A stretch of 40,548 nucleotides of DNA, taken from assembly GCA_022798795.1 (NCBI GenBank), contig JAAWNF010000005.1:1-40548 (forward strand), in the 5' to 3' direction. The position numbers and the translations under genes were made by a program. Within the stretch, counting starts at the first letter, position 1; each line of letters starts with the position of its first letter. The notes under the pieces are model-generated. The model ran no database searches, had not been told where the DNA came from, and saw nothing but the letters and a program-made list of their open reading frames with translations. Shown one piece after another: positions 1-40,548 of this stretch. The DNA comes from Bacilli bacterium. Its GTDB lineage: Bacteria > Bacillota_I > Bacilli_A > RF39 > UBA660.

Positions 1-75
1 CCCCTGTCAATTACAGGTTACAATCCTCTTATTAGAAACTATTTATAAACTGTCCAACTTTTGGGGTTCAGTTCA
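1..75. mobile_element. Right end of an IS3-family-like insertion sequence (partial)
   Basis: Positions 51-75 begin TGTCCAACTTTTGGGG and end CAGTTCA. Read on the other strand this gives a TGAACTG...CCCCAAAAGTTGGACA end, which resembles the terminal inverted repeats of IS3-family (IS150-group) elements as I remember them. Bases 1-50 would be the inner end of that element. No transposase coding is visible because the window starts here. The end lies 6 bp past the stop codon of the neighbouring minus-strand gene. The identification rests on recall of the repeat, so it is moderate. Confidence 0.5.
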
Positions 76-81
76 ATTTAG

Positions 82-1008
82 CTATTTTGCTTCTATGTAA
101 ACAGTTTTATCGAATTCATGTTGTGTCAAGTCAATTTTTTGTAATTCTTCTGTTGAGATAAGGAAAAAATCATGTAGCAAGAGATTTTCTTTCGTTGATA
201 CAACAGGGTCATCCCAAGTAAGGTCTAGATGATACCAAACACCATCAATATATGCGAAATTCCAAACATGATTGGTACTTGAAATTTTATAATTTTTGAT
301 TCCTAATTTATTTAAAAATAAAGCCATTGCATCACTATAACCACTGCATAATGCTTTTCCTTTTATGAGTGGGCCAATTGCTTTGTGTGATGGCTCCTGT
401 AAATTTAATTGTTTGTTGTTTTTTATCGCATCAGCTCGTTCTTCATCATAAATACTATGTTCAATAATGTAATCATGAATTGCCTCTACCTTTTTTCTTA
501 AAGACATATCATCTGTTAGAACTTCATTCATGATATCTTCTGTAATATTATTTAATTCATTTTGTTCAGATGTAGAGTATAAACGTATTGTTTCAATGGT
601 TACTTTTCCTAAGTTATTTAGTGTAATATATAATTTATCATAAGAATTATAGGGATGTACAAAGTTATTAATGCTTGATAGAGTAGCAGAATCATTTGCT
701 AATTCTTTTACATCTGCCATACAATTTGGATATATATCATTTTCACAATAGAAACTAAAATTGTTCCAACCTCGGTTTAAATAAGTATAAATAATATTTT
801 TTAAATCTTGTTTTGTTGTTGGTTGAAAATTATCTGTTTCTTGTACAAAAGAAAAATTATTTTCAAGTGCATATTGATTTTTTTCTTGAATTATAATTTC
901 TTTTTTATAAATAAAATTATTTAATATAAACGTTACGATTGGTTTATGAAATATTCCAATTGTAGCAGAAAGACCAATTAAAATTAGGAAGGAAAACATT
1001 TTCTTCAT
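82..1008 (-). CDS. Membrane-anchored transglutaminase-like protein
   Basis: A 308-residue protein with one N-terminal hydrophobic segment (about residues 5-22, signal anchor or signal peptide) and a C-terminal transglutaminase-like (papain-fold) domain. The likely catalytic triad is visible: Cys221 in KALCSGYSDA, His247 in STNHVWN and Asp262 in YHLDLTWDDP. Such domains are cysteine peptidases or cross-linking enzymes, and here the domain would lie outside the membrane. The start at 1008 (MKKMF) was chosen over an upstream in-frame codon because GGTGATAAG sits just before it. The stop is 6 bp from the insertion-sequence end, so the gene appears complete. The substrate is unknown. Confidence 0.75.
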   Translation of the reverse strand: MKKMFSFLILIGLSATIGIFHKPIVTFILNNFIYKKEIIIQEKNQYALENNFSFVQETDNFQPTTKQDLKNIIYTYLNRGWNNFSFYCENDIYPNCMADVKELANDSATLSSINNFVHPYNSYDKLYITLNNLGKVTIETIRLYSTSEQNELNNITEDIMNEVLTDDMSLRKKVEAIHDYIIEHSIYDEERADAIKNNKQLNLQEPSHKAIGPLIKGKALCSGYSDAMALFLNKLGIKNYKISSTNHVWNFAYIDGVWYHLDLTWDDPVVSTKENLLLHDFFLISTEELQKIDLTQHEFDKTVYIEAK

Positions 1009-1069
1009 CTTATCACCACTTTTATTATACAACAAAAATTAAAAAATTATAAAAAAAGAAGTAAAAATT

Positions 1070-1333
1070 TTACTCCATAGCATTAACTTTTTTTGTTAAT
1101 CTTGATTTATTACGAGCACAAGTATTTGATGCAACAACACCTTTAGAAGCTGCCTTGTCAATTCTCTTAATAGCAGTTTTCAAATTTTCTGTTGCTTTTT
1201 CTTTGTTATTTTCATTTACTGCTTTTTCTACATTTTTAATAGCAGTTCTCATACTTGCTTTGTATTCATTATTTCCTACTTTTTGTTTTGCGATTTGTTT
1301 TACTTTTTTCTTCGCATTTTTCATGTTTGGCAT
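1070..1333 (-). CDS. rpsT: 30S ribosomal protein S20
   Basis: An 87-residue basic protein beginning MPNMKNAKKKVKQ with the SMRTAIKNVEKAV and LKTAIKRIDKAASKGV helices typical of S20, a primary 16S rRNA binder of the small subunit. Length matches the family (about 85-90). The start at 1333 is set by AGAGGTGG 8 nt upstream; an earlier in-frame codon adds seven residues with no site of its own. It has its own promoter and is divergent from gpr. Confidence 0.95.
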   Translation of the reverse strand: MPNMKNAKKKVKQIAKQKVGNNEYKASMRTAIKNVEKAVNENNKEKATENLKTAIKRIDKAASKGVVASNTCARNKSRLTKKVNAME

Positions 1334-1368
1334 AGTTTCACCACCTCTCAGCAAACTCAGTACTTATA

Positions 1369-1397
1369 ATTTTAACGCATAATCTTAAAAAAAGCAA
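1369..1397 (-). promoter_or_regulatory. Probable promoter of rpsT
   Basis: On the minus strand, TTGCTT (1392-1397) and TAAAAT (1369-1374) are separated by 17 bp, about 36 bp upstream of the rpsT start. It lies in the short divergent gap shared with gpr. Confidence 0.5.
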
Positions 1398-1439
1398 TAA
1401 AATAATGAATTTTCGGGAAAAATATGTATGGGTGATAAG

Positions 1440-2471
1440 ATGAAACATGAAGTGGATTTAAAAAATTATACAATTCGTACAGATTTGGCACTTGAATCAA
1501 TAGAGAATAATAGTATTGAAAAGGTAAAACAGGAATTTGAAACGATAAATGAAGTTAAAGTCACAACAACATACTTGGATGAACAGAATGGAAAAAAAAT
1601 AGCTAAAAAATCAGGAATTTATATTACTATTGAATTTGAAGATGTTACAGACCATGATAATTTATTAAATGTAAAAGAAATTTTTTCAAATAAATTAAAA
1701 TTTATATTAGAAAAGGAGCACATTAAAGAAAATGACATGGGATTAATTATTGGTTTAGGAAATGAAAATTCTACTCCTGATGCCTTAGGACCTTTAACAA
1801 TAGATAAAATTATTGTAACAAATCCACTTTATTTGTATGGAGAACTAGAAGAAGGATATCGAAGAGTGTGTGCAATTAGTCCTGGAGTTACTGGTGAAAC
1901 AGGAATAGAAACAAGTGATTTTATTAAATATATGATTGATTGTGTAAAACCACAATTTGTAATTGTAATAGATGCTTTGGCGAGTGGTTCTATTGAAAGA
2001 GTCAATCGAACAATACAAATGACAGATACAGGAATAGCACCTGGTAGTGGTATAGGAAACAAAAGAAAAGAAGTGAGCAAAGAGTTGTATGGAATTCCTG
2101 TTATTGCAATTGGAATTCCAACAGTAGTAGATGCGATTACTATTGTAGCAGATACAATAAAGTATATGCAAAAGCAATATACATATTCAAAGCAGAATCA
2201 TAATCAACCAAAGAATAAACTTATCCTTTCTTATCAATCAAATTATTTGAAAGCAAAGATAGAAGAAAATAAAGAAGATAATAAACAATTATTAGGACTT
2301 GTTGGCGGATTAGATGATGTTGAAATTAAACAGTTATTATTTGAGGTATTAACACCTATTGGCTATAATTTTATGGTGACTCCGAAAGAAGTTGATTTTG
2401 TTATGGAAAAATTGAGTGAGGTAATTGGAGAGGGCATTAATCTTGCATTGCATAAAGCAATAAAAGATTGA
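1440..2471 (+). CDS. gpr: Germination protease (GPR endopeptidase)
   Basis: A 343-residue spore protease of family A25. GPR is made as a zymogen in the forespore and degrades small acid-soluble spore proteins at germination. The N-terminus MKHEVDLKNYTIRTDLALE contains the conserved (I/V)RTDLA motif around the propeptide cleavage region. The core motifs GLGNENSTPDALGP, SPGVTGETGIET, VIDALAS and GIAPGSGIGNKR are intact. The start at 1440 follows GGGTGATAAG; an in-frame ATG 12 nt upstream lacks a site. It heads a tightly spaced run of genes to 5893. It is strong evidence that the source organism forms endospores. Confidence 0.95.
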   Translation: MKHEVDLKNYTIRTDLALESIENNSIEKVKQEFETINEVKVTTTYLDEQNGKKIAKKSGIYITIEFEDVTDHDNLLNVKEIFSNKLKFILEKEHIKENDMGLIIGLGNENSTPDALGPLTIDKIIVTNPLYLYGELEEGYRRVCAISPGVTGETGIETSDFIKYMIDCVKPQFVIVIDALASGSIERVNRTIQMTDTGIAPGSGIGNKRKEVSKELYGIPVIAIGIPTVVDAITIVADTIKYMQKQYTYSKQNHNQPKNKLILSYQSNYLKAKIEENKEDNKQLLGLVGGLDDVEIKQLLFEVLTPIGYNFMVTPKEVDFVMEKLSEVIGEGINLALHKAIKD

Positions 2472-2524
2472 CTTATGTTTGTTTTGTGATAGAATATATT
2501 TTTAATAAAGAGGCGATGATTAGT

Positions 2525-3313
2525 GTGGAAAAATTTTTATATGATATTTTAAATGAAACAGAAAAAGCATCTATTAAGCATACAGAATTTATTAGTACTA
2601 TAATATTAACTGAATTAGAACAAACAATGCATTTTTCTTTTGAACATCGTAAAATTATTACTCCAACAGCTTTTATGGTTTCGCTATTGACTGATGTAAA
2701 TTTTTCATGTCGATTTTTATTAATTCAATTGTTAGAAAAATATCATGTAAATGAAAGAGATTTGTTGTTATATTTAACAACCAATTTGTATTCTTTAACA
2801 CCTGGGACAATAGAAGAAAAAAATCATATTGCAACATTATTATCTTTGCCTTATATTGAAACAATTTCCTCAGAAAAAAATTGCTATATTATAAGGACAA
2901 AATATGGGACAATAGAAATGCAGGTTTTAGAGGATTGGTTAAAAAAACATAAAATTTGTTTTGAACCAAAAAAATTTAATGGATTTTGTCATTATGCTGT
3001 AGAAAGCTTAGCACCATTATTGCCTGATGATTATATTACTACTAGTGAATTTTCTAATTTATTTGGTGGAATTTATTATCATTCTTACTATACATTGAAA
3101 AAAGGTGGAGTAATAGACCCTGCTCGAAATCTTTTTTATCCTGGAACTTGTTTTGAAGAAATTTTTAAACCGAATGTATTATTGCAATATCCTGCTTCTG
3201 AGTTACAAGAAAGATATCAAAACTATTTAAAAACGGCTACTCAAAAGGATTTAAATCTTTTGGATTCAGTATGTGCATTAGCAATGGAACAAAAAAGGAA
3301 AGTGTTAAAATGA
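2525..3313 (+). CDS. Unrecognised protein with possible Cys/His/Asp active site, paralogue 1
   Basis: A 262-residue protein I cannot assign to a named family. Its C-terminal half has Cys155-His156 (FNGFCHYAVESLAP), His186 (GGIYYHSYYTL) and Asp198 (GGVIDPARN) in the order and spacing of papain-fold or transglutaminase-like enzymes; this is an inference from pattern only. The N-terminal half is helical and leucine-rich with no motif I know. It shares this architecture with the genes at 4411 and 5174. The GTG start at 2525 follows AGAGGCGAT by 7 nt; ATG 2516 sits too close to that site. It is 53 bp after gpr, and its stop overlaps the next start by 4 nt, suggesting translational coupling. Confidence 0.7.
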   Translation: MEKFLYDILNETEKASIKHTEFISTIILTELEQTMHFSFEHRKIITPTAFMVSLLTDVNFSCRFLLIQLLEKYHVNERDLLLYLTTNLYSLTPGTIEEKNHIATLLSLPYIETISSEKNCYIIRTKYGTIEMQVLEDWLKKHKICFEPKKFNGFCHYAVESLAPLLPDDYITTSEFSNLFGGIYYHSYYTLKKGGVIDPARNLFYPGTCFEEIFKPNVLLQYPASELQERYQNYLKTATQKDLNLLDSVCALAMEQKRKVLK

Positions 3314-4407
3314 GAGGAAAAGTTTATGTAGTAACAGATGGACAAGCTGGCTCATGTGGTAAAGGAAAACTATCTGGTTACCTTGCCAGAAAATTAGATG
3401 TAGATGTAACAATCAATCATAATATGCCAAATGCTGGACATACATTTGTTTATGATGATGGCAGAAAGATAGTAACCCATCATTTACCAATTGGAGTAGT
3501 AAATCCAAGAACAACATTATTAATAGGAGCAGGAGCTGTTATTAACCCTGATATTTTATACAAAGAGTTAGAAGAAAACAAAGATTTAATCAATGGAAGA
3601 ATGATTTATATTCATGAACGAGCTGCTGTTGTTTTTGATAAACATATTGCCTTTGAAAGAGAAAATATTCGCTCTGGAAGTACTTTTCAAGGTTCTGCAG
3701 CAGCAAATGCAGAAAAAGCGCTTCGAATTCCAGGTACTATTTTAGCAAAAGATTATCCTTGGAAAGGTAAAATATATATCTATGATGATAATTTCTTTTT
3801 TAGACTTAGAAACAATGGTCTTTCAGTACTCATTGAAATGAGTCAAGGATTTGACTTAGATATTAATCATGGGCTTCCATACCCTTATACAACAAGTAGG
3901 GGTTGTACAATTACAGATGCCTTAGCTGATTGTGGAATTCCTTATAATGATGATATTACATCTTATATGGTATTTCGCCCATATCCAATTCGAATCAGTA
4001 ATGATTCTGTGGAAGGTAAAATTTATACGGGTGATTATGCTGGGAGTAGAGAGATTTCTTGGGAAGAAGTTTGCGAGAGAGCGGGCTTAGATTATACAGA
4101 GGAGTATACAACAGTTACTAAAAAAAGGAGAAGAGTGTTTGAGTTTAGTTGGAGTAGATTTTATAATGCGATAGAAGCAAATAATCCTGATTATTTGATT
4201 CTTAATTTTGCACAATATCTAGATGGAACAATTTTAGAAAGTACTAATGTAGAGCAAGTTGTAAATTCTTCTTCTGTTATGGGGATGTGCACGACTATCA
4301 AAACTTTATATGATAAAGATGTTATTATGATAGGAACAGGTGCCAAAGAAAGTGAAATAATTGATTTTTCAAATCAAAAAGGAAAAGTTTATGTAAAAAG
4401 GAGTTAA
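3310..4407 (+). CDS. Adenylosuccinate synthetase-family protein, PurZ-like
   Basis: A 365-residue member of the PurA superfamily, shorter than ordinary PurA (about 430). The P-loop reads GQAGSCGKGK (residues 11-20) where PurA has GxQWGDEGKGK, so the catalytic Asp is replaced by Ser15. NAGHT with His44, HHLPIG, LIGAGAV, SQGFDLDINHG, TTSRG and KKRRR correspond to PurA motifs in order. The nucleotide-binding loop is altered (RSGSTFQGSAAANAEKALR) and the TKLDVLDG base-binding motif is replaced by NFAQYLDG. As I recall, phage PurZ, which condenses Asp with dGMP for 2-aminoadenine DNA, also carries this Asp-to-Ser change. No other Z-genome gene is nearby, so the substrate is open. The start at 3310 follows AAGGAAAG and overlaps the previous stop. 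Confidence 0.75.
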   Translation: MRGKVYVVTDGQAGSCGKGKLSGYLARKLDVDVTINHNMPNAGHTFVYDDGRKIVTHHLPIGVVNPRTTLLIGAGAVINPDILYKELEENKDLINGRMIYIHERAAVVFDKHIAFERENIRSGSTFQGSAAANAEKALRIPGTILAKDYPWKGKIYIYDDNFFFRLRNNGLSVLIEMSQGFDLDINHGLPYPYTTSRGCTITDALADCGIPYNDDITSYMVFRPYPIRISNDSVEGKIYTGDYAGSREISWEEVCERAGLDYTEEYTTVTKKRRRVFEFSWSRFYNAIEANNPDYLILNFAQYLDGTILESTNVEQVVNSSSVMGMCTTIKTLYDKDVIMIGTGAKESEIIDFSNQKGKVYVKRS

Positions 4408-4410
4408 TTT

Positions 4411-5190
4411 ATGAGTCTTTTAAATCAGATACTTCAGGAAAATGAGACCATATTTGTAGAACAGGATAGAATGATTTGTGAAAAAATATTAAGAGAATTA
4501 GAAATCATTTATCAAATTCCTTTTCTAGGGTTTCATGGTCGGTCAAACGTCATGATGATTCTTTCTTTTTTTTAACTTTCTGGAAATGAAAATTTTAGAA
4601 ATACAGTATTTCATTTCATGGAAAAGTATTCTTTGAATAAGCGAGCATTTTTAAATCATTTAATTAGTGAAATTTATCCCCCAGATTATTTGGAACATCT
4701 AAGAGCTTTACCAAATTGTTTGGCACTAAGTCAGGAACCAGACCATTATAGGCTTAAAACATCCTTTGGAACGCTAAAATTATATCGTTTAACTGATATG
4801 ATTTCCTTTCAAAATGTTCAATACGTTTTACAAACAGAAGATATGCATGGAAAATGTCATACAGTTGTGGAAGCTGTTGCACCTTATTTTCCAAATGCTT
4901 TGATTACAACAAGTAAACTAGGAACATTATTTGGTGGAACCTATTATCATTCTTATATGACTTTAGAAGATGGAAGTGGAGTGATGGATTTTTCTAGGAA
5001 TACTTTTTTTAAGGATACCTGTTTTGAAGATGTGTTTAGGCCAGAAGTTATATTACAATATAAAGCAAGTGAATTAAAAGAGCGTTTTTTAGAATTTCAA
5101 AGAAATAATTCAGACCTTGTGAATGGATTTTATCCAGTTTTACAGTTGGCACTGAAAGAAGAGGTAGAAAGAAATGGAAAAAATATATAA
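4411..5190 (+). pseudogene. Paralogue 2 of the Cys/His/Asp family, interrupted by an in-frame TAA
   Basis: An ATG at 4411 with a good site (AAAAGGAGT) opens a frame matching the N-terminal half of the 2525 gene. It stops at TAA 4573-4575 after a run of T. The same frame resumes at once (LSGNENFRNTVFHFMEKY) and continues to 5190 with the family's C-terminal domain, including Cys-His (GKCHTVVEAVAP), His (GGTYYHSYMTL) and Asp (GVMDFSRN). Both parts share one frame, so a nonsense change fits better than an indel. The internal ATG at 4618 has no ribosome binding site, so independent expression of the C-terminal part is doubtful. Confidence 0.7.
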
Positions 5191-5893
5191 AAGTAAAAAA
5201 CAAGAATCAGAATATTGGCAATATTATAATGAAATGCATGCTGGAAAGTTTCTTTCTTTTGTTCAAGAAATAATGGGAGAATCTGTTTACTATGGAGAGT
5301 CTAGAACTTCTTTGGAACGTGTTTCTTATTTGCTTGAGCATTTGAAGGGAGATGCATTAATTAATACAATTTCTTTTTATTTTCAAGAATATTCGATAGA
5401 GGAAAAGGGAATCATACTAACTTTACTTCAGATACTTTCAAAATATCCATATGGTAATAGTACTGCTTCCATGATGGAGGCATATAAAAAATTGCCAATG
5501 ATTGAAGATGTTTGTCCAAAAACACACGGTGTTGAAATAAAAACGACAAGTGGTGTGATTACAGTTTATCGTGCTATGGAAGCTTTAACTAAGCAAAGTG
5601 GTACTTTAAGAAGTTACCAAGCAATTAAAAAGTCTGATGTTTCTTTAAGGAAGATACTTTTAAATTCTCGTTTTATAGAGGATACTGTCATTAGTTGTCT
5701 TATGCCTAGAATGTTTGGTGGATTTTCTTATGAATATTATATAAAACTAATAAAAGAGAATGGATATTTGGATTTGAGACGTAATTGTTTTTATTCAAAA
5801 AGTGACTTTGAGGAATATTTTAATCCAAAGATTTTAATGAGAAGAAAAGGGAAGAATTTAAAAACAGATATTCCCCCTTTATTTAAAAAATAA
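5174..5893 (+). CDS. Paralogue 3 of the same family, active-site residues lost
   Basis: A 239-residue protein with the same overall plan as the 2525 and 4411 genes. In the aligned positions Cys-His is replaced by Ile168-Glu169 (SRFIEDTVIS) and the second His by Glu187 (FGGFSYEYYIKL), while Asp200 in GYLDLRRN is kept. If the family is enzymatic, this copy should be inactive and may be regulatory or structural. The start overlaps the end of paralogue 2 by 17 nt and follows GAGGTAGAAAG. It is the last gene of the run from gpr, closed by a terminator. Confidence 0.65.
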   Translation: MEKIYKSKKQESEYWQYYNEMHAGKFLSFVQEIMGESVYYGESRTSLERVSYLLEHLKGDALINTISFYFQEYSIEEKGIILTLLQILSKYPYGNSTASMMEAYKKLPMIEDVCPKTHGVEIKTTSGVITVYRAMEALTKQSGTLRSYQAIKKSDVSLRKILLNSRFIEDTVISCLMPRMFGGFSYEYYIKLIKENGYLDLRRNCFYSKSDFEEYFNPKILMRRKGKNLKTDIPPLFKK

Positions 5894-5922
5894 AAATCCG
5901 ATAGAAATATAGGATTTTTTTT
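5892..5922 (+). terminator. Rho-independent terminator of the gpr-to-5893 operon
   Basis: AAAAATCC (5892-5899) pairs with GGATTTTT (5912-5919) around a 12-nt loop and runs into T residues, directly at the stop codon of paralogue 3. Confidence 0.7.
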
Positions 5923-5939
5923 GTTATATAGTTGTTTCA

Positions 5940-5969
5940 TTGTAGTACTATCTAAAAACATGTTATAAT
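5940..5969 (+). promoter_or_regulatory. Promoter of nfo
   Basis: TTGTAG (5940-5945), an 18-bp spacer, and TATAAT (5964-5969) preceded by TG-T, giving an extended -10. It lies 24 bp upstream of the nfo start. Confidence 0.55.
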
Positions 5970-5993
5970 AAAGAAAGAATTGGAGTGGTCATG

Positions 5994-6911
5994 ATGGAAG
6001 AATTATACATTGGTTCTCATGTTTCTTTTAAAAGAGAGGAACAGTTATTAGGGTCGGTGGTAGAAGCTTTATCATATGGGGCAAACACTTTTATGTTTTA
6101 TACAGGAGCACCGCAAAATACAGCAAGAGCAAGTATTGACTTAGAACTTACCTCTTTGGCTCATAAATTAATGCAAGAAAAAAATATAGATATTAAAAAG
6201 GTAGTAGTTCATGCACCTTATATTATTAATTTGGCAAATGATAATGAGAAATATGAATTTGCCATTCGCTTTTTAAAAGAGGAAATTGCTAGAGTAGAAA
6301 TGTTGGGAGTAGAACTTCTTGTTTTGCATCCTGGAAGTCATGTTGGATTAGGTTGTGAAAAGGGAATTGAAAATATAGTTAGAGCTTTGAATACTGTTGT
6401 TGACAGTAAAACTAATGTAAAAATATGTTTAGAAACGATGGCAGGAAAGGGAAGTGAATGTGGAAAAACATTTGAAGAAATTTCTCTTATTTTAAAAGGA
6501 GTTCGTTATCCAGATAAAATTGGAGTTTGTCTAGATACTTGTCATATTCATGACGCTGGATATTGTTTACATAATTTTGAAGAGATATTAACACAATTTG
6601 ACAATACAATAGGATTATCTAAATTATGGGTTTTGCATATGAACGATAGCAAAAATGAAGAAGGTAGTCATAAAGACAGACATGAAAATTTTGGGTTTGG
6701 GCATATTGGTTTTGAAAACTTAATGAATATAATGAATCATCCAAAATTAAAAGGAATTCCTAAAATATTAGAAACTCCTTATATTAGTGATACAGATAAT
6801 TGTAAAGAAAAGATTTATCCGCCTTATAAATTTGAAATAGAAATGATTAAAAATCAAAAATTGAATCATAATTTAATAGAAGATATTAGAAATTATTATA
6901 GAAAAGCTTGA
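5994..6911 (+). CDS. nfo: Endonuclease IV (apurinic/apyrimidinic endonuclease)
   Basis: A 305-residue Zn-dependent AP endonuclease of base excision repair with the TIM-barrel metal-ligand motifs in order: GSHVS, VHAPY, LHPGSHVG, LETMAGKG, CLDTCHIHDAGY, LHMNDSK, DRHENFGFGHIG and ILETPY. Length is slightly above the family's usual 280-300. The start at 5994 lies 8 nt after GGAG; ATG 5991 is also possible. It has its own promoter. Its 3' end overlaps the convergent gene by 16 nt. Confidence 0.93.
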   Translation: MEELYIGSHVSFKREEQLLGSVVEALSYGANTFMFYTGAPQNTARASIDLELTSLAHKLMQEKNIDIKKVVVHAPYIINLANDNEKYEFAIRFLKEEIARVEMLGVELLVLHPGSHVGLGCEKGIENIVRALNTVVDSKTNVKICLETMAGKGSECGKTFEEISLILKGVRYPDKIGVCLDTCHIHDAGYCLHNFEEILTQFDNTIGLSKLWVLHMNDSKNEEGSHKDRHENFGFGHIGFENLMNIMNHPKLKGIPKILETPYISDTDNCKEKIYPPYKFEIEMIKNQKLNHNLIEDIRNYYRKA

Positions 6912-7159
6912 TATTTTTGCTTCATGGTATAAAAAAGTTCTACTCCTTTTTCGTAAGTTGTAGGAGAGAGTTTTGTTTTTAATTCACGAAAAATTGGAGT
7001 AGGGTTTCCGTATAAAAAAACTTTCCAATTTTTTTTTAATTCCATGTATAAAATATCTATTTCCTCATCACATAGGGAAATAGAATTAGAATTACTAAAC
7101 TTTTTGATATCTTCTTTTGTAATTTTTTCTATATATTTTTGTAGCAATTGCTCTTTCAT
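6896..7159 (-). CDS. Small DUF2624-like protein
   Basis: An 87-residue soluble helical protein with no signal or membrane segment. The pattern ITKEDIKKFSNS, ISLCDEEIDILYMEL, and TKLSPTTYEKGVELFYTMKQKY resembles DUF2624, which in Bacillus lies beside nfo (yqfT next to yqfS, from memory). Here it is beside nfo but convergent with it. Start is set by GAGGTGAAAAT. Function is unknown; the family call is tentative. Confidence 0.55.
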   Translation of the reverse strand: MKEQLLQKYIEKITKEDIKKFSNSNSISLCDEEIDILYMELKKNWKVFLYGNPTPIFRELKTKLSPTTYEKGVELFYTMKQKYQAFL

Positions 7160-7242
7160 ATTTTCACCTCAGATTATTATATGTCAGATAAATAGAATAA
7201 TGTAGTAAATATTTCATAGAGTAATAATAAGGAGGAATTTAT

Positions 7243-7815
7243 ATGTTTGTTCCAAGTATAAACTATGTTCCACTTTTAAGTGTGGAAACTATGAATTTAC
7301 ATATTCAAAAATTATATAAAGGATATCTTGATAGATTAAAAAAAATAACAAGTGATGACCCTTTGTTTGCTGTACTCAATATTTCTAAATATCCACTTAA
7401 TGAACGGGGAGATATTTTATATAATGCAGGAGGCGTTTTAAATCATGAACTTTATTTTGAGGAATTGAATCAAAATGGAAGTCACGAGCCTAAGAATCAG
7501 TTAAAAGTAGCGATTGATAAACAATATGGGAGTTTTGAAAAATTTAAGCAAGAATTTATAAAAACAGCAAAACAGTTAGTTGGTTCTGGATATACTTTTT
7601 TGGTACTTCAAAATAAAGAGTTGAATATCGTAAACATGAGCAATCAAGAAACTCCATATTCCTATGATATGATACCACTTATGAATATTGATTTGTGGGA
7701 ACATGCATATTATTTAGATTATAAGACAAATAAAGATGCTTATATAGAAGCTTTTTTTAAACTATTAGATTTTGATGTGATTGAGAATCGGTATGAGCAA
7801 GCCACTCAAAATTAA
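7243..7815 (+). CDS. Fe/Mn superoxide dismutase
   Basis: A 190-residue protein of the iron/manganese superoxide dismutase family, which converts superoxide to peroxide and oxygen in the cytoplasm. All four metal ligands can be placed: His20 (MNLHIQKLYKGYLD), His68 (VLNHELYFEEL), Asp150 and His154 (DLWEHAYYLDY). The usual K-H-H after the first ligand reads K-L-Y, so it is somewhat divergent, and I cannot tell the metal. The start follows AAGGAGGAATTTAT. Its last 23 nt overlap the penicillin-binding protein gene, so the two are probably cotranscribed. Confidence 0.85.
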   Translation: MFVPSINYVPLLSVETMNLHIQKLYKGYLDRLKKITSDDPLFAVLNISKYPLNERGDILYNAGGVLNHELYFEELNQNGSHEPKNQLKVAIDKQYGSFEKFKQEFIKTAKQLVGSGYTFLVLQNKELNIVNMSNQETPYSYDMIPLMNIDLWEHAYYLDYKTNKDAYIEAFFKLLDFDVIENRYEQATQN

Positions 7816-9886
7816 GAAATCACAAAGAAAACAAAATTATAAATCATTTAATCGAAAAAAAGAAAGAAATGTCACATCAATTATTTTAAAAAGATACTAT
7901 ATTTTAATTGGAATTATTGTCTTTGCAATGTTTGTTTTATTAGTTGATTTAGCGTATGTACAATTATTTAGAAACAAGTACTATAGAAAAAGAGTGGAAC
8001 AACTTAATACAAAAATTGTTCAAGGCTCATCTGCACCAAGAGGAAGAATTTATGATAGAAATCATAAACTTTTAGTAGATAATACTCCAGTAAAAACGAT
8101 TTATTATAAGAAACAAACTGGGGTTACAACCAAAGAAGAAATAGAGCTTGCTTACAGTTTGGCTAATGTTTTAGAAATAAATACTTCTTCTTTGAAAGAG
8201 CAAGACTTAAAAAATTTTTTTATAAAATCGAATCCAGATATCGCAAAAGCAAAAATAACTGGAGAAGAATGGAAAAAATTAGAAGAACGAAAAATTACCA
8301 AAAAGGAAATTGAAAAGTATCAACTAGAACGAATCACAAAAGAAGAACTAGAACAATATCAAGGATTGGATTTAAAAGCTGCTTATTTTTATACACTTAT
8401 GAATAAAGGGTATTCTTATTCAGAAAAAGTTCTTAAAAATAAAGATGTAACTGATTTTGAATATGCGAAAATTGTAGAGTTAAATTTAAAGGGCGTGAAT
8501 GTTAGACTAGATTGGGAAAGAAGTTATCCATATGAAAAAACATTTCGTTCTATTTTAGGAACCGTTTCTTCAGCAGAAAGCGGAATTCCATATGAATTAA
8601 AGGATGATTATTTATCAAAAGGATATTCCTTAAATGATAGAGTTGGTACTAGCTATTTAGAGTATCAATATGAAGATTATTTAAAAGGAAAAAAGAATAC
8701 CTATCAAATATTGTCTAATGGAGAATATCAATTGATTCAGGAAGGAAACAGAGGAAATGATATTGTTTTGACCATTGATATTGATTTACAACAAATGGTA
8801 GAAAAGGTATTAGAGGAGCAATTGTTGATTGCAAAGAAATCCCCAAATACCAAATATTATAACCGTTCTTTTGTAGTGATTACTGACCCAAATACAGGAG
8901 ACATTTTAGCAATGGCTGGAAAGCAAATCATAGAAAAAAATGGAGAGTATTTATTTTATGATTATACTCCAGGAGTTGTCACTTCGCCTGTTGTTGTTGG
9001 TTCTGTGATTAAAGGAGCTTCTCATATTGTCGGTTATAATACAGGAGCTTTAAAAATTGGTGAAAAAAGAACGGATGAATGTATTAAAGTTGCTTCAACA
9101 CCGTTAAAGTGTTCATGGAAAAGTTTTGGATTGATTGATGATTTATTGGCTTTGAAATATTCTTCTAATACTTATCAATTTAGAACAGCGATGAAAGTGG
9201 GTGGAGGATATTATACTTATGATGGACCACTAACTTTAAATCCAGAGGCTTTTACTACATATCGAAATGTTTTTCATGAATTTGGTTTGGGGGTTAAAAC
9301 AGGGATAGATTTACCAGTAGAGAGTGTGGGATTGATAGGAAATAATACACAATCAGGTTTGCTTTTAGATTTCGCAATCGGACAATATGATACTTATACA
9401 CCAATTCAATTATCTCAATACATTTCTACAATTGCGAATGGTGGAAATAGAATAAAACCTCATTTGTTGAAAGAGGTTTATGATTCAACAAAAGAAAGTT
9501 TGCAAGAAAAAATATATGAATTTGAACCAGTTATTTTAAATAAAGTTAATACAGAAGAACAATATTTGAGTCGTGTTAAAGAAGGATTGAAAATGGTAAT
9601 GGAAAGAAATGGAACTGGATATACTAGTATGAATTTAGATTTAAAACCAGCTGGTAAAACGGGAACTAGTCAAAGTATTTTAGATACGGATGGCGATGGA
9701 ATTGGTGATACGGAAACGATTACAACTACATTTGCAGGCTATGCTCCATATGATAATCCAGTTATGACAATCGTGGTAGTTTCCCCTGATAGTTTTTATC
9801 AGAATAGCAGTTCTGATTATGAATATCCTGTTACTCGTAAAATATCGAATGAAGTTTCAAAAAAATTCTTTGAAATTTGGAGATAA
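7793..9886 (+). CDS. Class B penicillin-binding protein (peptidoglycan transpeptidase)
   Basis: A 697-residue bitopic protein: a basic cytoplasmic N-terminus, one membrane helix (about residues 32-55), a PBP dimerisation domain ([14 protein letters not shown] near 80), then the transpeptidase domain. The three catalytic motifs are S404-V-I-K, S457-S-N and K622-T-G-T. It cross-links peptidoglycan outside the membrane. I cannot decide between an elongation (PBP2) and a division (FtsI/SpoVD) role from sequence; no PASTA domains are seen. The start at 7793 lies inside the end of the dismutase gene with only a weak site (GAGAATCGG), which fits translational coupling. Confidence 0.88.
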
Positions 9887-9897
9887 TTTGCTATAAT
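9870..9897 (+). promoter_or_regulatory. Promoter of rpmG-efp
   Basis: TTGAAA (9870-9875), a 16-bp spacer, and TATAAT (9892-9897) preceded by TG-C (extended -10). It overlaps the 3' end of the penicillin-binding protein gene and lies 33 bp before rpmG. Confidence 0.65.
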
Positions 9898-9930
9898 AGG
9901 TGTGAACTTATCGAAAAGGAGGGAAATAGT

Positions 9931-10098
9931 ATGGCAAAAAAAGGAGAAGCTAGAGAAAGAATCACTCTTCAATGTACTGTTTGTAAAGAAGAAAATTATC
10001 GTACAGAAAAAAATAAAAAAAATACGACAGACCGTTTAGAATTAAATAAATTCTGTCCAAAATGTAGAAAATCAACAACTCATAAAGAGAAAAAATAA
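9931..10098 (+). CDS. rpmG: 50S ribosomal protein L33, zinc-binding form
   Basis: A 55-residue protein with CTVC and CPKC zinc pairs and the conserved [17 protein letters not shown] segment of L33. This is the zinc-containing (C+) form. MAKKG at 9931 is the start because AAAGGAGGG lies 5-12 nt upstream; longer in-frame starts have no site. It is followed by efp after an 81-nt gap. Confidence 0.92.
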
Positions 10099-10179
10099 GG
10101 AGATGTAGAAAGTAAAATCTCTTGGCAAAATGAAACCAAATTATAAAAGAACTACCAATAAGTAGAAAGGAGGACTTTT

Positions 10180-10737
10180 ATGTTTAATATTAATGATATC
10201 AAAAATGGAATTACTTTTATTTATGAAGATAATATTTATCAGGTATTAGAATTTTTACATGTAAAACCTGGAAAAGGAGCTGCCTTTGTAAAAGCAAAAC
10301 TTCGTAATTTAAGAACTGGCTCTACTGTTGAAAAAACGTTTAATACAAGTATTAAATTAGAGAAAGCTATGATTGAAAAACAAAATATGCAATATCTATA
10401 TAATAATGGTGATGTTTGTAATTTTATGAATATGCAAACTTATGAACAAATTGAACTTTCAAAAGCTCAATTAGGAGAAAGTGAAAAATTCTTAAAAGAA
10501 GGAATTAATGTGGATATTAGTTTTTATCAAGGAGAATTGATTGGAATTATTTTACCTGATAAAATTGAATACGAAGTAGAAAAAACTGAACCAGCTGTAA
10601 AAGGAAATACAACAAATAATGCAATGAAAGATGCATATATGGAAAATGGTTTAATGGTTAGAGTTCCATTATTTATTGAACAGGGAGAGCATATTCTTGT
10701 TTCAACAAAAGATGGAAAGTATGATTCAAGAGCATAA
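10180..10737 (+). CDS. efp: Translation elongation factor P
   Basis: A 185-residue EF-P, which relieves ribosome stalling at polyproline. It has the KOW-like domain I with HVKPGKGAAF, whose loop lysine is the usual modification site, then two OB domains with the C-terminal signature KDGKYDSRA. Full family length. The start follows AAAGGAGGACTTTT. A terminator follows the stop directly. Confidence 0.95.
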   Translation: MFNINDIKNGITFIYEDNIYQVLEFLHVKPGKGAAFVKAKLRNLRTGSTVEKTFNTSIKLEKAMIEKQNMQYLYNNGDVCNFMNMQTYEQIELSKAQLGESEKFLKEGINVDISFYQGELIGIILPDKIEYEVEKTEPAVKGNTTNNAMKDAYMENGLMVRVPLFIEQGEHILVSTKDGKYDSRA

Positions 10738-10763
10738 TACGAGAAATCGTATTTTCTTTTTTT
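10736..10763 (+). terminator. Terminator of rpmG-efp
   Basis: AATACGA (10736-10742), GAAA tetraloop, TCGTATT (10747-10753), then a T-rich tract. Confidence 0.75.
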
Positions 10764-10820
10764 AAAAATATGTTTCGAAAATTTATATCTGTGGTATACT
10801 AATAATAAGGAGCATGTTAT

Positions 10821-11030
10821 ATGAATGAGAAAAAAGCAAGAGAATTTTGTTTGGCTGTAAAAAAGTTAAATGAACAATTTAATATGTCTTTTTTCTTTGT
10901 GACAGAAGGTGCAAGTATTACAGATAATAGAGGAAATGAAGCTGTGAGGCATGCAAGAATGTGTCATGAAGAATGGGAAAAGACACATGGTGAAGATCCA
11001 AAGAAGGAGTGGGATAGTAATGGATTATGA
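10821..11030 (+). CDS. Small unrecognised protein
   Basis: A 69-residue soluble protein (KAREFCLAVKKLNEQFNMSFFFVTEGASITDNRGNEAVRHARMCHEEWEKTHGEDP) with no motif I recognise. The middle resembles small clostridial and bacilli proteins that begin with a short helix and a FFVTEG strand, but I cannot name the family. AATAAGGAGCATG upstream supports the start. TGGTATACT at 10792-10800 is a possible extended -10. Its end overlaps the next gene by 11 nt. Confidence 0.65.
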   Translation: MNEKKAREFCLAVKKLNEQFNMSFFFVTEGASITDNRGNEAVRHARMCHEEWEKTHGEDPKKEWDSNGL

Positions 11031-11436
11031 AACACAGATGGCGAATGAAGCCAAAAAAAAGAAAAATGGTCAATTGTTTGGACTTATTTTTGCGCTTATT
11101 TTATTAGGTGGAGCAGCATATTTTTACTACAATTATCAACAAGGGAGTGGTGCTAAAAAATTTGAAAAAGTAGCAATTACATTATTAGATAGTGTCAATG
11201 AGCTTTATAAAAGTGATAAAATGTTAGAAACACCAGAAGATATCACTTATACATTTCCAGATAAATCAATTGTTAATTTTGATGAACGTACTTTAAATGG
11301 TGGAATTATTAATCGTTATCAAAATGGAAATGTAGAATTTGCCATTTACAATTCTGACTGGTGTGCTACTAAAACAAGACTAAGTAATAAAATTGAAGTT
11401 ACTGCTTATAAAAGTGGAGAATGTGTTATAAAATAA
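11020..11436 (+). CDS. Unrecognised single-pass membrane protein
   Basis: A 138-residue protein with a short lysine-rich N-terminus, one membrane helix (about residues 18-40, LFGLIFALILLGGAAYFYYNY) and an outside domain of about 98 residues ending in two cysteines (DWCATKTR, GECVIK) that could form a disulfide. The shape recalls type IV pilin-like or minor pseudopilin proteins, but the helix lacks the prepilin cleavage motif, so I leave it unassigned. The start at 11020 follows AAGGAGTGGG and overlaps the previous gene. Confidence 0.65.
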   Translation: MDYETQMANEAKKKKNGQLFGLIFALILLGGAAYFYYNYQQGSGAKKFEKVAITLLDSVNELYKSDKMLETPEDITYTFPDKSIVNFDERTLNGGIINRYQNGNVEFAIYNSDWCATKTRLSNKIEVTAYKSGECVIK

Positions 11437-11456
11437 AGAAAATGTTCTAAAAAAGG

Positions 11457-11485
11457 TTGACAAACATACTATTTTATTGTAATAT
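11457..11485 (+). promoter_or_regulatory. Promoter of infC-rpmI-rplT
   Basis: Consensus TTGACA (11457-11462), a 17-bp spacer and TAATAT (11480-11485). The expected start of transcription is about 11492, leaving a leader of about 185 nt before infC. Confidence 0.75.
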
Positions 11486-11491
11486 CTAATA

Positions 11492-11676
11492 GAAATGAAA
11501 AGGAAAGAAGAAGTTTCCACTTCTCACCCGAATGCAAATCGTGTTGGGTAAAAGGCCATGAATGAACAATAAAATAACGTTCAATATTATTGTCTTTTTA
11601 AGTGGATACTCTGTATTCACTTTTTTATTGGAAAGTGCATCAAATGCATCAATATAATATTTTGGAGGTGTCAGTT
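11492..11676 (+). ncRNA. L20-type ribosomal protein leader with attenuator
   Basis: The untranslated leader ends in a terminator-like hairpin: AGTGGATA (11601-11608) pairs with TATTCACT (11614-11621) and runs into T residues, before the infC binding site. An upstream segment TTTCCACTT (11514-11522) can pair with AAGTGGATA (11600-11608) instead, forming an antiterminator. A middle hairpin ACCCGAATG...CGTGTTGGGT lies between them. In Bacillus this operon is controlled by L20 binding its leader; the matching layout suggests the same here. The pairings were found by eye. Confidence 0.65.
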
Positions 11677-12207
11677 ATCGCAAATAAAGAGAAAGATTTG
11701 TTTATTAATGAACAAATACGTGCAAAAGAAGTAATGGTCATTGGACCAAATGGAGAACAGCTTGGAATTAAACCGATTAAGGATGCTCTTACGCTTGCAA
11801 ATTATGCTGGTTTTGACCTTGTACTTATGAGTCCTAATGCAAATCCACAAGTTTGTAAAATTATGGATTATAATAAGTTTAAATATGAGAGTAAAAAGAA
11901 GAGTAAAGAAAACTTAAAAAAGCAGAGAGAAAATAATTTAGAAATGAAAGAATATCGTCTTTCAGTATCTATTGATATTCATGATTTTGATACAAGAGTT
12001 CGTAATTCTTCAAAATATTTGGAAAAAGGTCACAAAATAAAAGTCAGCATTCGCTTTAAAGGAAGAGAAATGGCGCATCCAGAATTAGGGAAAGAAGTGT
12101 TACTTCGATTTGCAGAATCTTTAAATGAAATATCAGTAGTAGAACAAAAACCAACTATGGATGGTCGTTTTATGACAATGATACTTATGCCAAAGAAAGA
12201 AAAATAG
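11677..12207 (+). CDS. infC: Translation initiation factor IF-3
   Basis: A 176-residue IF-3 with the N-terminal domain (NEQIRAKEVMVIGPNGEQLGI), linker, and C-terminal domain (EYRLSVSIDIHDFDTRVRN, RFKGREMAHPELG). It binds the 30S subunit and checks the start codon. The start is taken as ATC at 11677, 8 nt after GGAGG; no ATG, GTG or TTG sits at the right place, and infC is well known for starting at AUU/AUC/AUA, which ties its own synthesis to IF-3 level. First gene of the infC-rpmI-rplT operon. Confidence 0.93.
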   Translation: MANKEKDLFINEQIRAKEVMVIGPNGEQLGIKPIKDALTLANYAGFDLVLMSPNANPQVCKIMDYNKFKYESKKKSKENLKKQRENNLEMKEYRLSVSIDIHDFDTRVRNSSKYLEKGHKIKVSIRFKGREMAHPELGKEVLLRFAESLNEISVVEQKPTMDGRFMTMILMPKKEK

Positions 12208-12218
12208 GAGGAATTTAT

Positions 12219-12407
12219 ATGCCAAAAATGAAAACTCATAAAGGAACTGCTAAGGTTTGTAAAGTTAGACCTGGAGGAACTGTAAAAATAGGACATCCAG
12301 GAACAAGACATAACACTGGAAAGAAAAATGCGGCTTCAAATAGAGTAGGAAGAACAGCTTCACTTTTAAGTAAAAGTGATTATAAGAGAATTAAAGATAT
12401 TATTTAG
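12219..12407 (+). CDS. rpmI: 50S ribosomal protein L35
   Basis: A 62-residue basic protein [16 protein letters not shown]... with the L35 pattern. Standard place between infC and rplT, with TAGGAGGAATTTAT upstream. Confidence 0.94.
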
Positions 12408-12427
12408 TATTAAAGGAGGAATTTAAA

Positions 12428-12991
12428 ATGCCAAGAGTAAAGACAGGTACAGTAACACGTGCTCGTCACAAAAAAGTGATGAAACAAGCAAAAGGATATT
12501 TTGGAAGTAAACATAGATTATATAAAACTGCCAAAGAACAAGTAATGCATTCTGGAAAATATGCATATAGAGATAGAAGACAAAATAAAAGAGAATTTAG
12601 AAAATTATGGATTATTAGAATTAATGCTGCATGTCGTGAAAACGAAATTAGTTATTCTAAATTTATTAATGGATTAAATAAAGCAGGAGTAACAATCAAT
12701 AGAAAAATGTTAGCTGAAATTGCAATTGATAATCCAGCATCTTTTACAGATTTAGTAACAATTGCAAAAGACGCATTAAATGGAAAAGTTTCTGCTAAAA
12801 ATGAAGTGAAAAAAGAAGTGAAAGCTGAAGCAAAAAAGGAAGCTCCAAAAGCAGAAAAGAAAGAAATTGCGAAGGAAAGTACAGATTTATCAAAACTTAC
12901 AGTAGCAGAACTTCGTGAAATGGCAAAAGCAAAAGGAGTAGAAGGATATTCTACAATGAAAAAAGCTGAATTAGTAGATGCTTTAAAATAG
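12428..12991 (+). CDS. rplT: 50S ribosomal protein L20 with a C-terminal Rho_N/SAP-like extension
   Basis: Residues 1-118 are a normal L20 ([22 protein letters not shown] at the start, FITDLV-like FTDLVTIAK at the end). A Lys/Ala/Glu-rich linker (about 121-154) then leads to residues 155-187, [34 protein letters not shown]-like in pattern, which matches the Rho N-terminal or SAP helix-extended-helix fold that binds nucleic acid. At 187 residues it is about 70 longer than usual. L20 is an early 23S rRNA assembly protein and in Bacillus the operon's repressor. The frame has no break, so the tail is a true fusion. Confidence 0.92.
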
Positions 12992-13012
12992 ATTTTTAAA
13001 ATCTATTTTTTT
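12985..13012 (+). terminator. Terminator of infC-rpmI-rplT
   Basis: AAAATAGATTT (12985-12995) pairs with AAATCTATTTT (12999-13009) and runs into T residues; it includes the rplT stop codon. Confidence 0.75.
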
Positions 13013-13047
13013 ATGATTTTTAATAAATTTTGTTATTTGTATTTATC

Positions 13048-13077
13048 TAGACTTTCTATATTTTGATTTGATATAAT
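13048..13077 (+). promoter_or_regulatory. Promoter of the 13109 gene
   Basis: TAGACT (13048-13053), 18-bp spacer, and an extended -10 TGATATAAT (13069-13077). Confidence 0.5.
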
Positions 13078-13108
13078 ACATTTAGGTATTTTTCGGGAGG
13101 TTGTAAAA

Positions 13109-14299
13109 ATGGAATTTGGAATTTGGAAGAAATATGAAAAGACAAATCGTAAATTGAATGGGGAAAGAGCTTCTTATCATGATTTATATGATGATTTGAA
13201 GAATAGCAGAAGAAGTTGGGAAATTGCCCAAAGTCTTGATGAATGTAAAGAACAGCTTTGTGGGGTAGATTTTAGAACAAGTGGAGTAGAACCTGAGGCT
13301 GGTGATATCTATGTTTATTATGCTTTGATGAATAGAAGATTGATTCCTATTTTCTATTTTAAAATAACTCAATTTGATGATGGCAAAATCAATCATTTTA
13401 TTGAATATAATGGTGGGCAGGATGGATATGTTGGAATTCCTATTCAATATTTTCCTGAATTAATTAGAAAGCTTAAGGAAATTGACCCAGAAAAAAATAA
13501 AAAAGAGATAGTGGAATTAGAGAGGAGATATAATAATTATCAACGACTTTTAGAATTACAATCTAAAACAGAATATACAGAAGCAGACTTACTTTTTTTA
13601 TATGAGATGTATATGAAAATAGATGTAAATAGAAATCTTGTTGTTCCAAAGATTCAAAATAGAAATATAGAGGATGACTATGAGCGTTTTTCTGAGCAAG
13701 GAAAAGCAAAACTTTTTTTAATTGTGCAAGGAACTGAATGGGCAAATCGATTGTCTATTTCTTCAAAAAAAGTAATGACTTTAATAGCAGCAAAAGAATG
13801 TTTAAAATGTCTTCACCATGCTTCTTTAGAAATTTTGCAAGATAAGAATTATATCATGGAATTATTGCAAACTTTTTGTGAATCTGACCCAATAGGGCTT
13901 CAGTCTGAACAGTTAAATAATCTTCCAGAATGTTATCGAATTGATTCTGATATTATCAGTTTGATACTTTATAATGGAGGACTTGTCACTGATAAAATTT
14001 CTGGTTGGTTAGAAAATAGTATAGCAGGAAAAGAAAAATTGAAAAGTCCAGAGTTTGCTTACAAGTTGGTAGAAGCTTTTATTAGAGGTGGGATTAGAAA
14101 AGGTGAAGCTTATTATGAAAATGAATTATTATGGATGTTTTCAAATGAAATATTAGAAGATATAGAAAAGCATATTATGTTTGGGCCTGAGCCTAATCCA
14201 CAAAAAAGTTTGTGGTCAGGAGAAGATTTAAAACAAGCTAGTTATCATAAATTATTGAATCACAAAGCTAAGATTTTACAATATAGAAAACAGAGTTAA
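13109..14299 (+). CDS. Unrecognised 396-residue soluble protein
   Basis: I do not recognise this protein. It has no signal peptide or membrane helix. The first 130 residues include a predicted beta-rich stretch (AGDIYVYYALMNRRLIPIFYFKITQFDDGKINHFIEYNGGQDGYVGIPIQYF); the rest is helical and charged, with a short cysteine pair (AAKECLKCLHHASLEIL). It is monocistronic by context, with its own extended -10 promoter and TTCGGGAGGTTG as the binding site. Composition is like its neighbours. Confidence 0.65.
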   Translation: MEFGIWKKYEKTNRKLNGERASYHDLYDDLKNSRRSWEIAQSLDECKEQLCGVDFRTSGVEPEAGDIYVYYALMNRRLIPIFYFKITQFDDGKINHFIEYNGGQDGYVGIPIQYFPELIRKLKEIDPEKNKKEIVELERRYNNYQRLLELQSKTEYTEADLLFLYEMYMKIDVNRNLVVPKIQNRNIEDDYERFSEQGKAKLFLIVQGTEWANRLSISSKKVMTLIAAKECLKCLHHASLEILQDKNYIMELLQTFCESDPIGLQSEQLNNLPECYRIDSDIISLILYNGGLVTDKISGWLENSIAGKEKLKSPEFAYKLVEAFIRGGIRKGEAYYENELLWMFSNEILEDIEKHIMFGPEPNPQKSLWSGEDLKQASYHKLLNHKAKILQYRKQS

Positions 14300-14309
14300 T
14301 ATAGTAAAG

Positions 14310-14339
14310 TTGCGAATACAGTTTTCTATATGATATAAT
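14310..14339 (+). promoter_or_regulatory. Promoter of the HD/HAD gene pair
   Basis: TTGCGA (14310-14315), 18-bp spacer, and the extended -10 TGATATAAT (14331-14339). Confidence 0.6.
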
Positions 14340-14361
14340 ATAGCAGAAGAAGGTATTTAAC

Positions 14362-15114
14362 ATGCAATATTTATTAGAATTATTTTTAAATGGAAATTTG
14401 AATCAAACTTTAAATGAAGATTTTATAAAAAAACAAAATAATATGCAATATATAGAGACAATTCACTCTCAACTAGAACAGCAATCGTTGATAGCCATTT
14501 TACAGCAATTAACTTCTGGTGAAAGCATAGTACGTTTAAAGTATGAATTAGACTCCATTGACGAGGAAGAACTTTATACTAGTTTTATTCATGGAATTAA
14601 TCATAATGAGAGAGTTTTATTTTGGGCTTATGTTTTGTCTTTACAGTGTGGTTTGGATGAAGTTGGTACAAGAATTGTATTAGATGCATCTAAGTATCAT
14701 GATGTAGGAAGAATCAACGATTTAGTAGACCCTAGTCATGGAGAAAGAAGTGCTTCTGCCATTATAGAACTTGTAAATGACCCAATTTATGAAAATCCAG
14801 AAAATATGAAGTTGTTGCAAGCCATAGTAGAATTACATTCTTTAAATGATACGGATTCAGAAAAAGTAAGAAAAAAATATGGAATTACAGATAAAAAAAC
14901 TTTTTATACTTTATTTTCAATTTTAAAAGATGCAGATGCTTTAGATAGAATCAGAATTACATATATGCAAGATACTGTTTCTTGTTTAAATCCTGCTTAT
15001 TTAAGACTATTATATTCTAAACGCCTATTATTAGCAGCACATGAATTAAATGAATTTTATATGAAAAATGAAGAACATACAAAGGGAGGGAAACATGAAA
15101 AATATTTATATTGA
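14362..15114 (+). CDS. HD-domain phosphohydrolase
   Basis: A 250-residue protein with an HD-type metal site: His in FIHGINHNERVLFWAYVLS, His-Asp in ASKYHDVGRINDLVDPSHGERSA, and a late Asp in LKDADALDRIRI. HD proteins hydrolyse phosphomonoesters, nucleotides or cyclic dinucleotides; the substrate is not clear. The first 75 residues have no known motif. It overlaps the following HAD-like gene by 20 nt, which suggests a shared role in nucleotide or phosphate-ester turnover. Confidence 0.75.
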   Translation: MQYLLELFLNGNLNQTLNEDFIKKQNNMQYIETIHSQLEQQSLIAILQQLTSGESIVRLKYELDSIDEEELYTSFIHGINHNERVLFWAYVLSLQCGLDEVGTRIVLDASKYHDVGRINDLVDPSHGERSASAIIELVNDPIYENPENMKLLQAIVELHSLNDTDSEKVRKKYGITDKKTFYTLFSILKDADALDRIRITYMQDTVSCLNPAYLRLLYSKRLLLAAHELNEFYMKNEEHTKGGKHEKYLY

Positions 15115-15607
15115 TTTTGACGGAGTAATCATGGATACCAATCGAGTTACATATGATATGTTAGATAGGTTAGAAGTAGATAAAACAGATAGCGAAAAGA
15201 TGAGTGAATTTTATTCAAATTTGAATTGGAAAAAAATTCTTTCATTAACTCCAATTATTAATGATGCATTTGGTTGTATGAAAAAACTTTATGCTTCTGG
15301 TAAATGTAATCTTGCAATATTAACACATGTAAATTCAGTAGATGAAGCAATAGCGAAAATCAATTTTATTCGTAAATATATGAAAGATGTAACCATTATA
15401 CCAGTACCAAGAGAACTTTCTAAGACAAAAATGTGTTCTACTAAAGATTCTATTTTAATTGATGATTATTCAGGAAATTTAATAGAATGGGAAAAAGAAG
15501 GGGGAATAGGGGTTCAATTTTCTACAGACTTAAGTAAAAATAAGGGATTTCCTGTCATAGATAAATTAGATTGTATTTTAGATATGAAATTTTCTGAAAA
15601 GAAGTAA
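15095..15607 (+). CDS. HAD-superfamily hydrolase, 5'-nucleotidase-like
   Basis: A 170-residue protein with HAD motif I (YIDFDGVIMDT, residues 4-14), motif II threonine (AILTHVNS), a lysine region (SKTKMC) and motif IV (ILIDDYSGNLIEWEKEGGIGVQF). The DDYSGNLxxW pattern is like the NT5C/YorS-type 5'(3')-deoxyribonucleotidases, so a nucleotidase is the best guess. The start at 15095 follows AAGGGAGGGAAAC; the longer in-frame start has no site. Confidence 0.7.
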   Translation: MKNIYIDFDGVIMDTNRVTYDMLDRLEVDKTDSEKMSEFYSNLNWKKILSLTPIINDAFGCMKKLYASGKCNLAILTHVNSVDEAIAKINFIRKYMKDVTIIPVPRELSKTKMCSTKDSILIDDYSGNLIEWEKEGGIGVQFSTDLSKNKGFPVIDKLDCILDMKFSEKK

Positions 15608-15620
15608 TTCTTCTTTTTTT
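15597..15620 (+). terminator. Terminator after the HAD gene
   Basis: AAAAGAAG (15597-15604), TAATT loop, CTTCTTTT (15610-15617) then T residues. It ends 12 bp before the next start, so partial read-through into dagK is possible. Confidence 0.6.
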
Positions 15621-15632
15621 AAGGGTGATAAT

Positions 15633-16568
15633 ATGAAAAAATGTGCAGTGATTTATAATCCCAAAAGTGGAAAACTGAAAAACATGAAAGAATTTTTAAA
15701 AGTAACAGAAAAAATTTTAAATCAATATAGTTATGGAGCAGAGTTTTTTAAAACTTCAAAAGTAGGAGATGCTACGAATATTATAGTAAATTTGAATGAT
15801 ATTTATTCTCTGGTTATTATTGCAGGAGGAGATGGAACGTTAAATGAGGCTGTTACAGGAAATGTAATGCGTGAAAAAAAATTTTTATTAGCAAGTCTTC
15901 CTATTGGAACTACGAATGATGTGGCAACAATGTATGGATATACAAAAAATTATAAAAAAGATTTGGAATTACTTTTAAATGGAACTATTAGAAATGTTGA
16001 TATATGTCTTTTAAATTCTAAACCCTTTATTTATGTTGCCTGTCTTGGTAATTATGTAGATGTTTCTTATGCAACCCCTAGAAAGTGGAAAGAAAGATTT
16101 GGAAGAATCGGATATTTGTTATATGGTGTTAAGAGAATTTTTAGAAAATTAAAACAATATTCTATTGAATATGAAATAGATGGAAAGAAATATCAAGGAA
16201 ATTTTTCATTTTTGTTTATTACCAATAGTAGTCGTGTCGCAGGATTAGAACATCTTTATAAAAATGTGAAATTAAATGATAATATGTTTGAAGTTGCTTT
16301 TTGTGAAGCTAAAAGAAAAAGAGAACTTATTAAAATGGTGCCTGCAATATTAAGTCCAGTTGTAAAAAAAATTCCAGGAATTGTTTATCATCGAACTGAC
16401 AATTTGATAGTAAAACTAAATAATTCAATAAAGGAGTCATGGTGTTTGGATGGCGAAGAATATTGTATGAATGATAATATTTTTCACTTTCACATTCAAA
16501 ATAATATGCAGATGCTGATTCCCAAAAAGAATGTTCAAAAATTATTTAAGGAGGAATTTGAAACATGA
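15633..16568 (+). CDS. Diacylglycerol/lipid kinase
   Basis: A 311-residue DAGK-catalytic-domain protein (DgkB/YegS type). Motifs: IYNPKSGK (nucleotide loop), IIAGGDGTLNEAVTG, LPIGTTNDVATMYG, and ESWCLDGEEY near the C-terminus. It phosphorylates diacylglycerol to phosphatidate to recycle lipid into phospholipid synthesis, at the inner face of the membrane. The start follows AAGGGTGATAAT. Its stop overlaps the racemase start by 4 nt. Confidence 0.87.
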   Translation: MKKCAVIYNPKSGKLKNMKEFLKVTEKILNQYSYGAEFFKTSKVGDATNIIVNLNDIYSLVIIAGGDGTLNEAVTGNVMREKKFLLASLPIGTTNDVATMYGYTKNYKKDLELLLNGTIRNVDICLLNSKPFIYVACLGNYVDVSYATPRKWKERFGRIGYLLYGVKRIFRKLKQYSIEYEIDGKKYQGNFSFLFITNSSRVAGLEHLYKNVKLNDNMFEVAFCEAKRKRELIKMVPAILSPVVKKIPGIVYHRTDNLIVKLNNSIKESWCLDGEEYCMNDNIFHFHIQNNMQMLIPKKNVQKLFKEEFET

Positions 16569-17290
16569 GAATTGGAGTTTTTGATTCTGGAATAGGTGGA
16601 CTAAATGTTTTAAAAGAATTGTTGCATCGTCATCCTAATCTAGAATATTTATATTATGGAGATACATTTTATTTACCATATGGAGAAAAAAGTAGAGAAG
16701 AATTAATAAAACTAGGAGTTCGGATTATTCGCTTTTTTGAAGAAGCTCATGTAGATAGGATTGTTATTGCATGCGGAACCTGTAGTAGTTTGATAGAAGA
16801 ATATAAAAAGTATACAGAGGTTCCGATTGATGATGTCATTTGTCCTACTGTAGAGTATACGAAAAAGCATTATCATAAAGTTGCCCTTTTAGCTACGTCA
16901 GCAACGATTGAAAATGGAACTTTTGAGAAGAAGTTAAAACAGGCAAAAATAGAAGTGGAGCCTTTGAGTTGCCCAAATTTTGTACCATATTTAGAAGGTT
17001 TATCTGAACATTTAAATATGGATGAGGAACTAAAATCAATTTATCATAAAGATTGTGAAGCTGTTATTTTGGGATGTACCCATTATCCTTTATTAAAAAA
17101 TGAAATTGAAAAAAGTTTATCTCTTCCTACAATTGACATGGGAAAAGTGTTGAGTGAAGCAATAAAATTAGAAGATTCTAAACCTATGTTGCATATTTAT
17201 ATGAGTAAAGTTACACCGTTTTTGCAGAGAAATGTAAATAAGATTTTAGAACGAGATATTTTAGTGATAGAAAAGAATTTACCTGTATAA
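16565..17290 (+). CDS. murI: Glutamate racemase-family protein
   Basis: A 241-residue Asp/Glu racemase. Visible are FDSGIGG with Asp7, YGDTFYLPYGEKS, the first catalytic Cys70 in IACGTCSS, and the second Cys171 in ILGCTHYPLL. MurI normally makes D-glutamate for peptidoglycan. It is shorter than typical MurI (about 265) and reads C-G-T-C where the family has C-N-T-A, so a substrate-contacting Asn is missing. Glutamate racemase is still the best call because both cysteines and the THYPLL motif are kept. Confidence 0.75.
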   Translation: MRIGVFDSGIGGLNVLKELLHRHPNLEYLYYGDTFYLPYGEKSREELIKLGVRIIRFFEEAHVDRIVIACGTCSSLIEEYKKYTEVPIDDVICPTVEYTKKHYHKVALLATSATIENGTFEKKLKQAKIEVEPLSCPNFVPYLEGLSEHLNMDEELKSIYHKDCEAVILGCTHYPLLKNEIEKSLSLPTIDMGKVLSEAIKLEDSKPMLHIYMSKVTPFLQRNVNKILERDILVIEKNLPV

Positions 17291-17328
17291 ATCATATTGT
17301 AGTAGAAATACTAAGTATGGTGGTTTTT

Positions 17329-18501
17329 ATGAAAAAATGGATAATTCTTTTCTTTTTTTGTTGGTGTATGATTGGTTGTATTCAAATACCAACAATTATG
17401 AATTTTGAAGGAAAAAAGCAAGTCGATTTAGAAGAATATTTTAAAGATTATCAGATACAACTAGAGGTGGAAGAAATTTATAGTGAAAAGGAAGTTGGTA
17501 CAATTTTAAAGCAAGTTCCCAATAGTGGTAAAATGAACGAAAACCAAAAAATAAAAATTGTTGTTTCTAAAGGCGTGGATTATAAGGCGTTACAGGTGAA
17601 TGAATTAGGAGATATTCCAATCATGATGTATCATGGTATTTGGAGTTTAAATGATGATGATACGAATTATTTAAAAGGGAATGTAGATAAAGATGGATAT
17701 CAAAGAACGAGTGAATCTTTTAGAAGAGATTTAGAGTTTTATTATAGGGAAGGTTATCGCATGATACGTTTATCAGATTTTATAGAGGGTAAAATTGATG
17801 TGGAATTAGGAAAAAGTCCTATTGTTTTAACGTTTGATGATGGAAAAAATAATATTGAAGTTTCTAAAAATCAAAAAGGAGAGCTTATTATTGAACCCAA
17901 TTCAGCAGTAGGAATATTAGAGGAATTTAAGAAGAAGTATCCAGATTTTGGAGTTACAGCTACTTTCTTTTTGAATGAAAATTTGTTTGAAAGTGAATAT
18001 AATAAAGAAATTGTAAAATGGTTAGTAGAACATGGATATGATATTGGAAATCATAGCGCTAATCATGTAGACTTTTCAAAAATAAATCAAGAAGAAACTT
18101 CAAGGCAAATAGGTAAAATGTATTGTATTTTAGATGAAATTATTCCTGAACAATTTGTTTCTATCGTGGCACTTCCATTTGGGTCGCCTTATAGTAAAGA
18201 ACATATGAATTTTCCTTATATTTTAAAAAGCAATTATAATGGAAAAAATTATGATACGAGTGCAACTTTAAGAGTAGGTTGGGAAGCAAATCCGTCTCCT
18301 TTTTCTAATCAGTTTGATTCTACCTTTTTAAAAAGAATTCGTGCATATGATAATGGTGGGGAAGACTATGATATTGAGATGAATTTTAATATGCTTTCTA
18401 AAAATAAATTTATTTCAGACGGAAACCCTAATATAATTACAATACCAGATACTTTAAAGACAAATGTTGGTAAAACCACATTAAAATTGAATACATATTA
18501 A
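17329..18501 (+). CDS. Lipoprotein polysaccharide deacetylase with a PASTA-like N-terminal domain
   Basis: A 390-residue exported protein. The signal peptide ends in a lipobox-like MIGC with Cys17. Residues about 35-90 look like one PASTA repeat (VDLEEYFKDYQIQLEVEEIYSEKEVGTILKQVPNSGKMNENQKIKIVVSKG in pattern), a fold that binds cell-wall fragments. A NodB deacetylase domain follows with TFDDG (168-172) and the metal motif GNHSANH (240-246). It probably removes acetyl groups from peptidoglycan or a surface glycan. ATG 17329 is chosen because GGTGG lies 6 nt upstream. Confidence 0.78.
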   Translation: MKKWIILFFFCWCMIGCIQIPTIMNFEGKKQVDLEEYFKDYQIQLEVEEIYSEKEVGTILKQVPNSGKMNENQKIKIVVSKGVDYKALQVNELGDIPIMMYHGIWSLNDDDTNYLKGNVDKDGYQRTSESFRRDLEFYYREGYRMIRLSDFIEGKIDVELGKSPIVLTFDDGKNNIEVSKNQKGELIIEPNSAVGILEEFKKKYPDFGVTATFFLNENLFESEYNKEIVKWLVEHGYDIGNHSANHVDFSKINQEETSRQIGKMYCILDEIIPEQFVSIVALPFGSPYSKEHMNFPYILKSNYNGKNYDTSATLRVGWEANPSPFSNQFDSTFLKRIRAYDNGGEDYDIEMNFNMLSKNKFISDGNPNIITIPDTLKTNVGKTTLKLNTY

Positions 18502-18509
18502 AAAAAATA

Positions 18510-18518
18510 TGATATACT
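18510..18518 (+). promoter_or_regulatory. Extended -10 upstream of the frameshifted gene
   Basis: TGATATACT, 18 bp before the GTG at 18536. No clear -35 at the usual distance, as expected for TGn promoters. Confidence 0.4.
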
Positions 18519-18535
18519 GAACATAGGTGATATAC

Positions 18536-18764
18536 GTGTTTAAAAAAAAAGACAAAACCGCAAGATAGATATGTAACCGTTCTAATTGGCTCTGGAAGTA
18601 GTTCAATGTTTACTAAGGTAAGAAAAGGAGAGCAAGTATTGATTGGAAGTGGTTCTTCTTCTATGGTAATACGTGCGGGAGAAACTGTTTCTATTGATGA
18701 AAAGCTTGAAGAAAGATTTCCAACAACGCCAAAGCAAAAAATAAAAAGTATATTTAGGAAGTAG
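18536..18764 (+). pseudogene. Small protein with repeated IGSGSSSM motif, frameshifted in a 9-A run
   Basis: GTG at 18536 follows AGGTGATATAC and enters a run of nine A (18542-18550). In that frame it stops after ten codons. Removing one A gives an open frame of about 75 codons to TAG 18762-18764: DRYVTVLIGSGSSSMFTKV... then EQVLIGSGSSSMVIRAGETVSID, and a basic tail. The IGSGSSSM segment occurs twice, 26 residues apart. The downstream frame has no start codon near its beginning. This is either a sequencing indel, a real frameshift or slippage. I do not recognise the protein. Confidence 0.6.
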
Positions 18765-18773
18765 GTATGATTG

Positions 18774-19364
18774 ATGATTGATACAAGAGAAGAAAATGTA
18801 GAAATAGAGCTAAAAATATTAGTTCAAGATGAAGAAGCATTTAAGAGATATTTAGAAGAACACACCACTTTTATAAAAGAAGAAATGATAGAAGATACAT
18901 ATTTTGAAAATCCTGATTATCCATTTTTATATATAGATGAAAAGGGACTTAAAAATGCGAAAAAAAGGCTTCGAGTTCGTAAAAGTAATAGTGGAGATAC
19001 AATTAATTTTAAAGAAAAAGTATTTGGAGAAAAAGAACAATTTTTATATTCTAATGAAATAGAAGAAAAATTAACTTCAGGAGAACAAATGATTAAAATA
19101 TTGGAATCTCTTGGATTTGTCACTAGCTGTCATTATCATAAGGTAAGAAAAGTATATCATGCTGAAAATTTTGAATTTGATGTGGATTTTATTGATGTTT
19201 TAGGTATGGTTGTAGAAATTGAATATCAAGGAAAACTTGATGATTTAAAAAATGGTATTGATAGGATAAGAAGTTTTTTGAAAGAAATTGATATTACAAA
19301 TTATGTTGAGATAAGAACGACATACCCAGAAATATTATGGAATGGTATGGATTGTTATTTATAA
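18774..19364 (+). CDS. CYTH-domain phosphatase/cyclase-like protein
   Basis: A 196-residue CYTH (CyaB/thiamine triphosphatase) protein. The signature EIELK (residues 10-14) opens the tunnel fold, and alternating charged strand residues follow: KRLRVRKS, NFKEKVFGEKE, KVRKVYH, FDVDFIDVLGMVVEIEY. These enzymes bind triphosphates with Mg2+, acting as (thiamine or inorganic) triphosphatase or class IV adenylate cyclase; triphosphatase is more common in Firmicutes. ATG 18774 lies 8 nt after AGG. It is 9 bp after the frameshifted gene and converges on tmcAL. Confidence 0.8.
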   Translation: MIDTREENVEIELKILVQDEEAFKRYLEEHTTFIKEEMIEDTYFENPDYPFLYIDEKGLKNAKKRLRVRKSNSGDTINFKEKVFGEKEQFLYSNEIEEKLTSGEQMIKILESLGFVTSCHYHKVRKVYHAENFEFDVDFIDVLGMVVEIEYQGKLDDLKNGIDRIRSFLKEIDITNYVEIRTTYPEILWNGMDCYL

Positions 19365-19365
19365 G

Positions 19366-19391
19366 AAAAAGACATTTAATTGTCTTTTTTT
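19366..19391. terminator. Bidirectional terminator between the CYTH gene and tmcAL
   Basis: AAAAAGACA (19366-19374) pairs with TGTCTTTTT (19381-19389). A-run and T-run flank both sides, so it can serve both convergent genes; it includes the tmcAL stop codon. Confidence 0.75.
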
Positions 19392-20524
19392 GGAATATTT
19401 TTTATTTCTTCTTCTAGTAATTGTTTTTGTAATTCTATTGGAAAAGCTAATGTGTAAATTTGATGAATTCGAAAATCTAGTTCTAAAAGATGATTATTAT
19501 CATTAGAATAATTGGAGAAAAAGGGAAGTTTAACTTCTTTTTTTACTAAATTTAAGTACTTTCTACCTTTTTCAGTAAAGCCTAAAATTCGAATATAGGG
19601 ATGTTCTTTATAGAATGATGCTTCTTCTTTGGTTAGTCCACAAAGGATATATAGACAAATTCTTTTTAATTTGCTATAAGTTTCACTTTTCGTTTTTATA
19701 ATTCTTATAAACTCATCTAAAGAGTTGGAATATAGGATTGCTTTTTTCATTCTTGGAACTAATTTTTCATTTACTTCATGGTAATTCAATAAATTTTCTT
19801 TTTCTGAAATGATTTTGTATTTTAAAAGAGGAAATAAATTTTCAATGTCAATATTTTGGTGAATGTATTGAGCAGATAATAGAGGAACTGAGTGATTGAT
19901 ATCTTTTTTTTCTTTTAAAGCTTTTCGAATACTACTAGCGCTTGTTACTTTTTCTAATGTGTTACTATGATAGTCATTTGTTCTTTGAATTGTAATGGGT
20001 ATAATAGATGCATTTTGTTTTTGAATTTCTTTAGTATAAGAGATTCCAAGTAAGTCATTTGGAGAAGTTATTGTTATTCCAGATAACTCTTTTAAAGATT
20101 TTGAAAGTGCAGTTGGATAATTGAAACCTTCTTTTAAAAAAGTTTTAACATTTTCGTTATGTAGTTTATTTGATTGAAGAAGTGCTAATGTCGTCAATTT
20201 TTGAATATCATTTTCTTCACTTCCAAAAATTAAATATTCTATTTGTAACTCTTTCAATATCGTAATAGCACCTTTTGCAAAAAGGTCAGCACTTCCAGTC
20301 GCAAAAATAAATGGTAATTCAATTACTAAATCTACTCCATAGAAAAGAGCAATTTCTGCTTTTTCCCATTTTGTTAAGATACTAACATCACCACGTTCTG
20401 TAAATGGACCACTCATGACTAAAACAAGAATATGATTTGGATACATTTTTTTTATTTTTTCAATGTGATATAAATGGCCATTATGAAATGGATTATATTC
20501 ACAGATAATGCCAATTGATTTCAT
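19376..20524 (-). CDS. tmcAL: tRNA(Met) cytidine acetate ligase
   Basis: A 382-residue YlbM/TmcAL protein. The nucleotidyltransferase-like HIGH motif is ICEYNPFHNGHLYHI, followed by VMSGPFTERGDVSILTKWEKAEIAL and VDLVIELPFIFATGSADLFAKGA, all family-typical; SASSIRKAL is the later conserved segment. The enzyme makes N4-acetylcytidine at the wobble base of elongator tRNA-Met from acetate and ATP. Start 20524 is chosen for GTGGTGATTATC upstream; longer starts have none. Confidence 0.9.
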   Translation of the reverse strand: MKSIGIICEYNPFHNGHLYHIEKIKKMYPNHILVLVMSGPFTERGDVSILTKWEKAEIALFYGVDLVIELPFIFATGSADLFAKGAITILKELQIEYLIFGSEENDIQKLTTLALLQSNKLHNENVKTFLKEGFNYPTALSKSLKELSGITITSPNDLLGISYTKEIQKQNASIIPITIQRTNDYHSNTLEKVTSASSIRKALKEKKDINHSVPLLSAQYIHQNIDIENLFPLLKYKIISEKENLLNYHEVNEKLVPRMKKAILYSNSLDEFIRIIKTKSETYSKLKRICLYILCGLTKEEASFYKEHPYIRILGFTEKGRKYLNLVKKEVKLPFFSNYSNDNNHLLELDFRIHQIYTLAFPIELQKQLLEEEIKNIPKKDN

Positions 20525-20778
20525 GATAATCACCACAGTTATCATATCATATTTTCAATAAAATTGAATATCTTTCTTAAATTTATATGGAACCACAAAA
20601 AGCTATTTTAAAAAAATATTTTTTCATTTCAATTCAATTTTTTTAAGAATGATTTTATTTATTGTTATCATGTATTATTATTTTTTTATATTGCTTATTT
20701 ATTTGACAACTTTTTTGTTGTTTTTTTCTTTTGTATAAAAAAAGAAAAATTTTCCATAATAAATTTAGGAGGGAAAAC
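20525..20778. other. AT-rich intergenic region before spoVAC
   Basis: A divergent gap of 254 bp. It holds a weak hairpin CAAC-T6-GTTG followed by T residues near 20704-20728, and GAATG ... CATGTATTA (near 20647-20678), which is only loosely like a SigG promoter. I cannot support a promoter firmly. Confidence 0.4.
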
Positions 20779-21222
20779 ATGGAAAAAACAAAATATAAAG
20801 ATTTAGTGGATAAACATACTCCAAAAGAAAATAGATTATACAACGGAATGATTGCATTTATAACAGGTGGTTTCATGGGAGCACTAGGAGAATTATTGAG
20901 ACAGCTTTATGCTTACTTTTTTGATATTCCCACTTCAGAAGCTACAATGTTTATGATTATTACTTTAATATTTATTGGATGTTTATTTACTTGTTTTGGA
21001 TTTTTTGACAAATGGGTTAATTTTGCAAAATGTGGTTTGATTATTCCAATTACAGGATTTGCACATGCAATGATGAGTGCAGCTTTGGAATATCGCAAAG
21101 AAGGTATGGTAACTGGTATTGGAGCTAATATGTTTAAATTGGCTGGTTCAGTTATTATATTTGGAGTAGTGAGTGCATATACATTTGGATTAATTCGTCT
21201 TTTATTAGGAGGGATAGCATGA
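20779..21222 (+). CDS. spoVAC: Stage V sporulation protein AC
   Basis: A 147-residue multi-pass membrane protein of the SpoVA channel, with four to five hydrophobic segments and the family motif FITGGFMGALGELLRQ. SpoVA proteins import dipicolinic acid into the forespore and release it at germination; SpoVAC is thought to form the channel. The start MEKTKYKDLV at 20779 follows TTAGGAGGG. The ATG of spoVAD overlaps its stop by 4 nt. Confidence 0.93.
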   Translation: MEKTKYKDLVDKHTPKENRLYNGMIAFITGGFMGALGELLRQLYAYFFDIPTSEATMFMIITLIFIGCLFTCFGFFDKWVNFAKCGLIIPITGFAHAMMSAALEYRKEGMVTGIGANMFKLAGSVIIFGVVSAYTFGLIRLLLGGIA

Positions 21223-22208
21223 CATTTAAATATAATAATGTTTATTTGAATAGTGCAAGTACGGTAGCAGGACCATATGAACAAAAGGGTCCTTTAAAGA
21301 ACTATTATGATGCTACATATGATGATTTTTATATAAATATGGATACCTTTGAGCAAGCGGAAAGCAAAATGATAGAAGATAGTGTTGATATTTTGTTATC
21401 AAAAATAGGAAAAACAAAGTTTGATATTGATTTATTTTTATCTGGGGATTTATTAAATCAGATTGCTTCTTCTAGTTATGCAGCTAGTAGATTGGGAATT
21501 CCTTTTATGGGAGTTTATAATGCTTGTGCGACAAGTGTTGAAGGATTAATATTGGCATCAAATATGGTGGAAAGTAAGCAGATTAAAAATTGTATTTGTT
21601 CTGTAAGTTCTCATAATAATACTGCGGAAAAACAATTTCGCTATCCAGTTGAATATGGTGGCCCAAAACCAAAAACAGCGACATTTACAACAACAGGAAG
21701 TGCTAGTGCTTATTTATCTAGTAATAAAGAACAGATAAAAATAGATAGTTCTACCGTTGGTAGCGTTGTAGATTTAGGAATTAAAGATGTTTATCATATG
21801 GGTGCAGTTATGGCTCCAGCAGCAGCAGATACAATTTTTAAACATTTGAGAGATACCAAAAGAGAAATCGGTTATTATGATTTAATATTGACTGGAGATT
21901 TAGGAGTATATGGTAGAGATATTCTAAAAGAGTATATGCAAACGGAATTTGGAATAGAACTAAAGAATTATAATGATACTGCTTGTATGATATATGATAG
22001 GGAAAAACAACCAGTCTATGCAGGAGGTAGTGGACCAGCTTGTGCACCTCTTGTTACTTATAGTTATATTTTAAACAAAATGAAAAAAAAAGAATATCAT
22101 CGAGTTTTATTAGTTGCAACTGGAGCATTGCATTCTCCAACAATGGTGAATCAAAAGTTATCTATCCCAGCAATTGCTCATGCCATTAGTTTGGAGGTGG
22201 TAGAATGA
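21219..22208 (+). CDS. spoVAD: Stage V sporulation protein AD
   Basis: A 329-residue thiolase-fold protein. Family patterns seen: NSASTVAGPYEQKGPL near the N-terminus, GVYNACATSVEGL around the position of the thiolase cysteine, VSSHNNTAEKQFRYPVEYGGPKP, and the C-terminal GALHSPTMVNQKLSIPAIAHA. SpoVAD binds dipicolinic acid at the spore inner membrane. Overlaps both neighbours by 4 nt, so the three genes are translationally coupled. Confidence 0.94.
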   Translation: MTFKYNNVYLNSASTVAGPYEQKGPLKNYYDATYDDFYINMDTFEQAESKMIEDSVDILLSKIGKTKFDIDLFLSGDLLNQIASSSYAASRLGIPFMGVYNACATSVEGLILASNMVESKQIKNCICSVSSHNNTAEKQFRYPVEYGGPKPKTATFTTTGSASAYLSSNKEQIKIDSSTVGSVVDLGIKDVYHMGAVMAPAAADTIFKHLRDTKREIGYYDLILTGDLGVYGRDILKEYMQTEFGIELKNYNDTACMIYDREKQPVYAGGSGPACAPLVTYSYILNKMKKKEYHRVLLVATGALHSPTMVNQKLSIPAIAHAISLEVVE

Positions 22209-22555
22209 TTTTCGTTAATTCATTTCTATTTTGTGGTTTTGTTTGTTTATTAGGACAAATGATATTAGATAATACCAAATTAACACCAGGGCACGTTACT
22301 ACAATCTTTGTTATTGTGGGAGCTTTCTTAGATACTTTTAGTATTTATGATAAAATTATTTTGTGGGCAGGAGGAGGAGCTTTAGTTCCAATCACAAGTT
22401 TTGGACATTTGCTTTCTCATGGAGCTATGGATGTAGCTTTAGACCAAGGATTAATGGCACTTTTTATGGGAATGTTTAACTTGACAGCTTCTGGCATTAC
22501 CTCAGCAATTATCTTTTCATTCTTTCTTTCTCTTATATTTAAACCAAAAGATTAG
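22205..22555 (+). CDS. spoVAE: Stage V sporulation protein AE
   Basis: A 116-residue membrane protein with four hydrophobic segments and the GHVTTIFVIVGAFLDTF and GAGGGALVPITSFGH-like patterns of SpoVAE (the small SpoVAEb form). Last gene of a minimal spoVAC-D-E operon; no spoVAA, AB or AF is adjacent, which is usual in clostridia-like sporulators. Confidence 0.92.
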   Translation: MIFVNSFLFCGFVCLLGQMILDNTKLTPGHVTTIFVIVGAFLDTFSIYDKIILWAGGGALVPITSFGHLLSHGAMDVALDQGLMALFMGMFNLTASGITSAIIFSFFLSLIFKPKD

Positions 22556-22578
22556 AAATCATATTTTCTAATTTTTTT
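22551..22578 (+). terminator. Terminator of spoVAC-D-E
   Basis: ATTAGAAA (22551-22558) pairs with TTTCTAAT (22565-22572), 6-nt loop, T-run after. Confidence 0.7.
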
Positions 22579-22598
22579 GTATTATTAAAAATGAAACA

Positions 22599-22607
22599 TG
22601 ATATAAT
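22599..22607 (+). promoter_or_regulatory. Extended -10 promoter of the DUF2207 gene
   Basis: TGATATAAT 18 bp before the start codon. The -35 is weak (TTGTAT at 19 bp spacing). Confidence 0.5.
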
Positions 22608-22625
22608 GAATGTAAGGGTGATTGT

Positions 22626-24521
22626 ATGAAGAAATTATTTGCGATATGGATTTTTCTAATTGCCAGTTTTACGTTACCAATAGTAGTAAAGGCAACTGAT
22701 TATGGAATAGAAAATTTTAATATGCATATAACCGTTTTAGAAAATGGAGATTTGTATGTAAGAGAAGCTTTTGTTATGAATGGTACATTTAATGGAATGG
22801 ATAGAGATATTAATTTTGAAAACATTTTTGCGTCAAAATTTACTGGAGATAAAGATTCTTTTAATGGAAGTAGTATTTATAATGGGACTGATATAGAGCT
22901 TATTCAAATAAGAGCGATTCCTTATAATGATTCTATTTCTTGGAAAGATATGGAGAATAGCGGAACAAAATTTACGAAAGTTTATAGTGCTGAAGCAGGC
23001 GAATTTGGGGTCTATACAGAAAATAAAACAAGTTCAGGAGTGAGTTTTCGTATTTATAATCCTTCTTCAAAGAGACATTTTTTCTATTTGGAATATGTTA
23101 TTGAAAATATGGCAGTTGTTCATGAAGATGTAGCAGAAGTTGGTTGGAATATCTTTAATGATAATTTTAGAGAAAGTATTCATCATTTTAAGGCAGACAT
23201 ATATATTCCAGATAATCAAAATTTGTTAAAAGGGTATGCTCATGGACCATTAGTTGGAAATATAGAATTAGATGGAAATAATCATATTATTCTTACAATT
23301 GATGAGTTATATGCGAATACAGCAATGGATACTCGCTTTGTATTCGATAAGAAAGTTGTAAATGGTTCTACTAAATTTTCTCATGTGGAAGCACTTGATA
23401 CAATTGTAGAAGTAGAAACAGAAAAGGCAGAGGTTGCGAATCAAAAAAGAGAAGAAGCAAGAAAGCAAGTAGCAAGAGATAGAAAAATAACATTATTTAT
23501 GACAATTGCTTTTAGTGTACTAGGTGGAGCATGGATTATTGGATTGGGATTCTTAATTTTTAACATTTATAAAAAACATGATAAAGAGTATGAATCAACT
23601 TTTAAAACTGAATATTTTAGAGATTTTCCAGCAGATTATAATCCATCTACTGTAGGATATTTATTTCATCAGAATGTTAGTAATAATGATTTGTCAGCTT
23701 GTTTGTTAAATTTAATTTATAAAAAAGTAGTAACCTTTGAGCCACTTAATAAAAAAGATTATAAGCTTGTTTATAATGAAAATGAAGCTATTATGACAGC
23801 TTCGGATAAACAATTGATAAAGTTAATTTTTAAAGAACGAGAAATCACTTTAAATGAGCTTAAGAAAAAAGCCAAATCAGGTTATTCTTCTTTTATTAGT
23901 AATTTTAATCAATGGAAAAATTTAGCGACTATAGAAGCAAAGAATGAAAATTTTTATGAAAATAAATCAGGGATTAAACTGAAATCTAGTCTTTATTCTA
24001 TATTAGGGTTAGTTCTTGCTGTATTGGCATTTAGATATATTTTTCTATTTGGAATTGTGATTTTTGTATTAGCCATAATTTCTTTAATTTATTTCTTATC
24101 ATTTACGAAAAAAACTTTGAAAGGCAATGAGCATTATTTAAAGTGGAAAGCTTTAAAAAAATTTATGGAAGATTTTGGAACGATGGATAAGAAAGATTTA
24201 CCAGAAATTGTATTATGGGAAAAATATTTAGTTTATGCGGTTAGTTTAGGATGTGCTGATAAACTTTCTAAGACAATGCAACTTAGAATTAATGATTTTG
24301 GTGATACAGATTTAATTGACATTCATTATAATATGAGAACAATGAGAGATATGATGATTTTTAATCGGATTATGTCTTCTACAATAAATACTGCTGTTTC
24401 TAATGCTTATTCGGCACAGTCAATAGCAAATTCTTCTAATTCTTCAGGAGGTGGATTTGGAGGAGGCTTCTCTGGAGGCGGAGGTTCTTTTGGCGGTGGC
24501 TCTGGCGGAGGACGTTTTTAA
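22626..24521 (+). CDS. DUF2207 membrane protein with glycine-rich C-terminus
   Basis: A 631-residue protein: signal peptide (1-23, ending VVKA), an outside beta-rich domain (about 24-280) with the DUF2207 pattern ITVLENGDLYVREAF, a membrane helix at about 288-312, a cytoplasmic region, a membrane pair at about 455-492, and a final tail GGGFGGGFSGGGGSFGGGS-like. This plan is typical of the widespread DUF2207 family, whose function is unknown. It follows GGGTGATTGT and stands alone with its own promoter and terminator. Confidence 0.85.
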   Translation: MKKLFAIWIFLIASFTLPIVVKATDYGIENFNMHITVLENGDLYVREAFVMNGTFNGMDRDINFENIFASKFTGDKDSFNGSSIYNGTDIELIQIRAIPYNDSISWKDMENSGTKFTKVYSAEAGEFGVYTENKTSSGVSFRIYNPSSKRHFFYLEYVIENMAVVHEDVAEVGWNIFNDNFRESIHHFKADIYIPDNQNLLKGYAHGPLVGNIELDGNNHIILTIDELYANTAMDTRFVFDKKVVNGSTKFSHVEALDTIVEVETEKAEVANQKREEARKQVARDRKITLFMTIAFSVLGGAWIIGLGFLIFNIYKKHDKEYESTFKTEYFRDFPADYNPSTVGYLFHQNVSNNDLSACLLNLIYKKVVTFEPLNKKDYKLVYNENEAIMTASDKQLIKLIFKEREITLNELKKKAKSGYSSFISNFNQWKNLATIEAKNENFYENKSGIKLKSSLYSILGLVLAVLAFRYIFLFGIVIFVLAIISLIYFLSFTKKTLKGNEHYLKWKALKKFMEDFGTMDKKDLPEIVLWEKYLVYAVSLGCADKLSKTMQLRINDFGDTDLIDIHYNMRTMRDMMIFNRIMSSTINTAVSNAYSAQSIANSSNSSGGGFGGGFSGGGGSFGGGSGGGRF

Positions 24522-24536
24522 ATATAAAAAAAACGT

Positions 24537-24567
24537 AAAAAAGTGTTACTGTGTTAGCACTTTTTTT
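24537..24567 (+). terminator. Terminator of the DUF2207 gene
   Basis: AAAAAAGTG (24537-24545) pairs with CACTTTTTT (24558-24566) with a partly paired interior. Confidence 0.65.
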
Positions 24568-24618
24568 AATAATTAGATTTATTTTCTGTATGATATTTAT
24601 TCGAGAGGAGAAATATTT

Positions 24619-25698
24619 ATGGAAAATAATAATCATAAAAGAGTTTATTTGAGAAAGGATGGACGATACTTTATTAAATATAAGAAAGGAATCAATCAAA
24701 ATGGAAAAACAGAGTATGGATTTATTTATGCCAAAAGTCCAGAAGAGGTATTAGAAAAGTATAAGAGCACATTGTCAAAAATATCTACAATTGATAAATC
24801 CTTATTTAGTGGTGATATATATCATTGGCTTAAAAGTGTTAAAATATCTTGTAAAAAATCATCTTATTCTAATTATGAATATATGGTATATGCACATCTT
24901 ATACCAACATTTGGAAAGTATAAGAGAAAACAAATTAATAAAAATATTATTAATGAATTTACAGAAAAAATGTTAAATCGAGGAATGGCTCCAAAAACAG
25001 TAAAGGATATATTGGTTATATTAAAACAAATTTTAAATTATCATAATATGAATATTTGTGTGACAATGCCAAAGGTTCCTAAAAAGGAAATTCAAATACT
25101 TACAAAAGAACATCAATTATTGTTAGAACAAAGATTAAGTCATTGTATAGCAGAAGAAGATATCGGTGTATTTTTATGTTTGTATACAGGTATTAGAATT
25201 GGTGAATTATGTGGTCTAAAGTGGGAAAACATTGATTTAGAGAATAATATTATTCGAATTGAAAAAACTTTAATACGGGTTAAAAATGATGATAAAAATA
25301 AAAAATCTAAAACGGTTGTAATATTAGATGACCCAAAATCTGCTTCTTCGATAAGAAACATTCCGATTCCAACCTTTTTGGTTTCCAAGTTGAATACTTT
25401 AAAAAAAGAAGAATCATGTTTTTTTTTAACAGGTACCAAAAATTTTATTGAACCAAGAAGTTATACAAATCATTATAAAAATATTATGAAATCACTAAAT
25501 ATAGATGAATATAATTTTCATGCATTAAGACATACATTTGCAACTAGATGTATAGAAAAAGGCTGTGACCCAAAAACTTTAAGTGAAATTCTTGGCCATT
25601 CAAATGTAAAAATTACATTAGATAGATATGTTCATCCAAGTTTTGATAACAAAGTTAGATTGATGAATAATTTAAATCCTATGTGTCATTTTAATTAA
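24619..25698 (+). CDS. Tyrosine recombinase (integrase/invertase)
   Basis: A 359-residue phage-integrase-family recombinase. Order: AP2-like arm-binding N-terminus (about 8-50), SAM-like core-binding domain (about 62-145), catalytic domain with Arg193 (TGIRIGELCGLKW), a lysine near 240, His301-x-x-Arg304 (HALRHTFATR), His327 (LGHSNV) and nucleophile Tyr337 (TLDRYVHPS). It makes covalent 3'-phosphotyrosine intermediates at paired core sites with short spacers. It lies 46 bp before the first of two inverted-repeat-bounded promoter segments, so a DNA invertase role is inferred. The arm-binding domain is more usual in integrases of mobile elements, so it may derive from one. Start follows CGAGAGGAG. 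Confidence 0.9.
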   Translation: MENNNHKRVYLRKDGRYFIKYKKGINQNGKTEYGFIYAKSPEEVLEKYKSTLSKISTIDKSLFSGDIYHWLKSVKISCKKSSYSNYEYMVYAHLIPTFGKYKRKQINKNIINEFTEKMLNRGMAPKTVKDILVILKQILNYHNMNICVTMPKVPKKEIQILTKEHQLLLEQRLSHCIAEEDIGVFLCLYTGIRIGELCGLKWENIDLENNIIRIEKTLIRVKNDDKNKKSKTVVILDDPKSASSIRNIPIPTFLVSKLNTLKKEESCFFLTGTKNFIEPRSYTNHYKNIMKSLNIDEYNFHALRHTFATRCIEKGCDPKTLSEILGHSNVKITLDRYVHPSFDNKVRLMNNLNPMCHFN

Positions 25699-25703
25699 AA
25701 GGA

Positions 25704-25730
25704 ATTGGTTCATTATGAATCAATTTTTTT
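25704..25730 (+). terminator. Terminator of the recombinase gene
   Basis: ATTGGTTC-type arm (25704-25713) pairs with ATGAATCAAT (25715-25724) before seven T. It separates the recombinase from the invertible segment that follows. Confidence 0.7.
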
Positions 25731-25744
25731 ATAAAATAAAATCC

Positions 25745-25761
25745 CAAAGCTTTTCACTTTG
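25745..25761 (+). repeat. Left inverted repeat of segment 1
   Basis: CAAAG-CTTTTCA-CTTTG; flanking arm bases extend the internal symmetry to 10 bp with one mismatch. It is the exact reverse complement of 25899-25915. Confidence 0.85.
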
Positions 25762-25798
25762 AGATTAAAAGACTTGTTGCATTCACAACTTAGACGTT

Positions 25799-25827
25799 AT
25801 TTTATTATAAAAAATAATATTTGTCAA
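25799..25827 (-). promoter_or_regulatory. Leftward promoter inside invertible segment 1
   Basis: On the minus strand, TTGACA (25822-25827), 17-bp spacer and TAAAAT (25799-25804). It points toward the recombinase terminator, away from the 25939 gene. After inversion it would face that gene with the start of transcription about 30 bp before the right repeat. Confidence 0.7.
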
Positions 25828-25898
25828 ATTTAACCATTTTTAAATAGTAGTCATTATTTTTAAAACATTTATATTTTCTTTTTTTATCAGAATTTTCA

Positions 25899-25915
25899 CA
25901 AAGTGAAAAGCTTTG
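25899..25915 (-). repeat. Right inverted repeat of segment 1
   Basis: CAAAG-TGAAAAG-CTTTG on the plus strand, with perfect 10-bp arms. It ends 23 bp before the start codon of the 25939 gene. Confidence 0.85.
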
Positions 25916-25938
25916 TGAAATTTAAGGGGGAATTATAA

Positions 25939-27072
25939 ATGGAAAAGACAACAAAAAAATATGTGGAGTATTTATATCCTGGTTTTATTGTATCAGAAAG
26001 TAGTAGTATGGAAATTGAACACAGTGACCCAATGAAAGTGGAAGTGAAAGAACATGTAATTGGGTTTCGATTCTATGAAAAAGATTTTATATATTCTGAT
26101 GGACAACAATTTGAGGGACAGATAAAGAATATGACAAATTGGTTTTATATTGGAAAAAGGCTTACTTTAGCCGAAGTGAAAAGTCGTTTTAATGGAATGC
26201 CAAAATATAAAACTTTAATTGATAATATGGAATGTAATGAAATATCATCTGTATGTATGACTGAATATGGTAATTTTATGCCAATGGAAAAAGAGGATAT
26301 TACATTAAATGAATATGTGACTGAACATGGTAAAGAAGCCAATGCTTTAAAAATGTTTCAAGCATTGAAAAAACATTTAGGAAAAAGTGTTTCTTATCGG
26401 GGATGGTGGTATGGAGTAGCTCAAAATGAAACAGGAATATTAAAAGATGTTAATTTTTTTACAAATGTAGAAATTGGTTGTCATGGAATACCATTTGTTG
26501 GATATGGTTCTGCTATTTCATCTATTATCTTGGATGAAACAGGAGAAGAATTATACTCTAATCCACATATTGAATATGGATATGATAGAAGAAGCCCAGA
26601 AAAAATTGAAGAATCAAGAAGAATGTTTTTTGGAGATACAATTGTGGATAAACAGAGAAGTCGTAGAATGAAAGCAGAAGCTATTAGAAAGCAAAAACAA
26701 GAACAAGCTGATTTAGAGGCTAAGAAAAAGAAATATATATTTATGAGAGAGGGGCTAGCTTTTGTTAAAAGTGAAGAGGCAGAAAATTGGATGCAATATG
26801 TAGATAATAACACAAATGATGCCTATTCTTGTTGTATTGTAGAAGCCACTTTATTATGCTTGAAACAATTACAAGAAGGGGCTACTTGTGAAGTGGTAGA
26901 AAAAGTGTATGTCGAAATGGGATTAAGTGGATATATGGCTGGAGCAGTTTCTAGCATGATTGCTCGCTTTAGTACAAGAGGAAGTGAATTTAAACAATAC
27001 TGGAATAAAAAATTTGGTATTTCAGGAGAAGAAAAAGGTACTGTAAATCCAGCTATATTAGTTTTATCATAA
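25939..27072 (+). CDS. Unrecognised 377-residue protein under switch 1
   Basis: I do not recognise a family. No signal peptide or membrane helix is seen. The N-terminal half (YVEYLYPGFIVSES, GFRFYEKDFIYSDGQQFEG, NWFYIGKRLTLAEVKSRF) looks beta-rich; a basic coiled-coil-like stretch (RSRRMKAEAIRKQKQEQADLE, about 233-262) follows, then a helical C-terminus with two adjacent cysteines (YSCCIVEATLLCLKQL). AAGGGGG precedes the start. The only credible promoter nearby is the inverted one in segment 1, so the gene should be silent in the assembled orientation. A cytoplasmic effector or regulator is possible but unsupported. Confidence 0.7.
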   Translation: MEKTTKKYVEYLYPGFIVSESSSMEIEHSDPMKVEVKEHVIGFRFYEKDFIYSDGQQFEGQIKNMTNWFYIGKRLTLAEVKSRFNGMPKYKTLIDNMECNEISSVCMTEYGNFMPMEKEDITLNEYVTEHGKEANALKMFQALKKHLGKSVSYRGWWYGVAQNETGILKDVNFFTNVEIGCHGIPFVGYGSAISSIILDETGEELYSNPHIEYGYDRRSPEKIEESRRMFFGDTIVDKQRSRRMKAEAIRKQKQEQADLEAKKKKYIFMREGLAFVKSEEAENWMQYVDNNTNDAYSCCIVEATLLCLKQLQEGATCEVVEKVYVEMGLSGYMAGAVSSMIARFSTRGSEFKQYWNKKFGISGEEKGTVNPAILVLS

Positions 27073-27078
27073 AAAATA

Positions 27079-27116
27079 AAAAACTCACAAAGTGTTTTTC
27101 TTTGAGAGTTTTTTTT
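27079..27116 (+). terminator. Terminator of the 25939 gene built on a recombinase-like core site
   Basis: AAACTC-A-CAAAG (to 27092), 7-nt loop TGTTTTT, CTTTG-A-GAG (27100-27108), then T residues. The CAAAG-N7-CTTTG core is the same as in the invertible segments but with a different spacer. Confidence 0.7.
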
Positions 27117-27121
27117 CTTAT

Positions 27122-27138
27122 AGTAAAAGACTTTATGA
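27122..27138 (-). repeat. Left inverted repeat of segment 2
   Basis: Exact reverse complement of 27259-27275. Spacer TAAAAGA on the plus strand. Confidence 0.85.
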
Positions 27139-27157
27139 TTTTCCTTGAGTGCTTCTT

Positions 27158-27185
27158 ATATTATCACTTTTTTTATTTTTGTCAA
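27158..27185 (-). promoter_or_regulatory. Leftward promoter inside invertible segment 2
   Basis: On the minus strand, TTGACA (27180-27185), 16-bp spacer and TAATAT (27158-27163). It faces the terminator of the 25939 gene, away from the 27303-28145 pair. Inversion would turn it toward them. Confidence 0.7.
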
Positions 27186-27258
27186 ATTTTGTTATAAATG
27201 AATTTTTAAAAGTCAAAAATGGGAATAATTATTTATATGCTAATCCTTAAAAAAGATT

Positions 27259-27275
27259 TCATAAAGTCTTTTACT
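27259..27275 (+). repeat. Right inverted repeat of segment 2
   Basis: TCATAAAG-TCTTTTA then CT; flanked by TTGAGAA, giving arms ATAAAG / CTTTGAG. It ends 27 bp before the start of the 27303 gene. Confidence 0.85.
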
Positions 27276-27302
27276 TTGAGAATTGTTTAAGGGGGTTGGA
27301 TT

Positions 27303-28139
27303 ATGAGTCAGGAAAGAAATTTTAAAGAAAATGAACGAAAGAGGTTAGAACAAAAAAAATTTTTAATTCAGATGAAAAAAGAAATGAATGATTTAGAAAA
27401 CAAAATAAAATTTTCAAGATTTTTAAATTTAAAAATTGCCACTGTAAGAAATTTAAAAATATCATTACGTGCTATGCAGTTAGTTGCACCTTATGTATTG
27501 ACAGCTGGGTTAATAGCAGGTGGATTTAAGTTGGTTGGAGGTTGTCCATTCTATCGTGATGTGCGACAACAAAATTTGAATATAATGAAAGAATTTGATA
27601 ATTTAGGAAATATCAGATATGAAGAACAATATAGTGAATATTCTGGTGCTTCAAATATATTATATTTTTATGGAAAATGGGAAAAATCAAATGATGGTTT
27701 TTACACTAGAACTGTGGAAAAGTATAAGCTAAAAGAATTGACAGAAGAAGAAATCATAGAATTATTTGGGAAAGAGAAAATGACTTTACAAGATATATTG
27801 GGTTCTCCTCTTTCTTCATTTCGAGAATCTAATAATAATGTTGCTGATGAAGATATAGAAAAAGATAATTATTTTCAAGCAATTATTTACCAAGAAAATA
27901 AAGAAGATTATATTTTAGTGAGGGAATCTGTTTCTGATAATATTTTAATCACCATATTATATATTTGTATTACTGCTCTAGCAGAACTTTTGCCATTATA
28001 TTTTAGAACTGAACTTTCAAGTTTTGATTTTGGAAATTGCGTATCAAGTATTAAAGAAAGATATCAACCAGTTGATATTCCAACTTTAACCAAAAAATTA
28101 AGAATCAAAAGGGAAAATTATGATAGGTTAACGAGGTAA
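27303..28139 (+). CDS. Unrecognised two-helix membrane protein under switch 2
   Basis: A 278-residue protein. A charged coiled-coil-like N-terminus (1-45) leads to one membrane helix (about 58-80, LVAPYVLTAGLIAGGFKLVGG), a domain of about 130 residues beginning CPFYRDVRQ, and a second helix (about 212-234, LITILYICITALAELLPLYF), with a short basic cytoplasmic tail. With two helices the middle domain would be outside the cell. No family recognised. AAGGGGGTTGG precedes the start. Five bases separate it from the amidoligase gene, so the two are almost certainly cotranscribed, and the only promoter candidate is the inverted one in segment 2. Confidence 0.7.
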   Translation: MSQERNFKENERKRLEQKKFLIQMKKEMNDLENKIKFSRFLNLKIATVRNLKISLRAMQLVAPYVLTAGLIAGGFKLVGGCPFYRDVRQQNLNIMKEFDNLGNIRYEEQYSEYSGASNILYFYGKWEKSNDGFYTRTVEKYKLKELTEEEIIELFGKEKMTLQDILGSPLSSFRESNNNVADEDIEKDNYFQAIIYQENKEDYILVRESVSDNILITILYICITALAELLPLYFRTELSSFDFGNCVSSIKERYQPVDIPTLTKKLRIKRENYDRLTR

Positions 28140-28144
28140 TTGGT

Positions 28145-29179
28145 ATGCTAGGAAATATTAGAAAAACAAATGAAATCGTAGATGCACCTATTTTTAAATT
28201 TATAAAACCTGGAGGAAATGATTCTTTATCTGATATGAGTGGAATCGATTTACAAGATTTATTATATTATGTAGAAAATTATTATTTAGAATTGCGAAAT
28301 CGTTTAGGATTTGATGATAAAGTTACTTTTGGATTAGAACTAGAATTTGAAAAAGCGTTTAAAAAACGAATTGAACAGAAATTGGAAGAATATCAGTTAG
28401 ATGATTCTTGGCGATTAAGGGGAGATGGCTCTTTATGTAGAGGTGCAGAAATTAATTCTCCTATATTAACAGATGCATCTGATTCTTGGTGTCAATTAAA
28501 AACGGTTTGTCAAATTGTTCAGCAACATGCATCAATTGATAAAAGTTCAGGTGGACATATTCACATAGGGACTCAAGTGTTAGGAAATAAAACAGAATCC
28601 TGGAAGAACTTTATCAAGCTATGGTCTGTATATGAAAATATTATTTATCGGTTTGTATATGGAGATTATTTAAATGCAAGGTCTAGTATGTTAAAGTATG
28701 CAAGACCATTAGCAAAGCAATTTTGGAGCGACTATCAAGAGATGTTGGAATGTGATTCATTAACTTTAAGGGGGATTGTTAGTAAAATTTCTCATGAAAG
28801 ATATCAAGCTGTAAATTTTAATAACGTGAGTGATTTTGATAGATTTCAATCTGAAAATACGATTGAATTTAGATGTCCTAATGGAACTTTAGAACCTGTT
28901 ATTTGGCAAAATAATGTTAATTTATTTGTTCATTTATTGCAGTATTCTAAAAGTGCTAGATATGATGATGACATGGTTCAAAGAAGAAGAATAATAAATA
29001 AAAATGATTATTCAAGTTTGACTTTTTATGGTGAAATATATTTACAGCAGGCTTTAGAATTGTGTGATATGATTTTTACAAATAATTTTGATAAGGTATA
29101 TTTTTTAAGACAGTATCTAAAATCTTTTGAAATTGGAAATAAAGAATTGGCAAAACCTAAATTGTTTGTGAAAAAATAA
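28145..29179 (+). CDS. Amidoligase-family enzyme (COOH-NH2 ligase) under switch 2
   Basis: A 344-residue protein of the putative amidoligase family (PF12224-like, glutamine-synthetase/GCS fold). Motifs in order: FGLELEFE (62-69), WRLRGDGSLCRGAEINSP (about 89-106), SGGHIHIG (135-142), and EFRCPNGTLEP (241-251). Family members are predicted to form amide bonds with ATP, attaching amino acids or peptides to proteins, glycans or other metabolites. Paired with a membrane protein and placed behind an apparent phase switch, it may modify the cell surface; that is inference. AACGAGGTAATT precedes the start. A terminator follows. Confidence 0.8.
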   Translation: MLGNIRKTNEIVDAPIFKFIKPGGNDSLSDMSGIDLQDLLYYVENYYLELRNRLGFDDKVTFGLELEFEKAFKKRIEQKLEEYQLDDSWRLRGDGSLCRGAEINSPILTDASDSWCQLKTVCQIVQQHASIDKSSGGHIHIGTQVLGNKTESWKNFIKLWSVYENIIYRFVYGDYLNARSSMLKYARPLAKQFWSDYQEMLECDSLTLRGIVSKISHERYQAVNFNNVSDFDRFQSENTIEFRCPNGTLEPVIWQNNVNLFVHLLQYSKSARYDDDMVQRRRIINKNDYSSLTFYGEIYLQQALELCDMIFTNNFDKVYFLRQYLKSFEIGNKELAKPKLFVKK

Positions 29180-29184
29180 AATTG

Positions 29185-29218
29185 AAAATCATGAAGAATA
29201 TTTCTTGATGATTTTTTT
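29185..29218 (+). terminator. Terminator of the 27303-29179 pair
   Basis: AAAATCATGAAGAA (29185-29198) pairs with TTCTTGATGATTTT (29201-29214) with one mismatch, then T residues. Confidence 0.7.
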
Positions 29219-29225
29219 GATAATA

Positions 29226-29258
29226 TAAAAATAGTATATTCCATTTGAACATACTATT
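29226..29258 (-). terminator. Terminator of the 29275 minus-strand gene
   Basis: AATAGTAT (29230-29237) and ATACTATT (29251-29258) form the stem; on the minus strand the hairpin is followed by T residues. Confidence 0.6.
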
Positions 29259-29274
29259 GATATTTTAACTAAAT

Positions 29275-29592
29275 TTACATCATTTGATAATTTGATGCAT
29301 TATATTTTGTATTGTAAGAAGTTGAACTATTATTCACCATATTTTCTAATCTTGTGATTCGACGTTCTAAATTGTTAATTTGACTGTTTAAATTATTGAT
29401 TTGCCCTTCTACATTACTGTAATCGTTACTACCTGTGCTAGTTGTATAATTGTAATTTGGCATTGTAGGCATTGGCATAACATTAGGAATACCTGGCATA
29501 ATTCCTGGCATAGCAGGCCCTCCCATCATTGGGTAAGTTGGATAAACTGGATTTAAAGCAACATTTGCTCCACAATTTCTATCTTTTTTCAT
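29275..29592 (-). CDS. Small Pro/Met-rich protein with a coiled coil, possibly a spore coat protein
   Basis: A 105-residue protein. After MKKDRNCG comes a Pro/Met/Gly-rich part (residues about 10-45, repeated PGI, MPG and MPN units), then a heptad coiled coil (EGQINNLNSQINNLERRITRLENMV), then an Asn/Tyr/Ser-rich tail. Low complexity of this type is common in spore coat proteins and the organism sporulates, but no family is certain. The start at 29592 follows AAAGGAGTGTTTAAA; a GTG three codons earlier is less likely. Confidence 0.65.
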   Translation of the reverse strand: MKKDRNCGANVALNPVYPTYPMMGGPAMPGIMPGIPNVMPMPTMPNYNYTTSTGSNDYSNVEGQINNLNSQINNLERRITRLENMVNNSSTSYNTKYNASNYQMM

Positions 29593-29651
29593 TTTAAACA
29601 CTCCTTTATTTGTTCTAATTCATTATATGAGTTTATTTTCATTTCGTGACA

Positions 29652-29660
29652 TGATATAAT
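29652..29660 (+). promoter_or_regulatory. Extended -10 promoter of trmB
   Basis: TGATATAAT, 15 bp before the trmB start codon; no clear -35. Confidence 0.45.
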
Positions 29661-29675
29661 AATAATGGTGATTAC

Positions 29676-30311
29676 ATGAGATTAAAGCACATAAAAGGAG
29701 CACATGAAAGAATAGAAGCTTCTAATTATATTATACATAGTCCTGAGGAAAAGAGGGGACATTATCAATGTTTGTTTGATAATCATAATCCTATTTATGT
29801 TGAAATTGGTACAGGGAAAGGGACGTTTATTATAGAACAAGCGAAAAGACATCCAAATATTAATTTTATTGGGATTGAAAAATTTGATAGTGTTATGGTA
29901 AAAGTAGTAGAGAAACTGGAACAGGAAAAGTTATCAAATTTATTGCTTATAAGAATGGATGCGACTGAAATAGAAAAAATATTTGACCATGAAATAGATT
30001 TATTATATTTAAATTTTTCGGATCCGTGGCCTAAAAAAAGACATGCTCATAGAAGATTAACAAGTCCGATTTTTTTGAAACGTTATGAAACCATTTTTAA
30101 ACAATCTATAGAAATTGAAATGAAAACAGATAATCGTCAGCTATTTGAATATTCTATAATTTCATTTAATGAGTTTGGATTTCATATGACTGATATTTCT
30201 CTTGACTTACATCAAGATAATATAGTAGATAATATTGAAACAGAATATGAGCAGAAATTTGCTTCAAAAGGTTTTCCAATTTATAAAATTCATGTTACAA
30301 AAGAGATTTAA
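29676..30311 (+). CDS. trmB: tRNA (guanine-N7-)-methyltransferase
   Basis: A 211-residue enzyme that makes m7G46 in the tRNA variable loop from S-adenosylmethionine. Motifs: the SAM loop VEIGTGKGTFI, IGIEKF, and the family signature LNFSDPWPKKRHAHRRL. Full length. Start follows ATGGTGATTAC. Confidence 0.93.
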   Translation: MRLKHIKGAHERIEASNYIIHSPEEKRGHYQCLFDNHNPIYVEIGTGKGTFIIEQAKRHPNINFIGIEKFDSVMVKVVEKLEQEKLSNLLLIRMDATEIEKIFDHEIDLLYLNFSDPWPKKRHAHRRLTSPIFLKRYETIFKQSIEIEMKTDNRQLFEYSIISFNEFGFHMTDISLDLHQDNIVDNIETEYEQKFASKGFPIYKIHVTKEI

Positions 30312-30340
30312 CACATTTTTACATATCTCTTTCCTTTTTT
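30300..30340 (+). terminator. Terminator of trmB
   Basis: AAAGAGAT (30300-30307) pairs with ATCTCTTT (30325-30332) around a 17-nt loop, then CCTTTTTTC. Confidence 0.55.
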
Positions 30341-30361
30341 CTTTTGTATTTCTTAATTTTT

Positions 30362-30370
30362 TGATATAAT
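30362..30370 (+). promoter_or_regulatory. Extended -10 promoter of the lipoprotein gene
   Basis: TGATATAAT, 20 bp before the start codon; a weak CTTTTG lies 18 bp upstream of the -10. Confidence 0.45.
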
Positions 30371-30390
30371 CATAGTAAGCAGGTGGAAAG

Positions 30391-31008
30391 ATGAAAAAAG
30401 TAATCTTATTATTAGCTTTATTAACTTGTCTATTTTTTGTGACAGGTTGTACAATGGTACGAATAGATACTGACAGTATTGATAATACTATAAATGTAAT
30501 CTTATCCAAAGAAAATAGTCTTTATAATCGAGTTGGAAAAGGATATAAATATTATATCCCAAGAGGTGTTATTTACATTGACACTGATGAATTCAATGAT
30601 AAATTATATTCAAATGGAAATTATTACTATTTATATATTGATGCTATCAGCTATTATTATCAAAAAAAAGCAACGTATCAGACAAATGAGCAAGCATATT
30701 ATTCGAAAGTGATTCACACCAAGGATAAAGATGGTTATGTAGAAATTATAGAGCAAGACAAAAAGTATTTGGTTCGTTTTGCTTATAATTATGCTAGAAT
30801 AGAGACACTTGTTGATAAAAAGGATATTAATGATGTTATTTTAAATGCTTCATATATTTTATCAACAGTAAAATTTAATCATAATGTGATTAAGTTAATG
30901 TTGAATGATGAGTATTTTACCAATAAAGAAGAAACTTATGATTTGTTTAATTCAACAGGAAATGATTTTAATGATAGCAAAGTAGTTGAAGCAGAAAGTA
31001 ATAATTAA
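30391..31008 (+). CDS. Unrecognised lipoprotein
   Basis: A 205-residue exported protein with a clear type II signal peptide (MKKVILLLALLTCLFFVTGC, lipid-attached Cys20). The mature part is Tyr/Asn/Asp-rich with no motif I recognise. GCAGGTGG precedes the start. It is followed 15 bp later by the acidic protein and the ytxG/ytxH-like pair, which suggests an envelope-related operon of four genes. Confidence 0.7.
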   Translation: MKKVILLLALLTCLFFVTGCTMVRIDTDSIDNTINVILSKENSLYNRVGKGYKYYIPRGVIYIDTDEFNDKLYSNGNYYYLYIDAISYYYQKKATYQTNEQAYYSKVIHTKDKDGYVEIIEQDKKYLVRFAYNYARIETLVDKKDINDVILNASYILSTVKFNHNVIKLMLNDEYFTNKEETYDLFNSTGNDFNDSKVVEAESNN

Positions 31009-31023
31009 ATAGAGGTGAATATA

Positions 31024-31977
31024 ATGAAATTTCTAGAAAAAGTAAAAAATATGTTTACAGAAGAAGTAGAAGAAGAAATAACGCCTGTTAAAACAGAAGT
31101 TCGAAAAGTAGAAATTCCAGTTCCTGTAAAACCGATTGAAAAAGAGGAAGAAATTCCTCGTAAGAATGAACCAGCTAGTGAAGTTGAAGTTGTTAAAAAA
31201 GAAGAGAAGCCAAAAGCTCCAGTATTCTTTGATGATAAAGATTTCGATAAATTACCAACTGCTTCTAATGTAGAAAAAAAGGAAGAAAAACAAGTAGTGA
31301 CAAAAGTTTCACAGCCAAAGCCTTCTACAAAATTAGAACGGAAAGAAGCTTATGGTGGAAAAAGTCCAGCTTATACAGCATCTACTTTTAAAGAAGAAAA
31401 AAAGACTTTTAAGCCAACTCCTATTATTTCTCCTGTATATGGAGTATTAGATAAAAATTATAGAAAAGATGATATTGCTCCAAAGAAAAGAGTCACTCAA
31501 AGTAGTGTTTCAAAAGAGCTTACTGTAGATGATATTCGGAATAAAGCGTTTGGAACTTTGGAAGACGAATTAGAGACAACGTTATTTGGAAGTATGCCTC
31601 CTATTACTGAATCTTTAAATACAGAAGAAGAGGATATGGGGCTAGATTTATTTGATGAATTAGAGGTAAAAGAATCACAAGAAGATTCAATGGAAGAAAT
31701 TGCGACATCTTCTAGGGCAGAAAGAAATAGAGAGTTAGAACTTTTAGATGAGGTAGATGGTTTAGAACAAATGGTAATTAACGAAAGACCAGAGTTTGAG
31801 CCTTCTATAGAAGAAGAACCAATTGTAGAAGATACAAATCAGAATATGATTGAAGATGAGATGGATAAGATTTGTAGTGAGCCAAGTGAAGAACTTGAAA
31901 ATGATACCAACTTAACAGAAAGTGACCTATTTAATTTAATTGATTCTATGTATGAAAAGAAGGAAGGTGAAGAATAG
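31024..31977 (+). CDS. Acidic low-complexity protein
   Basis: A 317-residue protein rich in Glu, Lys, Val and Pro, with no membrane helix. It begins MKFLEKVKNMFTEEVEEE, which looks like a short amphipathic helix that could touch the membrane, then continues as a mostly disordered chain (residues 15-150) and acidic segments to the end. I do not recognise a family. ATG 31024 is chosen because AGAGGTGA lies 5-12 nt upstream. Its stop codon overlaps the next GTG. Confidence 0.65.
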   Translation: MKFLEKVKNMFTEEVEEEITPVKTEVRKVEIPVPVKPIEKEEEIPRKNEPASEVEVVKKEEKPKAPVFFDDKDFDKLPTASNVEKKEEKQVVTKVSQPKPSTKLERKEAYGGKSPAYTASTFKEEKKTFKPTPIISPVYGVLDKNYRKDDIAPKKRVTQSSVSKELTVDDIRNKAFGTLEDELETTLFGSMPPITESLNTEEEDMGLDLFDELEVKESQEDSMEEIATSSRAERNRELELLDEVDGLEQMVINERPEFEPSIEEEPIVEDTNQNMIEDEMDKICSEPSEELENDTNLTESDLFNLIDSMYEKKEGEE

Positions 31978-32264
31978 TGGAAGCAATGGAACTATTACCA
32001 ATCATATTATATATTCTTTTGATTATATTAGTAGTGGTGGCCATCGTATTTTTGGTTCGTCTTATAAAAGTTGTTGGAAAAGTTGATAGAGTCGTAGATG
32101 ATGTTGATAGAAAAGTAAGAAAGTTAAATGGTTTATTTGAAATTGTTGACAGAACAGCTGATACATTAAATGTAGTAAGTGATAGGGTAATAAGTGGAAT
32201 TGTAGGAACAATAAATACTATATTTAGAAAAAGAAAAAAGAAAGGTGAGGATACTTATGAGTAA
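31977..32264 (+). CDS. DUF948-like (YtxG-type) membrane protein
   Basis: A 95-residue protein with one N-terminal membrane helix (about 6-28) and a helical cytoplasmic part with repeated VDRVVDDVDRKV and IVDRTADTLNVVSDRV, typical of DUF948/YtxG. The family sits beside YtxH in Firmicutes and its role is obscure (stress, cell envelope). The GTG start at 31977 overlaps the preceding TAG and follows GGAAGGTG. Its stop overlaps the ATG of the next, truncated gene. Confidence 0.72.
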   Translation: MEAMELLPIILYILLIILVVVAIVFLVRLIKVVGKVDRVVDDVDRKVRKLNGLFEIVDRTADTLNVVSDRVISGIVGTINTIFRKRKKKGEDTYE

Positions 32265-32310
32265 GAAAAAAAGTGGATTAGGAAAGTTTTTATTAGGAGC
32301 AGGAGTAGGA
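32257..32310 (+). pseudogene. ytxH-like gene cut at the assembly junction
   Basis: ATG 32257 with AAAGGTGAGG upstream begins MSKKKSGLGKFLLGAGVG, the expected N-terminus of a YtxH-family protein (Gly-rich membrane helix). After 18 codons the sequence changes at about 32311 to a T-box leader. The chimeric frame runs on to a stop at 32407-32409 but those residues are not protein-like. The loss of the remainder marks the contig breakpoint. Confidence 0.75.
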
Positions 32311-32311
32311 T
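32310..32311. other. Probable chimeric junction between two genomes
   Basis: Left of this point the DNA is very AT-rich and runs into a ytxH-like coding region. Right of it a T-box leader begins only at its stem III hairpin and everything that follows is GC-richer with different codon choice. Confidence 0.75.
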
Positions 32312-32424
32312 GTGACGTCAGTGCACGTTACGCAAAAGTTGAGCGCTTGAGAATCGTTGATTCCCAAGAACCAGGGTGGTATCGCGGAGAATTTCGTCCC
32401 TATGCATAAGCATAGGGACTTTTT
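32311..32424 (+). promoter_or_regulatory. 5'-truncated T-box riboswitch upstream of pheS
   Basis: Present are a stem-III-like hairpin GTGACGT-CAGTGC-ACGTTAC (32312-32331), the conserved T-box CCAGGGTGGTATCGCGG (32371-32387) that pairs with the tRNA acceptor end, and the terminator GTCCCTATGC-ATAA-GCATAGGGAC (32396-32419) followed by T residues. Stem I with the specifier codon (expected UUC for tRNA-Phe) and the promoter are missing, replaced by the AT-rich sequence. Uncharged tRNA-Phe would normally bind and prevent termination before pheS-pheT. Confidence 0.85.
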
Positions 32425-32528
32425 GCAGTACAGGATAAATTTTATCGTTCCTGTCACAGGACGCGTTCCATAGGATGTGCGTCAGAATTCTCATTTCAGC
32501 GTAAAAGATTGTAAAGATGGAGGACATT

Positions 32529-33548
32529 ATGAGAGCAAAATTAGAACAGATCAAAGCAGAAGCAATCCGTGAGATACAGAATTCGGATGGGCTTGCAAAA
32601 TTAAATGATGTTAGAGTCGCTTTTCTTGGCAAGAAGGGGGAACTGACGGCTGTTTTAAAAAGCATGAAGGACGTGCTCCCAGAAGAGCGTCCAGTGGTAG
32701 GGCAGTTAGTGAATGAGACCAGAGAGAATATTGAGCGTCTAATTGAAGAGACAAAAGCTAAGTTGGAAGCAGCAGAACGAGAGTTAAAGTTAAAACAAGA
32801 GGTGATTGATGTAACTTTGCCTGCAAAAAAGAATCAGGTGGGACACAAGCATCCGAATACGATTGCGCTGGAAGAGGTGGAACGTATTTTCATAGGTATG
32901 GGATACGAAGTAGTGGAAGGGCCGGAAGTGGAATATGATTATTACAATTTTGAAGCGTTAAATATTCCAGCAAATCATCCGGCAAAGGATGAGCAGGACA
33001 CTTTTTATATTAATGATAAGATTGTGCTGCGCACCCAGACTTCTCCAGTGCAGGTGCGTCAGATGGAAACAGGAAAACTTCCCATTCGTATGATCGCGCC
33101 AGGTCGGGTGTTCCGCTCAGACGAGGTAGATGCAACGCATTCTCCTTCCTTCCATCAGATTGAAGGGCTGGTTGTGGATAAAAATATTACTTTTGCAGAT
33201 TTGAAGGGAACTCTCGCAGAGTTTGCAAAAGAACTGTTTGGTGAAGATACCAAAGTGAAGTTCCGTCCTCATCATTTTCCTTTTACGGAGCCTAGCGCCG
33301 AGGTAGATGTGACATGCTTTAAATGTGGCGGAAAGGGCTGTAGATTCTGTAAAGGTTCTGGTTGGATTGAAATTTTAGGTTGTGGCATGGTGCATCCAAG
33401 GGTGCTTAAAATGAGCGGTATTGATCCAGAAGAGTATTCTGGCTTTGCCTTTGGCGTTGGACTGGAACGTATTGCACTTCTTAAATATGAGATTGATGAC
33501 ATGCGTCTTTTATATGAAAATGACGATCGTTTCTTAAAACAGTTTTAG
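32529..33548 (+). CDS. pheS: Phenylalanine-tRNA ligase alpha subunit
   Basis: A 339-residue class II aminoacyl-tRNA synthetase subunit with an N-terminal coiled coil (1-85) and the catalytic core: [21 protein letters not shown]-like [56 protein letters not shown], and [12 protein letters not shown] (motif 3). [13 protein letters not shown] stretch is the family's usual cysteine-rich loop. ATG 32529 follows GGAGG by 6 nt; an ATG 12 nt earlier overlaps the binding site. Acts as alpha2beta2 with PheT. Controlled by the T-box. Confidence 0.95.
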
Positions 33549-33587
33549 TGTGAAAAATAGGGAAGAAAAGAAAGGAACAAGAGAATT

Positions 33588-36008
33588 ATGAATACATCAT
33601 TATCATGGATCAAAGCTTACGTCCCAGATTTGGATGTAACTGCACAGGAATATACAGACGCAATGACTCTTTCAGGTTCCAAAGTAGAGGGATTTGAGGC
33701 ATTGGATGCAGATTTGGATAAAATTATCATCGGTCAGATCACGAAAATTGAAAAACATCCAGATGCTGATAAACTTGTAGTATGTCAGGTAGATGTGGGA
33801 ACAGGGGAAGATATTCAGATTGTTACAGGGGCTTCCAATGTCAGGGAAGGTTACAAAGTTCCGGTGGTGCTGGACGGTGGACGTGTGGCAGGAGGTCACG
33901 ATGGTAAGAAGACACCAGGCGGAATTAAAATAAAGAAGGGAAAGCTCAGAGGTGTTCCATCCAACGGTATGATGTGCTCCATTGAAGAGCTTGGATCCAC
34001 AAGAGAATTGTACCCAGAAGCGCCAGAGGATGGAATTTACATTTTTGGAGAGGATGCAGTTGTTGGAGAGAGCGCCATAGCAGCCTTAGGGCTCGACGAT
34101 GTGGTATTTGAATATGAAATTACATCTAATCGTGTGGACTGTTTTGGAGTGATTGGACTGGCAAGGGAAGCAGCAGCTACCTTTGGAAAAGAATTTAAAC
34201 CTCCTGTGGTAGCGTCAACTGGAAATAATGAGAATGTCAATGATTACATTAAGGTCCGAGTGGAGGATACAGAACTTTGTCCAAGATACTGTGCAAGGGT
34301 AGTAAAAAATATTAAAATTGCACCTTCACCCCAGTGGATGCAACGTCGTCTGGCATCACAGGGAATTCGTCCGATCAATAATATTGTGGATATAACCAAT
34401 TATGTGATGGAAGAATATGGCCAACCCATGCATGCCTATGACTTAGATACGATTGCTGGTAGAGAGATTGTTGTGCGCCGTGCTGCAAAGAATGAAAAAT
34501 TTGTGACATTGGATGGACAGGAGCGTACCATGGACGATATGGTACTGATGATCTGCGATGGTGAGAAAGCAGTAGGAATTGCGGGGATTATGGGTGGTGA
34601 AAATTCCATGATCACAGACAACGTGCAGACGATGCTGTTTGAAGCGGCATGTTTTGACGGGACCAATATCAGGCTATCCAGCAAGAAGGTAGGACTTCGC
34701 ACAGATGCTTCAGGCAAATTTGAAAAAGGGTTGGATCCGAATAATGCCATGGAGGCGATTGATCGTGCCTGCCAGTTGATTGAAGAGCTGGGAGCGGGGG
34801 AAGTAGTAGGCGGCGTAGTAGATGTGTATGGCAAGAAAAAAGAAGGCCGTAGAATTCCTTTCGATGCCAAGAAGGTAAATCAATTGTTGGGTACAGATAT
34901 TGACAAAGAGACAATGATTGGCTACTTTCAGAAAATTGATTTGGATTATGATTATGAAAAAGAGGAGGTTGTCGTGCCGTCTTGGAGACAAGATTTGGAA
35001 TGTCTGGCAGATATGGCGGAGGAAGTGGCAAGATTTTATGGTTATGACAACATTCCTACCTCCCTGCCCAGAGGAGAAGCTACTACTGGAAAATTGTCTT
35101 TTAAGCTGAGGATAGAAGCGCTGGCAAGAGATACAGCAGAGTTCTGTGGCTTCAGTCAGGGGATGACCTATTCCTTTGAAAGTCCAAAGGTGTTCGATAA
35201 GTTGTTAATTCCAGAGGACAGTGATCTTCGGAATACGGTTGTGATCTCGAATCCATTGGGAGAAGATTTCAGCATTATGCGTACCATCTCTCTGAACGGG
35301 ATGCTGACCTCTTTATCCACAAATTATAACCGGAGAAACAAAAATGTTCGTCTCTATGAATTGGGAAATATTTACCTTCCCAAACAGGTTCCCGTGACAG
35401 AACTTCCAGAGGAACGGATGCAGTTTACTTTGGGAATGTATGGAGATGGCGATTTCTACACCATGAAAGGTGTGGTGGAAGAATTTTTTGATAAAGCAGG
35501 GCTTCATGGTAAGGAAAGCTATGATCCAAATGCTGGAAAATCCTTTTTGCATCCGGGCAGACAGGCAAATGTGATTTATGATGGCAAAATCGTGGGATAT
35601 CTGGGAGAACTTCATCCACAGGTTGCGGACAATTATTCTATCAAAGAACGTGTCTATGTGGCAGTGATTGATATGCCAGAAATTACAGCACTGGCCAGCT
35701 TTGACAGAAAATATCAGGGAATTGCCAGATTCCCAGCAGTGACCCGTGATATCAGCATGGTGATGCCAAAGACGATTCTTGTGGGGGATGTGGAGAAAAT
35801 TTTTGATACAAAAGGCGGACAATATTTGGAGAGCTATGAGCTGTTTGATATCTATGAGGGAGCTCAAATAAAATCTGGCTTTAAGTCTGTGGCGTATTCT
35901 CTGACCTTCCGCGCAAAGGACAAGACCTTAGAGGAAACGGACTATGCTCCTGCCATGGATAAGATTTTAAAGGCACTGGAAGAGTTGGGAATTGAATTGA
36001 GAAAGTAA
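33588..36008 (+). CDS. pheT: Phenylalanine-tRNA ligase beta subunit
   Basis: An 806-residue subunit with, in order, the N-terminal B1 part, an OB-fold tRNA-binding domain (about 40-150, [21 protein letters not shown]), the B3/B4 editing domain that hydrolyses Tyr-tRNA(Phe), B5, the catalytic-like core, and the C-terminal anticodon-binding FDX-ACB domain (from about 710, [13 protein letters not shown]). Full family length. It starts 39 bp after pheS, in one operon. Confidence 0.95.
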
Positions 36009-36016
36009 GGAAATAT

Positions 36017-37081
36017 ATGGATGTAAAAGATTTTTATTATGATCTGCCCAACGAACTGATCGCTCAGGATCCTCTTTTGGATCGTTCTAGTTCTAGGCTT
36101 TTGGTACTGCATAAAAATTCTGGAAAGTTGGAACATCGACATTTTGCGGATATATTGGAATATCTGACTCCAAAGGACTGTTTGGTGATCAACAATACGA
36201 AAGTAATTCCTGCAAGGCTGTTTGGCCAACGGGAAGGGACCCAGGGAAAAGTAGAGATTCTCTTATTAAAACGGAAGGAACAAGATCTATGGGAAACTCT
36301 GGTAAAACCTGGAAAGAAAGCAAAACCTGGTACGAAAATTCTGTTTGGAGAAGGAATTTTGACAGGAGAGGTGGAAGATGTGGTGGAGGATGGCAACCGA
36401 CTGATTCGGTTTTCCTATGAAGGGATTTTTGAGGAGATCTTGGAACAACTTGGGCAGATGCCGTTGCCCCCATATATCACCCACCAGCTAAAAGATAAAA
36501 ACCGTTATCAGACGGTGTATGCAAAATATGACGGTTCTGCGGCTGCCCCGACGGCTGGGCTGCATTTTACACCAGAGCTTCTCGATGAAATCAGAGGTAA
36601 GGGAATCCCTATTGCAGAGGTGACGCTCCATGTAGGACTCGGAACTTTTCGTCCAGTAAAAGCCGAGCAAGTGCAGGAACACCATATGCATTCAGAATTT
36701 TATCAGTTGGATGAGCAGGCAGCAAAGATTATCAATGAGACAAAACGAAGGGGAGGTAGGGTAATCTGTGTGGGAACTACAAGTTGTCGCACAGTAGAAT
36801 CTGCTGCAACAAAGCTACTGGAAGAACATCAACTGGACGATAGACAAGAAGAGAAATTTTGGGTAAAGTCTTGCAGTGGTTGGACCGATATTTTTATCTA
36901 TCCTGGCTATCAGTTTCAGGTGTTGGATGCCCTAATTACAAATTTTCATTTGCCAGAATCTACGCTGGTGATGCTGGTGTCTGCGCTGGCTGGCAGAGAG
37001 CAGGTTTTAAATGCTTATCGCAAGGCCGTAGAGGAGAAGTATCGTTTTTTTAGCTTTGGGGATGCGATGTTAATTTTGTGA
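36017..37081 (+). CDS. queA: S-adenosylmethionine:tRNA ribosyltransferase-isomerase
   Basis: A 354-residue QueA, which builds the epoxycyclopentane of queuosine in tRNA from S-adenosylmethionine. Family signatures: [66 protein letters not shown] and [18 protein letters not shown]. It starts 9 bp after pheT and is closed by a strong terminator, so pheS-pheT-queA may be one transcript. Confidence 0.95.
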
Positions 37082-37093
37082 TAAAATAAATGT

Positions 37094-37136
37094 GAGCGCT
37101 GGGATTTTGTTGTGTGTCCTGGCGCTCTCCGTTTTT
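37094..37136 (+). terminator. Terminator of pheS-pheT-queA
   Basis: GAGCGCTGGGA (37094-37104) pairs with TCCTGGCGCTC (37117-37127), 11 bp with two G-T pairs, then a T-run. Confidence 0.8.
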
Positions 37137-37285
37137 CTTTGTATGATATATATAAAGTAGCTGTCTTTTGAAAGTGAAATTGCAGCCGCAAGTCAATGAC
37201 TGGTCTTGAAATACAATCTTAATAGAAAAAATCGTTCTGTGTGAGATATTCAGATATTTATCATTTGGTGGAATACGGAGGTAAA

Positions 37286-37795
37286 ATGTTACAAAAAGTA
37301 ATTGTTATTGGAAGTCCTGGCGCTGGGAAAAGTACATTTTCAAGAAAACTAAGAGATTTGACAGAGCTTCCGCTCTATTACTTAGACATGCTATGGCACA
37401 GAGCGGATAAGACAACGATTACAAAACTGGAATTTGATATACATTTAAAAAATATTGTTTTGAGAGACGGATGGATTATCGATGGAAATTATATTCGAAC
37501 ACTTGAGATGCGTCTAAGATACTGTGATACAGTGTTTCTTTTGGATATTCCAGTGGATGTTTGTCTTTCAGGTGCGAAATCCAGAATTGGAAAAGTGCGA
37601 GAAGATTTACCATGGTGTGAAACAGAATTTGACAGCGATTTCCAACAGTTTATTCTTGACTTTCCCAAAGAAAATTTACCTAAAATATATGAGTTGCTTG
37701 AAAAGTATCGAGAAAATAAAAAAGTAATTATTTTTAAGTCGAGAGAGGAAGCAGAAGACTATTTGAGAGAATTGTCGTTTGGTTTCGTTCCATAG
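37286..37795 (+). CDS. P-loop nucleotide kinase-like protein (FlaR/adenylate kinase type)
   Basis: A 169-residue ATPase/kinase with Walker A GSPGAGKST (9-17), YYLDMLWHRADKTT, the WIIDGNYIRT segment and a Walker-B-like DTVFLLDIP. These resemble the 'DNA topology modulation' FlaR-like family, small adenylate-kinase relatives whose substrate is not established. ATG 37286 follows CGGAGGT; the longer frame lacks a site. It stands alone between terminators. Confidence 0.75.
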   Translation: MLQKVIVIGSPGAGKSTFSRKLRDLTELPLYYLDMLWHRADKTTITKLEFDIHLKNIVLRDGWIIDGNYIRTLEMRLRYCDTVFLLDIPVDVCLSGAKSRIGKVREDLPWCETEFDSDFQQFILDFPKENLPKIYELLEKYRENKKVIIFKSREEAEDYLRELSFGFVP

Positions 37796-37818
37796 AATCA
37801 TACATTTCAAACAATGTG

Positions 37819-37854
37819 CGCCGCTATACTGTAACACGATAGCGGCGTTTTTTT
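37819..37854 (+). terminator. Terminator of the P-loop kinase gene
   Basis: CGCCGCTAT (37819-37827) pairs with ATAGCGGCG (37839-37847), followed by seven T. Confidence 0.85.
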
Positions 37855-38169
37855 GACATTTTTTTAATATTATAATCGTTATCTGTTTACGAAATAATCC
37901 AATTCTTTTGATTTTTATTCAGCGAATTTTGCTTCAATCATCTGATATTTTGTTTTTAATTTTTCCAATTTTTGTATGATACATTCTTAAAATACAGAAA
38001 AAAGTATTTTTGGTGTAAGGCTTTTCAGCGATGTTTTTTAAGCTACAAATAGCTATTTTTGTGGAAAATGATTTTTTGAAAATTTCTATATATAACTACA
38101 AAGTGTAAATGCAAAAATGGTAAAATTTTGGTTAAAAATGGAAAAATTGGAAAAAAATGGAAAAATTTA
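37855..38169. other. AT-rich intergenic region with short direct repeats
   Basis: No open reading frame of note. A hairpin AAATAC...GTATTT lies near 37990-38010. AAAAATGGAAAAATT occurs at 38134-38148 and 38153-38167, with a weaker copy (AAAAATGGTAAAATT) at 38113-38127, spaced about two helical turns. These could bind a regulator of the promoter that follows, or be simple low-complexity sequence. Confidence 0.45.
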
Positions 38170-38198
38170 TTGAGGTGATAACAGGGAAGTAGTATAAT
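38170..38198 (+). promoter_or_regulatory. Promoter of the ibrA/ibrB-like pair
   Basis: TTGAGG (38170-38175), 17-bp spacer, TATAAT (38193-38198), 45 bp before the start of the first gene. Confidence 0.6.
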
Positions 38199-38243
38199 TA
38201 AAAAATAGAAAATTATACAAAGGAGAAAAAGTGAGGCCATAAA

Positions 38244-39563
38244 ATGATACGGGAATACCAGGAAGAGAATGTATATGAAGCAATTCTAAAACGTTTTCAT
38301 TTTTTGTTTCAAGAATTTGAGAATATTTACGTTTCTTTTAGTGGGGGCAAAGACAGCGGCCTGCTGTTGAACCTGCTGTTGGATTTTAAGCGGCAGTATT
38401 ATCCAGATCGACTGATTGGCATGTTTCACCAGGATTTTGAGGCTCAGTATACGATGACGACAGAGTATGTAGAGCGAACGTTTCAGCAGTTGAAGCATGA
38501 GGTGGAGCCATATTGGGTATGTCTTCCCATGGCCACCAGGACTGCTTTGAGCAACTATGAGATGTATTGGTATCCATGGGATGAGAACAAAAAAGATATT
38601 TGGGTTAGGCCAATGCCCAAACATCCTTATGTAATTAATATGGACAATCCATTTCATCATTACCGATACCGAATGCCACAGGAAGATTTGGCAAAACAAT
38701 TTGGACGGTTTTACAAGGAACAACATGGCAAAGGTAAGACGGTATGCCTGGTGGGAATACGGGCAGAGGAATCTTTACAGCGATACAGTGGTTTTCTACA
38801 TAAGAAATATGGCTATGAGGGGGAATGCTGGATTACCAAACAGTTTAAAGATGTCTGGTGTGCATCACCTCTTTATGATTGGACAAATAATGATGTGTGG
38901 GCGGCATATTATCAATTTGGTTATGAGTACAACAAACTATATGACTTGTATTATAAGGCAGGACTGAATCCGAGCCAGATGCGGGTAGCGTCTCCCTTTA
39001 ATGATTACGCCAAGGATAGCCTAAATCTATACCGTGTGATTGATCCTGAAATATGGACAAAATTGGTAGGTAGGGTTCAGGGCGCTAATTTCACAGCAGT
39101 CTATGCACGTACAAAAGCCATGGGATATCGAAGTATTTCATTGCCACAAGGACATACTTGGGAATCTTACACAAAGTTTCTATTGGATACACTTCCAGTA
39201 AGGATTCGCAATAATTATGTCAAAAAATTTAGAACTTCCATCAAATTTTGGCATGAAACAGGGGGAGGACTGACAGAAGAAACCATTGAAGAATTGATAC
39301 TTCATGGTTATCAAATTAAACGAAATGGTGTATCAAATTATACAGTAAATAAAAATTCCAGGGTTGTTTTTGTGGGAAAAATTCCAGATCATACAGATGA
39401 TATTAAAACAACCAAAGATATTCCAAGTTGGAAGAGAATGTGCTATTGTATTCTAAAAAATGATCATATCTGTAGGTTTATGGGGTTTGGAGTATCTAGA
39501 AAAGAGCAGGAAAGGATTGATATTATACGAAGGAAATATGGAGGGTTTATAAATGAGCAATAG
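38244..39563 (+). CDS. ibrA: IbrA-like PAPS-reductase-family protein (DUF3440)
   Basis: A 439-residue member of the PAPS reductase/ATP-pyrophosphatase superfamily. The PP-loop is SFSGGKDSGLLLN (SGGKDS at 33-38), followed by the GIRAEESLQRY and CASPLYDWTNNDVWAAY motifs that these enzymes share with DndC and CysH. The C-terminal extension is the DUF3440 type seen in E. coli YbdN and IbrA. IbrA with IbrB activates eib prophage genes in E. coli; the chemistry is unknown. It overlaps the ParB-like partner by 11 nt, the same order as ibrA-ibrB. It carries many neighbours' GC-richer codons. Confidence 0.82.
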   Translation: MIREYQEENVYEAILKRFHFLFQEFENIYVSFSGGKDSGLLLNLLLDFKRQYYPDRLIGMFHQDFEAQYTMTTEYVERTFQQLKHEVEPYWVCLPMATRTALSNYEMYWYPWDENKKDIWVRPMPKHPYVINMDNPFHHYRYRMPQEDLAKQFGRFYKEQHGKGKTVCLVGIRAEESLQRYSGFLHKKYGYEGECWITKQFKDVWCASPLYDWTNNDVWAAYYQFGYEYNKLYDLYYKAGLNPSQMRVASPFNDYAKDSLNLYRVIDPEIWTKLVGRVQGANFTAVYARTKAMGYRSISLPQGHTWESYTKFLLDTLPVRIRNNYVKKFRTSIKFWHETGGGLTEETIEELILHGYQIKRNGVSNYTVNKNSRVVFVGKIPDHTDDIKTTKDIPSWKRMCYCILKNDHICRFMGFGVSRKEQERIDIIRRKYGGFINEQ

Positions 39564-40164
39564 CATTTTTAAGAGTCCGGCTTATGAAGTAATATCAGTA
39601 CCTATAGAAAAAATAGTGCCAAATACTTACAATCCCAATGCAGTGGCGCCGCCAGAGATGCGGTTATTGTATGACAGTATAAAGGAAGATGGTTATACCA
39701 TGCCGATTGTCTGTTATTATTCCCAAACCCAGGATGTGTACGTTATTGTAGATGGATTTCATCGTTATCAGATTATGTTAAATCATACAGATATCTATAA
39801 ACGAGAAAACGGAAGACTTCCAGTTACAGTGATTGACAAGCCTCTTTCCAATCGAATGGCAAGTACGATACGCCATAATCGAGCAAGAGGAAGCCATGAT
39901 GTGGATTTAATGAGCAATATCATTAAAGAACTTCATGCGATCGGCAGGTCGGATGCCTGGATTTCTAAACATATGGGAATGAGCAGAGATGAGATTCTTC
40001 GGTTAAAGCAAATCACTGGATTAACCGAATTGTTTCGAGACATCAAGTTTGGGCAGGCATGGAAACCGGTAGAGGAGCAAGAGACAACATCGAAAGTAAA
40101 AGAGCCCGAAGAACAATTGCCAGAGAATTTTGAAGAAATGAAAAATTCAGATAATAAAAAATAG
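39553..40164 (+). CDS. ibrB: IbrB-like ParB/Srx-domain protein
   Basis: A 203-residue protein with an N-terminal ParB-like domain: SVPIEKIVPNTYNPNAVAPPEMRLLYDSIKEDG, then IVDGFHRYQI and RARGSHD, the GxHR-like nucleotide-binding motif of ParB CTPase/sulfiredoxin folds. A helix-turn-helix-like part (DAWISKHMGMSRDEILRLKQITG) follows, then an acidic tail. Start at 39553 lies inside the ibrA-like gene after GAGGG. As partner of the ibrA-like gene it probably acts in regulation or nucleic-acid modification. Confidence 0.82.
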   Translation: MSNSIFKSPAYEVISVPIEKIVPNTYNPNAVAPPEMRLLYDSIKEDGYTMPIVCYYSQTQDVYVIVDGFHRYQIMLNHTDIYKRENGRLPVTVIDKPLSNRMASTIRHNRARGSHDVDLMSNIIKELHAIGRSDAWISKHMGMSRDEILRLKQITGLTELFRDIKFGQAWKPVEEQETTSKVKEPEEQLPENFEEMKNSDNKK

Positions 40165-40175
40165 ATGTTCCCTTA

Positions 40176-40223
40176 TGTGGCAGAATGGAATCAATAAATG
40201 TTCCATTCTGCCACAGTTTTTTT
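40176..40223 (+). terminator. Terminator of the ibrA/ibrB-like pair
   Basis: A perfect 15-bp stem, TGTGGCAGAATGGAA (40176-40190) with TTCCATTCTGCCACA (40201-40215), 10-nt loop, then seven T. Confidence 0.9.
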
Positions 40224-40284
40224 ATAAGAATATTTGTATATACTTTTAAATTTATATATAAGTGGAAACACTTTTTTGTTTGTA

Positions 40285-40383
40285 ATGGTATAGAATCAGA
40301 TATAATTATATAATCTAGATATATTTCTTATAATATGGTATAGATCAGATGCAATCATATAACTTAGATATATTTCTTATAAT
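40285..40383. repeat. Two imperfect tandem copies of a 50-bp AT-rich unit
   Basis: Both copies begin ATGGTATAG and end TTAGATATATTTCTTATAAT-like (first copy CTAGATATATTTC). They occupy 40285-40334 and 40335-40383 and differ by about six positions. The rest of 40224-40548 has no gene; near the end GTCCGGC...GCCGGAC (about 40507-40525) forms a GC-rich hairpin. Confidence 0.65.
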
Positions 40384-40548
40384 GAGGAACGAATTATATC
40401 TCAAAGAGCTCTGTCTAAAAAATTGAAATGTCTAACAAAAGAAGCCAACAGCATTTGCTCATGTGAGATAAAGAAGTAAAAGAAGTGTAAAAAATTTTGC
40501 CGTTCCCTGTCCGGCTGACTGCCGGACGGGTCGGGCTTTAGTCGGGCA

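Follow-up and report, generated by a model that had tools for sequence, protein, structure and literature searches.

A putative cell-encoded sister branch of phage PurZ on a bacterial chromosome

The PurZ group has so far been described essentially from phages. According to the accessible part of a 2026 survey (PMC12884076), this group comprises 147 phage sequences, all of which carry Ser, together with four archaeal sequences carrying Ser or Gly, the prokaryotic sample of 298 sequences otherwise consisting mostly of PurA with Asp13, and that part of the survey describes no bacterial PurZ members. For the enzyme of phage S-2L, the available portion of the structural work (PMC8342488) reports that Val241 and the insertion that follows it help to exclude the ribose 2'-OH, and that the S-2L triad is toxic in E. 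coli. In a search of the open-access literature by title and abstract, none of the papers listed (40 of the 209 that contain the word, in one case) describes a PurZ encoded on a bacterial chromosome. The DNA analysed here (the window) is a stretch of 40,548 nucleotides from a Bacilli bacterium of the RF39 lineage (assembly GCA_022798795.1, contig JAAWNF010000005.1), corresponding to contig C20 of a source genome of 1.36 Mb in 91 contigs that is 97.7% complete and 4.98% contaminated. A previous reading of this stretch, made without database searches (the sequence-only reading), had singled out a gene at positions 3310-4407 of the forward strand as a chromosomal PurA paralogue with the Asp-to-Ser change of PurZ.

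Translation of this open reading frame confirms a protein of 365 residues whose N-terminal region reads DGQAGSCGKGK, with the PurA P-loop GDEGKGK replaced by GSCGKGK (residues 14-20; 3349-3369, forward strand). Alignment columns place Ser15 at the position of the catalytic Asp13 of PurA, which is absent, so that the claimed substitution is real, and the claimed loss of the TKLD segment is likewise borne out, the protein reading LNFAQYLD with Gln in a column that is Asp in all ten PurA rows; the chromosomal location is also supported. The protein matches Pfam PF00709 (2.7e-31) and PHROG 1211, annotated as 2-aminooxy adenylosuccinate synthetase (8.8e-67), and in the PDB its sequence comes closest to phiVC8 PurZ (2.7e-46) and S-2L PurZ (3.4e-44), with all PurA ranking behind. 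An AlphaFold2 model built with 18 relatives (pLDDT 82.9) has S-2L PurZ (7odx, 1.1e-27) as its best match, followed by phiVC8 PurZ, the PurA of Pyrococcus horikoshii (5k7x, 3.8e-25) and PurZ0. On the curated NCBIfam profiles, the protein (P0001) scores 212.3 bits against PurZ (NF038379), below the model cut-off of 300 bits, and falls far under the cut-offs of the PurA models (149 of 368 bits and lower). The product clearly belongs to the PurA/PurZ family and is not an ordinary PurA.

Relatives of this protein are found in two bacterial classes, Bacilli and Clostridia. Scanning GTDB contigs gave 16 loci, namely those of the same-genus genomes G001 and G002 (84-89% identity) and 14 from 13 Clostridia genomes (46-48%), and a PF00709 search over 98 relatives added longer forms of 454-458 aa with GSCGKA/GK in G004, G008 and G047 as well as a split copy in G031. 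Ser at the PurA Asp13 position, followed by Cys, is seen in every one of the 17 clade rows that have a residue there, while the eighteenth, a Clostridia copy (L060), has Ser and then TGA at the Cys codon (L060:2223-2225). In the part of that genome covered (61 pieces, about 724 kb, with roughly a quarter of the genome outside), TGA ends 17 of 309 long open reading frames and none of 27 tRNAs has a TCA anticodon; selenocysteine is less likely here than a nonsense mutation or an error in the sequence. Since 17 of the 18 clade rows have Ser-Cys, the remaining one has Ser before its TGA, and the Nei-Gojobori dN/dS of the three same-genus copies is 0.085-0.106, chance is excluded as an origin of this P-loop. 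Comparable ratios were obtained for the Clostridia copies (0.065-0.112 in nine of ten pairs, one being saturated) and somewhat higher ones for the 454-458-aa forms (0.16-0.17); among the same-genus copies of the neighbouring genes, gpr gives 0.056-0.071 and X1 and X3, described below, give 0.18-0.34. Like gpr nearby, the PurZ-type gene evolves under purifying selection.

Two trees, drawn from a chosen sample without archaeal Ser/Gly sequences, give the same picture (supports are ultrafast bootstrap/SH-aLRT). All 18 bacterial rows of a 48-row tree fall into a single clade (98/94) whose sister is a group of seven phage PurZ (joint node 92/90); the gene of Bacillus phage vB_BpsS-140 branches outside this pair, and beyond it lie PurZ0, the genes from rhizobial plasmids, P. 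horikoshii and PurA. In a 42-row tree, in which three IMG/VR sequences were included and near-copies thinned, the clade receives 95/92 and the joint node 99/96. In both, the window protein lies outside the phage PurZ clade, as sister to it, and groups with PurZ rather than PurA. As the protein scores under the curated cut-off, is without the conserved Val discussed below and falls outside the phage clade itself, the gene is best described, on sequence grounds, as representing a new branch in bacteria that is sister to PurZ, rather than PurZ proper. The border between the two clades is not firm, since the AU test does not reject a topology with a jumbo-phage PurZ (L168) among the bacterial rows (p-AU 0.215). 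That gene lies on a 371-kb viral contig (L168, 5995-7122) and encodes GSCGKGL, so that a Ser-Cys P-loop occurs in a virus too. Patterns of the window protein gave no matches among viral contigs, and alignment then found three; protein P0002 gave no phage match.

These data bear directly on the possibility that the gene is a captured phage purZ that plays no present part in the cell. The nearest outside clade is indeed phage PurZ, the viral contig just mentioned carries a closely similar P-loop and the copy in G031 is split, all of which would suit such an origin; on the other hand, selection acts on the gene at nearly the level seen for gpr, the clade covers two bacterial classes and the neighbours of the gene in the window include no phage gene, which makes this account quite improbable. 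Among the viral sequences themselves, two contigs of uncultivated viruses (L169:5182-6857 and L170:5983-7646) carry PurZ followed by a kinase-like gene, with a weak adenylate-kinase match in L169, and the basal PurZ-like gene of vB_BpsS-140 (L084:5962-7083) reads GSEGKGK, with no DatZ- or MazZ-like gene annotated in the surrounding 13 kb.

The nucleotide pocket was compared by mapping the residues named for S-2L PurZ, in the part of PMC8342488 available, onto alignment columns. Most of the dGMP pocket, aspartate loop and adenine site is retained: Gly14, Ser15, Asn41, Ala42, Gly43, His44, Thr45, Gly123, Ser124, Thr125, Arg139, Gln179, Tyr193, Thr195, Arg228, Thr267, Thr270, Arg274, Asn299, Phe300 and Gln302. 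These include the tip of the aspartate loop, TTVT (residues 267-270; 4108-4119, forward strand), and the adenine-site segment NFAQ (residues 299-302; 4204-4215, forward strand), which stands in place of the TKxD type of PurA. The mapping also brings out three changes, however, namely Tyr21 to Ala13, Cys204 to Thr194 and Val241 to Ile229. This third position, encoded at 3994-3996 (forward strand), lies next to the ribose 2' carbon; each of the 18 clade rows has Ile there, against Val in all seven phage PurZ and all ten PurA rows, which suggests that substrate choice may differ; the PurZ-type loop insertion after this residue is present in the window protein and in the clade. Insertion and larger residue together would be compatible with a deoxynucleotide. 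At the TKxD-type guanine contact, Gln302, as in S-2L, takes the place of an Asp found in 10/10 PurA rows and points to ATP as the phosphate donor.

The proposal that the enzyme may make a different purine-aspartate product is upheld as the best chemical reading. It is probable that aspartate is joined to a guanine-type nucleotide, and a preference for the deoxy form appears evenly balanced. ATP would phosphorylate O6 of the guanine nucleotide, which is most likely dGMP; displacement of the O6 phosphate by aspartate would then give an N6-succino-2-amino-(deoxy)adenylate.

What could become of such a product depends on the purine genes of the carriers, that is, of 19 genomes comprising G000, G001, G002, G004, G008, G047 and the 13 Clostridia. 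An ordinary PurA was found in none of them, and a search of the source genome for a normal purA elsewhere yielded nothing of full length, for which reason the term paralogue was mistaken: there is no resident full PurA. On contig C25 of that genome (L046:2223-4767) lies a PurA-like N-terminal piece of only 92 aa, in a row with a weakly matching deoxyribosyltransferase-like gene, a PnuC-type transporter and a protein with weak similarity to Zn-dependent phospholipase C. A lyase of the PurB type (PF00206) was missing from 18 of the 19 carriers, the source genome included, G100 alone having some lyase of this Pfam family, and PurC was found in 0 of the 16 carriers tested; the same PurC search applied to four non-carriers was positive in G044 and G068 and negative in G003 and G012. 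Most genomes of the source's bacterial family (f1) have neither PurA nor the Ser-type form. In the Clostridia family a full-length PurA match was obtained in 9 of 247 genomes, none of the nine with the Ser-type form, and at such low counts the missing overlap proves nothing; gene absences in the Clostridia MAGs also carry less weight because their completeness is not given. By gene content, the carriers look like purine-salvage organisms, with no known PurB at hand to cleave the succino-product. A search of open-access literature on purine auxotrophy in RF39 returned nothing.

The sequence-only reading had held that a genome without any other purA would imply a housekeeping role, and the premise proved correct while the inference fails, as the purB and purC types are missing, a sister species does without the cassette and the protein groups with PurZ. 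The idea that this is the lineage's own enzyme for converting IMP to adenylosuccinate, with an altered catalytic residue, can indeed invoke the absence of another full PurA from all 19 carriers, but it has to accommodate Ser for Asp, NFAQ for TKxD, the near-absence of PurB and absence of PurC just given, the sister species G003, which has no such gene, and the many f1 genomes with neither form. A housekeeping PurA was consequently rejected on the pocket changes, the missing purB and purC types and the empty site of G003, and is the least likely of the readings.

This empty site becomes apparent from the arrangement of the locus, in which all genes lie on the forward strand. The germination protease gene gpr (1428-2471; PF03418, 6.9e-110) is followed by X1 (2516-3313; 265 aa), whose stop overlaps the start of the PurZ-type gene (ATGA), by X2 (4411-5190) and X3 (5174-5893), and by an nfo-type AP endonuclease gene (5985-6911; PF01261, 1.4e-51). 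The head-to-tail order X1, PurZ-type gene, X2, X3 between gpr and the endonuclease is the same in G001 and G002. In the sister species G003, gpr (88% identity) is separated from the AP endonuclease gene (nfo) by about 410 bp only, in G004 it is followed by an X3-like gene alone, and in G008 unrelated genes occupy the gap, from which it follows that the cassette is accessory. A spore-gene-headed operon had been proposed; gpr does lie upstream, but the link was overstated, gpr being the flank of a variable site, and as a promoter and terminator scan of 1300-6100 did no better than shuffled sequence (31 promoters versus 26; 2 terminators versus 1.4), the operon limits are unproven. DatZ-, MazZ- or DpoZ-like partners were, as had been stated, absent among the genes examined next to the window gene. 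Three members of one family do flank it, as also noted before, but the middle one, X2, is interrupted by an in-frame TAA (4573-4575) and readable from 4618 as 190 aa. X2 is intact only in G001; this stop in the window and a frame change in the G002 copy (L039:844-1624) are independent disruptions.

The X proteins match no Pfam family over the cut-off and have no convincing PHROG or NCBIfam match. Over residues 134-228, a model of X1 (pLDDT 89.4) resembles papain-like proteases with a best Z of 5.2, in a range that the tool VIA calls common, and Foldseek found no match to it in the PDB at E 0.001. A Cys158-His189-Asp201 triad is kept in 27 of the 31 X-family rows that span the sites, its Cys and His having been lost in X3 of three species, the window's own included, and in the G004 copy. 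The model suggests that X1-X3 may constitute a separate papain-like family. X genes occur in 43 of 386 genomes of the source's bacterial family, mostly elsewhere and without a PurZ-type neighbour, often in tandem (in G001, for instance, behind a gene for a signal peptidase), and BLAST clustering of neighbourhoods detected none near the Clostridia copies; X genes as general partners of the enzyme were rejected on this distribution. This papain-like family without a database match (L129:7192-7944, L130, L123, L131, L119 and others) extends over 29 of 150 genera of the source's bacterial family, often as tandem pairs.

The main rival reading builds on these neighbours and regards the enzyme as biosynthetic: a succino-purine nucleotide or a related aspartate adduct, processed or attached by the X proteins, would be built into a compound that is secreted or serves in signalling. 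The overlap of X1 with the gene start and the tight order of X2 and X3 behind it in three species would fit, as would the protease-like C-terminal domain of X1, and a folE-purA-purB row with a short Asp-type PurA on a plasmid of R. leguminosarum indicates that PurA relatives do join accessory clusters. Against this reading stand the Clostridia copies with no X gene nearby, the broken X2 in two of three species, the loss of Cys and His from X3 and a cassette that holds neither transporter nor tailoring gene, and we regard a biosynthetic role as unlikely.

Nucleotide poisoning or defence is retained as the leading guess, and the surroundings of the relatives offer some hints in this direction. 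A DUF1848 gene lies 24 bp upstream of the PurZ-type gene in G047, where a gene resembling type II restriction endonucleases lies downstream, and 0.56-0.85 kb downstream of it at three syntenic Clostridia loci; PADLOC has a model for the DUF1848 family, RTasDUF1848. At L061, a DUF4011-helicase-REase_MTES_1575 protein is encoded about 1.7 kb upstream, and in G004 and G008 a Ppx/GppA-family gene lies just upstream, the remaining neighbours being ordinary (NusG, DAP epimerase, an RF-1-type release factor and others). A neighbour at L051 was considered as a NADAR protein and rejected, its Pfam family being Phage_30_3. The PADLOC scan covered 52 proteins hand-picked from the loci, without a background control, and PADLOC-DB gave no match for the window protein, X1, X2 or X3. 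Most of the f1 genomes searched have one copy of DUF1848, which in five of the six f1 carriers lies away from the PurZ-type gene, and open-access literature on it returned nothing. These neighbours hint at surroundings that are mobile and in part defensive, but no more than that, DUF1848 having been chosen post hoc and being common in the source's family but usually not adjacent.

Taken together, the observations are read here as a cell-encoded enzyme of the PurZ branch that makes an end product, with conditional consumption of dGMP and formation of an unusable or toxic nucleotide as the best guess, a reading that we infer for substrate, product and role alike and hold with a little less than even confidence. 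As the host is without a PurB-type lyase, the phage route to 2-aminoadenine is closed to the product, which is expected to go no further, and the role is guessed to be conditional because the gene sits in an accessory cassette. The enzyme would consume dGMP and yield an unusable or toxic nucleotide, for instance when phage infection releases dNMPs; a defensive or poisoning role as such is plausible but less likely than not. Slightly less likely again is the fullest version, in which purine-auxotrophic gut bacteria would deliberately convert dGMP to a succino-2-aminopurine nucleotide and be unable to process it further, whether in response to phage or stress, with DNA synthesis left short of dGMP and a poisonous nucleotide remaining, or as a new nucleotide signal. 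If true, phage PurZ and the cellular branch would put one reaction to two uses, building and blocking phage DNA. With a conserved branch in bacteria that have no PurB, PurZ chemistry is set apart from Z-DNA, and the question arises of what a succino-2-aminopurine nucleotide does in the cell; in practical terms, a Ser-type purA match in a genome or MAG is proof of neither a prophage nor AMP synthesis.

Several plasmid loci of rhizobia and Methylobacterium deserve mention in their own right. PurZ-like proteins with GSEGKG and an N-terminal kinase-like fusion are encoded at L135:4449-6741, L136:3449-5741, L139:452-2745, L150 and L138; in the first three the fusion is followed by a small gene (DUF7002 in L135), a 182-aa gene lies nearby in L135 and L136 (with a sub-threshold YfbR-like HD match in L135), and L135 also has a dCTP deaminase-like gene. 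These fusion loci are a candidate plasmid-borne nucleotide system. On Sinorhizobium medicae plasmid pMl5 (L137:3995-6057), a Ser-type PurZ-like gene precedes a weak dCTP deaminase-like match, and the Rhizobium leguminosarum row mentioned above, on plasmid p3 (L140:363-2846), consists of folE, a short Asp-type purA (GDEAKGK) and purB and looks like an accessory biosynthetic cluster.

Compared with known systems, the window protein resembles the archaeal short PurA of Pyrococcus horikoshii in length and fold, but the latter retains Asp and falls outside the Ser group. The Ser-type genes of rhizobial plasmids are likewise bacterial and have Ser for Asp, but carry GSEGKG, are mostly fused to the kinase-like domain and form a separate clade. 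PurZ0 of actinobacterial phages also has Ser for Asp, yet differs in its GSEAKG P-loop, in the Asp and Thr-Met of its nucleotide-base site and in having no loop insertion, and it too forms a clade of its own. Closest is PurZ of phiVC8, S-2L, ZP6 and relatives, from which the window gene is set apart by its place on a bacterial chromosome without DatZ, MazZ or DpoZ neighbours, in a host without a PurB-type lyase, by Ile for Val at the ribose position and by Cys for Thr after the Ser, and with which it shares Ser for Asp, nearly all pocket residues, the TTVT aspartate loop, an Asn-Phe-x-Gln/Asn adenine site, the loop insertion and a sister position in the trees.

Follow-up and report, generated by a model that had tools for sequence, protein, structure and literature searches.

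The window, a stretch of 40,548 nucleotides that constitutes contig C20 of a 1.36-Mb Bacilli assembly in 91 contigs, encodes a 359-aa tyrosine recombinase (24619-25698, plus strand) and, downstream, a 377-aa protein (25939-27072, plus strand), separated by a short intergenic segment. The recombinase gene is intact and its product gives Pfam matches to Phage_integrase (5.6e-27) and to a SAM-like core-binding domain. Residues R193, H301, R304, H327 and Y337, which do not vary among 11 homologs, constitute the R...H-x-x-R...H...Y catalytic set which, together with the integrase fold, places the protein among the tyrosine recombinases. The solved structures nearest to its catalytic domain are entries 6emy/6en0, an "Int protein" that we take to be the Tn1549 integrase. 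The gene is followed by a terminator-like hairpin, a stem and then a T run (25699-25729, plus strand, -10.3 kcal/mol).

An inverted repeat bounds the intergenic segment, hereafter switch 1. Its coordinates in the preliminary description are correct to the base, CAAAGCTTTTCACTTTG at 25745-25761 being the exact reverse complement of 25899-25915. In the right copy, TTTCACAAAG-TGAAAAG-CTTTGTGAAA, a 7-nt spacer lies between two perfect 10-bp arms, and in the left copy, AATCCCAAAG-CTTTTCA-CTTTGAGATT, the arms have one mismatch; the two spacers match at 7/7 positions when inverted vs 0/7 when direct, all as previously claimed. Exact 17-bp inverted repeats spaced by 60-300 nt occur twice in the 40.5-kb window, namely here and at a second switch described below, and not once in any of 60 dinucleotide shuffles of the window. 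Ortholog comparison led to the site consensus CNNAAAG-N7-CTTTNNG, under which the putative left and right recombination sites extend over 25743-25763 (CCCAAAG-CTTTTCA-CTTTGAG) and 25897-25917 (CACAAAG-TGAAAAG-CTTTGTG), respectively.

Between these sites, a minus-strand promoter, TTGACA (25827-25822)-17-TAAAAT (25804-25799), is present as reported earlier; it agrees with the consensus at 11/12 positions and faces away from the 25939 gene, an orientation we call OFF. Orthologs retain the -35 element and show TAAAAT or TAGAAT as the -10 element. The segment hence has the layout of an inverton, an intergenic promoter segment with inverted repeats at both ends. In silico inversion moves the two promoter elements to 25833-25861 and the predicted start to ~25868, which leaves 28 nt to the right site (the earlier estimate was ~30) and 71 nt to the ATG at 25939. 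The preliminary description also had the OFF-state RNA running back into the recombinase terminator. The outward promoter stands, but the far end of this transcript has to be revised: the left site and its T-rich outer flank (AAAATCCC, kept in 5 species) make up a minus-strand hairpin resembling a terminator (25740-25766), so that outward RNA should end before the recombinase terminator.

Conservation within switch 1 is uneven across the 5 species, the promoter-proximal half being strongly conserved while the other half drifts, with the exception of an invariant AGTCA box (25849-25854) upstream of the promoter. Equivalent AGTCA/AGACT boxes occur ~20-40 nt upstream of the -35 element in L103, L106 and L081, and the box of switch 3 is a AGACTNNNNNNGTCT-like palindrome both in this genome and in G005; such boxes may be accessory sites, recognized by the N-terminal domain of the recombinase or by an activator. 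Just past the predicted start site lies a small minus-strand hairpin, GTTGN6CAAC (25776-25789), in a block mostly invariant across the 5 species, which after inversion would belong to the leader of the ON transcript. The 25939 gene is preceded by the ribosome-binding site AAGGGGG (25924-25930, plus strand), whose AGGGGG is invariant in 5 species. In the predicted fold of the ON leader, a conserved CTTTTAAT stretch pairs with part of this ribosome-binding site, and one may speculate that this pairing could modulate translation of the 25939 gene.

Promoter, GTTGN6CAAC hairpin and terminator-like hairpin form a compact, conserved transcription unit, and could be read as such: the minus-strand promoter would produce a small RNA of ~50 nt that stops at the hairpin of the left site, with the repeats acting as terminators or RNA pairing elements instead of recombination sites. 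The same unit would, however, also be the leader of an ON transcript, and the small-RNA explanation leaves the matching right site without a role; we return to it below.

Further switches and the genes they precede

At least four switches of the same type are found in this genome. Switch 2 (27118-27280) has the same type of sites, on the left CTTATAG-TAAAAGA-CTTTATG (27118-27138) and on the right CATAAAG-TCTTTTA-CTTTGAG (27260-27280), and its promoter TTGACA-16-TAATAT (27158-27185, minus strand) is in the OFF orientation; G003 and G005 harbor orthologs, and G002 the left part. A site-like element at 27088-27104 was not counted, as it lies within the terminator hairpin that follows the 25939 gene and its spacer pairs with no site.

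The other two switches are found at contig ends. Switch 3, located between genes for a 200-aa lipoprotein-like protein and a 348-aa protein, is split exactly at a contig boundary, with C19 ending inside it (L081) and C43 starting at its right site (L083 1-21); from G005, where the region is a single contig, we infer that C19 adjoins C43. Part of switch 4 is found where C51 begins (L084 1-230), before an AAA_5 ATPase and DUF7192 gene pair. The C51 start carries odd GC-rich sequence, possibly chimeric. Contig ends thus coincide with two of the four switches, an effect expected of a mixed population and only suggestive of one. Contig breaks inside switches also occur in G002, where we rejected mixed orientations as the cause because they are explained by the end of a repeated element that has 17 matches in the G002 genome. 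This element end abuts or lies inside two G002 switch promoter segments (L101 1-54, L102 1-52, L042 end, L048), the L048 occurrence being near a contig start, and a switch segment of G291 contains similar sequence.

The predicted switch-controlled genes of this genome are mutually unrelated: the 377-aa protein with its weakly Tad4-like end, an amidoligase operon, the AAA_5 ATPase and DUF7192 pair, and a protein with a weak match to DUF5037. The C-terminus of the 377-aa protein, predicted to be under switch 1, weakly resembles Tad4 (Pfam 1.3e-4, under the cut-off) and phrog_9822 (1.5e-5), and structure prediction for three orthologs was of low confidence (pLDDT 57). Switch 2 would control a gene for a 278-aa protein (27303-28139, plus strand), which gave no Pfam match and in which hydrophobic stretches can be seen by eye, in a predicted operon with an amidoligase-family gene (28145-29179, plus strand; Amidoligase_2 2.3e-14). 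Searching phage records by tblastn returned no relatives of the 377-aa protein or of the amidoligase, and a comparison of the switch proteins with defence systems gave no convincing match. In three genus members, the block from recombinase to amidoligase is flanked by genes for a DUF2207 protein and a trmB-like methyltransferase.

In relatives, the genes behind switches encode a Fic protein, sigma-70-like proteins, metallophosphoesterases and TPR proteins and, by inspection, an acetyltransferase followed by a transporter-like gene. The sigma-70-like proteins are encoded directly behind switches in two genera (L051 7412-8941, L108 1784-3163); such a switch would act as a regulator of other genes.

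Spacers, recombinase and orientation

We collected 22 site pairs from eleven genomes, representing 16 different N7 spacers. Within a pair, the left spacer equals the right one when inverted in 22/22 cases and when direct in 0/22, a count that is inflated for those loci that were chosen as inverted repeats. Partner shuffling gave a mean of 1.9 perfect matches and a maximum of 8 in 20,000 trials. At five new loci, the arms alone, with N7 left free, sufficed to locate both sites, and the spacers still matched at 7/7 positions.

The inverted arrangement bears on whether the sites could be the attL and attR attachment sites of a small integrative element with its integrase. The recombinase does resemble phage and transposon integrases, but flanking attachment sites are direct repeats, which would have to bracket the integrase, whereas every pair here is inverted and the recombinase lies outside the sites of switch 1. 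Moreover, the pairs stand on one side of the gene, measure ~157-176 bp from end to end, and are also present at unlinked loci that have no integrase; an integrative element is barely conceivable.

Spacers differ between species and change at both sites together, while the outer arms of the sites vary independently. For switch 1, both sites read CTTTTCA here and TTTTTCA in G001, G002, G003 and G005; for switch 2, the spacer is TAAAAGA here vs TAAAATA in G003 and G005. Such coordinated change restricted to the spacer is predicted by continued recombination, or by selection for it. Conservative recombinases exchange strands inside a short stretch of sequence identity, and for lambda integrase the overlap region measures 7 bp from one exchange point to the other (PMC8371274). 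Among four genomes with four switches each, 0/24 within-genome pairs share a spacer, several of them differing by a single base.

Site pairs and recombinase also occur together. Over 291 genomes of the family, strict site pairs are present in 6/10 genomes whose recombinase reaches at least 50% identity vs 3/281 others (Fisher 2e-8), and a reversed control pattern had a match in 1/291 genomes. Among the three exceptions, the G115 pair looks like a chance occurrence, G173 has a perfect site pair near a contig end, and G124 (L126 3470-3940) has an upstream recombinase pseudogene with frameshifts and an internal deletion. In G124, the promoter faces tandem genes homologous to that of the 278-aa protein, together with an amidoligase gene, the ON orientation, and the site spacers have diverged, matching at only 5/7 positions. 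This locus has the appearance of a natural locked switch. The only genus member without the recombinase, G004, is 71% complete and yielded no site pair.

Both orientations are found, for switch 3 orthologs between sister species and for cassette homologs among genera, in comparisons where each species is one metagenome-assembled genome and orientation differences are hence between species. Switch 3 is OFF here vs ON in the sister species G003 (L104) and G005 (L106), and the C19 end aligns with their switch 3 at scores of 85/84 inverted and 18/17 direct. Among cassette homologs from other genera, those of G088, G059 and G173 (the last by eye) are ON, as is one of the two in G008. Switch 2 is OFF in every genus member where it is readable, and switch 4 is OFF in G003 and G005. 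No clear promoter orientation was seen in 3/22 segments (G008_a, G001_C2 and G001_C6). The small-RNA explanation accounts neither for spacers that covary between free arms, nor for the opposite orientations of switch 3, nor for the co-occurrence with the recombinase, and we consider it very improbable.

Switch 1 itself was seen OFF only, in 5/5 genus members carrying it (this genome and four orthologs) and in its cassette homolog in G174, from another genus, and its ON junction was found neither in the assembly of this genome nor in viral contigs. Uniform orientation and an assembly free of the ON junction are what one would expect if switch 1 were a former switch now effectively locked OFF, or one whose flipping is rare enough to make the locus fixed in practice. 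Against this, its spacer changed at both sites together in this lineage, the recombinase keeps all its catalytic residues, and spacers did diverge where the recombinase is broken, in G124; a locked switch is in our view unlikely, if less so than the other alternatives.

We therefore return to an invertible promoter, which is the reading supported by spacer identity in 22/22 pairs, the opposite orientations of switch 3, recombinase co-occurrence and spacer decay in G124. Judged from sequence comparison, 25743-25917 is very probably a phase-variation switch that works by reversible promoter inversion and at present stands OFF. The adjacent recombinase would drive it, and probably acts on at least three further switches in this genome as well. 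We infer from these patterns that the recombinase is the enzyme, that switch 1 continues to flip and that transcription follows its orientation. In this scheme, the recombinase (24619-25698) would bind both CNNAAAG-N7-CTTTNNG sites, and strand exchange across the identical 7-bp spacers would invert ~170 bp. In the OFF state, the promoter would point toward the recombinase and yield a short transcript ending at the left-site hairpin; in the ON state, transcription would start ~28 bp before the right site and read across it into the 25939 gene, which has a strong ribosome-binding site. Recombinase-driven flipping could thus produce a mixture of cells with the 25939 gene switched on and cells with it switched off.

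The same enzyme would work switch 2 and at least two switches on other contigs, the spacer proper to each keeping them separate. The two further recombinase matches in this genome are both weak (E ~1e-9 and ~1e-7), and one enzyme serving all four switches is thus the simplest reading. We lean, with some reserve, toward an arrangement in which one recombinase runs at least four unlinked switches through shared arms, the private 7-nt spacer of each serving as an address that prevents cross-switch exchange. Matched natural spacers and a lineage with a dead recombinase and drifted spacers would make this a test case for how switches are kept from cross-recombining.

Relation to known systems

Our literature search, which covered part of the field, returned no description of this recombinase/site family, of its per-switch spacers or of its occurrence in this Bacilli family, and no paper linking RF39-type bacteria to phase variation. 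In surveys, short-segment inversions were common in Clostridia and nearly absent in Bacilli, with one signature-positive Bacilli sample (PMC5903667), and "Bacillus-like" Firmicutes had a median of 0 invertons per genome (PMC11892184). The several conserved switches described here, in an uncultured Bacilli family, indicate that these bacteria too have established phase variation, and offer a defined enzyme-site pair testable in E. coli.

The class of mechanism is already known, since invertible promoters with a multi-target recombinase are found in Clostridioides difficile, Bacteroides and Mycoplasma penetrans. Mpi of Bacteroides is a serine recombinase. Mpi and others act globally on many dispersed invertible promoters (PMC2268961, PMC4747536), a likeness to the single recombinase with multiple dispersed promoters proposed here, but Mpi uses other sites and its targets are capsule and surface genes. 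M. penetrans, a low-GC relative of Firmicutes, also has one promoter inversion per gene, with many separate inversions at mpl (P35) as summarized in PMC2268961, citing Horino et al. 2003; going by that summary, the mpl genes are one lipoprotein family, whereas the genes behind the switches here are unrelated. The Tn1549/Tn916-type integrases (6emy, 6en0), nearest solved relatives of the catalytic domain, move a transposon, whereas the present enzyme is encoded at a conserved chromosomal location next to sites that are inverted rather than direct.

A close parallel in organization is C. difficile RecV, which acts on several unlinked invertible switches, namely flg/Cdi4, cwpV/Cdi1, cmr, Cdi2 and Cdi5 (PMC8844915, PMC5903667). 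Both systems combine short promoter or regulator segments between inverted repeats with one recombinase for several unlinked switches. C. difficile belongs to a different class of bacteria. The claim made here is that the present enzyme would work like RecV, a likeness of action and not of identity. The repeats of the C. difficile switches are mostly unrelated, those of Cdi2 and Cdi5 being identical (PMC5903667), whereas here a common arm consensus surrounds a 7-nt spacer private to each switch, and this combination is the less usual feature of the system.

Follow-up and report, generated by a model that had tools for sequence, protein, structure and literature searches.

In Bacteroides fragilis, the tyrosine recombinase Tsr19 (BF2766) was described to invert a promoter immediately downstream of its own gene as well as a distant one (IVp-I and IVp-II), and the serine recombinase Mpi of the same species serves 13 regions (PMC4747536). 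For Clostridioides difficile, seven invertible sequences were reported, with cmr, flg, cwpV, and pdcB among the switches and RecV serving at least flg and cmr; the pdcB switch has a length of 174 bp, imperfect repeats of 19 bp, and an invertible promoter (PMC9286219). The PhaseFinderDC study grouped gut invertons by their repeat motif and tied them to groups of nearby tyrosine invertases, inverton group 139, for example, being paired with invertase group 35 in Clostridia (PMC11892184). Pairs of an amidoligase and a gamma-glutamyl cyclotransferase, in turn, were predicted to modify cell walls in a phage (Iyer et al. 2009, quoted in PMC11253131).

The locus analyzed here resembles Tsr19, as that system is characterized in the cited work, in its mode of action, namely a tyrosine recombinase with local and distant promoter targets: the recombinase gene adjoins the switches, its candidate catalytic residues are kept, and the same arm motif was found at distant loci. 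In comparison, the Tsr19 system is presented there with Bacteroides promoters and polysaccharide or vesicle cargo, whereas our locus comes from a low-GC, spore-gene-bearing Bacilli-type MAG, has arm cores of the form AAAG-N7-CTTT, and its switches precede amidoligase, Tad4-like, AAA+DUF7192, and sigma-like genes. With C. difficile, as far as described in the report cited above, it shares the presence of multiple short invertible elements in a single Gram-positive genome, some of them with an invertible promoter, but the cargo differs and the recombinase gene lies directly beside two of its presumed targets. As in the PhaseFinderDC data, where the taxa are those of a defined gut community, switches sharing a motif are linked to a nearby tyrosine invertase. 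The amidoligase/cyclotransferase modules, as quoted, have Amidoligase_2 in common with our locus, and one switched operon (locus L080) also encodes a gamma-glutamyl cyclotransferase (GGACT) protein; the operon in the window, however, is without a cyclotransferase, and its amidoligase lies behind a putatively invertible promoter.

The window, i.e., the whole stretch of DNA that was analyzed (40,548 bases), represents one complete contig (C20) of a 1.36-Mb genome of 91 contigs (G000). It encodes, in this order, a tyrosine recombinase, switch 1, a gene designated A, switch 2, a membrane protein, and an amidoligase (Table 1). Judging from the sequence, we hold with good confidence that switch 2 is an inverton-type site-specific DNA inversion switch, which is flipped most likely by the tyrosine recombinase of this locus and would control the operon of membrane protein and amidoligase.

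Table 1. Features of the recombinase and amidoligase locus in the window
Feature	Position	Strand	Remarks
Tyrosine recombinase, 359 aa, likely invertase	24619..25698	+	PF00589 95 bits, PF14659; clade with switches in 16/16 loci
Switch 1	25745..25915		Arms 25745-25761 and 25899-25915, spacer CTTTTCA, leftward promoter TTGACA-17-TAAAAT (OFF)
Gene A, 377 aa, behind switch 1	25939..27072	+	C-terminal Tad4-like domain, below Pfam cut-off
Likely bidirectional terminator, hairpin flanked by A/T tracts	27078..27114		RNA fold z -2.9 (+), -4.4 (-)
Switch 2 left arm	27120..27138	+	Core ATAG-TAAAAGA-CTTT 27120-27134; exact repeat 27122-27138
Switch 2 candidate invertible promoter	27158..27185	-	TTGACA (27185-27180), 16 nt, TAATAT (27163-27158); TG precedes -10
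Switch 2 right arm	27259..27277	+	Core AAAG-TCTTTTA-CTTT 27263-27277; exact repeat 27259-27275
Ribosome-binding site AGGGGG	27290..27295	+	Just beyond switch 2 right arm; read from sequence
Membrane protein, 278 aa, first gene of the switched operon	27303..28139	+	No Pfam family; relatives in 5 other switched operons
Amidoligase_2 enzyme, 344 aa	28145..29179	+	PF12224 54.3 bits, cut-off 22

In the recombinase, R193, H301, R304, H327, and Y337, which we take to be the catalytic residues, are invariant in six aligned sequences. The amidoligase motif GGHIH(I/V)G is kept in all six sequences compared and presumably represents the active-site motif (GGHIHxG) of these enzymes, while the relatives of the membrane protein, found in five other switched operons, are 23-81% identical. 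Gene A reached 22.7 bits with Tad4 (PF25186), a Thoeris inhibitor according to the Pfam naming, and thus stayed below the cut-off of 25, which two orthologues (25.3 in L117, 71.1 in L120) passed. Padloc gave no match for the cargo of switches 1 and 2, and the predicted structures of gene A and the membrane protein are of low confidence (mean pLDDT of 57 and 52, respectively). The hairpin downstream of gene A is absent from the list of a consensus terminator scan. On the minus strand, the left arm of switch 1 and its flank (25766-25740) are terminator-like for an OFF-state transcript, so this arm may double as a terminator.

Switch 2 contains an exact inverted repeat of 17 nt, AGTAAAAGACTTTATGA at 27122-27138 being the reverse complement of 27259-27275. 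Inverted repeats of at least 17 nt at a distance of 60-420 nt occurred in 0 of 100 first-order Markov shuffles of the window, and the real window has two, belonging to switches 1 and 2. The segment of about 150 bases lying between the matching inverted arms carries a TTGACA-16-TAATAT promoter on the minus strand, which points left, away from the operon starting at 27303, i.e., the switch is OFF in the assembly. Both switches have the 12-mer AAATTTGACAAA around the -35 region in common and differ in the spacers of their arm cores (TCTTTTA/TAAAAGA in switch 2, CTTTTCA/TGAAAAG in switch 1). The exact reverse complementarity, the outward-facing promoter, the common -35 region, and the spacer difference had all been claimed in the preliminary description and were recovered in our analysis. 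In the left arm, the outer half-site (ATAG) is degenerate, identically so in the orthologues of the related genomes G001 and G002. With short perfect inverted repeats, an internal promoter, and a ribosome-binding site plus gene just outside one arm, switch 2 displays sequence features of an inverton, its arm anatomy and promoter placement being directly observed.

Concerning its working, the recombinase would bind the paired AAAG/CTTT half-sites in each arm, strand exchange would occur inside the 7-nt spacer common to both arms, and the segment in between would then flip. Paired half-sites with a 7-nt spacer are typical of tyrosine recombinases. In the assembled orientation, the promoter is predicted to fire away from the operon and its transcript to end at the hairpin between gene A and switch 2, which would stop transcripts of gene A as well as this leftward OFF-state transcript. 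After inversion, the promoter would lie a short distance upstream of the ribosome-binding site of the operon and drive transcription of membrane protein and amidoligase (ON). At least four switches of this genome are probably targets of this recombinase, namely the adjoining switches 1 and 2 and two on other contigs.

Natural inversion was observed for two sister switches. In G108 and G382, two genomes of the same genus, the switch adjoining the recombinase has flanks that are 99% identical on both sides, and the identity of its interior rises from 33% in direct to 96% in inverted orientation; its promoter (TTGACT-17-TATAAT) faces the gene in G108 and points away from it in G382. The second case is switch 3 of the window's genome, where contig C19 ends 83 bases past the left arm (spacer TAAGATA) and the matching right arm is located at the start of contig C43, before a gene of 348 aa. 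Compared with G001 and G002, the interior part on C19 revealed identities of 0.75 and 0.80 when inverted versus 0.53 and 0.49 in direct orientation across the entire piece, whose first 54 bases are highly similar. The arms are kept, and G000 and G001 agree in the position of the upstream gene and terminator, the comparison with G002 spanning only 37 bases upstream. With the interior being inverted, the promoter of switch 3 faces its gene in G001 and G002 and points away from it in G000 (OFF). The evidence for inversion between genomes is therefore direct for this switch set, as represented by sister switches, and since these were found flipped both ways in related genomes, we read switch 2 as reversible as well, i.e., very probably as an on/off switch whose general type is known and whose cargo is unusual.

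The layout from the recombinase to the amidoligase, including both switches and gene A, is kept in G001 and G002 and extends over two contigs in G003, while in G004 a single switch lies directly before the membrane protein and amidoligase genes. Gene A of G001 is split into two reading frames (L024, 8864-10007) behind an OFF switch 1. In G003, switch 2 is interrupted by an insertion-sequence-like element, the inverted ends of which are similar (L025 5200-5256 and L169 1-60, at the end of C93 and the start of C80); the end of this element matches 17 places in the genome, mostly contig ends. Among the four orthologues of switch 2, an ON copy was not found, the switch being intact and OFF in G000, G001, and G002 and OFF in both halves in G003. 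The preliminary description had proposed an OFF switch controlling membrane protein and amidoligase, of which the OFF promoter, its position before both genes, and its membership in a set of several switches stood, while flipping of switch 2 itself did not appear in its orthologues (four of four OFF). Because of this uniform state, we infer its own flipping by analogy with the sister switches; the identity of the invertase and the control of expression are likewise what we infer.

The same uniformity would also suit a former invertible switch that is now locked OFF, its degenerate left half-site making it a decayed, non-inverting remnant. The outer left half-site ATAG, common to G000, G001, and G002, might indeed slow or prevent recombination, and in G003 the segment is split by the insertion element. 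We nevertheless regard such a locked state as unlikely: spacer and inner half of the two arms still match exactly, over 17, 14, and 17 nt in three genomes, the spacer changes between G000 and G001/G002 affect both arms in parallel, and the operon behind the switch stays open and conserved.

Out of 385 genomes of the same order that were searched, 67 hold an integrase at E <= 1e-50, and in a tree of 49 integrases, including those of the window and of L120, the 16 with arm-bearing loci form one clade with a support of 100/99. In our scan, a switch was defined by two 15-nt cores with at most two mismatches in total to AAAG/CTTT, exactly complementary spacers, and 95-189 nt in between. Under one scan definition, such matched-spacer arm pairs were observed at 16 of 16 clade loci versus 0 of 33 loci of related integrases (384,362 bp); the switch of L082 (G141) was detected with a looser arm definition, which was likewise applied to the 33 controls. 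Including remote loci, 31 switches were found in total (window, L024-L028, L076-L084, L120, L153-L159). When 14 carrier genomes were searched for the pattern irrespective of spacer match, 28 AAAG-N7-CTTT pairs were obtained, 18 of them with exactly complementary spacers as judged by eye, and 28 genomes in which the recombinase has no close relative yielded 14 pairs, none with matching spacers (gaps of 105-135 only; also by eye). On viral contigs, the recombinase search revealed only two distant relatives (28-30% identity), and a search for exact arms gave none. Among 30 amidoligase loci scanned out of 55 matches, with flanks of up to 1.5 kb, those outside the recombinase clade showed no AAAG-N7-CTTT switch.

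This distribution bears on whether the arms might be inverted by another recombinase, a serine invertase or an Xer-like protein encoded elsewhere, with the neighboring integrase being incidental. The genome does carry resolvase-family (serine) genes on C69, C46, and C65, the three matches exceeding the Pfam cut-off and one being short, and it encodes two Xer-like tyrosine recombinases (C7, C57). However, arms with paired half-sites and a 7-nt spacer fit tyrosine recombinases, and at 16 loci their occurrence coincides with a single integrase clade, related integrases having no arms, so that we consider this explanation very improbable. A non-inverting repeat with a permanent regulatory or structural role, as a terminator, an operator, or binding sites of an integrase, is hardly credible, even with the terminator-like left arm of switch 1 and the constant orientation among the switch 2 orthologues, given the natural inversions of the same element type in G108/G382 and in switch 3.

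Within the switch family, inversion by the clade recombinase remains our preferred reading. A crude promoter score assigned 18 of the 31 switches as OFF and six as ON; with seven undecided, the promoter reading is weak for some of them. A strong ribosome-binding site and an open reading frame follow nearly every switch. The core-to-core segments have lengths of 121-131 (19 switches), 137-140 (11), or 163 (one), with none in between, and their best period is 12.0 bp, 0 of 5000 null draws being as strong, with paralogy as a possible contributor. A geometric constraint on looping during recombination may underlie these classes, which are spaced by about 12 bp. L120 contains three switches within 4.8 kb; at its positions 2295-3030, a switch before a minus-strand gene of about 196 aa adjoins switch 1.

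At distant loci of the window's genome, the pattern search found the same arm motif on C19, C43, and C51, and remote switches were found in G001, G002, and G004 as well. On C51, a right arm (spacer TAATATA) lies about 200 bases from the contig start and is followed by genes for an AAA ATPase and a DUF7192 protein, and both this switch and the one divided between C19 and C43 have intact counterparts in G001 and G002. Two of the four switches of the window's genome thus lie at contig ends, which could be taken as a sign of mixed orientation; since the same type of break is caused in G003 by the multicopy insertion-like element, contig breaks were not counted as evidence.

The same types of cargo recur beside the recombinase and at remote switches. 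Amidoligase operons lie behind switches in the window and in L024, L026, L027, L080, and L083, and AAA+DUF7192 pairs in L041 and, judging by similar N-termini and lengths, also in L154, L155, and L076. Pairs of TPR and AbiEi-like proteins (L028, L081) and metallophosphoesterases (L077, L157) were found as well. Sigma-70-like proteins of 459-509 aa with long C-terminal parts are encoded behind switches in L028 (9412-10941), L084 (6946-8328), and L159 (1784-3163), so some switches may control regulators.

A further aspect of these arms is their spacers, which, by the scan definition, are identical between the two arms of each switch. Blocking of strand exchange by spacer mismatch is a property of tyrosine recombinases, and it is plausible that different spacers isolate the switches from cross-recombination, as the preliminary description had proposed. 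Orthogonality of the spacers as a selected trait was considered and dropped: 0 of 34 within-genome spacer pairs are identical, which is no better than chance at about 0.6 expected from position frequencies, and seven pairs differ by one base. In G168 (L076, gene strand, C17 17700-18010), three arms are arranged in tandem. The middle one combines the inner half of a switch 1 right arm with the spacer and interior of another switch and diverges from L120 exactly at the spacer. Its sequence suggests that two switches once recombined with each other and that gene A was lost; exchange across switches thus seems to have taken place during evolution. Tentatively, the arms might be viewed as an address system, in which one recombinase flips promoters and, over evolutionary time, swaps switch-plus-operon cassettes arm-to-arm in an integron-like manner, private 7-nt spacers limiting everyday cross-talk. 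We think this rather doubtful, and put it forward because the close sister recombinases of G168 and L120 have different cargo behind switch 1, the junction diverges at the start of the spacer, cargo types recur near and remote, and the segment lengths are discrete.

Switch 2 works, in our interpretation, like known invertons; what is new is a clade of recombinases with their set of switches in uncultured Bacilli of the gut type, together with the unusual cargo. In the literature collection searched, no paper linked amidoligases with phase variation, and the one match for amidoligase and invertible concerns, as it is presented there, a prophage and not such a switch. In the window, an amidoligase operon, with a predicted peptide- or wall-modifying enzyme, appears to be placed under reversible on/off control. 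For an enzyme of this type, a role in excluding other phages was predicted in one phage (quoted in PMC11253131). Should phage sensitivity differ between ON and OFF cells, the function of these amidoligases could be tested in this way.

Follow-up and report, generated by a model that had tools for sequence, protein, structure and literature searches.

Interspecies misassemblies in metagenome-assembled genomes place two lineages on one contig and cut the features located at the join. Foreign single-copy genes that fill a gap in a bin represent, in the terms of the GUNC paper (PMC8201837), non-redundant contamination, and that paper describes misassemblies as rarer than mis-binning, which is a point against a chimera in the present case. 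The window analyzed here, the whole stretch of 40,548 nt, is an entire contig (C20) and resembles both of these described situations; no difference was found from known interspecies chimeric contigs. The bin consists of 1,359,160 bases in 91 contigs, with completeness of 97.73 and contamination of 4.98, the number of contigs and the contamination being counted in favor of a chimera. Within the window, a left fragment (positions 1..32310) from the chromosome of the bin's own low-G+C genus is followed by a right Lachnospiraceae fragment (32311-40548), carrying the tail of a T-box leader, the genes pheS-pheT-queA, and then further genes, and this one point interrupts both a gene and an RNA leader. 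An earlier note on this DNA had proposed a contig chimera at about 32311, and the two lineages, the two cut features, and the left continuation on other contigs of the bin bear it out: the contig is, with high confidence, a chimera of two unrelated bacteria, an artifact rather than biology. That no cell carries this join is our inference, whereas the two lineages and the breakpoint are shown by the sequence comparisons.

Positions 1-32310 are colinear with contig C3 of genome G001 and with those parts of G002:C3 and G003:C80 that were compared, the main blocks showing 81-90% DNA identity. This fragment includes infC (11602-12207) and rplT (12428-12991), both identified by Pfam, and a gene for a 320-aa protein at 31015, which was found in 18 of the 31 genomes searched (own included), among them all five same-genus relatives. 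A tyrosine recombinase gene (PF00589) is located at 24619-25698, inside the block colinear with the same-genus genomes. The last feature on the left is the 5' piece of ytxH (32257..32310, forward strand), which starts with ATG at 32257 and reads MSKKKSGLGKFLLGAGVG. The DNA match to the window stops exactly at 32310 in all five same-genus genomes, and in each of them the sequence past this position stays in the ytxH frame. The uncut product is 136 aa in length in the three same-genus genomes translated, and the one product scanned matched Pfam YtxH with an E value of 5.6e-19. The gene in the window thus keeps exactly 18 native codons, as the earlier note had read it.

The changes in base composition and codon choice claimed at this point were both recovered. 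The G+C content is 0.285 on the left (1-32310) versus 0.401 on the right (32311-40548), and a homology-free search placed the single best change point at 32295, which lies 15 nt away from where the homology breaks off. For 15 left and six right genes, GC3 is 0.172 versus 0.382, and the CTG codon is used 2 times in 5341 codons versus 46 times in 2335. A change in the style of ribosome-binding sites, also claimed, was not evident, since the start regions of these 15 left and six right genes, compared by eye and without statistics, carry mixed purine-rich sites on both sides.

The right fragment encodes pheS (32517..33548; TIGR00468, 354.6 bits), pheT (33588..36008; TIGR00472, 786.9 bits), and queA (36017..37081; PF02547, E value 4.1e-145), all on the forward strand. 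Upon protein search, PheS was assigned to Lachnospiraceae, with Petralouisia muris as the top match at 94% among the best 80 of at least 591 confirmed candidates. The DNA match continues through pheS-pheT-queA, with 77% identity to the two nearest Lachnospiraceae among the PheS matches listed, and both PheS and PheT are of the Lachnospiraceae type. Pieces of the right half matched in all 29 genomes of the right-hand genus, the longest at 75-80%, and an aligned piece begins within 12 nt of the break in 15 of these (12 at 32313 and three at 32322). The source species itself was not found among these 29 genomes and 397 genomes of the family, the latter being an even draw from a larger group, of which 341 gave matches. 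Further downstream on the forward strand, a DUF3440/PAPS-reductase-like gene (38244-39563) and a ParB-N-like gene (39553-40164) match genomes of the same genus at about 71-80%, and are located near pheST-queA in several of them. The two sides come from different lineages: the left half is colinear over 32 kb with its own genus, and the right half has the sequence and gene order of Lachnospiraceae. The two downstream genes overlap (38244-40164), and the pair is widely conserved in the right-hand genus. The segment between queA and the DUF3440 gene (37082-38201) has a lower G+C content (0.335 over 37001-38000), holds a kinase-like gene (37241-37795, forward strand; NF005994, below its cut-off), and is mostly absent from the loci of the relatives.

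A complete T-box leader combines Stem I with its specifier loop and an antiterminator with the T-box motif, and scores above gathering. The leader upstream of pheS in the window resembles the pheST T-box of RF00230 in its antiterminator and terminator half and in its location, but differs in that foreign coding sequence takes the place of Stem I and of half of the stem that follows; both stems are complete in the Lachnospiraceae relatives. RF00230 matches 32248-32404 with 56.7 bits, short of the 93 required at gathering, and the alignment skips most of the model's Stem I region, in agreement with the view that the first half of the T-box is lacking. No Rfam family matched at its gathering score anywhere in the window; a match at the junction to RMST_3, a lncRNA model, had an E value of 0.17 and was taken as chance. 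The part that remains (32311..32424, forward strand) comprises the later stems and the antiterminator, covered by the RF00230 match to 32404, and the terminator, a hairpin of 32396-32405 with 32410-32419 followed by T's, upstream of pheS at 32517. Among four Lachnospiraceae loci scanned, a complete T-box above gathering was found upstream of pheS in three (L004, L005, and L013; 110-125 bits), and no T-box above gathering was found in the fourth (L009). By eye, the break is located at an AGTA motif in the 3' half of what we take to be the stem after Stem I. The leader as assembled would be unable to read tRNA. The relatives are thus natively continuous across the break on both sides, through ytxH in all five same-genus genomes on the left and through the T-box in three of the four loci on the right.

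At the join, the window reads GGAGTAGGATGTGACG. The left relatives have GGAGTAGGA followed by GCAGG or GCGGG, the nearest ones having GCAGG. On the right, a motif pattern printed the T-boxes of seven of nine loci (it did not pick up L152 and L154), and AGTAGGATATGACG is present in four of these seven, the others having AGTAAGA and similar sequences; in four of the seven, AGTAGGA is followed by TATGACG. From comparison of these relatives, the two halves probably have 7 nt (AGTAGGA, 32304..32310) in common, or perhaps 9 nt, starting from 32302. Under random breakpoints, an overlap of at least 7 nt is expected with a probability of about 0.0004-0.0013, in a simple model that is conditional on the source species having AGTAGGA. 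The shared bases blur the position of the breakpoint, a correction to the single point described earlier. The chimera would have been formed when a low-G+C genome fragment stopping inside ytxH at 32310 was joined, at the 7-9 nt that the two probably share, to an unrelated Lachnospiraceae fragment beginning inside the pheST T-box leader, and would have arisen in library preparation, assembly, or scaffolding. Assemblers usually need k-mers longer than this overlap, which favors a chimeric fragment or a scaffold join over a shared k-mer; our guess for the route is a chimeric read, template switching during amplification, or short-overlap scaffolding.

The contig ends with a 95-nt repeat (40454..40548), found with up to 100% identity at many sites in Lachnospiraceae genomes, and in the four sites read a serine-recombinase-like frame, named by eye, is located near it. 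The repeat probably marks the tip of an integrative element, and a contig stop at such a common mobile element is expected for a Lachnospiraceae fragment. This tip and the tyrosine recombinase gene of the left half could be taken to mean that a mobile element brought the right-hand block into ytxH. The tip, however, lies 8.1 kb away from the junction and is present at many Lachnospiraceae sites, the recombinase gene belongs to the stretch colinear with the same-genus genomes, and around 32311 neither a long or terminal repeat common to both sides nor a mobile element was seen. Insertion of a mobile element at 32311 was rejected for the lack of such a repeat around the join, and its chance appears close to nil. 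The exact 40-nt junction and PheS were both without match in a viral contig collection, a result of little weight.

A second alternative is horizontal transfer, by which the low-G+C lineage would have replaced its own pheST with the Lachnospiraceae pheST-queA block, inserted into ytxH by illegitimate recombination at the 7-9 nt of homology, leaving a leader without tRNA control. The short homology fits this event as well, and the bin contains one PheS and one PheT, both of the Lachnospiraceae type and with no second copy found, as gene replacement would predict. PheS was detected in all 30 other genomes searched, at 38-56% identity to that of the window, the same-genus proteins being about 55% identical to it (with a second, weak match in one class-level genome). 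Upon search with an 18.5 kb query of the pheST neighborhood of G003, the bin yielded no native block; the foreign pheS matched best, at 68%, and the other 12 matches were 223 nt or less, whereas the same method recovered most of the 19 kb of another region at 84-88%. Absence of the whole neighborhood, and not of pheST alone, together with recovery of the other region, indicates a gap in the bin rather than gene replacement, and most simply, as judged from these searches, the bin appears to lack the true pheST region of this species. Transfer with in-place replacement was rejected on account of this missing neighborhood. In addition, all five same-genus genomes have uncut ytxH at this place and pheS elsewhere, the leader would have arrived without Stem I, and the composition of the right half is not ameliorated. 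A recently transferred block should have recipient DNA on both flanks, but only the left flank is native, with no return to native sequence on the right before the contig ends. Natural transfer would thus require several unlikely events at once, and we regard it as very improbable.

A chimeric contig remains the preferred reading, and the fate of the left continuation and the contig end in a Lachnospiraceae repeat both count in its favor. When a 19 kb query from G002 running through the break was searched against the bin, it matched the window as far as 32310, followed by C12 (query positions 2887-9642) and C59 (9635-19001), in the native order. Against the chimera, the 1.5 kb between the match ending at 32310 and that to C12, which in G002 includes the rest of ytxH, was not found in the bin, a ytxH protein search of the bin gave the 5' piece alone and no native uncut copy, and no Lachnospiraceae DNA from upstream of the T-box was found there with one 14 kb query run without a positive control.

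The warning of the earlier note against inferring the biology of the left genome from the right side stands, and the ytxH/T-box junction should, with the same high confidence as the chimera itself, not be regarded as a real feature. Users of this genome would otherwise attribute to the low-G+C species a pheST of Lachnospiraceae and a T-box tail. Since pheS and pheT are common completeness markers, scores using them would be too high, and trees based on them would be wrong.

C12 terminates 66 nt past its match to the G002 query. The tail of C12 and the head of C59 (L135 and L146) carry A+T-rich sequence with a short coding frame, which is not at that place in G002, and the A+T-rich stretch between the two contig ends probably represents a small native insertion located where the contigs break.
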